Below, in pieces: positions 1-64,000 of a stretch of DNA of 64,000 nucleotides. The notes under the pieces are model-generated. The model searched no databases. It saw only the letters and a list, made by a program, of their open reading frames with translations, and had not been told where the DNA came from. The stretch is from contig CM041197.1 of the NCBI GenBank assembly GCA_023078555.1, forward strand, positions 3,320,501 through 3,384,500, written 5' to 3'. Position 1 is the stretch's first letter, and each line of letters begins with the position of its first letter. Position numbers and translations under genes: made by a program. Origin of the DNA: Ulva prolifera (lineage: Eukaryota; Chlorophyta; Ulvophyceae; Ulvales; Ulvaceae).

Positions 1-5
1 CTTAC

Positions 6-3000
6 GTGCGACGACCGGGAGGTCGAGGATGCCCTGCGCGATGTCGCCGACGGTGCCGTCCTGCTTCGCGTACCCCTCCAGATTCACGATCTGCTGAATC
101 AGCGCGATGATCGGCAGCATGAGGATGAGCATGCCCATGAAGATGCCCCAGACGAGCATCGAGCGCAGCGAGCGCTCCCAGCCGCGCCACGAGACGCTGC
201 CCCAGATGATCTCCGCAGGGTCCGGCGCCGCCGACGCCTTCCACAGGTCCTCACGGTAGCTCAGCAGCCCCGTCGCGAGCGCGGTCTGATCCTGCCGCGA
301 CCGCAGCTGCACAAACGCGGCGCTCGTCTCCTGCACAGCACGCAGCACGCTCGGCACGCACCCTGACGAGCGCGCTGCCTGGCCCCGTGTGGAGCCTGCG
401 GGCGCACACTCCGCAGTGGCGTCGGGAGCCGGCAATAACCCTGTGGGCGCACGAGTCCAGCCGTTGAAACCAGCATGCAGAGTGCCGCGGCCGCTGGCGC
501 AAGGGAGCCATGGAGTGTGTGCTGTGCAGCACTGGTGCCCCGGGCACCGCAAGGCCGTCTGCACAGGGCCCCCCAAGCCTCTCCGCTCTGCAGCATGCTC
601 TGCAGGTGGTGGCGGGTGCCCGCCTCCCTCCTCGTCGCTTGCCTCAGGGGCCTGATGCGGTGTCTGTCTGTGTGAGTTCACACAGCATGCCAGTGCCTGC
701 CCTCATCTGCTCTCATGCTTGATGTAAAAGAGCAGCCAGGCATGCATACAGAGCACGGCTGTCTGCGTGCCTGCTCTCACGAATGAATGTTTCTTATGCT
801 GTGTGCTGCGTGCTGCGGTGGGAGGGGGCACACCTCGTGCTGCACGCGGCGCTGCTCGGCGCGCACTTTGTCAAGGGCGTCCTGCATGTCCCACAGCTTG
901 TACTCCATCTCGTCTGCCGTTGTCTTGTCCACGCCCCACTTGTCGCACCGCGCCTTGTCCTTCTTGTTCGGCTTCACCTTCACCTGCACGCACGCTGCGC
1001 CCGCACCCGTCAGCGGCCGAGGGGGGGGGGGGGGGGGTGGAAGATGACACGTCACGCCGCGGCGCTGCGCGGGCAGGTTCCCCGCACACTCAAGCCGCCG
1101 CCATGAGCCCACGCAGCACAGCATCGAGACACCCGCCCCTGAGCGAAGACCTGGTCGGAGGCACCGCGCACGTCGGAGGAGGCGCACCTTCTTGCGCTTG
1201 ATGGTGGCCTTGCGCCGCAGCGCCGAGATCCACTTGTCGGTGAGCTCCTCAACTGCCTGCTTCTTCGTCTCGTACGCGCCGTACAGGCCACCCAGCTTGA
1301 GCTCGTTCTTCACGACCGTCACCTTCCTGCATCCCGCCCCGACGTCAGCGGCAGCAGGTGTGTGGCAGCCGCAGCCTGGGGGCTCACAAGCACCTCACAC
1401 TCGCTGCGTAACCTCCAGCCCTCGTGCGGAAACATTCAGCACACAGCCTTGCACCGGCCCCTCGGCACTCGCACCGCGCGATGCGGCGTAAAGTGATGTT
1501 ACAGAAACGGCAAAGGGACCAGCACTTGGCACCCAGTGGGCCGAAGCGAGGGCGGATGCGGAGTGCCGGTGGTCAGCGGGGTGTCACAGCGAGCATGCGC
1601 GCAAGCATGCATGCGCTGCCTCCACCACACGAATGCCACGCACAGACACGCTGCCCCACTGCTCTGCCTGCTGAGTCGATCAGCATCACACCTTTGATGT
1701 GGTGCGGATTCTGGCGCTTCGACTTTGATCCACACGTGGAGTGCCATTCCGGCGACATCAAAACGAAGGAGAGCAGGGATGGGGGCCGGAGGCACGTCAA
1801 GTACAGCACATTCGAGGCGAGTCTCGCTAGCTCGTGGGGAAAAGAAGGGGGCCGCACTGCACTTGATCTTCGCCGTAGGTGCGCGCAAACTCGCGGCGCA
1901 CGAGCTCCTCGACGCTGACGCCGTTCTGCAGCGCCGCCTCGGCCTGCTCCCACGTCTGGAAGTCCGTGCGCGCCTTGTGGAACCGGAAGTTGCGGAGGTT
2001 GCGGCGGCCGGTGATCGTCGGCCGCTGCAGTGTCTCCTCCGGGGGGTAGGCCGCGAGGGGGCCCTGGGAGTCGTCGAGCATGTAGTCAGCGCCGGGCAGC
2101 ACGCCGCTCATGGAGCTGGCGGCGCGGACGGAGTTGGCGCGGGGCGTGCCGTACTGGCTGGCCAGCGCAAAGCTGCTGTTGCCGAAGCTGCGGGTGGAGC
2201 GCGGGCTCTGCATGCATGTGGCCGCTACGATGGAGCCACCGGATCTCACAGCACGCCGACGGTTCACCAGCTGGAGATGCACTCGTCGATGGTGCTGAAA
2301 CGGCACGGCACGAGTGTCGCATACGACACGCCGGCATAACCCTGGGAGAGTGGGAAACGTCTGGGGAGTGCGAAAGACACCGCGCGTGGCCCTCGCATGG
2401 ATGTCGGCTGTGCGGCAGCAAGTGCACTGCTGATGAATCGGACCGCATCACCGCCCCCACTGCGGCCCCGCACCACCCTCCACGCATCATCGCCATAATG
2501 GCAGCGACCGGCCCAGCCCGCTGGGCAGGGGCCGATCGAAGAGTATGCCGACAAGTGGCTGCAGGAGCACACCTCGGCGCTCAGGAAGGAGCCGGTGCCG
2601 AGCGGGTCGGCAAACTCGTTGACGCCGATGTCCTCGAGGCGCTTGAAGGGCTGCGCCGCGTCGCCGGGGCGGCGGTAGACGTTCAGGTTGCGGTCCTCAA
2701 AGATTTCGTTGCGGCCGGACAGCGAGATCTTGCTGCCGACGCTGTCCTTCATCTTGCCCGAAACCTTGCCCGTGACCTTGCCAAAGACGCTGCCGATGCC
2801 CTGCTGCATCGCCTGCTGCACCTTCTCCTTGAACTTCTGCGGCAATACGCGGCCAATCGTGCCGTCGATATTCTGCATGGCGATATGCGGCGTTGAGCGC
2901 AAGCGCGAACACGAGGTGGCGTGTCTGTGTTCCACTGCAGGGAGCCTTGGAGCGTCCATGCATGCACGCCGCCTGGCACCGGCTCTCCAGGCATGGTGTC

Positions 3001-4352
3001 CCGGGCAGCCTGGCCATCGAGCGGTGGCCAGCCCTGCTGCGGCAACGTGTGCATGCATGGGTCCACGGTGACCCAGCGTGCCGGAGGTGTGCGCCGGACA
3101 GTCGCTAGGCTGCCACCGCAACATGCATGCACATGCCGCACACGCCGCTCACGCTGAGCCCTGCCTGCTGGCAGTGCCGGGCAAGAGCAGCGACTGGCCC
3201 GGAGCGGCTGAATTCAATCTGCGCTCTCGCTGACAGGCATTCATCTCTAGGCAGAGCAATGTGGCGGTATGTCGCGTCACAAACAACGGGGCCGTCCAGG
3301 CTGTTCGACGATTGCAGTTCAGAAAGTGAGGGTAACCCGCGGGGGTGGGGGGCGGGGAGAAGCGCACGTCGTAGATGCGGCCGATGACGGTGCCATGAGG
3401 CGTGCCGGCGATGTCCTGCACGAGGATCGTGTGTGCGCTGTCACCCTTGCGCTTCCATGCCAGGTACAGGATCCGCCACTTCAGCGACTCTTGCCAGTAC
3501 GCCCACAGCATCTGCATGCGCCGCGGAGTCAGCCGCCAGCAAGAGCGTACACACGGGGTGTCCCCGAGCAGGCGCAAGCGGCGGGCGGGCTCGGGGTCAG
3601 CTTGCAAGTCAACAGGTCCAGGTCCGCGAAAGGACACACACAAGGCCGCTACAGATCACAGCATTCATGGCTGCACCCTCGGCCGCGGCACAGCCGCACG
3701 GCCAACAGCACGCCTTGAGCACCGCATCCTCGCTCTACACAAGCCAGGATGGCTCTACACAACCCTCGGTGCTTGTGTTCTGGCCAACGCCACCACACGT
3801 GCAGTCCACGTGCAAACGAGGCGGGGCCCTCCGAGGGACCAGGCTGGGGGCTCCGCACGAGCATCGCCGGGCCGAGGCGCACCCTGATGGTGAAGAAGGT
3901 GATGATGTACAGGCTGATGAGGTGCGCCCACAGCAGATGCGACTGGTTCTCGTCGATGTTGGTCATGGACGTCTTGTCAAAGTCCGCGACCACAAATCCC
4001 ACCTCTTTGCAGATTTCGTTCCTCCCGATGCCGTTCTGCACACACCACGAGCTCCATGCATGAGGTGCATCAGTTAAGCATCATAAGAAGAGCAGGGCAA
4101 GCACACGCTCACGGCCACGCGGCCCCTGACAGCTCGGAGCGTGCCGCTGGTGGCGCGAAACGCTGTGTTTGTGCGGGTGATTGTGAGAGGGGGTGGGTGT
4201 GCCAGTGGTTTCACAAGGCGCGCGGGTGGAGCAGGGCCGCGGCGACCCGTGTCGTCAGGGTGCCTCTGCCAGAGTTGGGGCCGTCGCAGTGGAGCATCCC
4301 TGGATGCATGGCCGCCTCTGGCTCTGGCTCTGCGAGTGGGCGTGCGTGCGTT

Positions 4353-4434
<82 letters not shown>

Positions 4435-7400
4435 GCACTGACGCTGTTGTTAGCCCCCCGCACGCTGAACACTCTGGTAATGGTTGCAACTGCCCCCGGA
4501 TCGGCGAGCGGGCTGCACTGATGTTGCCATATATAACAACGACTTCGCCGTATGAGGCACACATGAAGCATAAAAGAAAGGGTCTACTGGAGAGTACTGT
4601 GCCTCAGGCGAGACCCTCTACGTAGGCCAAGCGATCAACCCGATCCCGCAGCGACACATGCAAGTACACACTGAAGGGGCCACAAGAATGCAGTCTCTCT
4701 ACAAGTTGCGCCATGCGATCCCCAGCTCTGATGTAGTTTGTGATCAAGCACATATGAAGGGGCGGGGGGCTTACTGCGGCAGCGTTGGAAACGGCGTCTT
4801 CCGGCTCCTCTGGTGTGTTGCATTCGGTCTCCACCGTCGGGATTTCGGTGAGGTTCTCCCGCATGGCCTTCTCCCGCAGGAACTCGTTGATTTGATCTTG
4901 CCGCTTGAGCTGCTTCTCAACAAATGTGCCGGCTGCCCAGTTGGTGGGTAGCGTGATGAGGCATGAGACGACGGACACAAGGAGCGAGAGGCGGATCGCG
5001 AGCTTCAGGAAGCGGCAATACGCGAGCGCGTCGAAGCCCGCGCACACCACGAACTTCTCGTCGGCCATTGTGAAGACGGGCTCCATCCATGAGAACCACG
5101 TCGGCGGCAGCCGCGGCGGCCGGAACCTGCAGGGATGGGGGTAGTGAAATGCGCGGGGCGGGGGGTGGATGTGGCGAGAGCAGCGATGGATCCGGCAGTG
5201 CTGTGCACCGGTGTTGGGTCATCGGGCCCAATTACATGAAACAATTCCGAATATGCAGGTATGATTTCTGGATGGCAGCCCCAGAAATGCTGAAAAGCGA
5301 CCCAACACACCACACATGCTGTGTACGCGGTTGGAGCGCACGCAGCGTGACCGCAGCTGCTGTCGGCTAAGCAACCGGGCATGTCGGGAGCAGTAGATTC
5401 CGGGCACGGCCACAGCAGAGGCAGCGTTGGCGGGGTGAACGGCCGCATGAGGTTGCGGCGCTAAGTGTACTTAGAAACTCTCTTGCAGACACTAGCCTTG
5501 CGGGATGACGGAGGGGACACGGGCGGAGGAAAGGCGCGCGGAATGTAGTACAGATGCATGGACATCAATGTGGACAGCGATGTGAATGTACTTGCAAAGG
5601 ACAGAGGCCGAGCATGCCCCCGGTGACCGGAATCCACTCGCAAACCCACTCACGCGTTCATGGCACTAGGCTGGGCACGAGCGGGCGCAAAGCATTCGTC
5701 ACACACCATGGACCCACGGTCCCAACACCCCACGGTCCAGCACACCACACCGAGACGCAACCTCCGCCAATCAATTCAAATAATCCATAGCAGGCTGTCC
5801 CCAGCGACCATGCGCCTCATGCGACAACGGCACAAAACTATATGCCTCAGGGTCGTGCAAACAATAAGCATTGCGTTTCTGCACGTCCCGCACCACCGCA
5901 GCACCCCCGTCCTCCCGGGCTGCCAGGCCGCAGCAGGTATCAGCACAGGGGTTCACAGTCGACACATGCCCTGTGCGCAAGGGGTCGCCTGGCGGCATAA
6001 ACATGATGTCTCCCACCTTCTCACAGGCCAGCGTCCTGATTGAATGTGTGTATGTATGTATCAACATAGCAATGTGGATGTGGACACTGGTGAAGGTACA
6101 AGCGGCAAGGACGCAGCATGGGTGGCTTGAATGTGGTGCATGGCAGAGGAGGCGGCTAGCGAGGCACCGCAAGGCACATTTCTACAGCTTCACACGGCAC
6201 GCATCAAAGATTTCGAGCTCGCGGCTGATCGTGTTGGGGCGTGGCCACGCGTGGTATGGCCTGAACGGCGGGAGGAAATCAGCAGGCGGTTCGATCGAGT
6301 GCATGGAATCTGCGAGAACGGTACAGAGGCAATATGTGCAGCTTTACCTGTTCAGTTTCTGCAAGATCCTTGGAAACAGTGACGTCGGGCCTCCGACGTC
6401 ACGGCTTCTGACGATCCATGGTCCATGATGCCGGCACGACATGGTGCACGGATAGAATCGAGCGTGCCCACATCGCGCGGTGGCTCAAGCGGCATGGCGG
6501 TGTGTACACAATCACGGCCAAGGCCACAGCAGCATATGATGCAGCAATTTTCGACACGCTCACTAGCCAGCCTTCCGGAAGTCGGTACGATGTATAGATG
6601 CGGAAGTGGCTATGGTTTGGACACACGGAGGCAGTTTACCGTGGAGCACCGAGGAGCCACAGCGGGAATTGAACAAACACGGTGGAGAGAGAGAGAGAGA
6701 TGATATAGTGAAAAGTAGTGAGTCCCTGTGAATGGATATTGGCAATGCTATACTTCGCTGCGCGGTTCAGCTGCAGAGCCGTTATTGATAAACCGAGACA
6801 CCGCGATGCCAGGACCCGTCAACGACGAAGACGGCGACATGCCCGAAATTCATCGTAAGCAAACAAAAATGCAACACGAAGTCTCATTGTGACTGAGGCG
6901 CTGGGATACTGGGCGTCTGGAAGGAAACACTGACACTGAGGGGCATAAGCAACTACCACTGGCGCACAAAGCAACAGCCGAATGCAATAAACCTGATACA
7001 AACGCACAAATATTGCATCAACCTAGATACCGATAACTATCGAGCCTTCTGAAAGCGCGACACGCGAGGTTCTCTCTGAAACTGGCGTGGACGGTCCCGT
7101 TTGGCAGGGCTCAGGTTGTGCAGCACAGAAAGCATCCTGACATGCAGCAAAGCAATGGTAAATGTATGAAGTGGGCTACCAGAAAGTAAGAAAAAAATCG
7201 CAGCGCCATGTTTCTGCATGTACGGTGACGCAGGACTTGTGACTTGGCTGGACTCCGGCGCGCGGGCGACCGACGCACAAAGCGCACCTGAAAGGGATCG
7301 ATAGCTTCCGCTTTGCTGAATAGAAATCAGCAAGAAACGGCTGCCGCCGCAGGAAATTGAAGATGAAGAACACCCCAAGTGCTACGCCTCCGTTTAGCAG

Positions 7401-7436
7401 GACCGAGGTCCCGAGAGCGTCCCAGGAAATGGCCAT
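6..7436 (-). CDS. OSCA/CSC1-like (TMEM63 family) mechanosensitive cation channel, 3' part beyond the window
   Basis: Members of this family are plasma-membrane, stretch- or osmotically gated calcium-permeable channels. Exons read on the minus strand: 7436-7288, a short exon ending at 5471 (start near 5491, unsure), 5126-4775, 4035-3883, 3511-3368, 2872-2573, 2207-1863, 1322-1188, 983-834 and 330-6. A donor at 1-5 shows the gene continues off the edge. Exon 1 gives the N-terminal membrane segment (GVALGVFFIFNFLRRQP). Exon 3 gives the family hallmark FVVCAGFDALAYCRFLKL and a second membrane helix. Exon 4 gives TSMTNIDENQSHLLWAHLIS plus a third helix. The 834-3511 exons form the cytosolic domain, and the 6-330 exon holds PDPAEIIWGSVSW and another helix. 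Phases agree from 5126 downward. About 690 residues are visible. The cytosolic domain is roughly twice the usual size. The ATG at 7436 was chosen because it directly precedes the first helix. Confidence 0.88.
1021..1037. repeat. poly-G run of 17 in an OSCA intron
   Basis: An uninterrupted run of 17 G lies in the intron between the 983-834 and 1322-1188 exons. It is a simple homopolymer with no sign of function. Confidence 0.9.
4354..4424. repeat. (GT)n microsatellite, about 70 bp
   Basis: A nearly pure GT dinucleotide tract lies in the intron between the 4035-3883 and 5126-4775 exons of the channel gene. Open frames across it (CVCVCV or THTHTH) are artefacts of the repeat. Confidence 0.95.
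5586..6041 (-). mobile_element. LINE (non-LTR retrotransposon) 3' fragment in an OSCA intron
   Basis: The minus strand encodes a stretch (GDIMFMPPGDPL, then RDVQKRNAYCLHDPEAYSFV) that closely matches the C-terminal part of the longer element at 60.8-62.5 kb. The non-coding tail also matches (AAAGGACAGAGGCCG). Only about 450 bp remain, so the copy is strongly 5' truncated. GAATGT occurs at both edges and could be a short target duplication. TGTATGTATG follows the truncated 5' end, echoing the microsatellite setting of the other copy. The frame ends in a stop after PAMDYLN where the longer copy continues. It lies in a large intron and should be removed by splicing. Confidence 0.75.
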
Positions 7437-10045
7437 GCCCGCTATGCAGGATCAACGCACGGAAACAAAATGATGCGGCTTTTACTATAGCTCCGCGTGG
7501 ATTTCGCTCAGGTACGCGATGGTCTTTCGCGTTGCGGAAGTTGCTCGTCAAGTTTCACCGCTGCTGTCCGGGTCTGAGAGACCATCAGATCGGAAAACAC
7601 TGCAGAGCAGAACTCTGATGTCAGACCGCGGCCAAGGAGCTTTGATCAAGCCTGTGGGATAGCAGTGCGAAACGGATACCAAGTCGGAAAATTTGACGTG
7701 GAATGTGGTGGTGCGCTGCAGCCAACGTCCATGCATGCATCCTTCATTGTTTGTACACCGCTGCGCGCAAGTTGCACTTTCCAGTTATGCATGCGTATGT
7801 ACGCATGAGCGTTGATGATGTCTCATGCATAGAGCATAGTCCCCGCTTGTGCGTTTTGGGTCCTGTGGTTTCACCTAGGAGCCTTCAAAATAAGACATTC
7901 AGATAAGGCCGAATTCTTGCTTGATGGCTCCGTAGCCTGAAAACTTCCATACAACACTCCGCGGTCTCATTCGCCAAAAGCCGCTATCGCTCATTAGCGC
8001 ATGCAGCAATCGAGCTTTTCTACAGGCTACAAAAGCGCAAGTGGAGACTTGGCCTCAGTGACAGGGTTCAGGGCGCCTTGCAGCAGCTGCGCCCTTGCAA
8101 GCTTTGGACAATCTCTCATGGGGCCCATGGGGCAGTGCAATTTCTTGCAAGGGTAAAGTCACGAGGCGCGGATGGCACGAGCAGTGGCAACCTTACCTTT
8201 GAGTGGTTTGCACTACTGCACCATGCAGCTATACCTTGACGGTGCAGCTTCGGGTTTATGTACATCTCTGGGAGCCCCATGGCCAGCAGCAGGAGCTGGG
8301 AATTATGTTGTTCTCTGGGCACCATGTGTTATAGCTGCTCTGATGAAAACTTGACAGCTTGGCAGTGAAGTTAGCTCTTGTGCCCCCTCAACGCAGCTGT
8401 GCGCAGTTCCTGTGCTTGGTGGTGCTACCAGCCTCTCCGATGTATCCTTGTATATGAGTGCCTGTGCACCTGACCACCCAGTACTTAACAAGTCGAAGCA
8501 CTGTGAAGGCATATTTACCCGTTCACGTCCGACGTGGTCAGCTGCGCCTGTCAGGTCACCTGACTCAGGTGAGTGCAGTCTGCTGCTGACAAGTCACCGC
8601 TGACGAGCCAGGTGTATACAGCATCGCGCACGCCCCTCGAGATTCGCCTTCAGGCATCACCGATGACAGGTCTAGTCTTGTTCGGGACAATTGCGCTGGC
8701 GCTGGAAGCCTCAGCCAGGCCGGGGGTGCCCGGCTCTGCCCCTCGGATTGTGCTGCTGGTCTGCGTTGGTGCCCTGGCACGCAATGCCCCGAGCTCTACC
8801 GACGTGTTCAGATTGATGCATGTGTGGATGTAGCTAGGCGCGCCACAAATGACAATGATCAATTTGCGCGCAATGCGTCCTTTCGTCCGCTCTCCGTCAT
8901 AATATGTGATATTCTGCCCCATCCAAGATGTCAGGTGGATCAGGCATGGGCATGTACTTTGCACCACGCTGCAGCTGATCTCCTGCGCTGTGCGTGTTCA
9001 TCGACCTTCGCGTTGCGATCGTCCAGCGACGGCAGCAAATGTGAGAATCATCAACTGAACAGGTTGTATGTGCGATCATAGTTTGAGCGCATGGAGGCTT
9101 GCCGGGCACAACTCGTGGGCTGTAAAAGCGCGGACCGCTGACACCACCGGAGCAGGACAATCATAAGCGAAATCGCCCATCATCATAGCTTGATGACTAC
9201 GAAGTATATCATCAAACTTGATATCACAACTGCTTAGGCGAAATCTGCGCGCGCCTGACCAGCTATCCTGTGCATCTGTCACCAGATCTGGACTTGTCCA
9301 AGAGTGTTGGAAGAGGTACATCATTCACCACACTTGCGCCACAGACTAAGCTCTGGAGGTGTATCGTCTCTAGGCCATGCCCACACCAGCATGTAGTAGT
9401 CACAATTTGACAGAGTACACCCACCACAAACGCTGTCCACTCGGGCATGTGCCTCAAGCAACGTTGGTGTCGATTCAACGAAGTTTAGGCCAAATCTTCG
9501 TGCTACGCGGCGGTGTGTAGCAATCACAAACATCCAGTGGCCAACCGCAGGCTGCATGTGTATGGACACTGCTGGTCATTGGGATTTGCAGCACCTGGGC
9601 AATGATGAGCCAGCACACATGCTGCCAGTGCACAATCACTAGGTGCCATCAGGCTGTGGTGCACAGTCCACCGTGGGTATTCCGTACCTCGCCTCTGCAT
9701 GGAAGATACAGCAGAGCTATAACATCGCTACATGTTTCAGTCCTCTTGCACGAGTGCACATGCATGCATCGATCATATGATCACCGTCTCAACTAATCAC
9801 AAGACAGACTGGTTTCGTATTTACACAATGTTTTCAGGCAGAGTTGATTGCTACAGTCAAACACAGAAATAAACATGAATGGCAGAGATATGGAAAGTTC
9901 GTATCAACGTTCAGTGGTTGCGTATCTCTTGAAATTGGACTGCAGCACAGCATCGACTTGCCAGGTCCTTAGCCAAGAAGCTTCATCAACTCGGGTTCAG
10001 TCCAACGAGGCCAGCGATTGCTGATTACTCATGTCCATCTTGAAG
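7437..10045. other. intergenic region, no gene seen
   Basis: This holds the upstream region of the channel gene and the 3' flank of the dUTPase gene. I see only short frames with no recognisable domain and no consistent splice chain. A TTTACA near 9820 reads as TGTAAA on the minus strand, a plausible polyadenylation signal for the dUTPase about 220 nt after its stop. No RNA gene was recognised. Confidence 0.6.
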
Positions 10046-10878
10046 CTATGCCTTGGTTGAATTCTCGTTGCCGAAGCCACCAGTCGATCCAAAACCCCCT
10101 GCACCCCTGTCTGTCCCATCTAGGGACTCCACTTCTACTACTTCAGCAATCATGATCCGCTCGAGAACCAGCTGTGCAATGCGATCACCCTCTTTGATCT
10201 GCAAATAAGGCATCTCGATGTCCCATTGTCTGCATTTCAAGTGTGTTCGAGTTCTGACATTTTGAATTGTGATCAGTTTGAGAATCGCCCGGTGTACAAG
10301 AGCAGCAGAGACTTAACAGCTGCTGCGCTAGAAATGCACCATATTATGTACCTTTTCTACCTAAAGAAACGTGAATGCAGGAACGTGCCTGGAAGTCCTG
10401 GTCAGAGAAATTGAACAATATAACCTTCAGCTCTCCACGGTAGTCGCTATCAATGACACCAGCTCCGGTATCGATGCTGTGTTTGGCCGCGAGACCTGAC
10501 CTGGGAGCGACCCGGCCGTAGCATTCTGGCGGTATGGCCAGGCTCAGACCGGTGCTGACAATGTACTTGCCGCGGGCCGGGATCGTGCACGCCTCCGCAC
10601 TGCATGCACATGAATGGTTACAGTAGGCTTCTGGACTGCTGACACACGGCTCTTTGGCGGGTATACAATGGAAAGCAGGAAAGTGATGACGACCGGTACT
10701 TCCGGAGGAGCACCAAATGCCCAGACAGAGAAACAAACCTGGAGATATCGTAGCCAGCAGCACCACTGGATCCCCGAGTAGGGAGAGTTGCGTTTGCCTT
10801 GAGGAGCTTGACACGCAGAGCGGGTGGAAGACAGCGCTGCTTCGCGGGTGGCTCCACGACGGCAGGCCGCTCTGTGGG
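10046..10878 (-). CDS. DUT: deoxyuridine 5'-triphosphate nucleotidohydrolase (dUTPase), first exon not located
   Basis: dUTPase hydrolyses dUTP to dUMP and pyrophosphate, keeping uracil out of DNA and feeding thymidylate synthesis. It normally acts as a homotrimer. Exons read: 10878-10739, 10599-10389 and 10198-10046. All five family motifs are present in order: [32 protein letters not shown] with the catalytic Asp; [13 protein letters not shown]; and the C-terminal P-loop-like [10 protein letters not shown]. Junctions restore the family sequence exactly ([16 protein letters not shown] and [14 protein letters not shown]). The second junction requires a GC donor (CAG/GCACGT), so this is a GC-AG intron. 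The 10878-10739 exon follows a TTGCAG acceptor and has no in-frame ATG, so at least one upstream exon exists. An ATG at 11033 (MATLAPAN, then a GT donor) and a transit-peptide-like frame near 11.05-11.16 kb are unproven candidates. Confidence 0.93.
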
Positions 10879-12322
10879 CTGCAAGAAGCATAGGTTTGTT
10901 ACTTGAGATGACTGTTACCGCATTGACTTCACGATTGATACACATAGTGGCATTATGTATGACAACGGCTGCATTGACGAACGTTGTCGGCATGTCGACG
11001 CACCATCACGTTTGCAGGAGCTAATGTAGCCATGAGCTTACCCTCCACTGCTCTCAGCTCTTCGGAAACGATGCTTCTGACAGATAAAGCGGTGGTCGTC
11101 AGCCTGGACAATGTTGCGACCGTCCTGTTCAGCATTAACACTAGCCCGGAGTGCGAAAAAGCCACTAACTACAGCAGCGATCGCACAGGGAGGCACCTAC
11201 ATCTGTGTGGATTTAATTCAAGCTCGACGGACTGGGAGTCTAATTCGCTGCCTCGAAACGTCGTTCATTTTGCGAGGTGACATTATCGCGTCATGTCAGC
11301 AGCACGTAGCACGACGATGCTCAAGTACTTGAGGTAGATGAAGAGGGGAAGCCGATGCGAAGCCACGTCTTTATGACCGATGTACGTATTACTGACACCT
11401 CACACCAGGCAACAGTGTACATCTCCACAGATGTGGCATCGCGGGCTGACTCTCAGAGATCAGATTGAAAGTACGGCCGTCAATGTATGTCGATGACACC
11501 GGCAATCGCTTTCGTTGCAACGATATCAACACATATGCACTGTCCATGGCGGCATGTCGTCTGATTCACCGTGCTTAAGTTTGCGTTGCAGTGTCCAGCT
11601 AGCATGTATACACATCCAGCAGCTTTCACATGCTTCAAGCCTGCCAGGCGTCTCATGTACACTGAAGCCCCGACTCTGCCGACAGCCATGGGGAAGCTGC
11701 AACTGTGAGCCGCACAATGTGTCGATCTGTACACTACATAGCTGATGTCAGAGTTTTCCATATCCTGTAAGAGTATATCAACTTGGCAATTGCCGCAAAG
11801 CAGCTCAGAGGCAGGCGATCAGCGTTTGTTGACTTGTCCACCTGTAGCGATGCAGCGGGGGTTTGAGCAGCCTGGTTCTTAGCGCAGGCCATTGGCCTTG
11901 GCCAGTTTCACCACTGCAGCAACACCTCACCAGGAGCAGTAGGCACTGTTCACCTGCCTGGGTTGCCACAGCACCATTTTCAATCTTGATCAGTAAAACT
12001 GCATCACCGCTCTTTTGTGCTGTGCCACTACCACACTCAATATCTGATACATCGAAGCTCCTGGAACGTGTTCATTTCAGCCCTCTATCGCCAAATTGGA
12101 TTACATTCAAGCACACAGCGCTGGCGCCGCTCATATCTCACATCCGCATTAACAGCCGTCCGTCCAGACCAACATGACAGCTCAGCATGTATGTTCCTAC
12201 ACCAACACACCATCAAGCATCACCCACCAGCCCCATGCGCCACTGGAAACTCAATTTTGCACTGCCGTAAGACACGCTCCGGGTACCTGGCGGTCAGCCA
12301 CCGAGCATGAGCAGCACCCGCA
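10879..12322. other. region between the dUTPase and the checkpoint kinase
   Basis: This probably contains the missing first exon and promoter of the dUTPase, and the 3' untranslated region of the kinase gene. A TGTAA on the minus strand near 12105, about 215 nt after the kinase stop, may be its polyadenylation signal. I see no other supportable feature. Confidence 0.5.
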
Positions 12323-15300
12323 TTAGCGGCGGGCGTTGTACTCACTGACAACGCCCTGGGCCGCTTTCATCTCCTGCCACAGGTGTGGCCTGCCTGCCTC
12401 GCTCGCCTCCAGCTCCTGCACCACAGGCTAGCAGTTACACTCTCACTGTTCTCGCCCTTTAGAATCGTACACCATTACACAAAACGTGGGTCAACGGGCT
12501 CATAGAGGCCCACTCGCAGTGCAGCTCATTAGGTACATCACACGCGGCCGGTGGTGACATGCATGCATCACCGACGCTGAGACACCCGATCGGTATGAAG
12601 CACACCCAGGCACGCCACAAACGGAGCACCAGTCACATGAGTCGACGAAGCTGCTACAGAGACCGCAAGTGGAATCAGCAGGCAATTCTGCCTGACCAGA
12701 CTTACATCGCTGACGGCAAAAGCTCCAATCTTCCTGGTTTCGGGCCAATACGCCTGATGCATGCAAAACGAGGCAGTGGATTACGGAAGGGTGTTGACGA
12801 GGACGAGGGCCCATCGCAAGCCTGTCAGGCGTGTGCAGACGTAGCACACATGCACAGGGGCAGGGCTTGCGAGTGGCGGGGGCGCACCGCGGCGAGCTCG
12901 GCGATGAGGGGAGCCATGTCGGGGCGCTCCGGCGCGAGCGGGCAGTTGAGCAGCGTGCGCAGCACGCGGTCCCACAGCGCCTTGCGCAGGGTCGTGCGCG
13001 GCACGGCGGTCGTCGGGCGGACCACGAGCTTGGAGGAGGGGCCAGAGGTGAGGGGTTGCACGGTGGTCATATCGATGTACTTGCCGAGCAGCAGGGCGTG
13101 GATCGTCGCCGCGACGCAGAAGCAGTCATGCTGCAGCAGCGGCACCTCGTCACGATTTTAGGTATGCATGATTGCAGACATCCATAGGGGATTTTCGCAA
13201 CAAAAGCGCGTATCTTATGAACGCAGGGCTGCAGTCTATATCGGGCCTCTGTGAACTCACACGTGCAGCACCGGGAATTGTCAAGCGCCATGCCTCGCAG
13301 CGTAGGGCACAGGCGGGGGAGGAGGCCTACGAAAGCGATTGCGGCGCCACACAAGGGGCGTCATGCCGGCAGACATGGTGGGGCAGCTGCGATGGCGCAT
13401 TGTGCAAAAAGCTGGTCAGGCAGGGCAGTGAACGTCGCAGAAGCGACAGAACCACGGGTCTGCGTCAGCGCTTCAATCACACAGACATTGTACAAGAAGA
13501 AGCCAGCGGGAGGGGGGGCAAATCCACGGAGCACCTGGGCGGCAGCCATCCACCAGCCCAGACTCTTCACACACAGGTGTGGGGTCGGGGCGCACGCAGA
13601 AATGCCAGGGCTTCCCCTCGAGCATCTCCGGGCACTGCATGCCCTCTGTCGTGGAGGAGCCGATAAACTGCGTGCCTACCGGCAGCAGCTCGAGGTCGAT
13701 CGCGCGGCCAAAGTCGATGACCTGCAGGCAGCCGCCAGCCCACTCGCTGCCGTCGCGATCCGCCGCGGCCGCTGTCCAGCAGGGCGCCGCGGCCGCCACG
13801 CCGGCGTGGAGCTGCGGCGGCCACGCGAGGATGCAGTTGTCGGGCTTGATGTCGGTGTGGATGATGCGCGCCTGCTGCATCGCGTGTAGCGCCTGCATAC
13901 CCCACTCAGTGACATTCGGACCCCGCGGCAAAGACGAAACATGAAGAGGAACATCTACACTGTGCAGCGCCCCCCACATGTGAATGAGCCCTTATGTTGA
14001 ACACTGAGTGTGCTTGAGTGACATGCTTACAAGACAGCAGCCCACATCCTTTCGTAGAGAAGCAGTTTGCGTGGTTTATGAGAGAGGAGGTCGCACCAGC
14101 ACAAGCTGCAGAGAGAGATACAGCACGAGTGTCGCGCCAATCTCCCGCCCGGCTGACTTGTGCGAGTTCACCAGGTCCAGCAGCGTGCCGTGGCGACCCA
14201 GCGGCATCGCGAGGACCGACATGCTCGCGCAGCCGTTTTCGCTCGTCTGCTTCCGCGCGAGCGCCGCCCGCCGCGGCCGCGCCTCCGCCTCCTCACCCGC
14301 CGCGGCCGACATCACGATGCAGCGTGTGGGCATGAAGAGCGGAGCGTAGCGGATGCGCACGCGCGACACGAGTGCGCGCACGACGGCAAACTCCCACGGC
14401 GCGGCCGGCGCCGCGACCTTGAGGGCGACCTCCTCGCCGCTAGCGCCGGCGACGCCAAGGGCGGCGAGGGAGGCGCGGTAGACCGCGGCGTAGCTGCCGC
14501 GGCCGAGGAGGGAGGCGCCGGCGGCGATGGAGAGGCCGGGCACGCGGGCGGCCTTGCGGGTGCACACGGCAGCCACGAAGCCCTGCAGGTCCTTTGCAGA
14601 GACCTCGATCACCCCCGGAACCTGCACGGTTCTCTGGTCGATGCCAAATGCATGGGGCTGCATGATCCCGGGCTCCGGCAAGGCGGTGGCGTCGGAAGCA
14701 GAAGCACAGAACGAGGTTGACTGTTCCGGTAGATCGGTGAGCACAGCGGCCCAGAACCAGGCGAGCATAGTCACACTGTGCTGCAAACGGACGTCAGATC
14801 TGCAATGGGTGCGGACGTCAAGATAGAAGGCCAAACAGATCGCATCTGATCAGGCAAGATGCAGCGTATGAGTACATGGTCAACATCTGGACGGATCTGC
14901 ATGATGCACTTTCAACACAAGCCGCATGAATCTGCACACGACCCCACCGCCAGTGTGGCCAATTCATAAGGCTATGAAAGAATGCATACATACACAGATA
15001 CTGTCAACTGTCCCTACCGCAGTACCTGTAAGTGGCCAGCAGAAGCAAGCTCGGACAAGGTAGGCCATATTCAAGCACACCAGTATTTTCAAGTCAGGTC
15101 ATGCCGGGAAAACTCACCTCTCCAAGGCTGCCCAGCTGCTTCAGGTTGGATGAGGTGAACGAGTCCTGGAACGGGTTCAGTGTCGCCACGGCACTCTTCA
15201 GCGCCCCTGGCCTCCGCAGCGGCGCATGCTGCGCGGGGGGCGCCTGCACGCTCAGTGCCCGCCGCATGTGCCCCTGCACACCGCCACCCTCAGCCTCACC

Positions 15301-18300
15301 ATGCGAAGCAACACTGCTTTCTGCATCTCGCAGCAAGCACAAGGCACCCGCTCTTCAGGCGGACTGCTGAGCATCATGCAGGTCAAAATGATTCTGCGCT
15401 CGTGAGCACGCCGGAGCGGCAAGTGCAGGTGTCTACAGGAGGTGAGCTGTCCGGTATGAGCACATGACTTGGCAACACAGCGAGCCGTGCAGTAATCGCT
15501 GTAGCGCGGCATGTCACAGTATTTCTGCATGCGTAGCCAGATCAGCGATCAGGTCAACACAGATTCCGCTGCAATCGCCGTACCGGCAGCACTTTGTTGG
15601 GGCTCAGCGGGGGCCGGCCGTGGTGCGGGCTGTGGTTGCGTAGCGGCGACGCGCCCGGCGTGCCGCCGACACCGGTCGAGCCACCGCGCCGCAGGGGGCT
15701 CCCATGGGCCGACACGCCCCCCTGGTCCCACTCGCTGCCGCACTCACTGCCACAGGCCCCCCACTTGATCATCTCGTCCGGGTGGTCCTCAAGGGTGCAC
15801 AGCATGTCGCCAGCGGGACGCGCCCTCGGCGCATGCGGCGCCGCTCCGCGGTGAGCGCCGGCATTCTCCGCATCGTCGTCGCCGTCAAACGATCCACGCA
15901 GCGAGTGCGCGTCGTCTGAGGTGTCGGCGCGTTGTGGCTGGGCCTCCTCTGGCGCTGGAGACTCTAGCACGGCGAATTCCTCGGAGGCAGGGGAGGACGG
16001 GGCCGCATCTTGCAACAGGACGGAGGCGTGGGGGTGCGCAGCGGCGGCGGTGCCGGCGGGTGCCAGTGCCTGCGGTGGCACAAGGGGTGTGGATTAAGCC
16101 AGTGCTACTGTGCGGGCTGCGAGAATACGTGACCGTTGCTGCACGTAGCCTCAATGGACACGGCCACATGCAATGCCGTACTGGTGTGTAAGATGTGACA
16201 AACACACTAGCACGAATGCGCTTTCCACACTGCATGTGCCAGCACGTTTCCACTCACGATGAAATGTTGCAGACACTCTATACAGCGGCAATGCATCACA
16301 CTTGCGCACCATGGTGCCATGAGAGACCACCACATGATACGCACCGCTCGAGAAGGGCTGGGTGGCAGCTCCTCACTACCAAACTGCAGCCGCCGCCGGG
16401 CGCTGCCCTCACGCAGCCGCCGACCACCACCGAGCGCTGTGCTGCCATCTCGAGACATCGGAGCCGTGTCCTCCCGCACCATGAATGTCCCGGGCTCGGC
16501 CCCGCCCGCAACATGGCCCAGAGCCGTCCGACCACGTGCCCGCACAGCGCCCGAGTCCTCCCGCGCAGCGAGCGCACCGCCCTGCGCAAGAGCCTGCCGG
16601 TCTACCACTTCAGTGTCTTCACGCACGGCAAAGGAGCCGCCACGAGTAACCGCCTGCCTGTCTATGACCTCCGTGTCCTCACGGATCCCAAAGCCACAAA
16701 CGCCACCTCCACCACCTAGCGCCGTGCGGAGGCACTCGGTGTCTTCATGGACCTCAAACTCCGACGACAGCCCCCGGCCCAGCGCGGCTGCGGCCGCTGC
16801 ACCACCATCAGGAACTGGCGGCATGTCCCTGCTCTTAAGACCCGCCTTGTTGGAGTGTGTGGTGGCTCCCGGGGCGGCAGACACGCTCCCCTCGGCAAGA
16901 GCCTGCCTGTCAAGCACCTCTGTGTCTTCACGGACTCCAAATGCACCCTCCTGTGCCAAGGCGCGCCGATCCAGGACCTCTGTGTCTTCCCGGAATGCAA
17001 GCGAGCCCTTCTGCGACGATGCACGCTTGCCGACCACTTCTGTGTCTTGCCGAACACCGAACACGCTGCCCTGCGCCAGAGCACGGCGGTCTATCACCTC
17101 AGTGTCTTCGCGGACAGCGAAGGATCCTACCCGTGTTGATGCACGCTTGCCGACCACTTCTGTGTCTTCCCGAACACAGAACACGCTGCCCTGCGCCAGA
17201 GCACGTCGGTCTATCACCTCAGTGTCTTCGCGGACAGCGAAGGATCCTACCCGTGTTGATGCACGCTTGCCGACCACTTCTGTGTCTTCCCGAACACAGA
17301 ACACGCTGCCCTGCGCCAGAGCACGTCGGTCTATCACCTCAGTGTCTTCGCGGACAGCGAAGGATCCTACCCGTGTCGATGCACGCTTGCCGACCACTTC
17401 TGTGTCTTCCCGAACACCGAACGCGCTGCCCTGCGCCAGAGCACGGCGGTCTATCACCTCAGTGTCTTCACGGACAGCAAAGGATCCTACCCGTGTTGAT
17501 GCACGCTTGCCGACCACTTCTGTGTCTTCCCGAACACCGAACGCGCTGCCCTGCGCCAGAGCACGGCGGTCTATCACCTCAGTGTCTTCGCGGACAGCAA
17601 AGGATCCTACCCGTGTCGATGCACGCTTGCCGACCACTTCTGTGTCTTCCCGAACACCGAACACGCTGCTCTGCGCCAGAGCACGTCGGTCTATCACCTC
17701 AGTGTCTTCGCGGACAGCGAAGGATCCTACCCGTGTCGATGCACGCTTGCCGACCACTTCTGTGTCTTCCCGAACACCGAACGCGCTGCCCTGCGCCAGA
17801 GCACGGCGGTCTATCACCTCAGTGTCTTCGCGGACAGTAAAGGATCCTACCCGTGTCGATGCACGCTTGCCGACCACTTCTGTGTCTTCCCGAACACCGA
17901 ACACGCTGCTCTGCGCCAGAGCACGTCGGTCTATCACCTCAGTGTCTTCGCGGACAGCGAAGGATCCTACCCGTGTTGATGCACGCTTGCCGACCACTTC
18001 TGTGTCTTCCCGAACACCGAACGCGCTGCCCTGCGCCAGAGCACGGCGGTCTATCACCTCAGTATCTTCGCGGACTGCAAACGAGCCGCTCCGAGCGATG
18101 GCTCGCCGGTTTAACACCTCAGGATCTTCACGGACTTCAAACTCAGAAGCCTGGCCCCGGCCCGGAGCTGCAGAGGCAGCTTCATGGTCATCTGGCACTG
18201 GAGGCACATCACGGCTCCTGAGGCCCGGCCGCCGGGTGCGAGTAAGGGCGCCACGGGCAGCAAACGCACCGCTCTGCGCCAAAGCCTGCCTGTCAAGCAC

Positions 18301-19756
18301 CTCAGTGTCTTCACGGACCTCAAATACAGATTCTTCCTGCAGCGCCCTCCTGTCAAGCACCTCAGTATCTTCGCGTACCTCAAACTGCCTGAACGTGCCT
18401 CGCGCCTGCACAGGAGCGGATAGATGTCAACCGCACAGCTGACACATGCAACCATCAGCATCTGAACGTACAGACCTGCCGTCACATTGGGCGAGCCCAC
18501 TGCACTGGGCTCACACACACATTTGAGATTATTCAGGGGACCGCCGATGTATTTAGCCAGCTGTATTTAGCCAGCAGTGTCGCTCTAACGCAACAGCCGT
18601 TGAATCTCAGATGATGTTTTGGTCTGTCTGACAAAGCCACAAAACATGGCGACGGAAAAATTTGGGAAGGTGCGAAGGCTCACCTGGGCAGCGTGTGAGC
18701 CCGGATCACCCCCGGCAGTCCTGCGAGCAGCAAGCACCTCCGTGTCCTCGCGGACCGCAAAACTGCTCCCTCTGACACTCCTGGCGGTGTCATGGTCCGC
18801 AACTGTGTCATCAATCACATGGAACGGGGCGCTACCACCGGGCGGCTGTGCAAACACAGAGACCATGGGACGGGCGCCGTCTGGGGCAGCGGCAGCCTTC
18901 GGTCCGGATGGCTGGAAGCGGACTCGGCGGGCGGCGTCATCGGCCGCCTCCATCGCCTCATCCTCAAACGGCGACACCGGCCCGCGCTTGATCAGGGCTT
19001 TGCCTTGGCGGTGCAGCGTGATGGTGTCATTCAGGCCCTTGAAACGGCTGACGTCCGGGCTCATCGGCTCAGCGGCGGACACCTGCTGATCTGCTGCGGA
19101 GGGCTCGTCTGTGTCTCTAGGGGAGAGTCTTGGGAGGGGAGCTGTGTCGGCAGAGCGGTCATACACAGGCCGTGTGTCGTCATCAAACCTGCAGGACATT
19201 TCCGCCGCTTTACGTGTGGAATGCAGCAGGTGGCAGTACGCAGTTGACAGGCACAATGGACAATGTAGCAGTTGCAACAGAAATGAGTAGCCTAGCTGCT
19301 ATCTCAACAGCTTGATTTGTCCGGAAGAAGACAATTCACACGCATGAGTTTTCTCGGTTTTGGGCATGCTCACCAGAACTGTACACTCTACGGGTCAGGT
19401 GTGATACACGAGAAACACAGGAGGAGGTGCGGTGTCCGCACTGCAGGATCTCTGTATCTTCATGAATGGTAAAGTCCAGATTGACAGTCGACTGTCGACG
19501 CATGCTGCGGCGCCTAGACGCCCTGCTGCTGCCCCGCTCACGCACACTCAGGTCTGTATCCTCTGCACCTGACATCCAAGCTGCCTCGGATGCCCTTGCT
19601 GGAGAATCTTCTGTAAGAGCAGGCCTACTTGTGGGAGCTCCGGGTGTCTGTAGCCATGATGGCCGGGGCCCGATGGGATCTGGGATAGAGCCCAGCGCAC
19701 GGACAATCCTGCGTGTGCTTGGAGCCATGGTCCCATCGGTGTCCGGAACTTCCCAA
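12323..19756 (-). CDS. BUB1/MadBub-like spindle assembly checkpoint kinase with an expanded FxVREDTE motif array
   Basis: BUB1-family proteins act at kinetochores and help Mad3/BubR1 and Cdc20 restrain the anaphase-promoting complex. Exons read: 19756-19442, 19188-18684, 18405-16345, 16069-15584, about 15273-15118, 14780-14097, 13892-13596, 13145-12888 and 12415-12323. Phases agree throughout. The kinase has LGRGSYAAVYRA, VALKV and APWEFAVVRAL, then IIHTDIKPDNCIL, VIDFGRAIDLELLPVGTQF, TEGMQCPEMLEGKPW and DCFCVAATIHALLLGKYI. These are BUB1 signatures (HxDIKPDN, cysteine after TEG/TSG, EML.KPW). Catalytic Lys, Asp and DFG residues are present. An Ala-rich insert splits the catalytic loop from DFG. 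The 19.4-19.8 kb exon ends with FTIHEDTEI, which fits the ABBA consensus. The next carries FAVREDTEV, and the 2-kb exon about 28 related motifs. The start is unsettled: ATG at 19728 has a good context, but CTAAC plus ACAG just upstream suggests an earlier exon. The N-terminal TPR was not found. Confidence 0.85.
17021..18100 (-). repeat. 120-bp coding tandem repeat, nine units
   Basis: Nine consecutive, nearly identical 120-bp units lie in the large exon of the BUB1-like gene. Each encodes two related 20-residue modules: one like SFAVREDTEVIDRRALAQ and one like FGVREDTEVVGKRASTRVG. Units differ at few positions (for example GSA/SSV/GSV before F, and G/C after F). The 20-residue half-units are themselves diverged duplicates, so the array grew first as 60-bp and later as 120-bp units. 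More diverged modules flank it on both sides. The reading frame stays open throughout. Confidence 0.95.
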
Positions 19757-19882
19757 CTGTCAAGAATGTTAGCCAAGCGAACCTGTATGCGTGGCTGATG
19801 CGGTAAGACTGATAAGGACAACATTCCAGAACCGTACGCACGATCAAGCTGACTCTGGTTCATCACCAAGACTACATCACAG

Positions 19883-22030
19883 TCAGCATGCGGCCATATA
19901 TCTGCTGCAGCCAGAATACTCAAGCCTACGCTCGGCGTAACAGCAAACCTCTTCAACAGACAGTTCCTCCGCACTACGGCCCACTGGTGGAGCAAGGAAG
20001 CTCAAGCTGATGACTAAGGATGCTGTCTTCTCCTTCTTTTCTTTCTTCGAAATGGACCGCTGCACCGCGCCACCATTGCTGTGGCTTTGGTCGACAGCAT
20101 GGTATTTTCCTTCATGTGCAGGCGCTTCAATACCTTCTCCTGTTGGTCCAGGTTGCTCAGTCTTAACCCGTGGCTGCAGTGGTCTCCGCATTCTGTGTGC
20201 AGACTGCTCCATTCCTGCATTTCACTGGCATGTTTGGCCATGATGCTGGCACATGACCGCATTGCTGTACGGACCATTTTTAGGTTTTGAATTTTCATAC
20301 ATCGCATCTGAGAAAGGTAAGTCGGAGCATCAACTTGGTGGGCAACACCTCAGCATGATTGGTGGGCAAAGCGTTGAGCTACATTCCCATGTCAGCTCAC
20401 GAATTGCAGAGCGCCGTTGGCCACCCAATATAGCACGTTGTTCACAGATGATATGCACACAGCGTCGCGGGACTCCTTCAAGCCGCGAACCAGGTTGCCC
20501 TTGAAACAATCAGGCTCGCGTGAACGGCATAGACTAGCTTTGATAAAGCTGAATCATGGAAGCTGCTGTAGGATAAGTTTACGAACTGTGTGCATCAACT
20601 AAAACGACGATGTGCATGCGGTGCCTTTCTAGAGCTGTTGGAAACTGTTTGAGCGAGGTCTGTCGTAACATACGATGAAACTTCAACATGCGCGGGAGAC
20701 CACGCGGCCAAGACTACCGGCGTTCATCAGATGATGCGAAAGTGCAAAATGAATAGTATGTGAGATTCTATCCGCAGAGGGCAACAAACCTGTACATCTC
20801 TCGCCGCAGATCCCTGGACAATATGCAACGCGGAGGAAGTGTATCTGTACGCTTATCGTAACATGCAGAACGCCGTACATCTTGATTGAAATTTGTATGG
20901 AGTTCAGCCCCGCGTCCTGATGATGTAAACGTGTGTGGAGCTGATGGCCAACACGCTCGGATGAGCACGCAACACTGCAATCGGTTCAGACATCGAGTTC
21001 TCACACCGGAATGATGTAACATCACTAATCTGTATTGATTTGTTCTGCACTGTGCTCTTAGGAAGGGCGCTAGAGATCACTGGCTTCAAACGTAACTTGC
21101 TCGCGAGGTCTAACTTGGTCTGGTCTGCGGTGCAGCTGGTATCCACTACGCATAGACGATCTTATACCCCGCAAAAGCATTCAAAACTTTCCATCTGGGT
21201 GTTGTTGCGCGATCGTGCATTTGTTGCTGCAGACATTGCTTGGCGGAAGCGGGGTGACAAAGCCGTGCGAACGACTCTGGCAAGAGGAAACGATCGCACC
21301 TGAGTGCCCCAGCGACTTGAATCACAATCGGTGATGAGCAAACGCTGCGATGCTATAAACTCCACCTGTACGTCCTCATGCGGGCTGTTGTTACTCTCTC
21401 AGGTCACGGTCTTGTTCTTGAAGTCGCAGGCATAACACGCGGCCACATCCTTCCTAAACAATCAGCTGGATCTGTTGACTCTTTAAGGCGAGTGTCTCAG
21501 CATCCTGACTGGCGATCTCGCTGCCGCTGTTGGCAGATGCGGAGCTCGGTCGGGTGGCGTTGGTTCCCTTCATCCCCAGAGTCCCCGTGGCCACAAACGT
21601 TTTAACGCGATTGGATGACGGACGCCTAGCCACAATGTCATCCATCCATCAAGATAGAACACACGGTGCACCCTTCAAGAGTAACAACGGCGCATGCAGG
21701 TAGAAGTCTGATGTATGATTTCATCCGAACAGATGTTCAGATTTCTCAGCTTGTCATTCCGATTCGGTTACCCCGCAACACCTGCATCACCCACAAGACG
21801 CGCAACTGCATTCTGCCTGCACTGTAGACATGCACAGCTATTTTAACATCGTGTATGCAGTACGAGTAGCTGGGGGCCACGCGATACCGGAAGGAAGACA
21901 GCATCTGGGTAGCGGATGCAGGTGCCCGTGACAGCCTGTTCACGGCGGATGCCATTTGCGCCAGGCGAATTGTGGAGTGACGGGTGTGGCCTTTAGTGAC
22001 AGGCAGATTCCTGCTTCTTGAAGGCGGCAT
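19883..22030 (-). CDS. possible further minus-strand exons, unidentified
   Basis: Several minus-strand stretches look like exons but do not form a chain I can prove. One begins with ATG at 22030 (MPPSRSRNLPVTKGHTRHS) and runs to a GT donor near 21889. Others lie at about 21.46-21.64 kb (Ser/Lys-rich, GTLGMKGTNATRPSSASANS), about 20.95-21.15 kb (LDLASKLRLKPVISSALPKS) and about 19.95-20.22 kb (a basic stretch, then AEELSVEEVCCYAE). A second frame of the last contains HMKENT, a KEN tripeptide. These could be the 5' part of the checkpoint kinase gene, which begins directly downstream, or a separate gene. No domain is recognised. Confidence 0.3.
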
Positions 22031-22362
22031 GGCATCGTAATTTGGTTCCCTGACCAGAGCTATCAGTCTCTTGCACAGGCCGAGCTTCTTTCGAGGGCAT
22101 CTAAAGTGGATGCATTGCAAAGCCATCCGGATCATTGGGAGACCTAAATGTGCCAAACCAGTCGAACTTCAAGGTCAAGATCAGACTTCAGCCCACTGGA
22201 GACACAGCAGCGATCACGGACTCGATATGAGCAATACGTGAGACACGTACAGGTCCACATGATGCGACAGATGTGGTTGATACACTTTGTCTGTTGACCT
22301 TGGACGTGGCCAACTGACATACATTACACACGCACCATCTAGGATACCATGGGCATGGACAG

Positions 22363-22399
22363 GGCGCTAAGCTGCATGTCACATGATCAGCTTAGCGCC
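22363..22399. other. hairpin, 12-bp perfect stem
   Basis: GGCGCTAAGCTG at 22363-22374 is exactly complementary in inverse to CAGCTTAGCGCC at 22388-22399, with a 13-nt loop. It lies between the minus-strand exons to its left and the plus-strand gene starting at 23054. It is not followed by a T-run. The function is unknown. Confidence 0.7.
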
Positions 22400-23053
22400 A
22401 GTACGGCTGGATTGATGTAAGACTGTTTTGCATTTGGATGGTTCTGCGCTGCGTTATTGTGCAATGCCTGTGGTGCTGCCTACCTCTCCGACCTGGTGTG
22501 TATATGAAACACACAGGGCACCGCAGTGTGCACGGTGCCGCGTGCTGCGTGCGGCTTAGCCTGCCAACAATGTGCAAGCCAGGCGCGCTTGGCTGCTCAT
22601 GTGACAGGGAGGGCCTACAGCTATAGCGCCTAATGCTATGCCCGGTGTGCGCTGCCAGCACGTATGGATGTCGGACAGCACGCTTCGGTATTTCGCACAG
22701 ATGTGCGCAAACAGTCAACGCTAGTGCTGAGCGACAACAACGAAGTCTTCTGGAATGACGCAATCTCCTTGCGCTTCTCTCGCATCGAAACGCTGCACAC
22801 ACATGCCCACGACCTTTCGGGAATTTTCTATGATACATCGAGGAACACGAGAGATCTGCGTGTCGCAGCAGGCCAGGTGGCAATCATGCGCGACGCCGTC
22901 TGTCTGAGGGGTCCTGGATGTACACAAATCAGAAATCAAGAATCGGGAGAGCAATGTGTTGCTAGCGAAAGAGTGTGCAGCTGCAGTGTGCTTTCACGGC
23001 GTGTCAAGACTACAGTTTGTCGGCTGTGCCTGTCTCGGACATAAGATCTTACC

Positions 23054-26000
23054 ATGGGAGCTGATGAGGACCACAAGTCCGAGCAGGATGCAAAAGTAAC
23101 ATTGTCATTCACCGGCACAGATGTGTCTTTTCACTGTGGGCCCGCGGCAATCAGTATATCCGGTGACTGTGCTGATTGCTGCAAATTGCTCTCTAGCTTG
23201 CGCGAAGAGAGCGATGCTGCGGAAAACATTCCCGTTGCATTGTCATTTGACGCACTGAAGGCATGGGTGGCGTTTCTTGAAGGCAGGCAGAGCACCCCGA
23301 AGAGCCCCCAGGGCAGGAAAAACCTGTCTGACACGACACTGTTGCAAGCGCTGGAGGTAAGCACCGCCAAGCAGATCATGGGGATAATTGCCCGTCAACC
23401 TACGACCAACCGGGTGCATGAATACCGTATCACCGCTAATTATTGAGACCCCTAATTATTGGACCACTTTGCCACCCACCGCTAAGTAATTGGACCACTG
23501 CCACCAGCCACCGCTAAATATTGGACCACGGGTCTGCGAGCACGGTAAATATTGGACCGGTCCAATCTGGTCAAATATATTAGTAATATTAAACAGGGCA
23601 ACAGAGCTAAAAAATATGTAATTGTTGATAGCACACGGTTGGAACGCCTGATGTCCCCCGCTTAGAGCCATTGGCATAAGGAACACTCAGTCAGTTTTGC
23701 TACTGCTGTTGGGTGCCGCAGCAAATATTTGTTGCGGCACCCGCAATTGTCCCACTCGCCCGTGCCCGCTTGCGATCACGTTGCGGTGCCTCGAATAGAG
23801 GGCACAACCTGCGCCCGCCCACAACGGCAGGTGCAGCTGTTGCAGCCGGGCTTGCCTCAGACTCTTCTGTCTGCAGTGTCTGCACATGTTGCAAAGCACT
23901 GGGGTCCTCTTGCATCAAGTGTTGTTGTAGCTCCTCAATCGTCTGATCTACGGGCTGCACACTGTCCAGCTCCATCATAGACTCCTTGACTGCATCATCC
24001 TCAGCATCTAGAGGCGGTGCGCTGATCTTGGATTCCGGGAACAGGGGGTAGAACTCATTCGTCTCATCATACTGAGCAAGTCTAGCTCTGCTCACCACAT
24101 GAGCCCGCCTGTGGTCAAACATGCAGCGCAGTCCGCATGCATCCCAGCCTTTGATCACCATGTCCGGATCTCGCTTGATCCGGCTCCAACCCGCGTACAA
24201 AAAGCTTGGCATCAAGGGCTTCAGTGTGGACATCTTGAAATCTTTCAGGATATCAAAGTCACCTGCAAATCTGAAGCACATCAGCGCCCACATGGCAATT
24301 ATACGCGCACGGATACATATACACAGACACATAGTCAGACACACAAACATACATACTGACACACGACAGCTAGGTGCAGCTGAGCATACCTGTTTGTTGT
24401 GCCATTCGATAACGGCCCATCTGCCACTCACAAAATGACGCCATCACAGCATGCTTGAATGGCTTCTGGTAGAACTTGTCTTGAGGCTGAAGCTTTCCGG
24501 TGCAGCTTGGTGGCACATACAACACGAGGATCCAGGGATATTCAGTCTTCATCCAGTGCCGAAAATCTGCGCTGATGTGCACGGGCCAGCAGTCAATGAT
24601 GTAGAGTGCTTTCTGAGAATCGCTCAGCTGCAACTCTTCAATCTTGGCCCTAAAATATGGCACGAGAATCAATCGCACATAGTTCTTCTGCTCCAGCAAG
24701 TTTGACCAGTGGTTTTCTGTAGCTGTCCACTGCCAATCACTGAATTTTTTGCCTGATCGTCTGATGGCTGGAGGCAGAGAGGCACTAGTCTTCCCACTGA
24801 AAATCACCTGCACGTCATTGCACATGTTCTTACTCACAGGTGGTGTGCTTCCGAAGTTACAAAGCTCAAACACACACAACTCACTCACTGCACACATGAG
24901 ATGTTCATCATTCACACCTGTAGTCCCAGACTGTCACCTGATGCGGTCGTTGCTGGATTGACAGTAATCTGGCGCTTGTCTGCAAAACCAGTGACCGATA
25001 CATCCTTGCTGCCTTTGACAGCCCATTGGTATACTGGAGCGTTTACAAAACAAACTGCTGTCTGATCGGAGTTCACGACCAGCTCGGGTGGAATCTGATG
25101 GACATCAACAACGAAGGCAACCTGCACCCGATCTGTGTTGGAATGTTTGTTAATGAACATGAGGGGAAAACCTAGCACTGTGATTTGACGAAGCAAGTAT
25201 TTATCAGTCGAGCTGAGAACGAGAACATGCCTGCATTGTCAAACGTTCTCCCTTCTTCTCCCAATCTTCTGGCAGCTTTGATGCTTGTGTGGTGCACTTT
25301 CTGCGAGTCAACCCCAATTCATGCAGCAACTCTGAGCACCATGTGCTGCCAGCCTTGAATACACCACCATTATCTTCAAGAAGCTCTCCAGCACCAACCT
25401 CAACGAGGTAATGCTTAGCGATGATTGCCACCTGGGCAGCGTCAATTGGGATGTTCTTGTCCAGCATTTTATTCACCTACACAGTACCGTTGTCATTGCA
25501 GAGATGCACATCGGGCTGCAGCGAGAGAGTGCTAGCTGCAAAGCCGAGACACTGTTTGATTAATACAATATCAAATGATCGCTAGCTGGTGATAGCATAT
25601 GGTGTCGACGTGACTGCAAATTTCGGCGCTGCAACAACGTCAACGACGCAGTTGACAACGATCAGGCCGAACGCGACACACCTCCACTCCAATTCCAGCG
25701 CGAAATTCATCACTGACAACTTTAGGCCGTCCTATAGGCTTCGCTGGCGGCTTCGTATGCTTTGTACTGTCAGCAAGCTCTTCTCGGTAACGATGCAGCG
25801 ACTGCTTGCTGACATTGCAGAACCTGGGATGTATGCTCTTGATAAACTCGACCTTCTTGTTCAGCGATTCTCTGTCTCCCATCGCGTCTGCTAGATTGAT
25901 TGTCATCTGTTTCTCCTCTCTTGTTAGCTTCACGTACTTCTTCGGCTGCTTCACCTTCTCTGTATCGAGGAGCATCAAGAAGAGCGAGACCTTTTCGATA

Positions 26001-29000
26001 CCGTCCGTCTTGTTGTCTTCAACGATTAATAGCACAGACACGACCTTTCGAAGTGGATGATCGATCGCAGCAGCCTCGTCGGTATCTGCCGATGCAAGGC
26101 CGGCGTTCCGCACGACAGGCACTGATTTTGTCGCTCTTCTACTAGCGGTGCTCATTTTGAGATGACTCTGAGCATACTTAATGATATTGACTGCATGTTT
26201 GTATGTGCCTGCGCGTGCCCGGGGAAGGGGCTTGCAATCCGAAGGCAACATCGTGGGTCCCTAGCGAGAAAGGCTGTAGCTAAACGAGATGCGTGCAATT
26301 TGATTTGCGCCGCTTCATCTAACCGCCCAAAGCGCAGTCCGCAAAAGGATTGGACCGGCGTGTTCGTACGTTTTGAAGTTTTTGGACCAGCTGCCTCGAA
26401 TTAGCGGGGCTAGTTTCGGACCACCGAAAATTTTACTCGTGGTCTCAATAATTAGCGGTGATACGGTAGTTAATCACGCCGCTTTTGCGACGTGTTGTAG
26501 CATTGTGCTATCCGCAGGCTTGCAGGTGCTGTTTGCGACGTGAGCGCCGGCGAAGGCCACGAACTACCATGCGCATGGTGTGTAAATACGCGTGACAGCA
26601 ATTTGCTTTAACTGATCTTGCACATTTCTAGCTCCAGTCTGAGGTGCCGTGTTCATGTGACCTGTGCATGTGAACGCTCCTATCCGACGCCCCATGTCGG
26701 CATACTACATCCGCTGTGAAATGCCAGTAGCCGTACAATGCCACGCGTCAATTCCGATTGGTGCCTGATTTGCTCGGCGCAGCCTGTCGTGACCATCTAG
26801 ACGTCGACAGCTGTTGTCCCAATCTGTGCCATATGCATGACGTCGCCATATTCAAAGGGACGCTGGAAACCCCTGGACCGCTGTTTACTCAGTGCGTGGG
26901 CCAAATCAAATTAAAGTAAGCAAGCGAAATTTCCCGACACCCTGCCGTAGCAGCAGTTCCTGACTGCTCAAGCTGGCAGCTGTGATGTCCTAGAGCCCGT
27001 TCTCCCGTTGTGGCTGGTGCCTATGCAAATTGCTTGATCGTCTGGATCCAGCGCCGAGGCTTCATCGATCTTGTGCAGTGCAGGCTGCAGATTTCCTTCA
27101 GGATCAGAGCACATCAGATCTGATCGCAAGCGCACTCGCTCATGCCTTTGAACCCACTGCAAACACAAACGAGGAGGTGCGAAGCCAGACGCAGAGCGCC
27201 ACAGAACATCAGGTATTGCCTACACAAAGGCACCCCGAAAGATTCCAATCCTGTCAGAAACCATGCTTCTCGTCGAGCATATCAACGCCCCTGTAATGGG
27301 TCATGTTGTTATTGACATGCATGCGCACTTGGTTCCGTGATCGCCCGTGGTCAAAGTCCACGCCATCTCGCCCCTGCATGGAAAGACTGGCTCCGACGCG
27401 CACTGCTCACAGGCCGTCTCGCTGCCGGTGGTGTGTGCACAGCACCACCGCCGCCTGACGAGCCTGCTCACGTGCAGGCCGAAGCGGGTGCTCTGGTTGC
27501 AGCAGGTGAGCGACACGAACACAACGGGGCCACCGCGGCGCTGCGAGGCGCCTCTTCGGGCTCCAGAGACTCGGATTCAGAGCTCCCGGCGGTCGCCGCG
27601 GCGTCCCGACGGACCCTTGCCCCCACCGCCGCGCAGCGGGCCCGCGCCGCGTCGGTGTGCACTCAGCCCTTGCCCTCCCTCCCCCGAAAGATACATGCAT
27701 GAGCCTGATTGTCCGGCAGAGTACAGCCACCCCTCGACCACCTCTCTCGAGTTCGGATCATCCAGATCGCGGCCCACCCCGTCTGTATCTTGCAGCGTTG
27801 CTGTAGTCAGGGATCAGGGCGCCGGTGATCGTCGATTGTTGCGTGGAGCAATGCCGCATGTAAAGTAAAGCACAGTAAATTTATATCTACCAACCGTGTT
27901 GTGAAGGGGACATTGACAACTCCGAATGAAGGCGGTGTCACACGCCATTTATGCTCTTCTCGGCCTTTTGGAGTTAGCTCACTCCTCCTCCTCCTCGAGG
28001 AAGCCTTGCCAATCGAGTGCCGGCAGGCTGGAACATGTCATTGGCCAGGCTCTCGTGGAGTGCCGCTCCGTTCATCAACGTGCCTGATGCAAGGATGGTA
28101 GCACGTCAGCATGACCACTGCAGACTGCCACCCGCACACATTTGCGAGCCTCCAGAAACCGGACGTCACAACCCTGCCCCGACACATGGTCAAGTGCAGA
28201 TCCTCCGGGCGGCGCCTGTGCGTACCATTCCGCGCCTCTTTGCCGCCATCCACCCCCGCCCTCTCTCCACCGCCCGCCACGAACTCGCCACGCGGGCCAG
28301 CGACGCCTCGGCCCTGCGCCACCTCCTCATGCTGCTTCCTGCCCCCATCCTCCCGGCCGTCCTCCATGCACGCTTCCCCTCCATCCAGGCCGATCGCTGC
28401 CTCTCACTCCCGGAAATGCCGGCCCTTTCCAAAAAAGAGCTCGACCCACAACAGCCTACTTGCCTACCCCTATCTGCCATGGCAGTTATGGCCGCCGCAC
28501 ACTTTGCACGACCCTCTACAGTCCTCCCAGCTGGCGGCGATGGCGCGGACGACCGGGGGACCTCGTCCGCTCCCGAGTCCCTGAAACGGTGGCGCACCGA
28601 GATGAACAAGCCTCACAAGCTGCCCCGGAGATCCTGGCGCCTTCACGCCTCCGCTCCACTTGAACTCTTCCCACCGCGGCCGGCCGGCGGCGAAAGCACA
28701 GACAGCAGCAGCGGTGCAACGGGCGGAGATGACAGCGCCGCCGATGAGGGCGGCGGCGGGGACGGGGACGGCACCGCTGGTGCCAGCGACGGTCCCGCAG
28801 GGTCTGATGACTCGGAAGACGCCTGGCTGGAGGTTCACGATGAGCTTGAGAACAAGTGCAAGGAGCTGCTCCCTGCCGCGGAGTGGGAGGCGCCAGGTGC
28901 AGGCATTACGCAGCTGCGACTTTCGCTGGAGCCGAGTCAGATGAGAGAGCCGTGGGCGCGGGGCACGCTCGCGATGTCGCTGCTGGGGACCCTCCGCAGC

Positions 29001-30281
29001 CTGCAGAAGCTCTCGCTCGCGTCGCGCTTCGTCGGGAACGGAGACGTCGACGTCGACGCGCTGTGCACGAGCCTGCACCTCCTGCCGGCCCTCACGGCCC
29101 TGCACCTCACCGCTGAGCGCCCCGCGCACATCGACGGCGAGCTGGAGCCGGAGACGCAGCAGCTCCTCGGCGGGATCAGCATGCTACCCCGCCTCGCGGA
29201 GCTGGCCCTGGAACGCTGCTTCATCACGTCGGCGAGGTGGCACCGGCTGCGGGACCCCGTGCGGCCGGACCAGACGTTCGACCAGCTGTCCCGGCTGACC
29301 GGCCTGACCAGCCTCAGCCTGCGGGACAACCTCGTGCGGCGGCGGGACGTCGGCGTGAAGCTCGGCAAGGCACTGCGGCGGCTGAAGCGGCTGCGACAGC
29401 TCTCTGTTGCGAACATTGACGACGGGTCGACGTACGCGATCGACGTCTTGATCAATACCGGGTTTCCGGACCTGGAGGCGCTGAATTTCGGGGGCTTTGC
29501 GATGGCGGATCTGGGGCGGCTGGCGCATTGCTTGATTGCGAAGGCGCATGGCGCGGGCGTGACGGCGCTGGGGCTGGACCATGGAGTGGACTTTCCAGGG
29601 GAGGCGGCGGCGGCGGCGGCGGTGTTCACGCAGGTGCCGCAGGCGTTTCCGGCGCTGCAGTTCCTGAGCGTCCGGCATGCGCAGATGGCAGATGCAGGGT
29701 TCCACGGCCTCGCGGTGGTGCTGCCGGAGCTCACGGCACTGCACAGCCTGGACGTCGCGCACAACTGCGCAACGCATGAGGGATTGCTGTCGCTGCTGGC
29801 CGCGGCGGTGAAGCTTGGTGATGATGCGGGCCAGGGGCTGCGGCGGCTCGGGGTCGCCGGGGCGCACGTCGGGCCAGACCGGGCAATGCAGATGGTCGGG
29901 GCGCTCACGCCGCTGACCTTGCTGGAGGAGCTGGATCTGTCCTGCCTGGACCTGGGAGCGGCCGGCGTGAGGGGGGCTGTGGAGGCGCTGGCGCGCATAC
30001 CGCACCTGCGTGCACTCAACGTGTCAAACAATTGCCAGGCGGCCGCGGATGTCGAGGCGATGCCGCCGCTGCTTGCTGACCTGAAGGGCCTGCGGCGGCT
30101 GGTCATGCATGAGCCGGAGGTGAGCGACACGGCGGCGGTGCGGGCCGCGGTGGAGGGCGCTGCGCCGTGGCTTGAGGCGATCACGCTGGGGAGGGTTTGT
30201 GAGCCGGTGGACGAGCTTGCCGGCGCTGTGGTGTGGGGGTCCTCCTGGATGCCGTGGACCCCGGAAGAGCCCTGGATGTGA
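23054..30281 (+). CDS. BTB/Skp1-fold plus leucine-rich-repeat protein, paralogue 1
   Basis: Four phase-0 exons: 23054-23356, 27084-27176, 27478-27654 and 28200-30281, giving about 884 residues. Exon 1 and exon 2 join as LLQALE-AADFLQDQ, the end of a Skp1/BTB (POZ) fold, which commonly links to cullins. Exon 3 is a low-complexity linker ending TAAQRARAAS, matching PTQAQREQAFE in the paralogues. Exon 4 starts ILRAAPVRTIPRLFAAIHPR and carries an acidic Gly-rich stretch and then repeated LRRs of the ribonuclease-inhibitor-like type (LTGLTSLSLRDNLVRRRDVG; LLEELDLSCLDLGAAGVRGA). Intron 1 (23357-27083) contains a whole pogo-type transposon. A partner role in a ubiquitin ligase is only inference from the domain pair. 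TGTAA lies 34 nt after the stop. This is the most diverged of the three copies. Confidence 0.82.
23425..23450 (+). repeat. left terminal inverted repeat of the pogo-type element
   Basis: This 26-bp sequence is the exact inverse complement of 26441-26466. It is preceded by TA (23423-23424), the target duplication. Confidence 0.95.
23700..26155 (-). CDS. pogo/Tigger-like transposase (DDE_1 superfamily), five exons
   Basis: It cuts and pastes the element by DDE chemistry. Exons: 26155-25682, 25476-25231, 25121-24918, 24807-24390 and 24262-23700. All phases agree, giving 634 residues with no stop. Exon 1 has a basic helix-turn-helix-like region (KKYVKLTREEKQMTINLAD, NVSKQSLHRYREE). Exon 2 resembles the CENP-B-type second DNA-binding region (GSTWCSELLHELGLTRRK). 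Exon 3 has the first catalytic Asp in ELVVNSDQTAV. Exon 4 has the second in ALYIIDCWPVH and the third in GKLQPQD, next to the typical WILVLYVPPSCTG. The C-terminus is acidic and ends NICCGTQQQ. The exon 2 donor is GC (CAG/GCATGT). All signature residues expected of an active enzyme are present. ATG at 26155 is the first in the frame. Confidence 0.87.
26441..26466 (-). repeat. right terminal inverted repeat of the pogo-type element
   Basis: This is the exact inverse complement of 23425-23450, followed by TA at 26467-26468. Confidence 0.95.
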
Positions 30282-30314
30282 CCTCATGTTTCGGGCGCCT
30301 GGTTTGTACAAGCA

Positions 30315-30319
30315 TGTAA
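30315..30319 (+). terminator. TGTAA polyadenylation-type signal of paralogue 1
   Basis: TGTAA lies 34 nt after the stop codon at 30281. TGTAA is the usual polyadenylation signal in many green algae, and the spacing is reasonable. No transcript evidence is available here. Confidence 0.4.
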
Positions 30320-31468
30320 AAGTAGAATGTATGTGAGATGGGCAGGGAACTGTGATGTGCTTGGTGGTCGGCGGTGGCCACGCGATGGAGTACTCTAGTA
30401 CCCTGCTTCGTTTGGTTTGTTTGGTGCATCGCTCTGCGGTGCGTGTGTGTCATGGTAGCGGCTCTGTTTGCGACCATGCATACGATGAAGTTGTGAGGCG
30501 AGCTCGCTTGTGGTCACGGTGAGATGTGAATTTGTGTATATACTGAAACTTGCTGTTGAGCGCATGGCTAGGCTTGAGTGGTGCTGAATTAGAGGTTTGT
30601 TGATGTGCAAGGCTATGCATGCTGGTCTCCTTGATCGCTCAATGGGGGCTGCATTGGCAGTACAGTGGAGCAAATCAGCTGGGTAACTGCTTGAATGAGC
30701 TTATTGATGACTCAGATCGAACCTGCTGTATGCGGATGCCCTGCCTCTGGAACCTCATTGCTTCTGTCTGGTAGCTACACGCCAGTGGTATGTGGCTCGG
30801 GTGATCTGTTCTGGCATTTGATTCGAAGCCACGAGTTGAAACACTCGAGGATCCGACATGTACAATATCAGTGTCGACCAAATCAGCTATGAATGCTTCA
30901 GGCATTCGGTAGCAAGTCGTGGTCAAAGGCTCGAGGACGAATATTGGTGCGGCCCTGGGCATGCACGAGTGGAGCTCCAGACTCGAGCATGCTGAGCTGG
31001 TGGACCATTGCCATGGTGCTTCCGCATGCGGCTGCCTCGGAGCCGAAAAATGGCTCAGGCTGACAGTCTGTCAACCTCAGTGATACCACCGTAGGCAGCC
31101 AGTAACACGATTGAACGAGGTAATTGTGTTTGCTCGGCGATTGTCGCACGCGCTACATGCATGGCATAGAAGAATGACATCCGGCAACACTACAAGCCTC
31201 AGAGGTCGTTGCATGGATGTAGAATTGTATCACTGTAAAGAGAGGCGGTGTCGTCGTGATCTCGGACGCATACATGCGGCTATGCTGATATTGATGCCGT
31301 GCGCGTCCCTGTCGTGGCATCGATCAATCCGTCCCACATCGACGTGAGACAGCCGGTCATTGTAACACACCAAGGGCAAGCTTTCCGTTTCGGCATTGGC
31401 ATTAGCTATTTGCGCAAGTACTTGTGTGCGTCTCCAGTGTGCAGCGCAATCCTATCAACAGCGTCACC
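30320..31468 (+). other. intergenic region; left edge of the duplicated block and upstream region of paralogue 2
   Basis: From about 30360 to 30680 the sequence matches the flank of paralogue 2 at about 38.88-39.51 kb, apart from two insertions there. From about 30682 on it matches 45969 onward. The 240 bp before the ATG at 31469 (GAGACAGCCGGTCATTGTAA and following) are well conserved before paralogue 3 (46640-46776), so this stretch probably holds the shared promoter and 5' untranslated region. No other gene is seen. Confidence 0.6.
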
Positions 31469-34400
31469 ATGGGTCGCAAGGCGAAGAAAGCTGCCCCAAA
31501 AAAAGGTAGTAAGGTATCGACTGTTGAGGGGAAAGATGCAGTTAAGCTGTCCTTCGCTGAAACCATCCTGACGTTTCGCCATGAATCAATAAGCGTGCAA
31601 GTTTCAAGAGAACTGGCGGAAGGCAGCCACCTGCTAGTTGAATTGCAAGATCAGAGTACCTCGACCGAAGAAATTCCAATTAGTCTATCCATTGAGACGG
31701 TGCAAGCTTGGGTGGAAGTGCTCCAAGCCAAACAAACGGACACGTTATCCAGTCTTGGTACCTCTAAACTGCTAGGCGCCTTGGAGGTGAGCTTTCGTGC
31801 ATCCACGACGTGTCGTCTGGCACAAATCTATTGCCTTGAGCATCGTGGCTCCGTTACATCATGCAACGCAAGACGAAGTCAGGGATGCCGTCACGGCAAC
31901 TTGCGCATGTTCAGTTCCAAAGAGTGTTCCGCAACATGCAAGCGAGGAAGACTGTCATCATAGCTACGACATACAGTGTGCGTGTTGTTTTGGTCGACCT
32001 GACATAATTGCGGAATATCTGTCGGGTATGCCAGCCAAGGGGGGTGCCATGCACACGTCCACCGGGAACGCGAGCCACTCAGACATCGCCCAGGGCCCTG
32101 GGCGGTGTCGATGGACTCACAATAACATACTAAATGCACATAGGCGGTCCTTGGGCGAAACGTACAAAGGTGCCCAGGGAAAGGCCTGTTTTCGCCCCAA
32201 ATGCTGATTTCGCCCATGGACGCGGATTTGGCGCCCAGCGCACGCCCAGTGAGCACAGTGGGTTGAGAACACCCCAACAACACTAGAATATGTCTCATGG
32301 ATGATCAGTGACCTATCAACCGGTGTCGTGCGGGTATTTCCGACGTGTCTGTGATGCAGTCATGGAGAGCGGACACCACGCCGGCCTGGACCGGCGTAGC
32401 TACCACAGACTCAGCGATTGAGTGAAATTAAGTGACTGACGGCTTTGCTGTTGGTTTCTGCGGGAACTTGCGTGCAGTTTCTGCACCTAGTGAGTTTGCA
32501 AAGACGCAAAACAGCTGTGTCCGCAAGGACGCAACATAGCATTCCAATCGACCACAGCATATACGTACACATACCAAAAATCACCAGCCCCAGATGGCTA
32601 AGAATCTCTAATCTCGGTGGGGAAGGCAGCATTGTTCTTCCGTCACAGTGATTGAAAGGACGCTGCCATACATCGGCTCATCAAAGCCACGGCAAGAATG
32701 ATCCCTGCGCGATATACAAATTGCAGTCATAATTTTCACCTTTATATCAGTTCCTTCCTCGTTATGATGGGCACGGAGGCGCTGCGAATTTGGCTGTGAC
32801 GGTCGCGACAGCATGTTCGTTCACACAAATGTATTCAGCACTACGCAATAACTTATCGCCGTTCAACCAGCACCGATCCACGTCAGTGAGTCGTGGTCAA
32901 TCATGATGCCATCAGTGGTCGTAATGTGGCAGGTCACAGATGTAAGCACACAAAGAGGCTGTATGTCAAGCATCCTTGCTTTCCTACACCTCTGATGCAG
33001 TTCAGAATCCCATGACAGTGATATAGAGCGCATGCTGAGTTCTTCTCGCGTAAATGTTCTTTGCATTCTTTTTCACAGCAGTATACAGTCAACTGCATCG
33101 GTTTTCTGCCTCATGCACAATGCTGCCATGCAATCAGCATTTAACCTGACTGGCATCCTTCAGATGTGACATCGCTTGCAATACAATCTAGATGCAACTA
33201 CATGATACTGTCATTTATGACAAACATGCCAGATGTATCAACCAGGCCAGCTGCATCCATGTGGTGTCAATACAATGACCTTTATCATGTGGACAGCCGC
33301 TTGATCATCCTCGATCACAGCTGTCGGTATCGTTGAAGTTATCCCGACTGTACCATAATTAAAGCATGCACGCCTATTGAAGCCTGTTGTTTTATACTCT
33401 TGCCATGTTCTGGACACGCCAGAACGAACTGGGGTCAGAGCCGCTGAAGCAATCAACCGCAGAGCAACAAAACAACCCATCCCCAAGAGTGCACAACACT
33501 TGTATTGATTCTTCATAGCGCTCCAGTCGCGCAGAACAGCTGCCTACATGTGACAGTACATGACCCCACAAGTCACATCGGCTAGGACGCTTTCCACAGC
33601 AATCGATAACATCAAAGATAACGCGCCACTAGTGAATATAAACATAATAAGGGTGTCCTAGGCTCACTGGGTGTCCTCTGGGCACGCGCTGGGCGCTGCA
33701 GGTGCTCCCTGGGCGAAATGGGTCATTCTGCCCAGGCATGCATACGCTTTTCGACGAAAAGGCTGCTTTCGCCCAGCGACGTGGGACGACCGCCTGTGTG
33801 CATTCAGTATGTTATTGTGAGTCCATAGACACCGCCCAGGGCCCTGGGCGATATCTGAGTGGCTCGTGTTCCCGGTGGGCGTGTGCATGGCCCGAGTGCA
33901 GACCCCCCTGCCCGCCATGCTCGCGTGTGTTTCTCCTCGCCCTGCCATGCCTGAGCTACGAATGTGACCAGAGCAACATCTCGGAGCTTGAAAGGCTGTA
34001 ATTTACTCTGTTGATTCTCAAAAGTGATATCAACTGCTGGTGTCCTTTGTATCGCTGGTTGGCCAAGGTTGGCACATGTCTATCGCGGTTGGCGCTGAAG
34101 GTCGTGCGGGAGGGTCGAGGTTACGTAGGCCTGTTTCACCGCCGGCAGATCCCCTGACCGCATTAGTCATTGCTTCTTGCTGTCGACTACTGGCTAGGTA
34201 TGCAAAAACCCCCATACCTGCACCAAGATGCATGAAGACTGGACACTTGTGTGGTCCGAAGACCCACAGTCGCCCCAGAGCTGATGGACCAGTCTTCGTA
34301 TAGATATCGAGCTGCCCAATCAGCACATGCGCCCCCCCCCCCCCCCCGGGGCGCCGTTCTGACTGTGCCAATTGTACATGCGGCTCACACATGTCCTCGA

Positions 34401-37400
34401 TTGCACACAAGCAGCCACCCACACCTGGTACAGAAATTGCTGTGCCTGGTGCCGGTGCGGCCAGGGAGTTATGGCTTGGGTGTGTTATGATGTGATCAAG
34501 ACCCTGTTCTTGAACTGCCTGCTGCTTCTGCGGTGCTACCTGCCTCGCCAACTGTGTCCTTGTGACACAAGCAGCCACCCACACCCGCCCGCCATCATCC
34601 CTTCAACACCTGCCACACTCACTGAGTGAAGGTGTGCCACATGGCCGTGAGGAGTGGAGTAAAGTACATGTGAAAGGAGCGGTGCTATCACGTCCGCTGC
34701 GAATCACCAGCGTACACGCCACAGATGTCTTTCTTTGCTGCAGGGCGCTGACTTCCTTCGTGACGATGACACAGTGGCCGTGTGTGTGAACGCGCTGTGC
34801 CGGGCGTTCATGCCCCCAGGTGCCAGCACTAACGACCCAGCGAGTGAATCCAAGGTATGTTGCCGCTGAAATGGGCCATCGTGACCGCTTTGTAGATCTC
34901 AATCGGGACTTGAGCTGCCTGAGGTAGCTCCGCCCAGCTATTGTGCAGATGCATCACTTTTGTACCCAGTTTGTCGAACTGTGAAAGTCTGGAGAACTGC
35001 ATATGACCGCTAAACCACTGGAGTTTCTCAAGCTGGGTCCTCTACACATATGCAGCCAATGTGGCAACATGTAGATTTGTGTTTGGCCTCTCTGGCACTG
35101 CTGTGCGGCACCGTGTGGCGCAGCATGTTGCCGTTTGACGATTCGCAGGCACAGCTGCATGCTGCAGCACGCCTTCCACCCGATCCGCGACTGGTCTTGC
35201 CACTGATATGCTGCGCGGTCGGTCCTCGAAGCCGGGGAACTGCCCAGATATCTGCCTATCCGTCCATCAAATGAGCACCGGCCGCATCTCTGTTGATCTA
35301 GCAACGTCCACGCATCCAACGAGCTGTCCGCATTCAGGCACAGGATGTCAAGGCCCCATTCCCAATGGGCCCTACCGCCATGGCCTTGGCAGCAAGCGGC
35401 GCGCAGGGCCCAGAACCGCCGGAGCCCCCGACGCAAGCTCAGCGAGAGCAGGCCTTCGAGGTGGGTGCCCCTGCACACTCATGCATGTCGAAGTCTCCTG
35501 CTCACCAAGAGTATCATGCACACCTGTCACACGCGCTCGAAAACACCCCTGCATTGGTAAGTACCCCTGCATAGCTGCACCTTCTCCCCACCTGGGATGG
35601 CAGTCCACACAACTCTCAGGTCAGGCCTCGAGCAGGTTGCAGCCGCATTCGCCTGTGTCCTCAGCCCACACCGGTCGCCTGTGCCATGGTTCTATGGAGC
35701 AAGCAATGCCTTCCGTGCTAGGCCGCGCCGGGCTGGCGACACATGCTTCTCTCTGCAGTCTTGGAAACCAGTTGATGTATTCACGATGCGGACAGCCATC
35801 CATGTGTATGCATGAGACAGTGATTCAAGACGGAGATGTCCTCAAGCTTCACACACGCATACACGAACAAAATGGCAGAAAGGCCTCCAAGCCGCCACTC
35901 CGCCGGAGGGCGCATGCACGATTTCATGGCCGCAGGTTGAGGATCCCCAAATATCCCAAGACACACATGCATGCAGGTCATGCGGGCCGCGCCGGCACGC
36001 ACCATCCCGCGCATCCTTACCTCCATCCACCCCCGGCCCCTCTCCACCGCCCGCCTTGAGCGCGCGACGCAGGTCAGCGACGCTGCGGCTCTGCGCCACC
36101 TCCTCATGCTGCTGCCGCCCACCTTCCATCCTGCCGTCCTCCACGCACGTTACCCCACCATCCAGAATGACCGTGCCCTGTTTGTCCCGGACGTTTCGCC
36201 CTTCTCTTACAGCAGAACACCGGCGCCTGAGCAAGCGTCCCTCACTCTCCACGCGTTGGCTGCAGCTGCGGTGTTTGCCGCTGGCTCCCCTGCGGCGGCC
36301 TGGAGCACCGCCAAGGAGGTGCCGAAGCCCAAGAAGGACCCCCTGCGGCAGCTTTCGCATGCGCCGGTCCCGCTCGCACTCCTCCGCGGCGAGCTGAAGC
36401 GCGCCCGCAGCACGGAGGATGCCGGTGGGGCGGACGACGACTCTGCAGCGGAGGCTGCGGCCGCCGCCGCTGCGGCCCTGGCGCTGCCGGACGTGACGGA
36501 GGAGATCGTCCCAGCCGCGGCGATGGCCCCGGCGGCGGCGCTGACGCGCCTGAGCCTGCACCTCGGGAACGACGCGGAGCGCAGCTGCACCGGGCTGCGC
36601 GCGCTGGGCACGCTGTGCGAGCTGAAGCTGTTCGTCAGTAGCGTTTGGGACCTCGACGTGAAGGGCTTCGCGGCGGCGATGTGCGCGCTGCCGGCGCTCG
36701 GCCGTCTGCACATCAAGGCTGAGTCCCCGGAGCACATCGACTACACGATCGACACCGACGTGCGGGACCTGCTCGGCGTGGTGACCGCGCTGCCGCGCCT
36801 CCACGCGCTTGGCCTCGAGAGCGTGTTCTACACCAACCACATGTTCAAGCGCCGGCGCGACCCCCTCGGGCCGAACCTGATCGACCAGCTGTCGCGGCTG
36901 ACCGGCCTGACGTACCTGAGCCTGCGGGACAACCTCGTGCGGCGGAAGGACGCCGGGGTGAAGCTCGGGAAGGGGCTGCGGCGGCTGAAGAAGCTGAAGC
37001 AGCTGTGCATCGCCAACATACAGGAAGGAGTGGAATACGTGCTCCAGATCTACGTGAACGGCGGCTTCCCGGCGCTGCAGGCGCTGGACACGGGCAACTG
37101 CCACCTGAACCGTTTTGCCCGCTCCGCTCCGGCGTTTGAGTCGTCACCGGTGGGGGCCAGGCTGACGGCTCTCGGGCTCAGCTGCGGCTCCAGCGGCCCG
37201 AGCGACAGCACCAACGGTCTCTTTGCAGGCGAGAGGTTTACCGTGCTGCCGAAGGGGTTCCCGGCGCTGCAGGTGCTCGACCTGCGGCGGAACTGGATGC
37301 ATGACCAGGGCCTGGACGGCGTCGCCGCGGTGCTGCCGCAGCTCACGGCGATGCACAGCCTGGATGTGGGGCACAACGGCGTGACGCATGAGAGCCTGTT

Positions 37401-37890
37401 TGCACTGCTTGCGGCGGCGGTGAAGCTGGGCAAGGGGAAGAGCCGGGGGCTGCGGCGGCTCGGGATCGCCGGGGCGGCCGTCGGGCCGGAGCATGCGGCA
37501 GCGCTGGCGGGCCTGCTCACTCCGCTGACGTTACTGGAAGAGGTGGATGTGTCCGGCTTGGGGCTGGGAGGCGCTGGCGTGAGGGGGGTTGTGGAGGCAC
37601 TGCCGCGGCTGTACGGGCTCAACGTGTCGGACAATGGGCAGGCGGCCGAAGACATCGAGGCGGTGGTGCCGCTGCTCGCTGGCCTGAAGGGCCTGCGGCG
37701 GCTGGCCATGCATGAAAAGGAGGGGGGTGACACAGCGGCAGTGCGGGCGGCGTTGGAGGGTGCTGCGCCGTGGCTTGAGGCGATCACGCTGGGGACTACG
37801 CAGCACACAGATGAGATGCAGCATGATGGAGAGGTTGTGGTGTGGGGTGACCCGTGGGAGCCCATTTCGGAAGAGCTCCTGTTTGACTGA
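31469..37890 (+). CDS. BTB/Skp1-fold plus leucine-rich-repeat protein, paralogue 2
   Basis: Exons: 31469-31786, 34744-34854, 35338-35460 and 35977-37890, all phase 0, giving about 821 residues. It starts MGRKAKKAAPKKGSK, a basic tail that could act in nuclear import. The Skp1/BTB-like part (LSFAETILTFRHESISVQVS; EEIPISLSIETVQAWVEVLQ) ends across the first junction as LLGALE-GADFLRDDDTVAVCVNALC. The linker exon is AQDVKAP to QREQAFE. The last exon starts VMRAAPARTIPR and carries an Ala-rich segment, then LRRs such as FPALQVLDLRRNWMHDQGLD and LLEEVDVSGLGLGGAGVRGV. It ends PISEELLFD. Exon limits are supported by exact conservation in paralogue 3. Intron 1 (2957 bp) holds a 1.87-kb hAT-like element. 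The ATG at 31469 was chosen because it is shared with paralogue 3 at 46777. Confidence 0.86.
32038..33909. mobile_element. non-autonomous hAT-like element with long inverted ends
   Basis: The ends read AGGGGGGT...ACCCCCCT and continue as about 200-bp imperfect inverted repeats. Each arm contains the palindrome GCCCAGGGCCCTGGGC and many GGGCGAAA/TTTCGCCC blocks. An 8-bp target duplication flanks it: GCCAGCCA at 32030-32037 and GCCCGCCA at 33910-33917. The corresponding uninterrupted site in paralogue 3 intron 1 reads GCCAACCA (about 47337-47346). An 8-bp duplication is typical of the hAT superfamily. No transposase-like frame is seen inside. Confidence 0.8.
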
Positions 37891-39090
37891 GTTCTGTGGC
37901 CTGTGTCTGACTCATTAATGATCTACGACAAAAAACTTTTTTTTGTCTGAGGATTCTGCTGTTGTTGTGCTGTGCTCTGAGTTACGGTAAACACGTTGTA
38001 CTGTGCTTCCACCGCTGCTAGACCGGTTCCATGTGTACCATATGCCGAAGCTTGTCTGCATTGTCCGAGGGTTTGAGTTGGAGGCGGCATGGACGGTGAC
38101 CGAAGAATTGCTTCGTGATTTCAACTGAGTGGAATGTGATGATCACCTGGACGTGAGGCACGCTCTGTTGTAGTATCAGTGCTGGCATTTTTGCAACAGC
38201 GCACACAGTTGTTGAAGTAGAATTCATCTTTGTGGGCACATGAAATGATTCATCAAGTATCCGAATTTCTGATTCAGAACACATAATGTATATGTGTATC
38301 TTTGATGATCCCAGATCGCTTCAGGCCTTGGGAATCACGCGTGGCCATGTAATCAAGGGCTAGTGTGACTCTCTCAAGCCCCTGGTCTCACTCTCTCTTG
38401 CCCCTCTACCACATTGCTGTGCCACGATGTTGGCGGCTTGCCAACGTGTAATGTAAACCTATCACACGCCAGATTAAGTGACGATGCGTCCCTGTTCGGA
38501 CAGGCCGACCGGCTTTGGGAGCACCATCATGGACAAGCCTATTGTTTCCCCACGGCCTTCCTGAGGAGACCCGCTGGGAGTCCTCAGGAAGGCCGTGGGG
38601 AAAGCCTGGGACTTTGCAGCGTCCAGCAGGTGGCAAGTCTACGCACACAACTCAGAGCTTTCACGTCTCCTGAACAATCAACTTTTGGAAAGTATATATG
38701 ACCTGACTTGCATTGAGTCTGCGGACTCGAATTTCCAGAGCAGCGGATCTCAGATGCAGTCTCTGCTGGCCGTGTCCAAGACGCCAGATGTCCGGATCCT
38801 GTCCGGATCCTATTTTCGGCCGGATCCTATTTTCTCGGATCTGGATGCTGAATATGGTGTGTCGGTACGATGTATCTATGCGGTGGTCGCCGGCGGCCAC
38901 GTGATGGAGTGCTCTACCCTGCTTCTTTTGGTTTGTGTAGCGCTTCTCTCTGCGGCGCGTGTGTGGCATGGTAGCGGCTCTGTTTGCGACCATGCATACG
39001 ATGAAGTTGTGAGGCGAGCTCGCGTGTGGTCACGGTGAGATGTGAATTTGTGTATATACTGAAACTTGCTGTTGAGCGCATGGCTAGGTT
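37891..39090. other. 3' flank of paralogue 2, no gene seen
   Basis: It matches the flank of paralogue 3 (51.63-52.5 kb). From about 38880 it matches the flank of paralogue 1 (30.36-30.55 kb). A TGTAA occurs near 38450. It contains the hairpin described separately. Confidence 0.6.
38545..38603. other. hairpin, 23-bp perfect stem, 13-nt loop
   Basis: 38545-38567 (TTTCCCCACGGCCTTCCTGA and on) is exactly the inverse complement of 38581-38603. The paralogous flank near 52232-52275 shares the outer sequence TTTCCCCACG and the inner TTCCTGAGGAGACCCGCT but lacks the second arm. The hairpin therefore arose in this copy after duplication. Confidence 0.85.
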
Positions 39091-39398
39091 CGTCTACACA
39101 GGTCGTCGCTCATATGCCACTCATACTTACAAGCGTCCACGCTCGTGCACGGTCGCTTACGCAGGCTCTTATTTACCCCCCCATTTTCCGCATATATATG
39201 AGCGGAAGATTTTCGATTTGAGCGAGTTTGTTTTTCACGAGATGTTCTTTTGAATTTTCGGTGTGAGTTTGAATAGCACCATGTGCATTTGTGTAAGGCA
39301 GTACCCCTAGTTGTGGGGGGTATGCACCGTAATGTACGTGCAGCTTGGTGGCCAGCAGTCCACCCAGAGCGGGCGGTATGCCATGCCCAACAGCAAAG
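39091..39398. repeat. 308-bp insertion sharing its sequence with the left end of the 39510 insertion
   Basis: It begins CGTCTACACAGGTCGTCGCT and ends CCCAACAGCAAAG. The flanking sequence GGCTAGG/TTGAGTGGTGCTG is continuous in the paralogue 1 flank (about 30565-30590), so this piece is an insertion here. TT on both sides may be a 2-bp duplication. It is nearly identical to 39510-39829, apart from a short ACTGCAGGCTG-type insert there. Confidence 0.7.
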
Positions 39399-40139
39399 TT
39401 TGAGTGGTGCTGTATCAAAAGATTGTTGCTGTGCAAGGCTATGCATGCTTGTCTCCTTGGTCGCGCAATGGGGGCTGGATTGGCAGTACAGTGCAGCACA
39501 TCAGACTGGCGTCTACACAGGTCGTCGCTCATATGCCACTCATAATCACAAGCGTCCACGCTCCTGCACGGTCGCTTACGCAGGCTCTTATTTACCCCCC
39601 CATTTTCCGCATATATATGAGCGGAAGATTTTCGATTTGAGTGAGTTTGTTTTTCACGAGATGTTCTTTTGAATTTTCGGTGTGAGTTTGAATAGCACCA
39701 TGTGCATTTGTGTAAGGCAGTACCCCTAGTTGTGGGGGGTATGCACCGTCATGTACGTGACTGCAGGCTGCAGCTTGGTGGCCAGCAGTCCACCCAGAGC
39801 GGGCGGTATGCCATGCCCAACAGCAAAGCCACTCGTGGCCTTGCTGCAGGCGCATGGCACACCGCCCGTCTGCGTGGCCCTGCTCACTGCACCAACGCAC
39901 ACGAGGCTGTGTCTGTACCGTACATGCCTTGTCCCTGGAGTCTAATACACACTCGTGCTGCATGTGGCAGCCACATGGCTTGTGTCATGGTATATGATGG
40001 CTTCATGCGTGATCGCAATGGTCACACTCATCAGAGCTGCATCACAGATCCAGAAGGAAACTGGCCCTTGGATAAGTTGTGGGACCTGCACATCTCAAGT
40101 GCTTTATGTGGGAAGAGATCCTGGAACATGCATGCATGC

Positions 40140-40545
40140 GCCTAGTGCAGCCTAAGCGGCATCCGCCTGGGTGGTCACCTGTGCAGCATGCATGCGTGCT
40201 AGCGGTTACAGCCCAAGCGGCATCCGCCTGGGTGGTCACCTGTGCAGCATGCATGCGTGCTAGCGGTTGCAGCCCAAGCGGCATCCGCCTGGGCGGGCAC
40301 CTGTGCTGCATGCATGCGTGCTAGCGGCTACAGCCCAAGCGGCATCCGCCTGGGTGGTCACCTATGCTGCATGCATGCGTGCTAGCGGTACAGCCTAAGC
40401 GGCATCCGCCTGGGTGGTCACCTGTGCAGCATGCATGCGTGCTAGCGGTTGCAGCCCAAGCAGCATCCGCCTGGGTGGTCACCTATTCTGCATGCATGCG
40501 TGCTAGCGGTTGCAGCCCAAGCGGCATCCGCCTGGCGGTCAGCTT
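40140..40545. repeat. 61-bp tandem repeat, about 6.7 units
   Basis: The unit contains GCGGCATCCGCCTGGGTGG, then CACCTGTGCAGCATGCATGC and GTGCTAGCGGTT. Units differ at a few bases and one is 60 bp. Each carries the palindrome GCATGCATGC. Open frames through it are a by-product of the period. Confidence 0.93.
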
Positions 40546-41344
40546 TCACAGAAATGGGCACTTTCAAATTTCGAAAACACTGCACGTCACTGAAACCGCT
40601 AAGCAGAATTCAATACGGATAACCCAGTTCACGTCCTTGATAACCAAATGTGCATGCTGTGTGAGCAGTTCCGGAGTGGAGCTGGTGATCGCACTATTCA
40701 GCTTTTTTGCTGTGGTGGTCGTGTGGCTGACTCTGCAGCCCCCACCCCCCATGACAGGGGAACACTGTGGCTGCACCTCTAGGTTCACTGCAACAGTTAT
40801 GGCCTTGATTCTTTGGGGACATGTAGCTGACACACCAAGACATCACCTGACTCGAGCTCGCCGGTACACGTCTCCGTACCTGCACGCCTCGCCGCCCCCG
40901 CCAGGCCAGCACGGCGTAAAGTCTATAAATATAGTTTGCAGATAGCTGTTGCAGTCGGAATTGAGTGCGGTGTGCCACAGGTTGCTCGAGTGCCTGTATC
41001 ACTAGGCCGGTCACTCGGCTGTGCAAGAGCCTGTACTCCACCATTTACAGAGTGCGGGCATTCTGTCGGCCACCGGAGACACCCTCTATTTCACTATGCC
41101 GTTCGTCTCGTCTTTCATTTACTTGATTTGCTCGCCTGCTAGGGCATCGTAGCCCATGCATTGCCACAAAACTGCTCCCTATGCGCTGTGCATGGCTCGG
41201 TCAGGCCTCTCTCTCATGTTTTGATATGTTTATATGGCATTGTGCATGAAGTGCCGGTTTGTGCATGTGCACATTCATCTCCACAGGCTCACTATTGATG
41301 ATTGCCTCCAGACTGGTGAGCGGTTGACGCTTTGGCATGCATGG

Positions 41345-44195
41345 AGCAGTTATGTTTCGCGTCGAAAGGGGCCCAGCAGCCTGCCAGCAGCCCCCAATCG
41401 CACCCAGACCACCAGGCTGCCAGCCTGCCAACTCCGGTGGCCAAACTCCAGCCTGAAACTCGCATGTGCCATCATGCACCACACAGCCTCAAACTTGACA
41501 CAAGTACCACTCTATATCTGCAGATCATGTCTACTCATTTTCAGCTGCATCGAACACCTCTGCGTGACCTCGGCTCTGGTAGCTGTCGGCCCAGCGTGAT
41601 TGTGTCCGTGCCACCGTTCTCTCGCAAATTCTGTGCCTGTGATGCCACAGTATGGCTTCATTTGACTAGCTGCTGTACCATACGAATTATATCATAGCAA
41701 CGTGCTGTGTCTGACGTACAGCACCTGTATCCTCGTGTCGAATACGGCTTCTTCAGAGCGCAAGTAACGCGCAAGAAACCGTACCGTCGCATTGCCGGCT
41801 ACATGAAAGCTTCCAACAGGTGCCTTACAGCGGTGCTCATGGATGCCATGTTAATGCCGCGCTGCGTGCGCACACAGGTCCTACAAAAACGTGCATGTCG
41901 TGTGGGTGAAGGATCGCAGCCCGTCTTTGAACACACATGCGAAGGAGGCTGCAGCCGATGTCTGTCCGAAACTATAGCTGTAAGCGTGGATCAGGAACAC
42001 GGGATATCTTGTTGCCAAACGGAACACCACCACAGTTGCCGTACAGGCGGTGTGTGCCTTACAGCCCAACTGCTGCAGCAGCATTGGTCCCCACGCTTGA
42101 TTGCACTTGTTTCAATGGATTCATCGCTGCCTCGTTGCGGGAATTAATGTACTGATCGCGAAAGACCGTGCCAGCACGCTGTCTCAACATAACTGCTCCA
42201 CATCAAGGGCTGCAGATCTGCAGAAACATTGCAAACATGGCTGCCTATCCACCTCGCTGCATACAGCTGCACCTCGCTACACATAGCTCGACAGAATCCA
42301 CAAAACAAGAGGTCCAATTCGATCATCGCTCAGACATCGTTGCAGAGCAAGAACATGCCTCTGCAACAAACTGGCAGTCATCAGCAGAGCAAGTGCAACA
42401 CGCCCACCATTGATACTTGAGCGGGGTCTTAATGTACATGCATAGGTACCGGAGTATGTAACCTCTGCAATGGAATGAGTACATGTCAACATGGGTGTGC
42501 TGTGCGAGAGTCTGGTGCGCACAGCACAAGCACGGCCCATCAACATGCACGCAATGTGCAGCAGCTGCAGCTGAATATTGGCAGCCATACTCCTTGATAC
42601 AGGTGCATCTACATATTCAAATGTCAGAGATGTGTGATCTCCAGTTCCAGAGCAGTGAGCTGGGGTGTGCTGTGCGAGTGCCGTAAATTTGCCGTATTGT
42701 GTGCCAGCACAAGCGCAGACCATCTCCATGCACGCAATGTACAGCAGCTGCAGCTGAATATTGGCAGCCATACTCCTTGAGACAGGTACATCAACATATT
42801 CAAATTTTAGAGCTGTGCGACCTCCAGTTCCACAGTGGTGAGCTGGGGTGTGCTGTGCGAGTGCCGTAAATTTGCCGTATTGTGTGCCAGCACAAGCGCA
42901 GACCATCTCCATGCACGCAATGTGCAGCAGCTGTAACTGAATATTGGCATCCATAGTCCTTGAGATAGGTGCATCCACATATTCAGATTTCAGAGCTGTG
43001 TGATCTCCAGTTCTAGAACGGTGACCTTGGGTGTGCTGTATGAGTGCCGCAGATGTGCCGATCTGTGTGCCGGCACAGGCATATACCAACGTACTGCACT
43101 CAATGTGCAGCTGAAGCTGCTGGTTAGTCGTCACAGTCCTTGTCATGTGCAGAAAAGCTTGGGCCTCTATTGATGGAAGCAAGAATGGACAGGCGGTACA
43201 TGATTCTGGGCTCTCTAGAGCTGAACTGCATTGCTCAGCACCAGTGCCTCCTGATCCGGCTGAAGGACAGCAGCTGCAATCTTTGTCCATTCGAAATTAT
43301 ACAACAGCTGCTCCTGTAGCTTTGTAGACGGTGCATGTCAGCTGGTGTGTGCAAGCGGGTTGCTGAGTTCTGCTGAGTTCTTCTTGAAACAGTCGTCGCA
43401 GCACATCCATTGCATCAAGCCAAAGAAGTCTACGCAAATGTAAGTATATTCTGTAAACTGATATACAAACTGCAGCCCGCAATGATAGGCTGGACACCGA
43501 TCAGGCAGAAACAGTTCTGGATGGACCTCCACCACTGGAGGATATCATGAATTTCTATTGCATGATAGGATAAGCTAGAGATTTTCTCACCGAATGCAGA
43601 TCGGAGGCAACTGCATTCCTTTTGCTCTGCACTCAGCTGGAACTGCATACTCCACACATGAACGATGGAATCTACGTGCCGAAGTACAGATGCAGCGATG
43701 CCACTTGCAGGACCAGATTAGCCATATACAGGAAGTTTTGTACATACTGGTGTCCTTGGGACGTTCAGTGAGCGGCAGCGGTGCAGCAACGGTGTTGCCT
43801 GGCGATCACCACACCATCGACCATTTACGTCGCGTACAAAAAGCATCAGGTGTAGCAGCGAATCAAACTAATCTATGCTGTGTCATCACCAGCACAAGCT
43901 TGTGGAGAGACAGGTTGCACGGGCACCCCCACGCTGGCGAGCGGGGCCTACAGCTACCAGTGGCGAGATCACTCATAGACGCTCGATGCGGCTGAAACTA
44001 TGCAGTAACAATATTGAGACATAGAGTGGTACTTGTGTCAAGTTTGAGGCTGTGTGGTGCATGATGGCACACGCGAGTTTTAGGCCTGAGTTTGGCCACC
44101 GGACTTGGCAGGCTGGCAGCGTGGTGGTCTGGGTGCGATAGGGGGCTGCGGGCATGCTGCTGGGCCCCGGTTAACGCGAAACATAACTGGCATGG
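41345..44195. repeat. inverted repeat pair, arms 41345-41620 and 43900-44195
   Basis: The left arm, from CAGTTATGTTTCGCGT through CACAGCCTCAAACTTGACAC to CTCTGGTAGCTGT, matches the inverse complement of the right arm. The match is about 90 per cent over the outer 190 bp and weaker beyond. About 2.3 kb lies between the arms, including the 337-residue frame. This could be a nested fold-back element or an inverted duplication. No target duplication is evident. Confidence 0.75.
42277..43290 (-). CDS. 337-residue open frame with about 60-residue tandem repeats, function unknown
   Basis: The frame contains about 3.5 copies of a roughly 60-residue unit: QLQLLHIACMEMVCACAGTQ, then YGKFTALAQHTPAH, then EYVDAPVSRSMAANI. 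The repeats keep frame and most changes are conservative. I do not recognise the unit. It may be a real repeat protein or a frame held open by a DNA repeat of about 180 bp. It lies within the 39510-45968 insertion, between the arms of the inverted repeat pair. No splice chain or start context decides the matter. Confidence 0.35.
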   Translation of the reverse strand: MDKDCSCCPSAGSGGTGAEQCSSALESPESCTACPFLLPSIEAQAFLHMTRTVTTNQQLQLHIECSTLVYACAGTQIGTSAALIQHTQGHRSRTGDHTALKSEYVDAPISRTMDANIQLQLLHIACMEMVCACAGTQYGKFTALAQHTPAHHCGTGGRTALKFEYVDVPVSRSMAANIQLQLLYIACMEMVCACAGTQYGKFTALAQHTPAHCSGTGDHTSLTFEYVDAPVSRSMAANIQLQLLHIACMLMGRACAVRTRLSHSTPMLTCTHSIAEVTYSGTYACTLRPRSSINGGRVALALLMTASLLQRHVLALQRCLSDDRIGPLVLWILSSYV

Positions 44196-46776
44196 ACACC
44201 ATGGTGCACCAATGCAGTGGGTGTGGCGCTGGCGCAAACGCTCTTCAGCAGCAACGCTGGGTATGGTGGTCTGCGTGTCAGACCAAGCCAGCCTTCTGAA
44301 ACTTCCTGCGGTGATACGTAAGGACGCAGAGTCCGAGTGTTGTGAGATAGAGACTGTCCAGTCACGCGTGACATTCTGCCGCAGCAAGTTCAGCAAGCTC
44401 ATCTGTGTGTGCCACCGCGTATCAGCACACAACGAAAATCTCAAACTATATTCCGATGTGTTGCAACTACATTGTCGATAGCGCAACGTTGTTCGTTTGT
44501 TGTCAACGCTGAAACCAGCAACGGTCGTAGTCTGCGTCTCGTAGATCACACCTCCTACCGCAAGGGTCACGTCAATCAAGCCTCAATGCTATTACCTGTA
44601 GTAGTCGGAAGTATTGGTAGATGGCACCGCACTCGCGAACGAAGCGGCAGTCACGCAGCGGCAGTCAGGCGCATTTCCACACAATAACGGCTTCAGTCAG
44701 CACGATTTAGAAAGCATACAGTGACGTGTCATGCTCCTCTGGGTCATTGTGTCATGGTTCTGTTATTGCAATGTAGCCGTTTGTCTCGCAAGCGTCAGCT
44801 ATGTAGCCGTGAAGAGTCGCATCCTCAATGCCATACCAATTGCATGTAGTGGAAGTTGCGGCTAAAAACATGTCTGTGAAGCCTGAATATCGCCGCGCTT
44901 GACACCTGATACTTCAACAGACTACCGAAGTTGTTCCCGAGCCCAGTTTCGTGCTGTGAAGCTTTTGGCATCTTGCTGATGACACCACAAGCCTGTGCTG
45001 TTCACGCCTGTCAGACAGGTTAATAGTAAGATGAAGGAATCGTATCACACGCACAGCTGCACGGGTTAGCGGTGAGACCGCTGACGTCTTGCCGCACACG
45101 ATGTACACGCTCACGCGTGGTGATCGTGTGTAAGCAGGCCACGAGGACGCACAGAGTGATATTGCAGAGTGCATTGATGTACACATTACTGGAATCCTCA
45201 CGTGCGTTATGGCGTTGCGCAGCCAAACAGCAGGATGAGCCGGAGGAGTACAGTACGAGTACACTGCAGTGGACTGTGTTCCCGGCGTGGTTGTAGTGTG
45301 GCCGTGTGTAGGTGGCTGTTGTTTCAGATGCGATTCTTTTGTTGTATTTGTTTTCTCTCGTTCACTCTTTTGTACGCACTGCATTCCGGCACATACCGAT
45401 CGCCCTCTGCGCGCAGCTGCGCCACACTCATATTCAAGCACCAGACAGGATGTAGACCGCCTCGGGACCCCTGATACGCACATCATGGTGGTGTCCATAA
45501 GAAACTGTTATGGCATTTAGTCAATGCGCCTCGTGATGTAGTTTACTCGTTGAAATGCAGCCTGCAACAGGCAGACCCGGCTGCGTCAACAGCCTGCGGT
45601 CTACACGCGAGGCTGTCTCAACCTGAAAATCTCGTAAACTGCTATCGCTGCTGTGGAGATCAGTCTCGTCGTGACGTCCTCTATAGGAAGCTTAAGCTTT
45701 GACCAGTGGTCGGCGCTACCGGATGTGCGCGAAGCTGGTCAGTAGCCCGCGACGCCCAGAGATTACATGCCAATCCACATGCTGGTCAGGGCCACGTCGT
45801 GGCCACGACGTCGTGCGGCAAACCATCCGCACAAGCCACGTTCCGTCGTGCTTCCACTGATGTCACATTCTCCAAGTCAGCTATTCAACCCATACATGGT
45901 GAACTTACCGCTCATATGGCCGCTCATACGGAGGCGCTCATACACATGAGCGACGACCTGTGTAGACGGGTAACTGCTTGAATGAGCTTATTGATGACTT
46001 GCTGTACGCGGACGCCCTGCCTCCGGAACCTCAGTGCCTCTGTCTGGTTGCTACAGGCCGGCGATATATGGCTCGCGATCGCGTGGTCTGTGCTGGCATT
46101 TGATTCGAAGCCATGAGGTGTAATACTCAGACATGTACAGTGTCAGTGTCGACCAAATGAGCTTTGGATGCTCCAGTCATCATTAGTCGACTGATGATTG
46201 TAGAATGTCGTGGTCCAAGACTCGTGGACGATGGTTTGGCGCAGCCCCGGGCGTGCACGAGTGGAGCTCCAGTCGCGAGCAGCTTCGCGAGCATGCTGAG
46301 CTGGTGCACCGTGGCCATGGTGCTTCCGCGTGGGGCTGATTCGGAGCCGAACACAGGCTGAGGCTGGCAGTCTGTCAACCTCAGTGATAGACCAGTAGGC
46401 AGCCAGTGAGCACGATTGAACGCGGTAATTGTGTTTGCTCGGCGATCGTCACACGCGCTACATGCATGACATAGCCGAATGACATCCGGCAAGACTGCAA
46501 GCCTTAGAGCTGCCTGCATGGATGTATATTTATGTCGCTGTAAACACTAACGGTGTCGTCGTGATCTCGGACGCACACTTGCGGCTATGCTGATATTGAT
46601 GCGGTGCACACCCCTCTCGTGACATCGATCAATCCGTCCCACATCGACGTGAGACAGCCGGTCATTGTAACATAGCGAGGGCAAGCTTCACATTTCAGCA
46701 TTGGCATTAATTATTAGCGCACGTACTTGTTTGCATCTCCAGGTGTGCAGCGCGCATTCCTGTCAACAGCGTCACC

Positions 46777-49700
46777 ATGGGTCGCAAGGCGAAGAAAGCT
46801 GCCCCAAAGAAAGGTAGTAAAGCATCGTCTGTTGAGAAGAAAGATGCAGTTCAGCTGTCCTTCGCTGAAACCATCCTGACGTTTCGCCATGAATCAACAA
46901 GCGTGCAAGTTTCAAGAGAACTGGCGGAAGAAAGCCAGCTGCTAGTCGAATTGCAAGACCAGGATAATGCGACGGAAGAAATTTCAATAAGTCTGTCCAT
47001 CGAGACTGTACAAGCTTGGGTACACGTGCTCCAAGCCAAACAAGATGACACGTTATCCCGTCTTGGTACCTCTGAACTGCTAGGCGCCTTGGAGGTGAGC
47101 TTTTGTGCATCCGCGACGTGTCAACTTGCAAAAACCTAATGTTGATCATCGTAGCTTGGGTTACATCATGCCACGCAAGACGAAGTCAGGGATGCCGTTA
47201 TGGCAACTTGCGCATGTTCAGTTCCAGAGAGTTTTCCGCACCAGGCAAGCGAGCAAGACTGTATGCATAGCTACTACATACATTATGTGTGTTGTTGTGG
47301 TCGAACTGACGTGATTGCGGAATATCTGTCGGGTTATGCCAACCATGCTCGCGTGTGTGTTTCCTCGCCCTGCCATGCCTGAGCTACGAATGTGACCAGA
47401 GCAACAACTCGGTGCTTGAATGGGTATAGTTTACGACTCTGTTGCTTCTCAAAAGTGATATCAACTGCTGGTGTCCTTTGAATCGCTGGTTGGCCAAGGT
47501 CGGCACATGTCTATCCCGGTAGGCTGAAAGTAGTGCGGGGTACGTAGGCCTCTTTCACTGCCGGCAGATCCCCCCACAAAGTCAGTCATTGCTTCTGGCT
47601 GTCGCGACATGTCGATACTTGGCTAGGTATGCAAACACAGTACCTGCGTCAAGGTGCATGAAGTCTGCACACTTGTGGGGTCCGAAGCACCGCAGTCGCC
47701 CCCGAGCTGATGGACCGGTCTCCACTGCTTGAGAGAAATGCAGTCTCGATCGCGATCGGCACCTGCATAAGCCCGTCGCCGTCCTGACTGTGCCAAGTGT
47801 ACATGCAGCTCACGCATATCCTCTGTTTCACACAAGCAGCCACTATAGCTATTATAATCAGCCACCCACACCTGCTACAGAAATTGCTGTGCTTGGTGCC
47901 GGTGCGGGGCAGTCGCTTGTCATTCGGGAGTTGTGGCTTGGGTGTGTTACGATGTGTCCAAGGCCCTGTTCTTGAACTGCCTGCTGCTTCTGCGGCGCTA
48001 CCTGCCTCGCGTCTTCTGTCCTTGTAGCACAAGCAGCCGCCCACTCCTGCCACACCTGGCTGCCTTCATCCCTGCAACACCTGCCACACTGCGGCAGTCC
48101 AGTGATATGACTGCTTTACCACTGCACCCTTGCACGCTGTGTCGTGCATGGGTCGAGCAGTGGTATAGCGGTCATATCACTTGACTGCCACACACCCTCG
48201 CCCACCCACTGAGTGAGAGTGTACTACATGGCGCTGAGGCACGGTGTTACCACGTCCGTTGGGAATTAACAGTGTACACCACTGATCGCTTCCTTCGCTG
48301 CAGGCCGCAGACTTCCTCCGCGATGATGACACAGTGGCCGTGTGTGTGAACGCGCTGTGCCAGGCGTTCGTACCTCCAGATGCCAGCACTAGTGACGCAG
48401 CTAGTGGTTCAAAGGTGCGTCGTCGTTGAAATGGACCATCCAGACCGCTTCTGTAGATTTATGTTCGGATTCATGCTGGTCGAGGGAGCCCCGCTCAGCT
48501 CTTGTGCATCCCGTTTGTACCAGCATCGTCCACCTGTGAATTTGCTCCAGTCCAGTGATGTGACCGCTGTACCGCTGGAGATCCGCAGAAGCTCGGTCCT
48601 CTAGACCAACACATCCAACGCAGCTTCATTTAGATTTGTGTTCGTCAGCACTGGTGCACTGCTGTGCCACGCGCATCACCGAGTGGCACTGCATGTTGCA
48701 AAAAAATTGGAGCAAAATAGCCCTTCATGCTCAAGGCAGCAGTCGGAGGCTGGCTCATGTCCGCAACGGCGTCACTGCTAGTGCTGCCTGTCACGATGTG
48801 ATAGCACACAGAGTGTAAGAGCCTTGCACGGCTTCTGCCAAGTGCATCACATCGGCCTTCAAGAGTACTAGTGCTAGTATCCATTGCAGCGCTCCGCTGC
48901 TGAGAAAACCTGCAAGCACAGCTGCCTCCTGCATGCAAGCCTTGCACCTGATCTGCAATTCAGTGTCTCAGAGCTGAAGAACTGCCCAGGTTTCTGTCGC
49001 TCTATCTCGCAACTGAGCACCAGCTGCATCTCCACTGTTGCAACGCCAATACAACCAACGAGTCGTCCATGTTCAGGCACAGGATGTCACTGCTGGACGC
49101 CCGATGGGCCCGGCTATGGTCTGGCATTCACTTCACAGTGGGACAGCAAGCAGCACACAGGCTGATGATTCACCGAAACCCCCGACTCAGGCTCAGCGAG
49201 AGCAGGCCTTCGAGGTGGGTGCCCCTGACCTGCATGCATGCGAAAGTTCTCTGCTCGCCGCCAGTACCATACACACGTGTCACGCGTGCTCAACATCACC
49301 CCTGCTTCGATGAGCACACCCACACAGCTGCACCTTCTCGCCAGCTGTCACGGCAGTCCCCTCAACTCTCAGGCAGCGCCCTCAAGCAGCTTGCGGCCGC
49401 ATCCTTCTGTGGCATCCACCGCTCGTGTCTGTCGGTACCATCGGTGCCTGATACGAATGCACAGCCCTCAGTTTTGAGCAAGGTGGTAGGCACAAGGCAG
49501 TCCCTGCAGTCTTCGCAACCTGGTGACACATGCATGACACAGGTAGCCGCCCTCTATTAGTTTACGTGAGACACTGGTCCAAGGCGGTGCTGTGCCCAAG
49601 CACCACACGCTCAATCAGACAACAAAAAAGCACCAGATCCGCCGGCGGCCCCATGCACTGTTCCATCGTGGCAGCTTGGAGGCCCTCACCAGTCTCACAC

Positions 49701-51630
49701 ACGCATGCAGGTCCTGCGGGCCGCGCCGGCACGCGCGGTTCCGCGACTCTTCGCCGCGATCCACCCCCGGCCCCTCTCCACCGCCAGACTTGAGCGCGCG
49801 ACTCAGGTCAGCGAGGCCGCGTCCCTGCGCCACCTCCTCATGCTGCTTCCCCCCACGTTCCACCCCGCCGTCCTCCATGCACGGTTCCCCACCATCCAGC
49901 ATGACCACACCCTCTGCCTCCCGGACGTTTCGCCCCCCTATTACAGCCGCACACCGGCGCCGGAGAAGTCTTCCCTGACCCTCCATGCGCTGGCCGCTGC
50001 CGCGGTGTTTGCCGCTGGCTCCCCTGCGGCGGCCTGGAGCACCGCCAAGGAGGTGCCAAAGCCCAAGAAGGACCCCCTGCGGCAGCTCTCACATGAGCCG
50101 GTCCCGCTCGCGCTCCTCCGCGGCCAGCTCAAGCGCGCCCGCAGCGCGGAGCACACCGGCGGGTCGGACGACGACTCTGCAGCAGAGGCTACGGCCGCAG
50201 CCGCCGCGGCCCTGGCGCTGCCGGACGTGACGGAGGAAATCGTCCCGGCGGCGGTGATGGCCCCGTCGGCGGCGCTGACTCGCCTCAGCCTGCACCTCGG
50301 GTACGACGCGGAGCGCAGCTGCACCGGGTTGCGCGCGCTGGGCACGCTGTGCGAGCTGAAGCTCTTCATCAGGAGCGTCGCCTCCCTCGATGTGACGGTC
50401 TTCGCGGCAGCGATGCGCGCGCTGCCGGCGCTCGGCCGCCTGCACATCAAGGCCAAGTCCCCGGAGCACATTGACTACACGAGCGACACCGGAGTGCGGG
50501 ACCTTCTCGGCGCGGTGAGCGCGCTGCCGCGCCTCCACGCGCTCGGCCTCGAGAGCGTGTTTTACACCGACCACATGTTCAAGCGGCGGCGCGACCCCCT
50601 CGGGCCGAACTCGATTGACCAGCTGTCGCGGCTGAAGGCCCTGACGTACCTGAGCCTGCGGGACAACCTCATTCGGCGGAAGGACGCCGGCGTGAAGCTC
50701 GGCAAGGGGCTGCGGCCGCTGAAGAAGCTGAAGCAGCTGTGCATCGCCAACATGGAGGACGGCGTGGAGTACGCGCTCCAGATCTACGTGAACGGCGGCT
50801 TCCCGGCGCTGCAGGCACTGGACACGGGCAAGTACCACCTGAACCGTTTTGCCCGCTCCGCTCCGGCGTTTGAGTCGTCACCGGCGGGGGCTGGGCTGAC
50901 GGCTCTCGGGCTCAGCTGCGGCTCCAGGGGCCCGAGCGACAGCAACAACGGGTTTGCAGGCGAGAGGTTTACCGTGCTGCCGAAGGGGTTCCCGGCGCTG
51001 CAGGTGCTCGACCTGCGGCGGAACTGGATGCATGACCAGGGCCTGGACGGCGTCGCCGCGGTGCTGCCGCAGCTCACGGCGATGCACAGCCTGGATGTGG
51101 GGCACAACGGCGTGACGCATGAGAGCCTGTTTGCGCTGCTTGCGGCGGCGGCGAAGCTGGGCAAGGGGAAGGGCCGGGGGCTGCGGCGGCTCGGGATCGC
51201 CGGGGCGGCCGTCGGGCCGGAGCATGCGGCAGCGCTGGCGGGCCTACTCACTCCGCTGGCATTGCTAGAGGAGGTGGATGTGTCCAGCTTGGGGCTGGGA
51301 GGCGCTGGCGTGAGGGGGGTTGTGGAGGCACTGGCACGGCTGCCGCAGCTGGGCAGCCTTAATATGTCGGACAATGGGCAGGTGGCCGCGGAAATTGAGG
51401 CAATGGCGCCGCTGCTCACTGGCCTGAAGGGTCTGCGACGGCTTGCTATGCATGAGAAGGAGGGGGGTGCCGCAGCGGCGGTGCGTGCGGCGGTGGAGGG
51501 CGCTGCGCCGTGGCTTGAGGCGATCACGCTGGGGACTGCGCAGCACGCAGATGAGATGCAGCATGATCGGGAGGTTGTGGTGTGGGGTGACCCATGGGAG
51601 CCCATGTCGGACGACAACCTGTACGACTGA
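46777..51630 (+). CDS. BTB/Skp1-fold plus leucine-rich-repeat protein, paralogue 3
   Basis: Exons: 46777-47094, 48304-48414, 49077-49214 and 49711-51630, all phase 0, giving about 828 residues. The first junction gives LLGALE-AADFLRDDDTVAVCVNALC, the typical end of a BTB/Skp1 fold. The linker exon runs AQDVTAGRPMGP to PPTQAQREQAFE. The last exon begins VLRAAPARAVPRLFAAIHPR. By eye, roughly nine in ten residues match paralogue 2 in the LRR exon, with differences concentrated in the linker and in LRR surface positions. It ends EPMSDDNLYD. Introns are short here because no large element is inserted, which fixes the ancestral gene structure. The shared upstream region suggests the same regulation as paralogue 2. 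Confidence 0.87.
48093..48189. repeat. 97-bp inverted repeat in intron 1 of paralogue 3
   Basis: Arms 48093-48125 and 48157-48189 pair almost throughout (GGCAGTC, then AGTGATATGACTGCTTTACC against the complementary arm). The paralogue 2 intron lacks it. Each arm contains CAGTGGTATAGCGGTCATAT or a close variant, which resembles a tRNA D-arm/A-box. Confidence 0.75.
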
Positions 51631-54372
51631 GTGCTGTGGGCTGTGTCTGAATCATGAATGATCACCGACAAAAAAAACTGGATTCTGTTGCTGTGGAGCT
51701 ATGCTCTGAGTTACGGTAAAGACGTTATACTGTGCTTCCACCGCTGCTAGACCGGTTCCATGTGTACCATATGCCGAAGCTTGTCTGCATCGTCCGAGGG
51801 TTTGAGTTGAAGGCGGCATGGACGGCGACCGAAGAATCGCTTCGTGATTTCAACTGAGTGGAATGTGATGATCACCTGGACGTGAGGCGCGCTCTGTTGT
51901 AGTATCAGTGCTGGCATGTTTGTAACAGTGCACACAGGTGTTGCAGTAGAAGTGATCTTTGTGGGCACATGAAAGAATTCATCAAGTATCAGAATTTCTG
52001 ATTCAGAACACATAATGTATATCTTTGATGATCCGCTGCAGGCCTTGCGAATCATGCGTGGCCATGTAACCAGGGGCTAGTGTGACTCTTTTCCCCCTCC
52101 CACCACATTGCTGTGTCACGAGGTTGGCAGCTGGCAATCTAAACCTCTCACACGCCAGATTGAGTGACGATGTATCCCTGTTCGGATAGGCCGACCGGCT
52201 TTGGAAGCATCATCATTTACACGCCTACTGTTTCCCCACGCACCACGGTGCGTTCCTGAGGAGACCCGCTACGACTCTGTTGCGTCCAGCCGGTGTCATG
52301 TCAGCGCACACAAGGCAGAGCTTTCACGTCTCCTGAACAATCAACTTTGTTAAAGTGTATATGACCTGAATTGCATGGAGTCTGCGGACTCGAATTGCCG
52401 GAGCAGCGGATCCCAGATGCAGTTTCTGCTGGCCGTGTCCAAGACGCCAGATATCCGGATCTTATGTTCTCGGGTCTGGCTGCTGGATATGATGTGTCGG
52501 TACGATACCTCTATGTGGTGTCGGTCTGAGCTCGCCTCGGCGGGGCTCGGCGGTGGTCACGGCGTGGACTCACCATGTTGGCCACAGGACCATGGTGGAA
52601 GCATAAGTGTGGAAAATGCACGATGCCGCATGGAAACTAATAGAGTATATCAGCTTTCTGCTGACTGTTTGTACCGGGCTGCTCACCTGCCTTCGTTGAT
52701 ACACTATGCTCAGCGAGCCTAACCATCATGGATGGCACCGCTGAAAAGGCAAGGCTGCGATTGACTGCACACCATGTATAGGAAGACGGAAACTGGCCAA
52801 TGACGGCGATGGAATTTCCTTGAAATCTGCTAGCTGCACAGCGCCGGCGTAGGCCAGGATCAATACCCCAGAGTGGTTTGCTCACAACTACAGGTACCAC
52901 TTTCGCCATACTCTGTCTGCGGTGCTGCCTGCCTGTCCAAATCTGACCTTGTACCCCGGGAACAACAGTTTATCGTGCTCTGGACAGTATGTGAGCAGGC
53001 ATAGCTTGGCCAGTATTGAATAGGCGGGGTCAGCGAGTCTACAGGACGCAGGTGGGCATCACACGCTATCGTCGGCGCCAGGTTCGCGCTGTCCCGCTCG
53101 GGAGTGCATTGCCTGGCATCAGTATATTGAGGTGTACATTAACTGGAGCCGTCTGCGAGTTAGTATACATTTTGTGTACACTGGCACGCTGTACTTTGAG
53201 GCGTCTGCATGCTTTGTTGGTGTCCTTTCGAGTGCTCTGGAGCCCTAAGGTGCTGTAGCGCTAGAAGAGGACTAGAAGAGGACGATTTCATCGTCTGTGA
53301 CTCCAACACAAGACCTTTTTTGGGCACCATGTGCTCTGCATACTGTGGACGACATGAATTCATCGCATCCAGCCTCACGGACCCGGTGGACGTGTTGCGC
53401 AACCGTTGGAGATTTGTACTAGTTTTCCTTTGGTTTCCGCCTGGGCCGGATGGCCGCTACTCTTGTCTCTGAAACCACTGTGGCAGTCTGCACAAACGCT
53501 TCGGCAACTGTGACATGCCAGCGATATATATATCATATGGTCGCTATCATATGGTCGCTATAACACTACATTTCCACAGCAACAACCAGTGGTCGGCCAC
53601 GGGAAATCTCCAACCTCGTGCATTCAAAACCTGATCGCCCAGTGTCACTACTCAGCTGCACGACCCTCCCGGGGGCCGACGCAGCCATCCTCGCTGTTTC
53701 ATCATGATTATGATAAGGTCCTCGGTGGCGACAATGTGGGGAAGGGTGGGGGCGGGCGGGCGCACGCCATGTGCCACACGCTGCGTTTCCCCGTGCTGGT
53801 TTTCGTCGCTGCTGCCCGTCTCACGATGGCGACTGGCACTGCCCCCGATTCTGAACTGCAATGCATGGGGCATGCTCAAGCACCCTCATGTCTTGAGTGC
53901 AGTGACAGTGCCTTCGTCTGGCACGGTATGTCCTGGTCATGCATGCGCAGGCGGCTTCATGTGTTGCTTGTGATTACCACGTGGACGATGCGACCTGCAG
54001 GTCCAACTTGGCCGTGTAACACAGTGACAGGCCGGTTATTTGACTCTCGCATTCGGAATCTGGACGGCCTGCGGCAGCTTTGGCGACAAAGCACGCCTGC
54101 CTCGGACCGACGCTTGCTTTCTTCGTCTGTTGCTGTCTCGGGCCGGTGCGCTGCCTCGGGGTCGATGCAAGGTCGTACAGGCCTGCTTTCTGGCACCGGG
54201 AATCCCGGTGGAAACCCGCTTTCTGTACTGCAGCAGCTGGCTCTGCTGCATTGAAGGGGGATCACCGGCCTTGCGCTGAATGTCAAGCGGCGATCAGAAC
54301 AGTCACTGATCAAGTAAACAGATACGTGATTTTGCGCTGCTGTGAGCGGTGCAGTGTGGAAGACATCTCATA

Positions 54373-54398
54373 CACCATGCCCTGCGCAGGGCATGGTG
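54373..54398. other. 26-bp perfect palindrome
   Basis: CACCATGCCCTGC is followed immediately by its exact inverse complement GCAGGGCATGGTG, with no spacer. It directly abuts the minisatellite. Confidence 0.9.
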
Positions 54399-54555
54399 CT
54401 TGAGATGCCTGGTGCTTAAGATGGGGCTTGAGATGCCTGGTGCTTAAGATGGGGCTTGAGATGCCTGGTGCTTGAGATTGTGCTTGAGATGCCTGGTGCT
54501 TGAGATGGTGCTTGAGATGGTGCTTGAGATGGTGATGGAGATGATGTTTGAGATG
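54399..54555. repeat. minisatellite, 27-bp units decaying to 12-bp units
   Basis: Units like CTTGAGATGCCTGGTGCTTA plus AGATGGG repeat about three and a half times. They are followed by shorter GGTGCTTGAGAT units. The first unit shares GGTGCTTGAGATGCCTGGTG with the edge of the palindrome. Confidence 0.9.
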
Positions 54556-57500
54556 CATGCCCGCCGAGTCCATGGTGCTGAAGACAGCTGCCACTGTCTC
54601 TCAGTGCGCCAGTGCGCCACCTCGCTGGAGCGCGACACCAGGCTCCCTTCGCGCGCTCGAGGCGCCCCCTAGCATGCCGGATGCGGATCTCTGTTCAGCT
54701 TGTTCTGCTTATTCTACACATTGGGCAGCCCCCGCGGGGCTGTCCATCGCAGTCTCACTGAAGCGCAGCCGTTCGGACAGTAAAACCCTGAATTCCCGAT
54801 CGGCGCCGCGTCGTCGTGCGGGCCTGGGGCAGTGGGCGGGAGTCGCAACCTGTCATGAGGTACGATGTCGACGTCTCTCTAAGCAGTGACACATGTGCAT
54901 GTGCGATTGTGGTGCGCACAAGCTTCTTCTGCTGGAGCATACCCGGGAATCCTCAGCCGTGTCCCGAAGCTGACATGATACGGCGTGACTACCTCAGCAC
55001 GCATTCTTGGCACGCCTGCTCTCAGCTGCGGCTGAAGCGGTCCGTTTTTACAGCAACAGACGATCACTGGGGGAAACTCTTTGGCCTGTGGCATGCATGC
55101 ATATTGGCAACATTGTCCATTGTGCTGCAGCTGCAAGCGGACCGAGTTTGGATTGCGCAGCGCTGTATATGTGGTGATTCATTCCCTGCATCCTGTGCTC
55201 CGCATGTCATGCAGGTGCATCAGCAATGTTTTCCCGCACACTCAAGTCATTGCAACTGTTCGATTGCATGCAGCAGTCGACATGCATTAGGTGGTGCGAT
55301 TGGGCCTCACATGCACAGCTATTTTGTGAGGGCCTGACTCCGAGCTTTCGCAGCCACACGTGAGGTCAGCACAGTGCAAGGTGTCACCACTGCTCTGGAA
55401 CAGGAACATAAGCCGTGGATTTCGAGCACATGCATTTCACCCATGCAAGATGTGTGCGCAGTTTGAGCAGCCACGCGTGAGCACAGATGTGATCTCCACG
55501 CGCACGATCTTGTCACGCGTGCTATTGTCCCCAAACATATGCACATGCATGAACAGTTCCCAACGTGTCCTCGCAATAAGACTGAGAAGCTGCTCTTGGT
55601 GTGCTTCAGGTGCCACCCTTGCAAGCCTACTGCTCTCACCGACTCGAGACGGCCCAAAGGTCATCAACACGTGTGTACGCACACATACCTGAAGCCGGCA
55701 TGGAGTATGTAGAGGTTGAAGGTACGTATGCGTATGCGAGCATTGGCAGGCGAGATGTCAAATGTACTGACGGGCCCGGGCCCCGGCTGGGGCGAAGGCT
55801 GATCGCGCACGTCCCGACCATCGCGCGCTCTGGCGGCTGTGTGCACACCACGTGGTGATGCACTATAATGCATGCATTTGCAATCCGAGTCGACGCGGCT
55901 GTGCACGCGTGAGGGCGTGCTGCCATGCCGGTGTATCATCGTGTACTACCGTCAAGCCGTGGCCCAGCCAACAGATATGTCCGTGAAAACATGAAAAACC
56001 TATAAGGTTAGCCTGCTGTCCCGGGAGGTCCACGTGCAGGCAGCGCCCCATGTGTTGCGCTGATTATGACGACACAGCGCGCCGCACCGGCACGTGCCCC
56101 TTGGTGCACCCTGGACCCAGCCCGGAGCTTCACGAATTGCGAGGAACATCTTATCGCCATGCCTCGGTACCTGGGTTCCAGCTTATGCATGCGCAAGTTA
56201 CAAAAGAGTAAAGTGGAGAGACACACCACATGCATGTGCATGTTTGCTGGATGTCGCACCAGTGCGACATCATCTGCGCACGCACTGCTGCTGGCAGCTG
56301 CTATTAATGCAAACGGCTCTGAACACCGGAGTTCCTCGGCGCTCGGTACAGACCTCTGGAGGACTTGATGCCAGCGGATGAAACATCAGTACATCCGCGC
56401 GCGCAGTGTTCCTGATACATAGTATTCGCTCGAGCGAGATCCCGACGGCCCGGGCATCGGCATTGCACTCCGCGCGTGTGTGAAGCAATCGAGACCGCGG
56501 CGTGCAAGAGGCATCACCCTGAAGGTCATCTGGTAGTGCAGACGGCACCTCCGTATACGTATCGCTGCCTTCGATCAAAGGTGTGCATGCTGCAGCCCGC
56601 GTACTCTGCCATTTGCAAATTGCGCATACATTGCCCGTGGTGTGGTCTTGATACTGAAGAGAACACACCCGCAAACAAACGAACAGCATACAAGATACTT
56701 GCAAGCTGATCTTGCAAGCAGCGTCTGCGCTGTGTGATTGCACGTTCCGATATGGATGTGATCCGTCGAAGACAATCCTGTTATGCATCAGGATTATGTG
56801 CCAACTATCGAACGACACGTATGCTACTCATCGAACTTGCTGATCGAGAGCCTTAACGTTGTAAAGTACCTGGCCAGCCGGCTCCGTCGCTGTAGTGAAG
56901 GAAGAGTGAAAAGAAAAGGCTGAAATGGTTCCGCCATCAGAATTGCTAACGAAGCATGCAGCTGTGTTGCGGGAGCTGGCTCGCTGCGCCCATGGACGGA
57001 CAAGCGTTGCGGTTGCACTGCAGCGCCGGCTTTGCAAATGATCATAGAAGTATCGAACATCCGATGTCCCTGTTGACAACATCATGTCTGATCTTGGCGA
57101 TTCGTGATTGGTCCATCTGGTCGAGTCCTGCCGAAGATTTTTTTTTCCTGGATTATTACTGCATGTGCCACTGCTAGGGTATGGCTGTGCTTTTCGAAGG
57201 GGTTTCCAGAAAGTCGGTGTGCTGTGATTGTGCACACCCACTCGCACTTCTGCCACGCTCATGATCATTGATGGTGCTCTTTACTTTCCTCTGCATGACG
57301 TTAATGGTGAATGTGAGGAGCTGCACATGTGCACGCTTGGTCAGTGGCACTGGCAACGCGTACACATGCCTGCATGCAGATCTACAATATGTAGGGTAAA
57401 CTGCATAGGGGCCACCTGGCGGCCGTGCCATCACTGCTGCTCCATGGGCTTCCGCTTGTCAGCATGGATTTGTGGGTGTTTGTGTGTGTGGAGCACGATG

Positions 57501-58849
57501 GCATATAGATCTGCATGACCGATTGAGGATGGATGGTGCTTTTGAGTTGCTGCCATGCATCACGCTCTGCATATGCCATGGAGGATCGAAAAAATGCATA
57601 TGTAACATGCATGTATCCCAAGACAACATTTGGAGGCAGCCAACGAGGCCTTGCGACCTGGCAGCCACTTTGCCTTGACAAAACAACACGTGTAGTCCGC
57701 AGCTGTGTCGTGACTAGGGGGGTGATGCGGATTTATATATGTGTAAAGTATATCTGAATTACCGAGCCGTATCCTATTGGACATAGACAACTCCGAGTTC
57801 ACGGGCGGTGTTGGCATGTATCTGTACAGATACACATGTCTAGATCTGGGCTTGTCATCTCGTATGATCATCGAGCTGGGTTGCACTATGATGCGGACCA
57901 TGGCTCGGATGTCCCCGTCCCGCCGGCCGGACTGTATGCGGGGGGGGAATGCTTCTGTGTTGTGGTCATGTGTGTGAACGGGTCTGTGTTGGCCTAGAAG
58001 CTGGTCCAAACACGGCCAATCGTTCGCACACCGCTACCATGTGGTAACACATCTGTGGGAGTTTGCAGGTTCGCGGGCAGATTCTGTTGGTGGCGGCTAC
58101 CGTGCACCTCGGCATTTGAAGAAGCAGGCAGCTGCAGTTCGAACAGATCTGGATCACGTTTCATTATGAGGCCCACTCCCGTTTCAGCATTCCATACAAG
58201 GCGGCTCCAGCAGATGCTCACTTGGGGTTTGATCGGGCTGCACTTCGGCCTTACAGCTGCCATGCCTGATTTCAATTGTGGTGCGCACCTCATGCAATAG
58301 CTATGATGGGCAGGAAGAACTGTCGAGTCTGCTTTGCGCTTCGCATGCCGCTTTTTGCGTATGGCTCCACATGATGTAGACGTCTGTGTGGATGTGGGTG
58401 TGGGTGCGGGTGTGTAGTGGTTTGAGGTTCTGGATTGCGACGTCGATTTCTGGGCGCGTGGTGGGTTTTGTGTGCGTTGCGTGGGTGTCGGGGTCTGTGT
58501 TTGCTCTGCATGCTTCTTTCGCGGTGCTGTCCGCCTCGCCGCATTTATCCTTGTGACACATGACGTAGGCTGCAGAGTGCATATGAATTCTGGATGGTAG
58601 CCATGCGGTTGTCGTGGCTTTTTACCTTTGTTTCACTTGAGCGCAACCACGCTCACCGAATTTGTTCCCCCCGCCCCCCCATGAACGACGTCATCGAATG
58701 TGTGTTGTTACCAGCATCACTGCCGGAAAACTCACCAGGTAGCGCAGTGCTGATTGGCCAGTGCCCTCATCATGCCGGTGTACGCGTAAGGACTCCACCT
58801 TCTGAGAGCTGTCATGGCCTCATGCAAAACACTCACAAAATTTGTGCAG

Positions 58850-60677
58850 GCAAGTGCAATCAACCTCAGAAAGCCTGCAACCCCGGCCCCAAAGGCCAAG
58901 GCCTCTGCCTACCATGCAACCGCCCGGGCCGCACTTGCTGTGCCGACGGCACATGCAGCCAGGGCTTCCAGTGCGACCCCTCGACAAACACCTGCACCGA
59001 TCAAGCTTCGTTCACCCTCGCGGCTGACTACACGGTGACGCGGTGCCTCTCAGGCGGAGTCGTCGTGCAGTCCACGACTCCTGATGCCGTGCTGCCACCC
59101 GTTGGAAGCTTCCTCCTGAACGCTGCTGGCGCTCCCACGGGTACAGCAGATCTTTGCACTGACTGCGCCCAGTTTGGAGCGGTTGTCACTGCTGCGGGCG
59201 CGGCACAGGCGTGCTCCTCAGGAGGCACCCCCTGTGTTGAGGTGCAGCTGACAACCCGCCCGGCGATCCTGAGCGAGGTTTTCACAGCGGAAGCTCTGGC
59301 GATCATTGGCCTTTCCCAATTTGCGGGCGCGACATTTTTTGAAGCTGCTGGCTGTGTGGGGGGTGCTGGCAGACGGCTTGCTGGTACGTCACCGCGGCAC
59401 TGATGAGATGCATCATGTGCACACGTGCTACCGGGCCCCCTCTGACTCGAGCTCCGGCACTCAGTGGGGGTGTAGGAGATTGTGCACATGCATGTACTAG
59501 CTGTGTTGAATAGCGACACACACATAGTTCGCATCACCGCTGCTATTGTACTTGGTGCAGCGTAGCGTCTGCGGCAGTTCAGCAGCATACATTGACAATT
59601 CGCTCAAGCGTTATCATGAGGTAGCTGCTTGATTGCGTGCATATGCCATCATACGTATGGTACCAACCTGCATTGACAAGCGCGATCGCGCCGTAGCCGC
59701 TCTGATGATCTTGAAATCGTGTACCCCCTCTCGAGTGCAGCTTCTGAATTGATGTGGTACCGGTGTCTGGTGACTGACTGAATCGCAGCGACTTGAATGT
59801 TTCTATGCCCTGAAACCTGGTCACGTATACGTAGGCTACCTGATGTGCAGGCCTCGCTGGATCCAGCCGCAATCTCCTGCAGTCCTTCGCCCGGCCAGCA
59901 ACATGCAGCGGCTGGAAGGACGTCAACAGCGATGGCCGCTGCCGGTACTCCAACTGCTTTGTCGGAGACGACCCCATCCCAGCAGACCCCAACTGCTTCG
60001 GCTGCGATGGAAACAACTGCGACAACGGCTGCGGCGCCGCTGATGGACTCTCGGCATTGGCACCGGAGGGCATCCCGTTCATCTTTGACTTCGCCGACGC
60101 CTGCTGCTTCCATGACAACTGCTACTCCAGCACATCATTCACCAAGGAACAGTGTGATCTGGCATTCCTCGATGACAATCTCAGAGCATGTGAGGGCGTT
60201 GGCGTTGGCGATGCTGTCGGATTGATCATCCTCATCACAACCTCTCCAGCTGGCCTCCTGGGTTTCTGTGAGATTTATGCCTATGCCTACTATACAGCTG
60301 TGGCCTTGGGTGGCAGTGCAGCAGCGCGAGATGCCAAGAAAAGCACGATGGCGCATGAGAGCAGCGAGGAGTGTGCTGCGCAGTGCCCCTCGACGCAGCG
60401 TGCTGGAGGTCAGGGGACGACCGTCCTCCGCGTGGACGTGCTGCGCCCCGGAGACTTCGCTTTCTCGTATGACATGTTTGGTATCCCAGATGCGATGAAG
60501 ATAGAGGATGCCGGTGGCAGCGTGCTGTTCACGACGGGTGGGCTCGTGTCAGGCGCGGCGTTCGGCATCGCGACCCTGCGAGAATTCAGCGGCAGCACAA
60601 TTGTGACTGTGACGATCGACGCACCCAATGACGGTACAGCCTGGGATGTATTTATTGATTGCGTGGACTTCATGTGA
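58850..60677 (+). CDS. cysteine-rich phospholipase A2-like protein, first exon not located
   Basis: Two exons are seen: 58850-59383 and 59851-60677, joined in phase (RRLAG-LAGSSRNLLQSFA). The N-terminal part is cysteine-rich (GKCNQPQKACNPG, RTCCADGTCSQGFQCDPSTN), typical of secreted disulfide domains. After a Ser/Thr/Ala-rich middle, the second exon has NCFGCDGNNCDNGCG and then DACCFHDNCYSSTSFTKEQC. This matches the CCxxHDxC active-site signature of secretory phospholipase A2, which releases fatty acid from the sn-2 position using the His-Asp pair and calcium. The C-terminal 110 residues (VLRVDVLRPGDFAFSYDMFG and on) form an extra beta-rich domain I do not recognise. An acceptor TTTGTGCAG precedes 58850, so a signal-peptide exon probably lies upstream. 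The catalytic assignment rests on one motif. Confidence 0.72.
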
Positions 60678-60817
60678 CTGAGCGGATCCGGACCTACACT
60701 GCATGCCGAGCCTCTGTTGCGTGGGCAGAATTCATTCGAATGTGAGTGCGAGAAGTGGCGAGTTGCCAGACTGACCTAGCAATGTGAGTGCCCGCAGCTG
60801 TGATGGCAGTGTGGGTG

Positions 60818-62540
60818 ATGTATGTATGTATGTATGTATGTAGTTACAAAGGACAGAGGCCGGGCAGCGAGCCGTTGCCAGGAATACACACGCAAATCCA
60901 CTCACGCAGTCATGGCACTAGGCCGGGCACGAGCACGTACCACAGCTCGGCCGGTGATGCCAGCCAAAGATTGAAGCCCCGCACGGAGCACAAGAGCATT
61001 CCCCTTGCACAACGCCACACTCAACCGGCGCAGAGCATTCGTGACAAACAAAGCACGGTTCACCTTGCCACACCGAGACGCAACCTCCGCCAGCCGATTC
61101 AAGTGATTCATGGCAGGCCGTCCCAAGCGACTATGCGTCTCATGCAACAACGGCACGAGACTATACGCATCAGGGTCGTGCAAACGATAAGCAGTGCGTT
61201 TCTGCACGTCCCGCGTCGCCGCAGCACCCCCGTCCTCGCGGGCCGCAATAGGAACCAGCACAGGGGTTCACAACCGACACATCTCCTATGCACAAAGGGT
61301 CGCCCGGCGGCATAAACATGATGTCCCCCAGTTTCTCCTGGGCCACTGCCCTGAACACCTGATCCAGCGCCGTTGCCTGCGCGGCAGCGGCCTGCTCCCC
61401 AGGCCCCGCTGGATCCTGACCACCCGGCGCCGCCGCCGCCGCCAGGGCCGCAGCCTGCGCTGCGTATGGCGCGTGGCGCCCCATCTGGGCGCTGTGTCCA
61501 GCATCGGCGTCGGCGGCCGGAGCAGGCGTAGGTGCCGGCGCCTCGTCCGCGCGCGCGGTTGGCGGCGGCGGCGGGGCTGCAGGCATCGGCGCCACGGGCA
61601 AGGCCGCCCCACGCGAAGGGCCCGCGACCTGGGAGGCGGGCTGGGGCGGAGCAGGGGGGGGCGGGCCCAACGGGCCAGCATTGATCTGCCTCGATGCGGC
61701 CGCGAGCCGCGCGCAAACGAACGGCGCTGTGCGCGGGATGCGCGTGGATGCCACACATGCGTGGGACCCGATCTCGCGCCATTGTTTTTCAACGATATTG
61801 TGGCGCGAAGTCCAGGTCCCCGCATTGTGTGTGCAATTCATCGCGTGGTCGAGATCATGCGGCTGTATGAGAGTGCCAAATTCGCAGCGCGAGCCGACCG
61901 CATTGGGAGGGGCTGGGGACATGCCCAGGAGATACCTGATGCACAGCATGAACTCAATGTCAGTCATGCGCAGCGCCTGGGAGAGCGGCAGGGTGCTCAA
62001 CCAAAGGGTGGCTGCACGGCAAGCACAGCTGCGAAGCCGCGCCAAGTTGCATGCACCCTCGAGCGTGGCGACGTCATGGCTGGCAAGCAGAGCTGCCCGG
62101 CGGCGCAGGGCAACCAACTTAGTGATACGCTGCTGCATACCAGGTAACACCTTGGCGATGGTGTCGCCGCTCGCCGGCCCGGGCAGCTCCGGATGGAGCT
62201 GCTGAGCGACGTTGAGGGCCTGCCAGGTTTCCTGCAATTGTTGCCCGTGCGGCCCCCGGTACGGCTGCATGCACTCGGGGCCTCCTGCGAACGCCTTTTG
62301 GCTCACCGCCGCTGCAGCGAGGTACGCTCCGTCCGCGACCTCCTGCGGCGTGGACGTGATGCCCAGGCCTCCGAGGCGCGCTGGAAGGACGGCTTGTGCG
62401 GCCGCACGAGTGTCGTCCCGCGGGACGCGCATGATTTCATTCACCGCAGCCAGGACGGACGCCTCCGTCCGGCGCATGTGATCGGAAATGTGCGCCCACG
62501 GCACCGCCCTTGTCCGCCGTCATGTATGTATGTATGCATG
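60818..62540 (-). mobile_element. LINE (non-LTR retrotransposon), 5'-truncated
   Basis: The minus strand encodes the C-terminal third of a LINE reverse-transcriptase protein. VLPARLGGLGI followed by an Ala-rich AYLAAAAV stretch is typical of the region after the RT core. Further on come a Cys/His pattern (CEFG, DHAMNC, SRHN) and NHLNRLAEV with ALRRLSVALCKGNALVL. A Pro/Ala-rich spacer (near 61.4-61.7 kb) splits them. The frame 62504-61170 is left near 61245 relative to 60902-61261, where the intron copy at 5.6-6.0 kb reads straight through, so this copy is broken by an indel. ATGT repeats lie at both ends (60818-60842 and 62521-62540). The RT catalytic core is missing. Confidence 0.8.
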
Positions 62541-62659
62541 ATTACATAGCCTCTCCCTTGGATTATTGAACTCCGAAATCCGGGACCGAAAGAGGCATCC
62601 AAGCAACATGCTGCCGCAAACTCTGACTTGCGCCACAGAATGCAACAACACGAGCCAAT

Positions 62660-63322
62660 TCACCGAGGGGACAGGCGATTTGCAACACCCGACACCCCAG
62701 CATCACCACCAACACCATCAACACCGACAATAAGAACAACCGCTACATCAGACCACGAAACACCAGAGGCACTGTCATAAGGACCTGGCCGTGCGAGCAA
62801 CTGCCGGCGCCGCACCAAAACCGCAACGGCGGAGACATGCCGATCACGATGTGCCACTGGGACAGGTGGCAGAACTGCCGCGATGGGTGCACGTGCGATG
62901 TAGGATGTGAAGACATCAGCAGCACGTGAATATTCCAAATGCTTTCCACTACGGTGCCTACACAAGAAAGGAGACAGACCAGAACGAGCTGACATTAGCA
63001 CACGCACAAGACCGGGCTCAACGGAGTCCATAAACGGGGCTAGTGACCCTAGTTCGTGTGTTATCACACCACGCAACCACTCTCCAGTGACCTTATTGTC
63101 GCGACCACGCTTCTCAAATCGTTGTTCAAGGTATGCCAACCACATGACAGCCACGACCTTCTCACGGGTAAGATTTGAGAACATAATTGTGAGAGGGCGT
63201 TGTTTGGACGGCTGATCATGCAGGCCGAGACGTTTGGACACCCTGGGTGGCCCACGTCGGCGGCGATGCTCAGGCTCGGGTGGAGCCTGTAAGGCAAGTC
63301 TGATGTGTGCATATCGTTTCAA
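62660..63322 (-). CDS. unidentified open frame, possibly continuing upstream
   Basis: A 220-codon frame contains a plausible globular stretch (LTIMFSNLTREKVVAVMWLA, RDNKVTGEWLRGVITHELGS, EPGLVRVLMSARSGLSPFLC), then a weaker Val/Gly-rich tail. In-frame sequence extends a little upstream to about 63375. A second minus-strand frame (63518-63390, LALGHRDSGAFATAVSIYTW) could belong to the same gene through an intron, a frameshift or a sequence error in a C-rich run. No family is recognised. It adjoins the truncated end of the LINE, so it may be host or mobile in origin. Confidence 0.35.
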   Translation of the reverse strand: MKRYAHIRLALQAPPEPEHRRRRGPPRVSKRLGLHDQPSKQRPLTIMFSNLTREKVVAVMWLAYLEQRFEKRGRDNKVTGEWLRGVITHELGSLAPFMDSVEPGLVRVLMSARSGLSPFLCRHRSGKHLEYSRAADVFTSYIARAPIAAVLPPVPVAHRDRHVSAVAVLVRRRQLLARPGPYDSASGVSWSDVAVVLIVGVDGVGGDAGVSGVANRLSPR

Positions 63323-63518
63323 TTCTGCCGCAATGGCCGTGATGCGGGAATGATAGTCCCCGCTCGCCCCCGGCCCCCGTTGTGTCTATGAGGGGCTTGG
63401 CCCAGGTGTAGATGCTGACGGCCGTGGCAAAGGCACCTGAGTCACGGTGACCCAAGGCCAAGAATACTGAAACAGAGGCTAAAAGAGTTTCCATGACCAT
63501 TTTGATTACTTCATGCAA

Positions 63519-64000
63519 TGGTATTCCGTGCCAGGCATCGTAACGGTCGCCTCATGTCCCTAATGTACCGGCGTCGAAGATGCAACGGTTCCTCTGCTTC
63601 CAGTCGTCGCATGACCGACCTCACGTTAGCATTCTGAGTGTGTTGCAGTCTCTATGAACCGCCCAGCTGCCAGCGCTTGTGTGACGACAGTGGTGCTTGG
63701 GCCAGCGGAGCCAGCCAAAGGCTGGACTCCAGACTGGACTCCAGCCAAAAACATGCCGACGTAGAGCTGACACTATTGCTGCTCACGACACGATTCTCCA
63801 GAAACAGTGCAGAACATGCTCTGTACCACAGACAATGCGTACTTCTGCCGCTCACACCGCTGCTCACACTGCGTGCATGCCTACTCCCCAGTTGACTAGC
63901 ACCAGTGAACCTCTATCACCGCGGTGCCAGAATGTACAGGGCAATGTAACAGGACTGTGGTCACCGCCAATCGCAAACATGGGTCCCCTGCACAGCATCT
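63519..64000. other. right edge of the window, no gene seen
   Basis: Only short frames are present. Around 63719-63748 the sequence GACTCCAGACTGGACTCCAG forms a small direct and inverted repeat. Nothing else is supportable. Confidence 0.5.

Follow-up and report, generated by a model that had tools for sequence, protein, structure and literature searches.

The closest described counterparts of the locus reported here are BUB1-family proteins that dock Cdc20 through short ABBA motifs. The ABBA consensus is given as Fx[ILV][FY]x[DE] or Fx[ILV][FHY]x[DE] (PMC5717348, PMC11286163). The motif is described as held by three non-polar side chains, that of position 4 (P4) included, with the Asp at P6 in a salt bridge, and the P5 Glu of Acm1 is reported to contact Lys333 of Cdh1 (PMC5717348). 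Bub1 recruits Cdc20 through its ABBA motif, in C. elegans solely so, and the human and C. elegans proteins as presented there combine a kinase with one such dock, whose P4 is aromatic or His by consensus (PMC7614552). In the BUB1/MadBub family, ABBA motifs occur in repeat arrays according to Tromer et al. (2016); Physcomitrella patens MAD and basidiomycete and stramenopile proteins are among the BUB1/BubR1-family members with repeated ABBA-type motifs, and KEN1 is described as typically lost in kinase-bearing paralogues (PMC5204127). In a model of Arabidopsis CDC20, His replaces Tyr at two key residues of the ABBA groove (PMC9357983), which makes an altered partner in the green lineage conceivable. 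Arabidopsis BMF1 is described as a BUB1-type kinase apart from BUBR1-like functions, and only one BMF gene is reported for chlorophytes, Micromonas and Volvox among them (PMC12526889). Arrays of repeated short kinetochore motifs are also known from the MELT repeats of KNL1, where both the protein and the motif differ from those described below.

The gene analysed here lies in a 64-kb window, by which we mean the whole stretch of DNA under study. It shares a kinase with human and C. elegans BUB1 and with Arabidopsis BMF1, and repeated ABBA-type motifs with the published arrays. Because such arrays were published for the family in 2016, the array as a kind is already known. The present protein differs from the MAD example named by Tromer et al. 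in bearing a kinase, in lacking any KEN box across the 1,709 aa of the model, in its approximately 30 copies, and in its P4 Arg and conserved EDTE. It differs from human and C. elegans BUB1 in carrying a large, mainly Arg-type array rather than one motif, and from Arabidopsis BMF1, for which we saw no mention of such an array (PMC12526889). The original prediction held that no homologue with this copy number was known. We found no report of an Arg-type array of about 30 copies on a kinase-bearing protein in the open-licence literature, among the matches listed; as a statement about family arrays in general the prediction is too broad, since these are published (PMC5204127), though we saw no copy numbers given for them.

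The gene model comprises 10 exons on the minus strand, running from 20212 to 12323, with GT-AG borders and a single reading frame of 1,709 aa (Table 1). Eight of its nine introns are in phase 0. Splice sites were picked by hand, without a gene finder or transcripts, and the joining of the repeat exon to the kinase exons in one transcript is a prediction of this model. The span originally proposed for the feature, 16345-19756, is correct at its lower end, which coincides with the exon 4 donor; position 19756 is a possible alternative acceptor, and we prefer 19782 as the start of exon 2. Where the gene begins is uncertain, because an AG directly 5' of the ATG could serve as an acceptor for additional upstream exons. 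Codon scores choose the proposed frame in exons 3, 5 and 6 but not in exons 1 and 2, and the model of those two exons rests on the motif, the splice sites and the open frame. At the exon 1/2 junction there is a stretch that resembles GLEBS by eye, with 0 matches in a PDB search. Exon 6 resembles CDII, likewise by eye only. GC3 climbs along the gene, from 0.49 in exon 1 to 0.94 in exon 9.

Table 1. Predicted exons and repeat blocks of the BUB1-like gene (window positions).
Feature	Position	Strand	Content
Exon 1	19949..20212	-	ATG to GLEBS-like stretch (EELSVEE...) at exon 1/2 junction; start uncertain
Exon 2	19442..19782	-	FTIHEDTEI, strict ABBA consensus
Exon 3	18684..19188	-	FHVIDDT and FAVREDTEV
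Exon 4	16345..18405	-	28 FxVREDTE-type modules; donor AGCG/GTGCGT
Block L	18016..18405	-	homologous to block R; modules for the most part older and diverged
Homogenised tandem core	17017..18075	-	8.8 copies of a 120-bp unit (a pair of 20-aa modules) at 96% matches
Block R	16561..17022	-	older diverged modules including FEVHEDTE; 64% identity to block L
Exon 5	15584..16069	-	weak FAVLESP
Exon 6	15118..15273	-	NPFQDSF...
Exon 7	14097..14780	-	kinase N-lobe and beginning of C-lobe
Exon 8	13596..13892	-	kinase catalytic loop HTDIKPDN and DFG
Exon 9	12888..13130	-	kinase C-lobe
Exon 10	12323..12415	-	C-terminus and stop

The strand of the repeat exon needs separate treatment. The plus strand opposite the array is open for 743 aa (16211-18442), and in exon 4 the codon score of one antisense frame exceeds that of the sense frame (0.055 vs -0.084), the score having been trained on very GC-rich kinase exons. 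Antisense coding was nevertheless rejected, as the codon differences favour the sense frame. Differences between modules fall on sense third positions in 334 of 505 cases, and pN/pS is lowest in the sense frame at 0.163, compared with 0.319 for the best antisense frame. Together with the minus-strand location of the kinase, these results argue for minus-strand coding of exon 4.

The C-terminal part of the protein supports the assignment of the gene as a BUB1-like spindle-checkpoint kinase, as originally proposed. When the spliced C-terminal 379 aa are searched against the PDB, the six best matches are all BUB1 (E 4.4e-28 to 1.1e-22, 4qpm among them), and the next family follows at E 2.9e-4. 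Pfam returns a Pkinase match slightly above its cut-off (E 1e-7), and the signatures VALKV, HTDIKPDN and DFG can be read in the sequence. Exons submitted to Pfam singly gave weak or spurious matches only. Upstream, neither nine minus-strand ORFs (20017-22993) nor the three minus-strand frames taken in full (20.2-23.2 kb) matched TPR; this is a weak test, as the full-frame method brings the kinase itself only to E 0.009. A PDB sequence search with the array gave no match, and scans of viral contigs with array and kinase patterns gave 6 and 3 pattern matches, with 0 confirmed relatives. Neither an Rfam scan nor a tRNA scan of the window gave a match.

A loose pattern finds 32 FxVREDTE-type modules in the protein, in good agreement with the roughly 30 first noted: exon 4 accounts for 28, exon 3 for two, and exons 2 and 5 for one each, that of exon 5 being weak. 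The two modules placed originally in the exons preceding the array, FTIHEDTEI and FAVREDTEV, lie in exons 2 and 3, and exon 3 additionally holds FHVIDDT. Windows matching at least 5 of the 8 motif positions number 29. At the DNA level the EDTEV pattern occurs 24 times in the window, against 0.01 expected, always on the minus strand and between 16607 and 18749. The strict ABBA consensus, Fx[ILV][FHY]x[DE], is matched by two modules, FTIHED and FEVHED, precisely the pair singled out beforehand as exact (1000 residue shuffles: mean 0.06, maximum 2), and a relaxed consensus without Arg has 4 matches (shuffle mean 0.69, maximum 6). Without Arg at P4, ABBA counts do not exceed those of shuffles. When Arg is permitted, Fx[ILV][FHYR]x[DE] is matched 28 times (1000 residue shuffles: mean 0.19, maximum 2), 26 of them with Arg at P4. 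Across the 32 modules P4 is Arg in 28, as the first description had it for most copies; Ile and Leu occur once each, and ABBA-type Phe, His or Tyr occurs in 2. The remaining ABBA positions (Phe at P1, Ile/Leu/Val at P3 and Asp/Glu at P6) are satisfied by 29 of 32, namely the 28 pattern matches and FHVIDD. Outside the ABBA positions, Thr occupies P7 in 29 modules and Glu P8 in 28, and P10 is Val, Ile or Leu in 29. In both strict-ABBA copies the His codon is CAT, a single step from the Arg codon CGT used elsewhere. Decayed repeats can be discerned by eye near aa 418 and 879 (n=2) and stand outside every count.

Substitution patterns delimit the conserved unit. Over motif positions P1-8 pN/pS is 0.16, compared with 0.73 for the linker. 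Grouped by column in 13 of the 32 modules, pN/pS is 0.13 for P1, 3, 4 and 6 and lowest, at 0.06, for P5, 7 and 8; it is 0.60 for P2, 0.65 for P9-10, 0.73 for linker positions P11-17 and 0.96 upstream. The difference (motif minus linker) lies between -0.74 and -0.37 in 500 bootstraps. The modules outside this test are 16 more copies from the core and three weak ones, at aa 324, 982 and 1089. Selecting the 13 modules by motif pattern biases the result towards conservation at the patterned columns, although P8 is in none of the patterns, and we therefore reran the test with each tested column excluded from module choice. The outcome was similar, with P5 Glu in 13/15, P6 Asp in 13/14, P7 Thr in 12/13 and P8 Glu in 12/15, while P4 was Arg in 11/14, His in 2/14 and Ile in 1/14. 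The 15 windows for P5 lie beyond the core repeats. Comparisons by module class point the same way: dN/dS is 0.10 for the motif and 0.34 for the linker in eleven modules outside the core, 0.05 and 0.63 in nine FAVREDTE-type core copies, and 0.03 and 0.41 between the two core module types, whose dS of 2.6 is near saturation. The nine FGVREDTE-type core copies depart from this: their few motif differences are all non-synonymous, with 0 synonymous. Purifying selection is otherwise confined to the motif, with the linkers weakly constrained, and this distribution fits docking. P5, P7 and P8 are held at least as strongly as the ABBA positions, beyond what ABBA requires. We read the functional unit as eight residues, longer than ABBA, with P2 free as in ABBA.

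The array has a layered organisation. The homogenised core sits between blocks L and R and alternates two module types, FAVREDTEVIDRRALAQGS and FGVREDTEVVGKRASTRVGS. Modules are spaced by exactly 20 aa over aa 459-859 and irregularly elsewhere, by 20 to 132 aa. Since the outer blocks are 64% alike and the core is near-identical, we infer that a block duplication came first and that the two-module unit later grew between the copies. A stretch reading RSRDVPPVPD or KSRDMPPVPD is conserved in both outer blocks.

Recent expansion of this kind, suggested by near-identical 120-bp units, would also be expected of a non-specific folded beta-solenoid or flexible spacer that arose by unequal crossing-over and whose copy number has little selective value. 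For eight core modules, the best AlphaFold2 model is built almost wholly of beta structure, with a pLDDT of 61 and a pTM of 0.51. The other four models have mean pLDDT of only 24-36, and a comparison of the best model with the PDB gave none with E <=0.001 and a top probability of 0.10 among the best 50 of 159 matches. AlphaFold2 is itself reported to draw confident yet unrealistic beta-solenoids for perfect repeats (PMC11795689). We therefore distrust the modelled solenoid and set it aside. Diverged block R modules are modelled at low confidence, with pLDDT 45 and pTM 0.10, and look disordered. A solenoid or spacer also sits poorly with the irregular spacing outside the core and with purifying selection confined to the motif, and we consider such a non-specific array distinctly unlikely. 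In a charge-hydropathy analysis the core falls slightly on the folded side at 0.114 (kinase 0.284). On balance the models lead us to predict a disordered array, with moderate confidence only.

The linkers raise a different possibility, that the RxxL of DR[RQ]AL together with the ABBA-like part acts as an APC/C degron or pseudosubstrate, governing destruction of the kinase or inhibiting APC/C. RxxL occurs 30 times in the protein (shuffle mean 11.9, maximum 24) and R[RQ]A[LIV] 17 times (shuffle mean 0.60), so the enrichment behind the initial reading of RxxL as a minimal D-box is real, although it is due in part to tandem copying of the modules. The D-box reading itself is weakly supported: core linkers such as RRALAQGSAF, inspected by eye, have no terminal Asn (RxxLxxxxN), and RxxL gives way to GKRAST in one of the two module types of the core. 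With linker constraint as weak as described above and no KEN box, a degron or pseudosubstrate role appears improbable. The basophilic-kinase pattern [RK][RK]x[ST] has nine sites in exon 4, which by eye lie within the KRAST-containing linkers of a single type of module. A reading of the array as PP2A-B56 sites was rejected, with 0 LxxIxE matches within exon 4.

The strong conservation of P5, P7 and P8, together with Arg at P4, means that the ligand may be something other than the standard ABBA groove. One form this could take is a phospho-switch, in which a mitotic kinase, for instance MPS1, would phosphorylate the acidic Thr of E-D-T-E-[VI]-[LIV], and the phospho-motif would then dock either Bub3, in the manner of MELT, or a reader of FHA type; kinase and FHA preferences are taken here from general background. 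Such an array would replace the MELT repeats of KNL1, reported absent from plant KNL1. The nearly invariant Thr and Glu, the hydrophobic P10 and the lowest pN/pS of any column group at P5, 7 and 8 are as this reading would have them. REDT lacks the hydrophobic residues of MELT, however, and [MI][ED][ILMV]T matches once, as IDMT in the kinase, and nowhere in the array, so that a direct match to MELT was rejected. A phospho-switch also leaves the conserved P1 Phe and P3 Val/Ile unexplained, and we regard it as unlikely.

The explanation we favour, and hold to be about evenly balanced between right and wrong, is a BUB1-like kinase with a multivalent putative Cdc20 dock derived from ABBA. The long middle region would be an array of docking sites that arose from a single canonical ABBA motif or a small number of them, with each module binding weakly to a WD40 propeller, that of Cdc20 being the most likely. 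In this arrangement P1 Phe and P3 Val/Ile would enter the groove and P6 Asp would form a salt bridge, while P4 Arg, with Glu at P5 and P8, may suit the motif to an altered groove. Many weak sites per chain could raise local Cdc20 at the kinetochore through avidity or rebinding, and in turn promote checkpoint complex assembly or Cdc20 phosphorylation. A more specific version, which we put forward only tentatively, is that this lineage shifted checkpoint Cdc20 capture to an array of about 30 sites on a KEN-less BUB1 kinase, and that F-x-[VI]-R-E-D-T-E co-evolved with a changed groove, perhaps gated by Thr phosphorylation. If the modules do bind Cdc20, copy number would be a possible natural dial of checkpoint strength, for which MELT copy number in yeast Spc105 is a precedent (PMC7292645), and P4 Arg would show groove and motif changing together. 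Should they bind another partner, the array would be a new kinetochore docking code.

Several neighbouring loci were recognised in the window. A DNA transposon at 23414-26477 has 37-bp terminal inverted repeats that are 89% complementary and a minus-strand DDE_1-like stretch slightly below the Pfam cut-off (E 2.4e-4). Its start falls inside the end of a plus-strand ORF (23045-23446) that looks by eye like a paralogue of another at 31406-31960 (VTLSF.../VKLSF...); neither ORF has a match in Pfam. A split dUTPase gene lies on the minus strand at 10046-10898, where the last exon matches Pfam at E 4e-10 and the hand-joined product matches the PDB at E 1.8e-56. Its best match is 3so2 ('Putative uncharacterized protein'), presumably from Chlorella, followed by 4oop, presumably from Arabidopsis, and a green alga is accordingly the likely source of the DNA. 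A minus-strand exon at 4607-5218 encodes an RSN1_TM domain (Pfam E 1.2e-14). Three large plus-strand ORFs (27978-30278, 35941-37887 and 49570-51627) look similar, both of those tested have weak leucine-rich-repeat matches, and the three are possibly a dispersed gene family.
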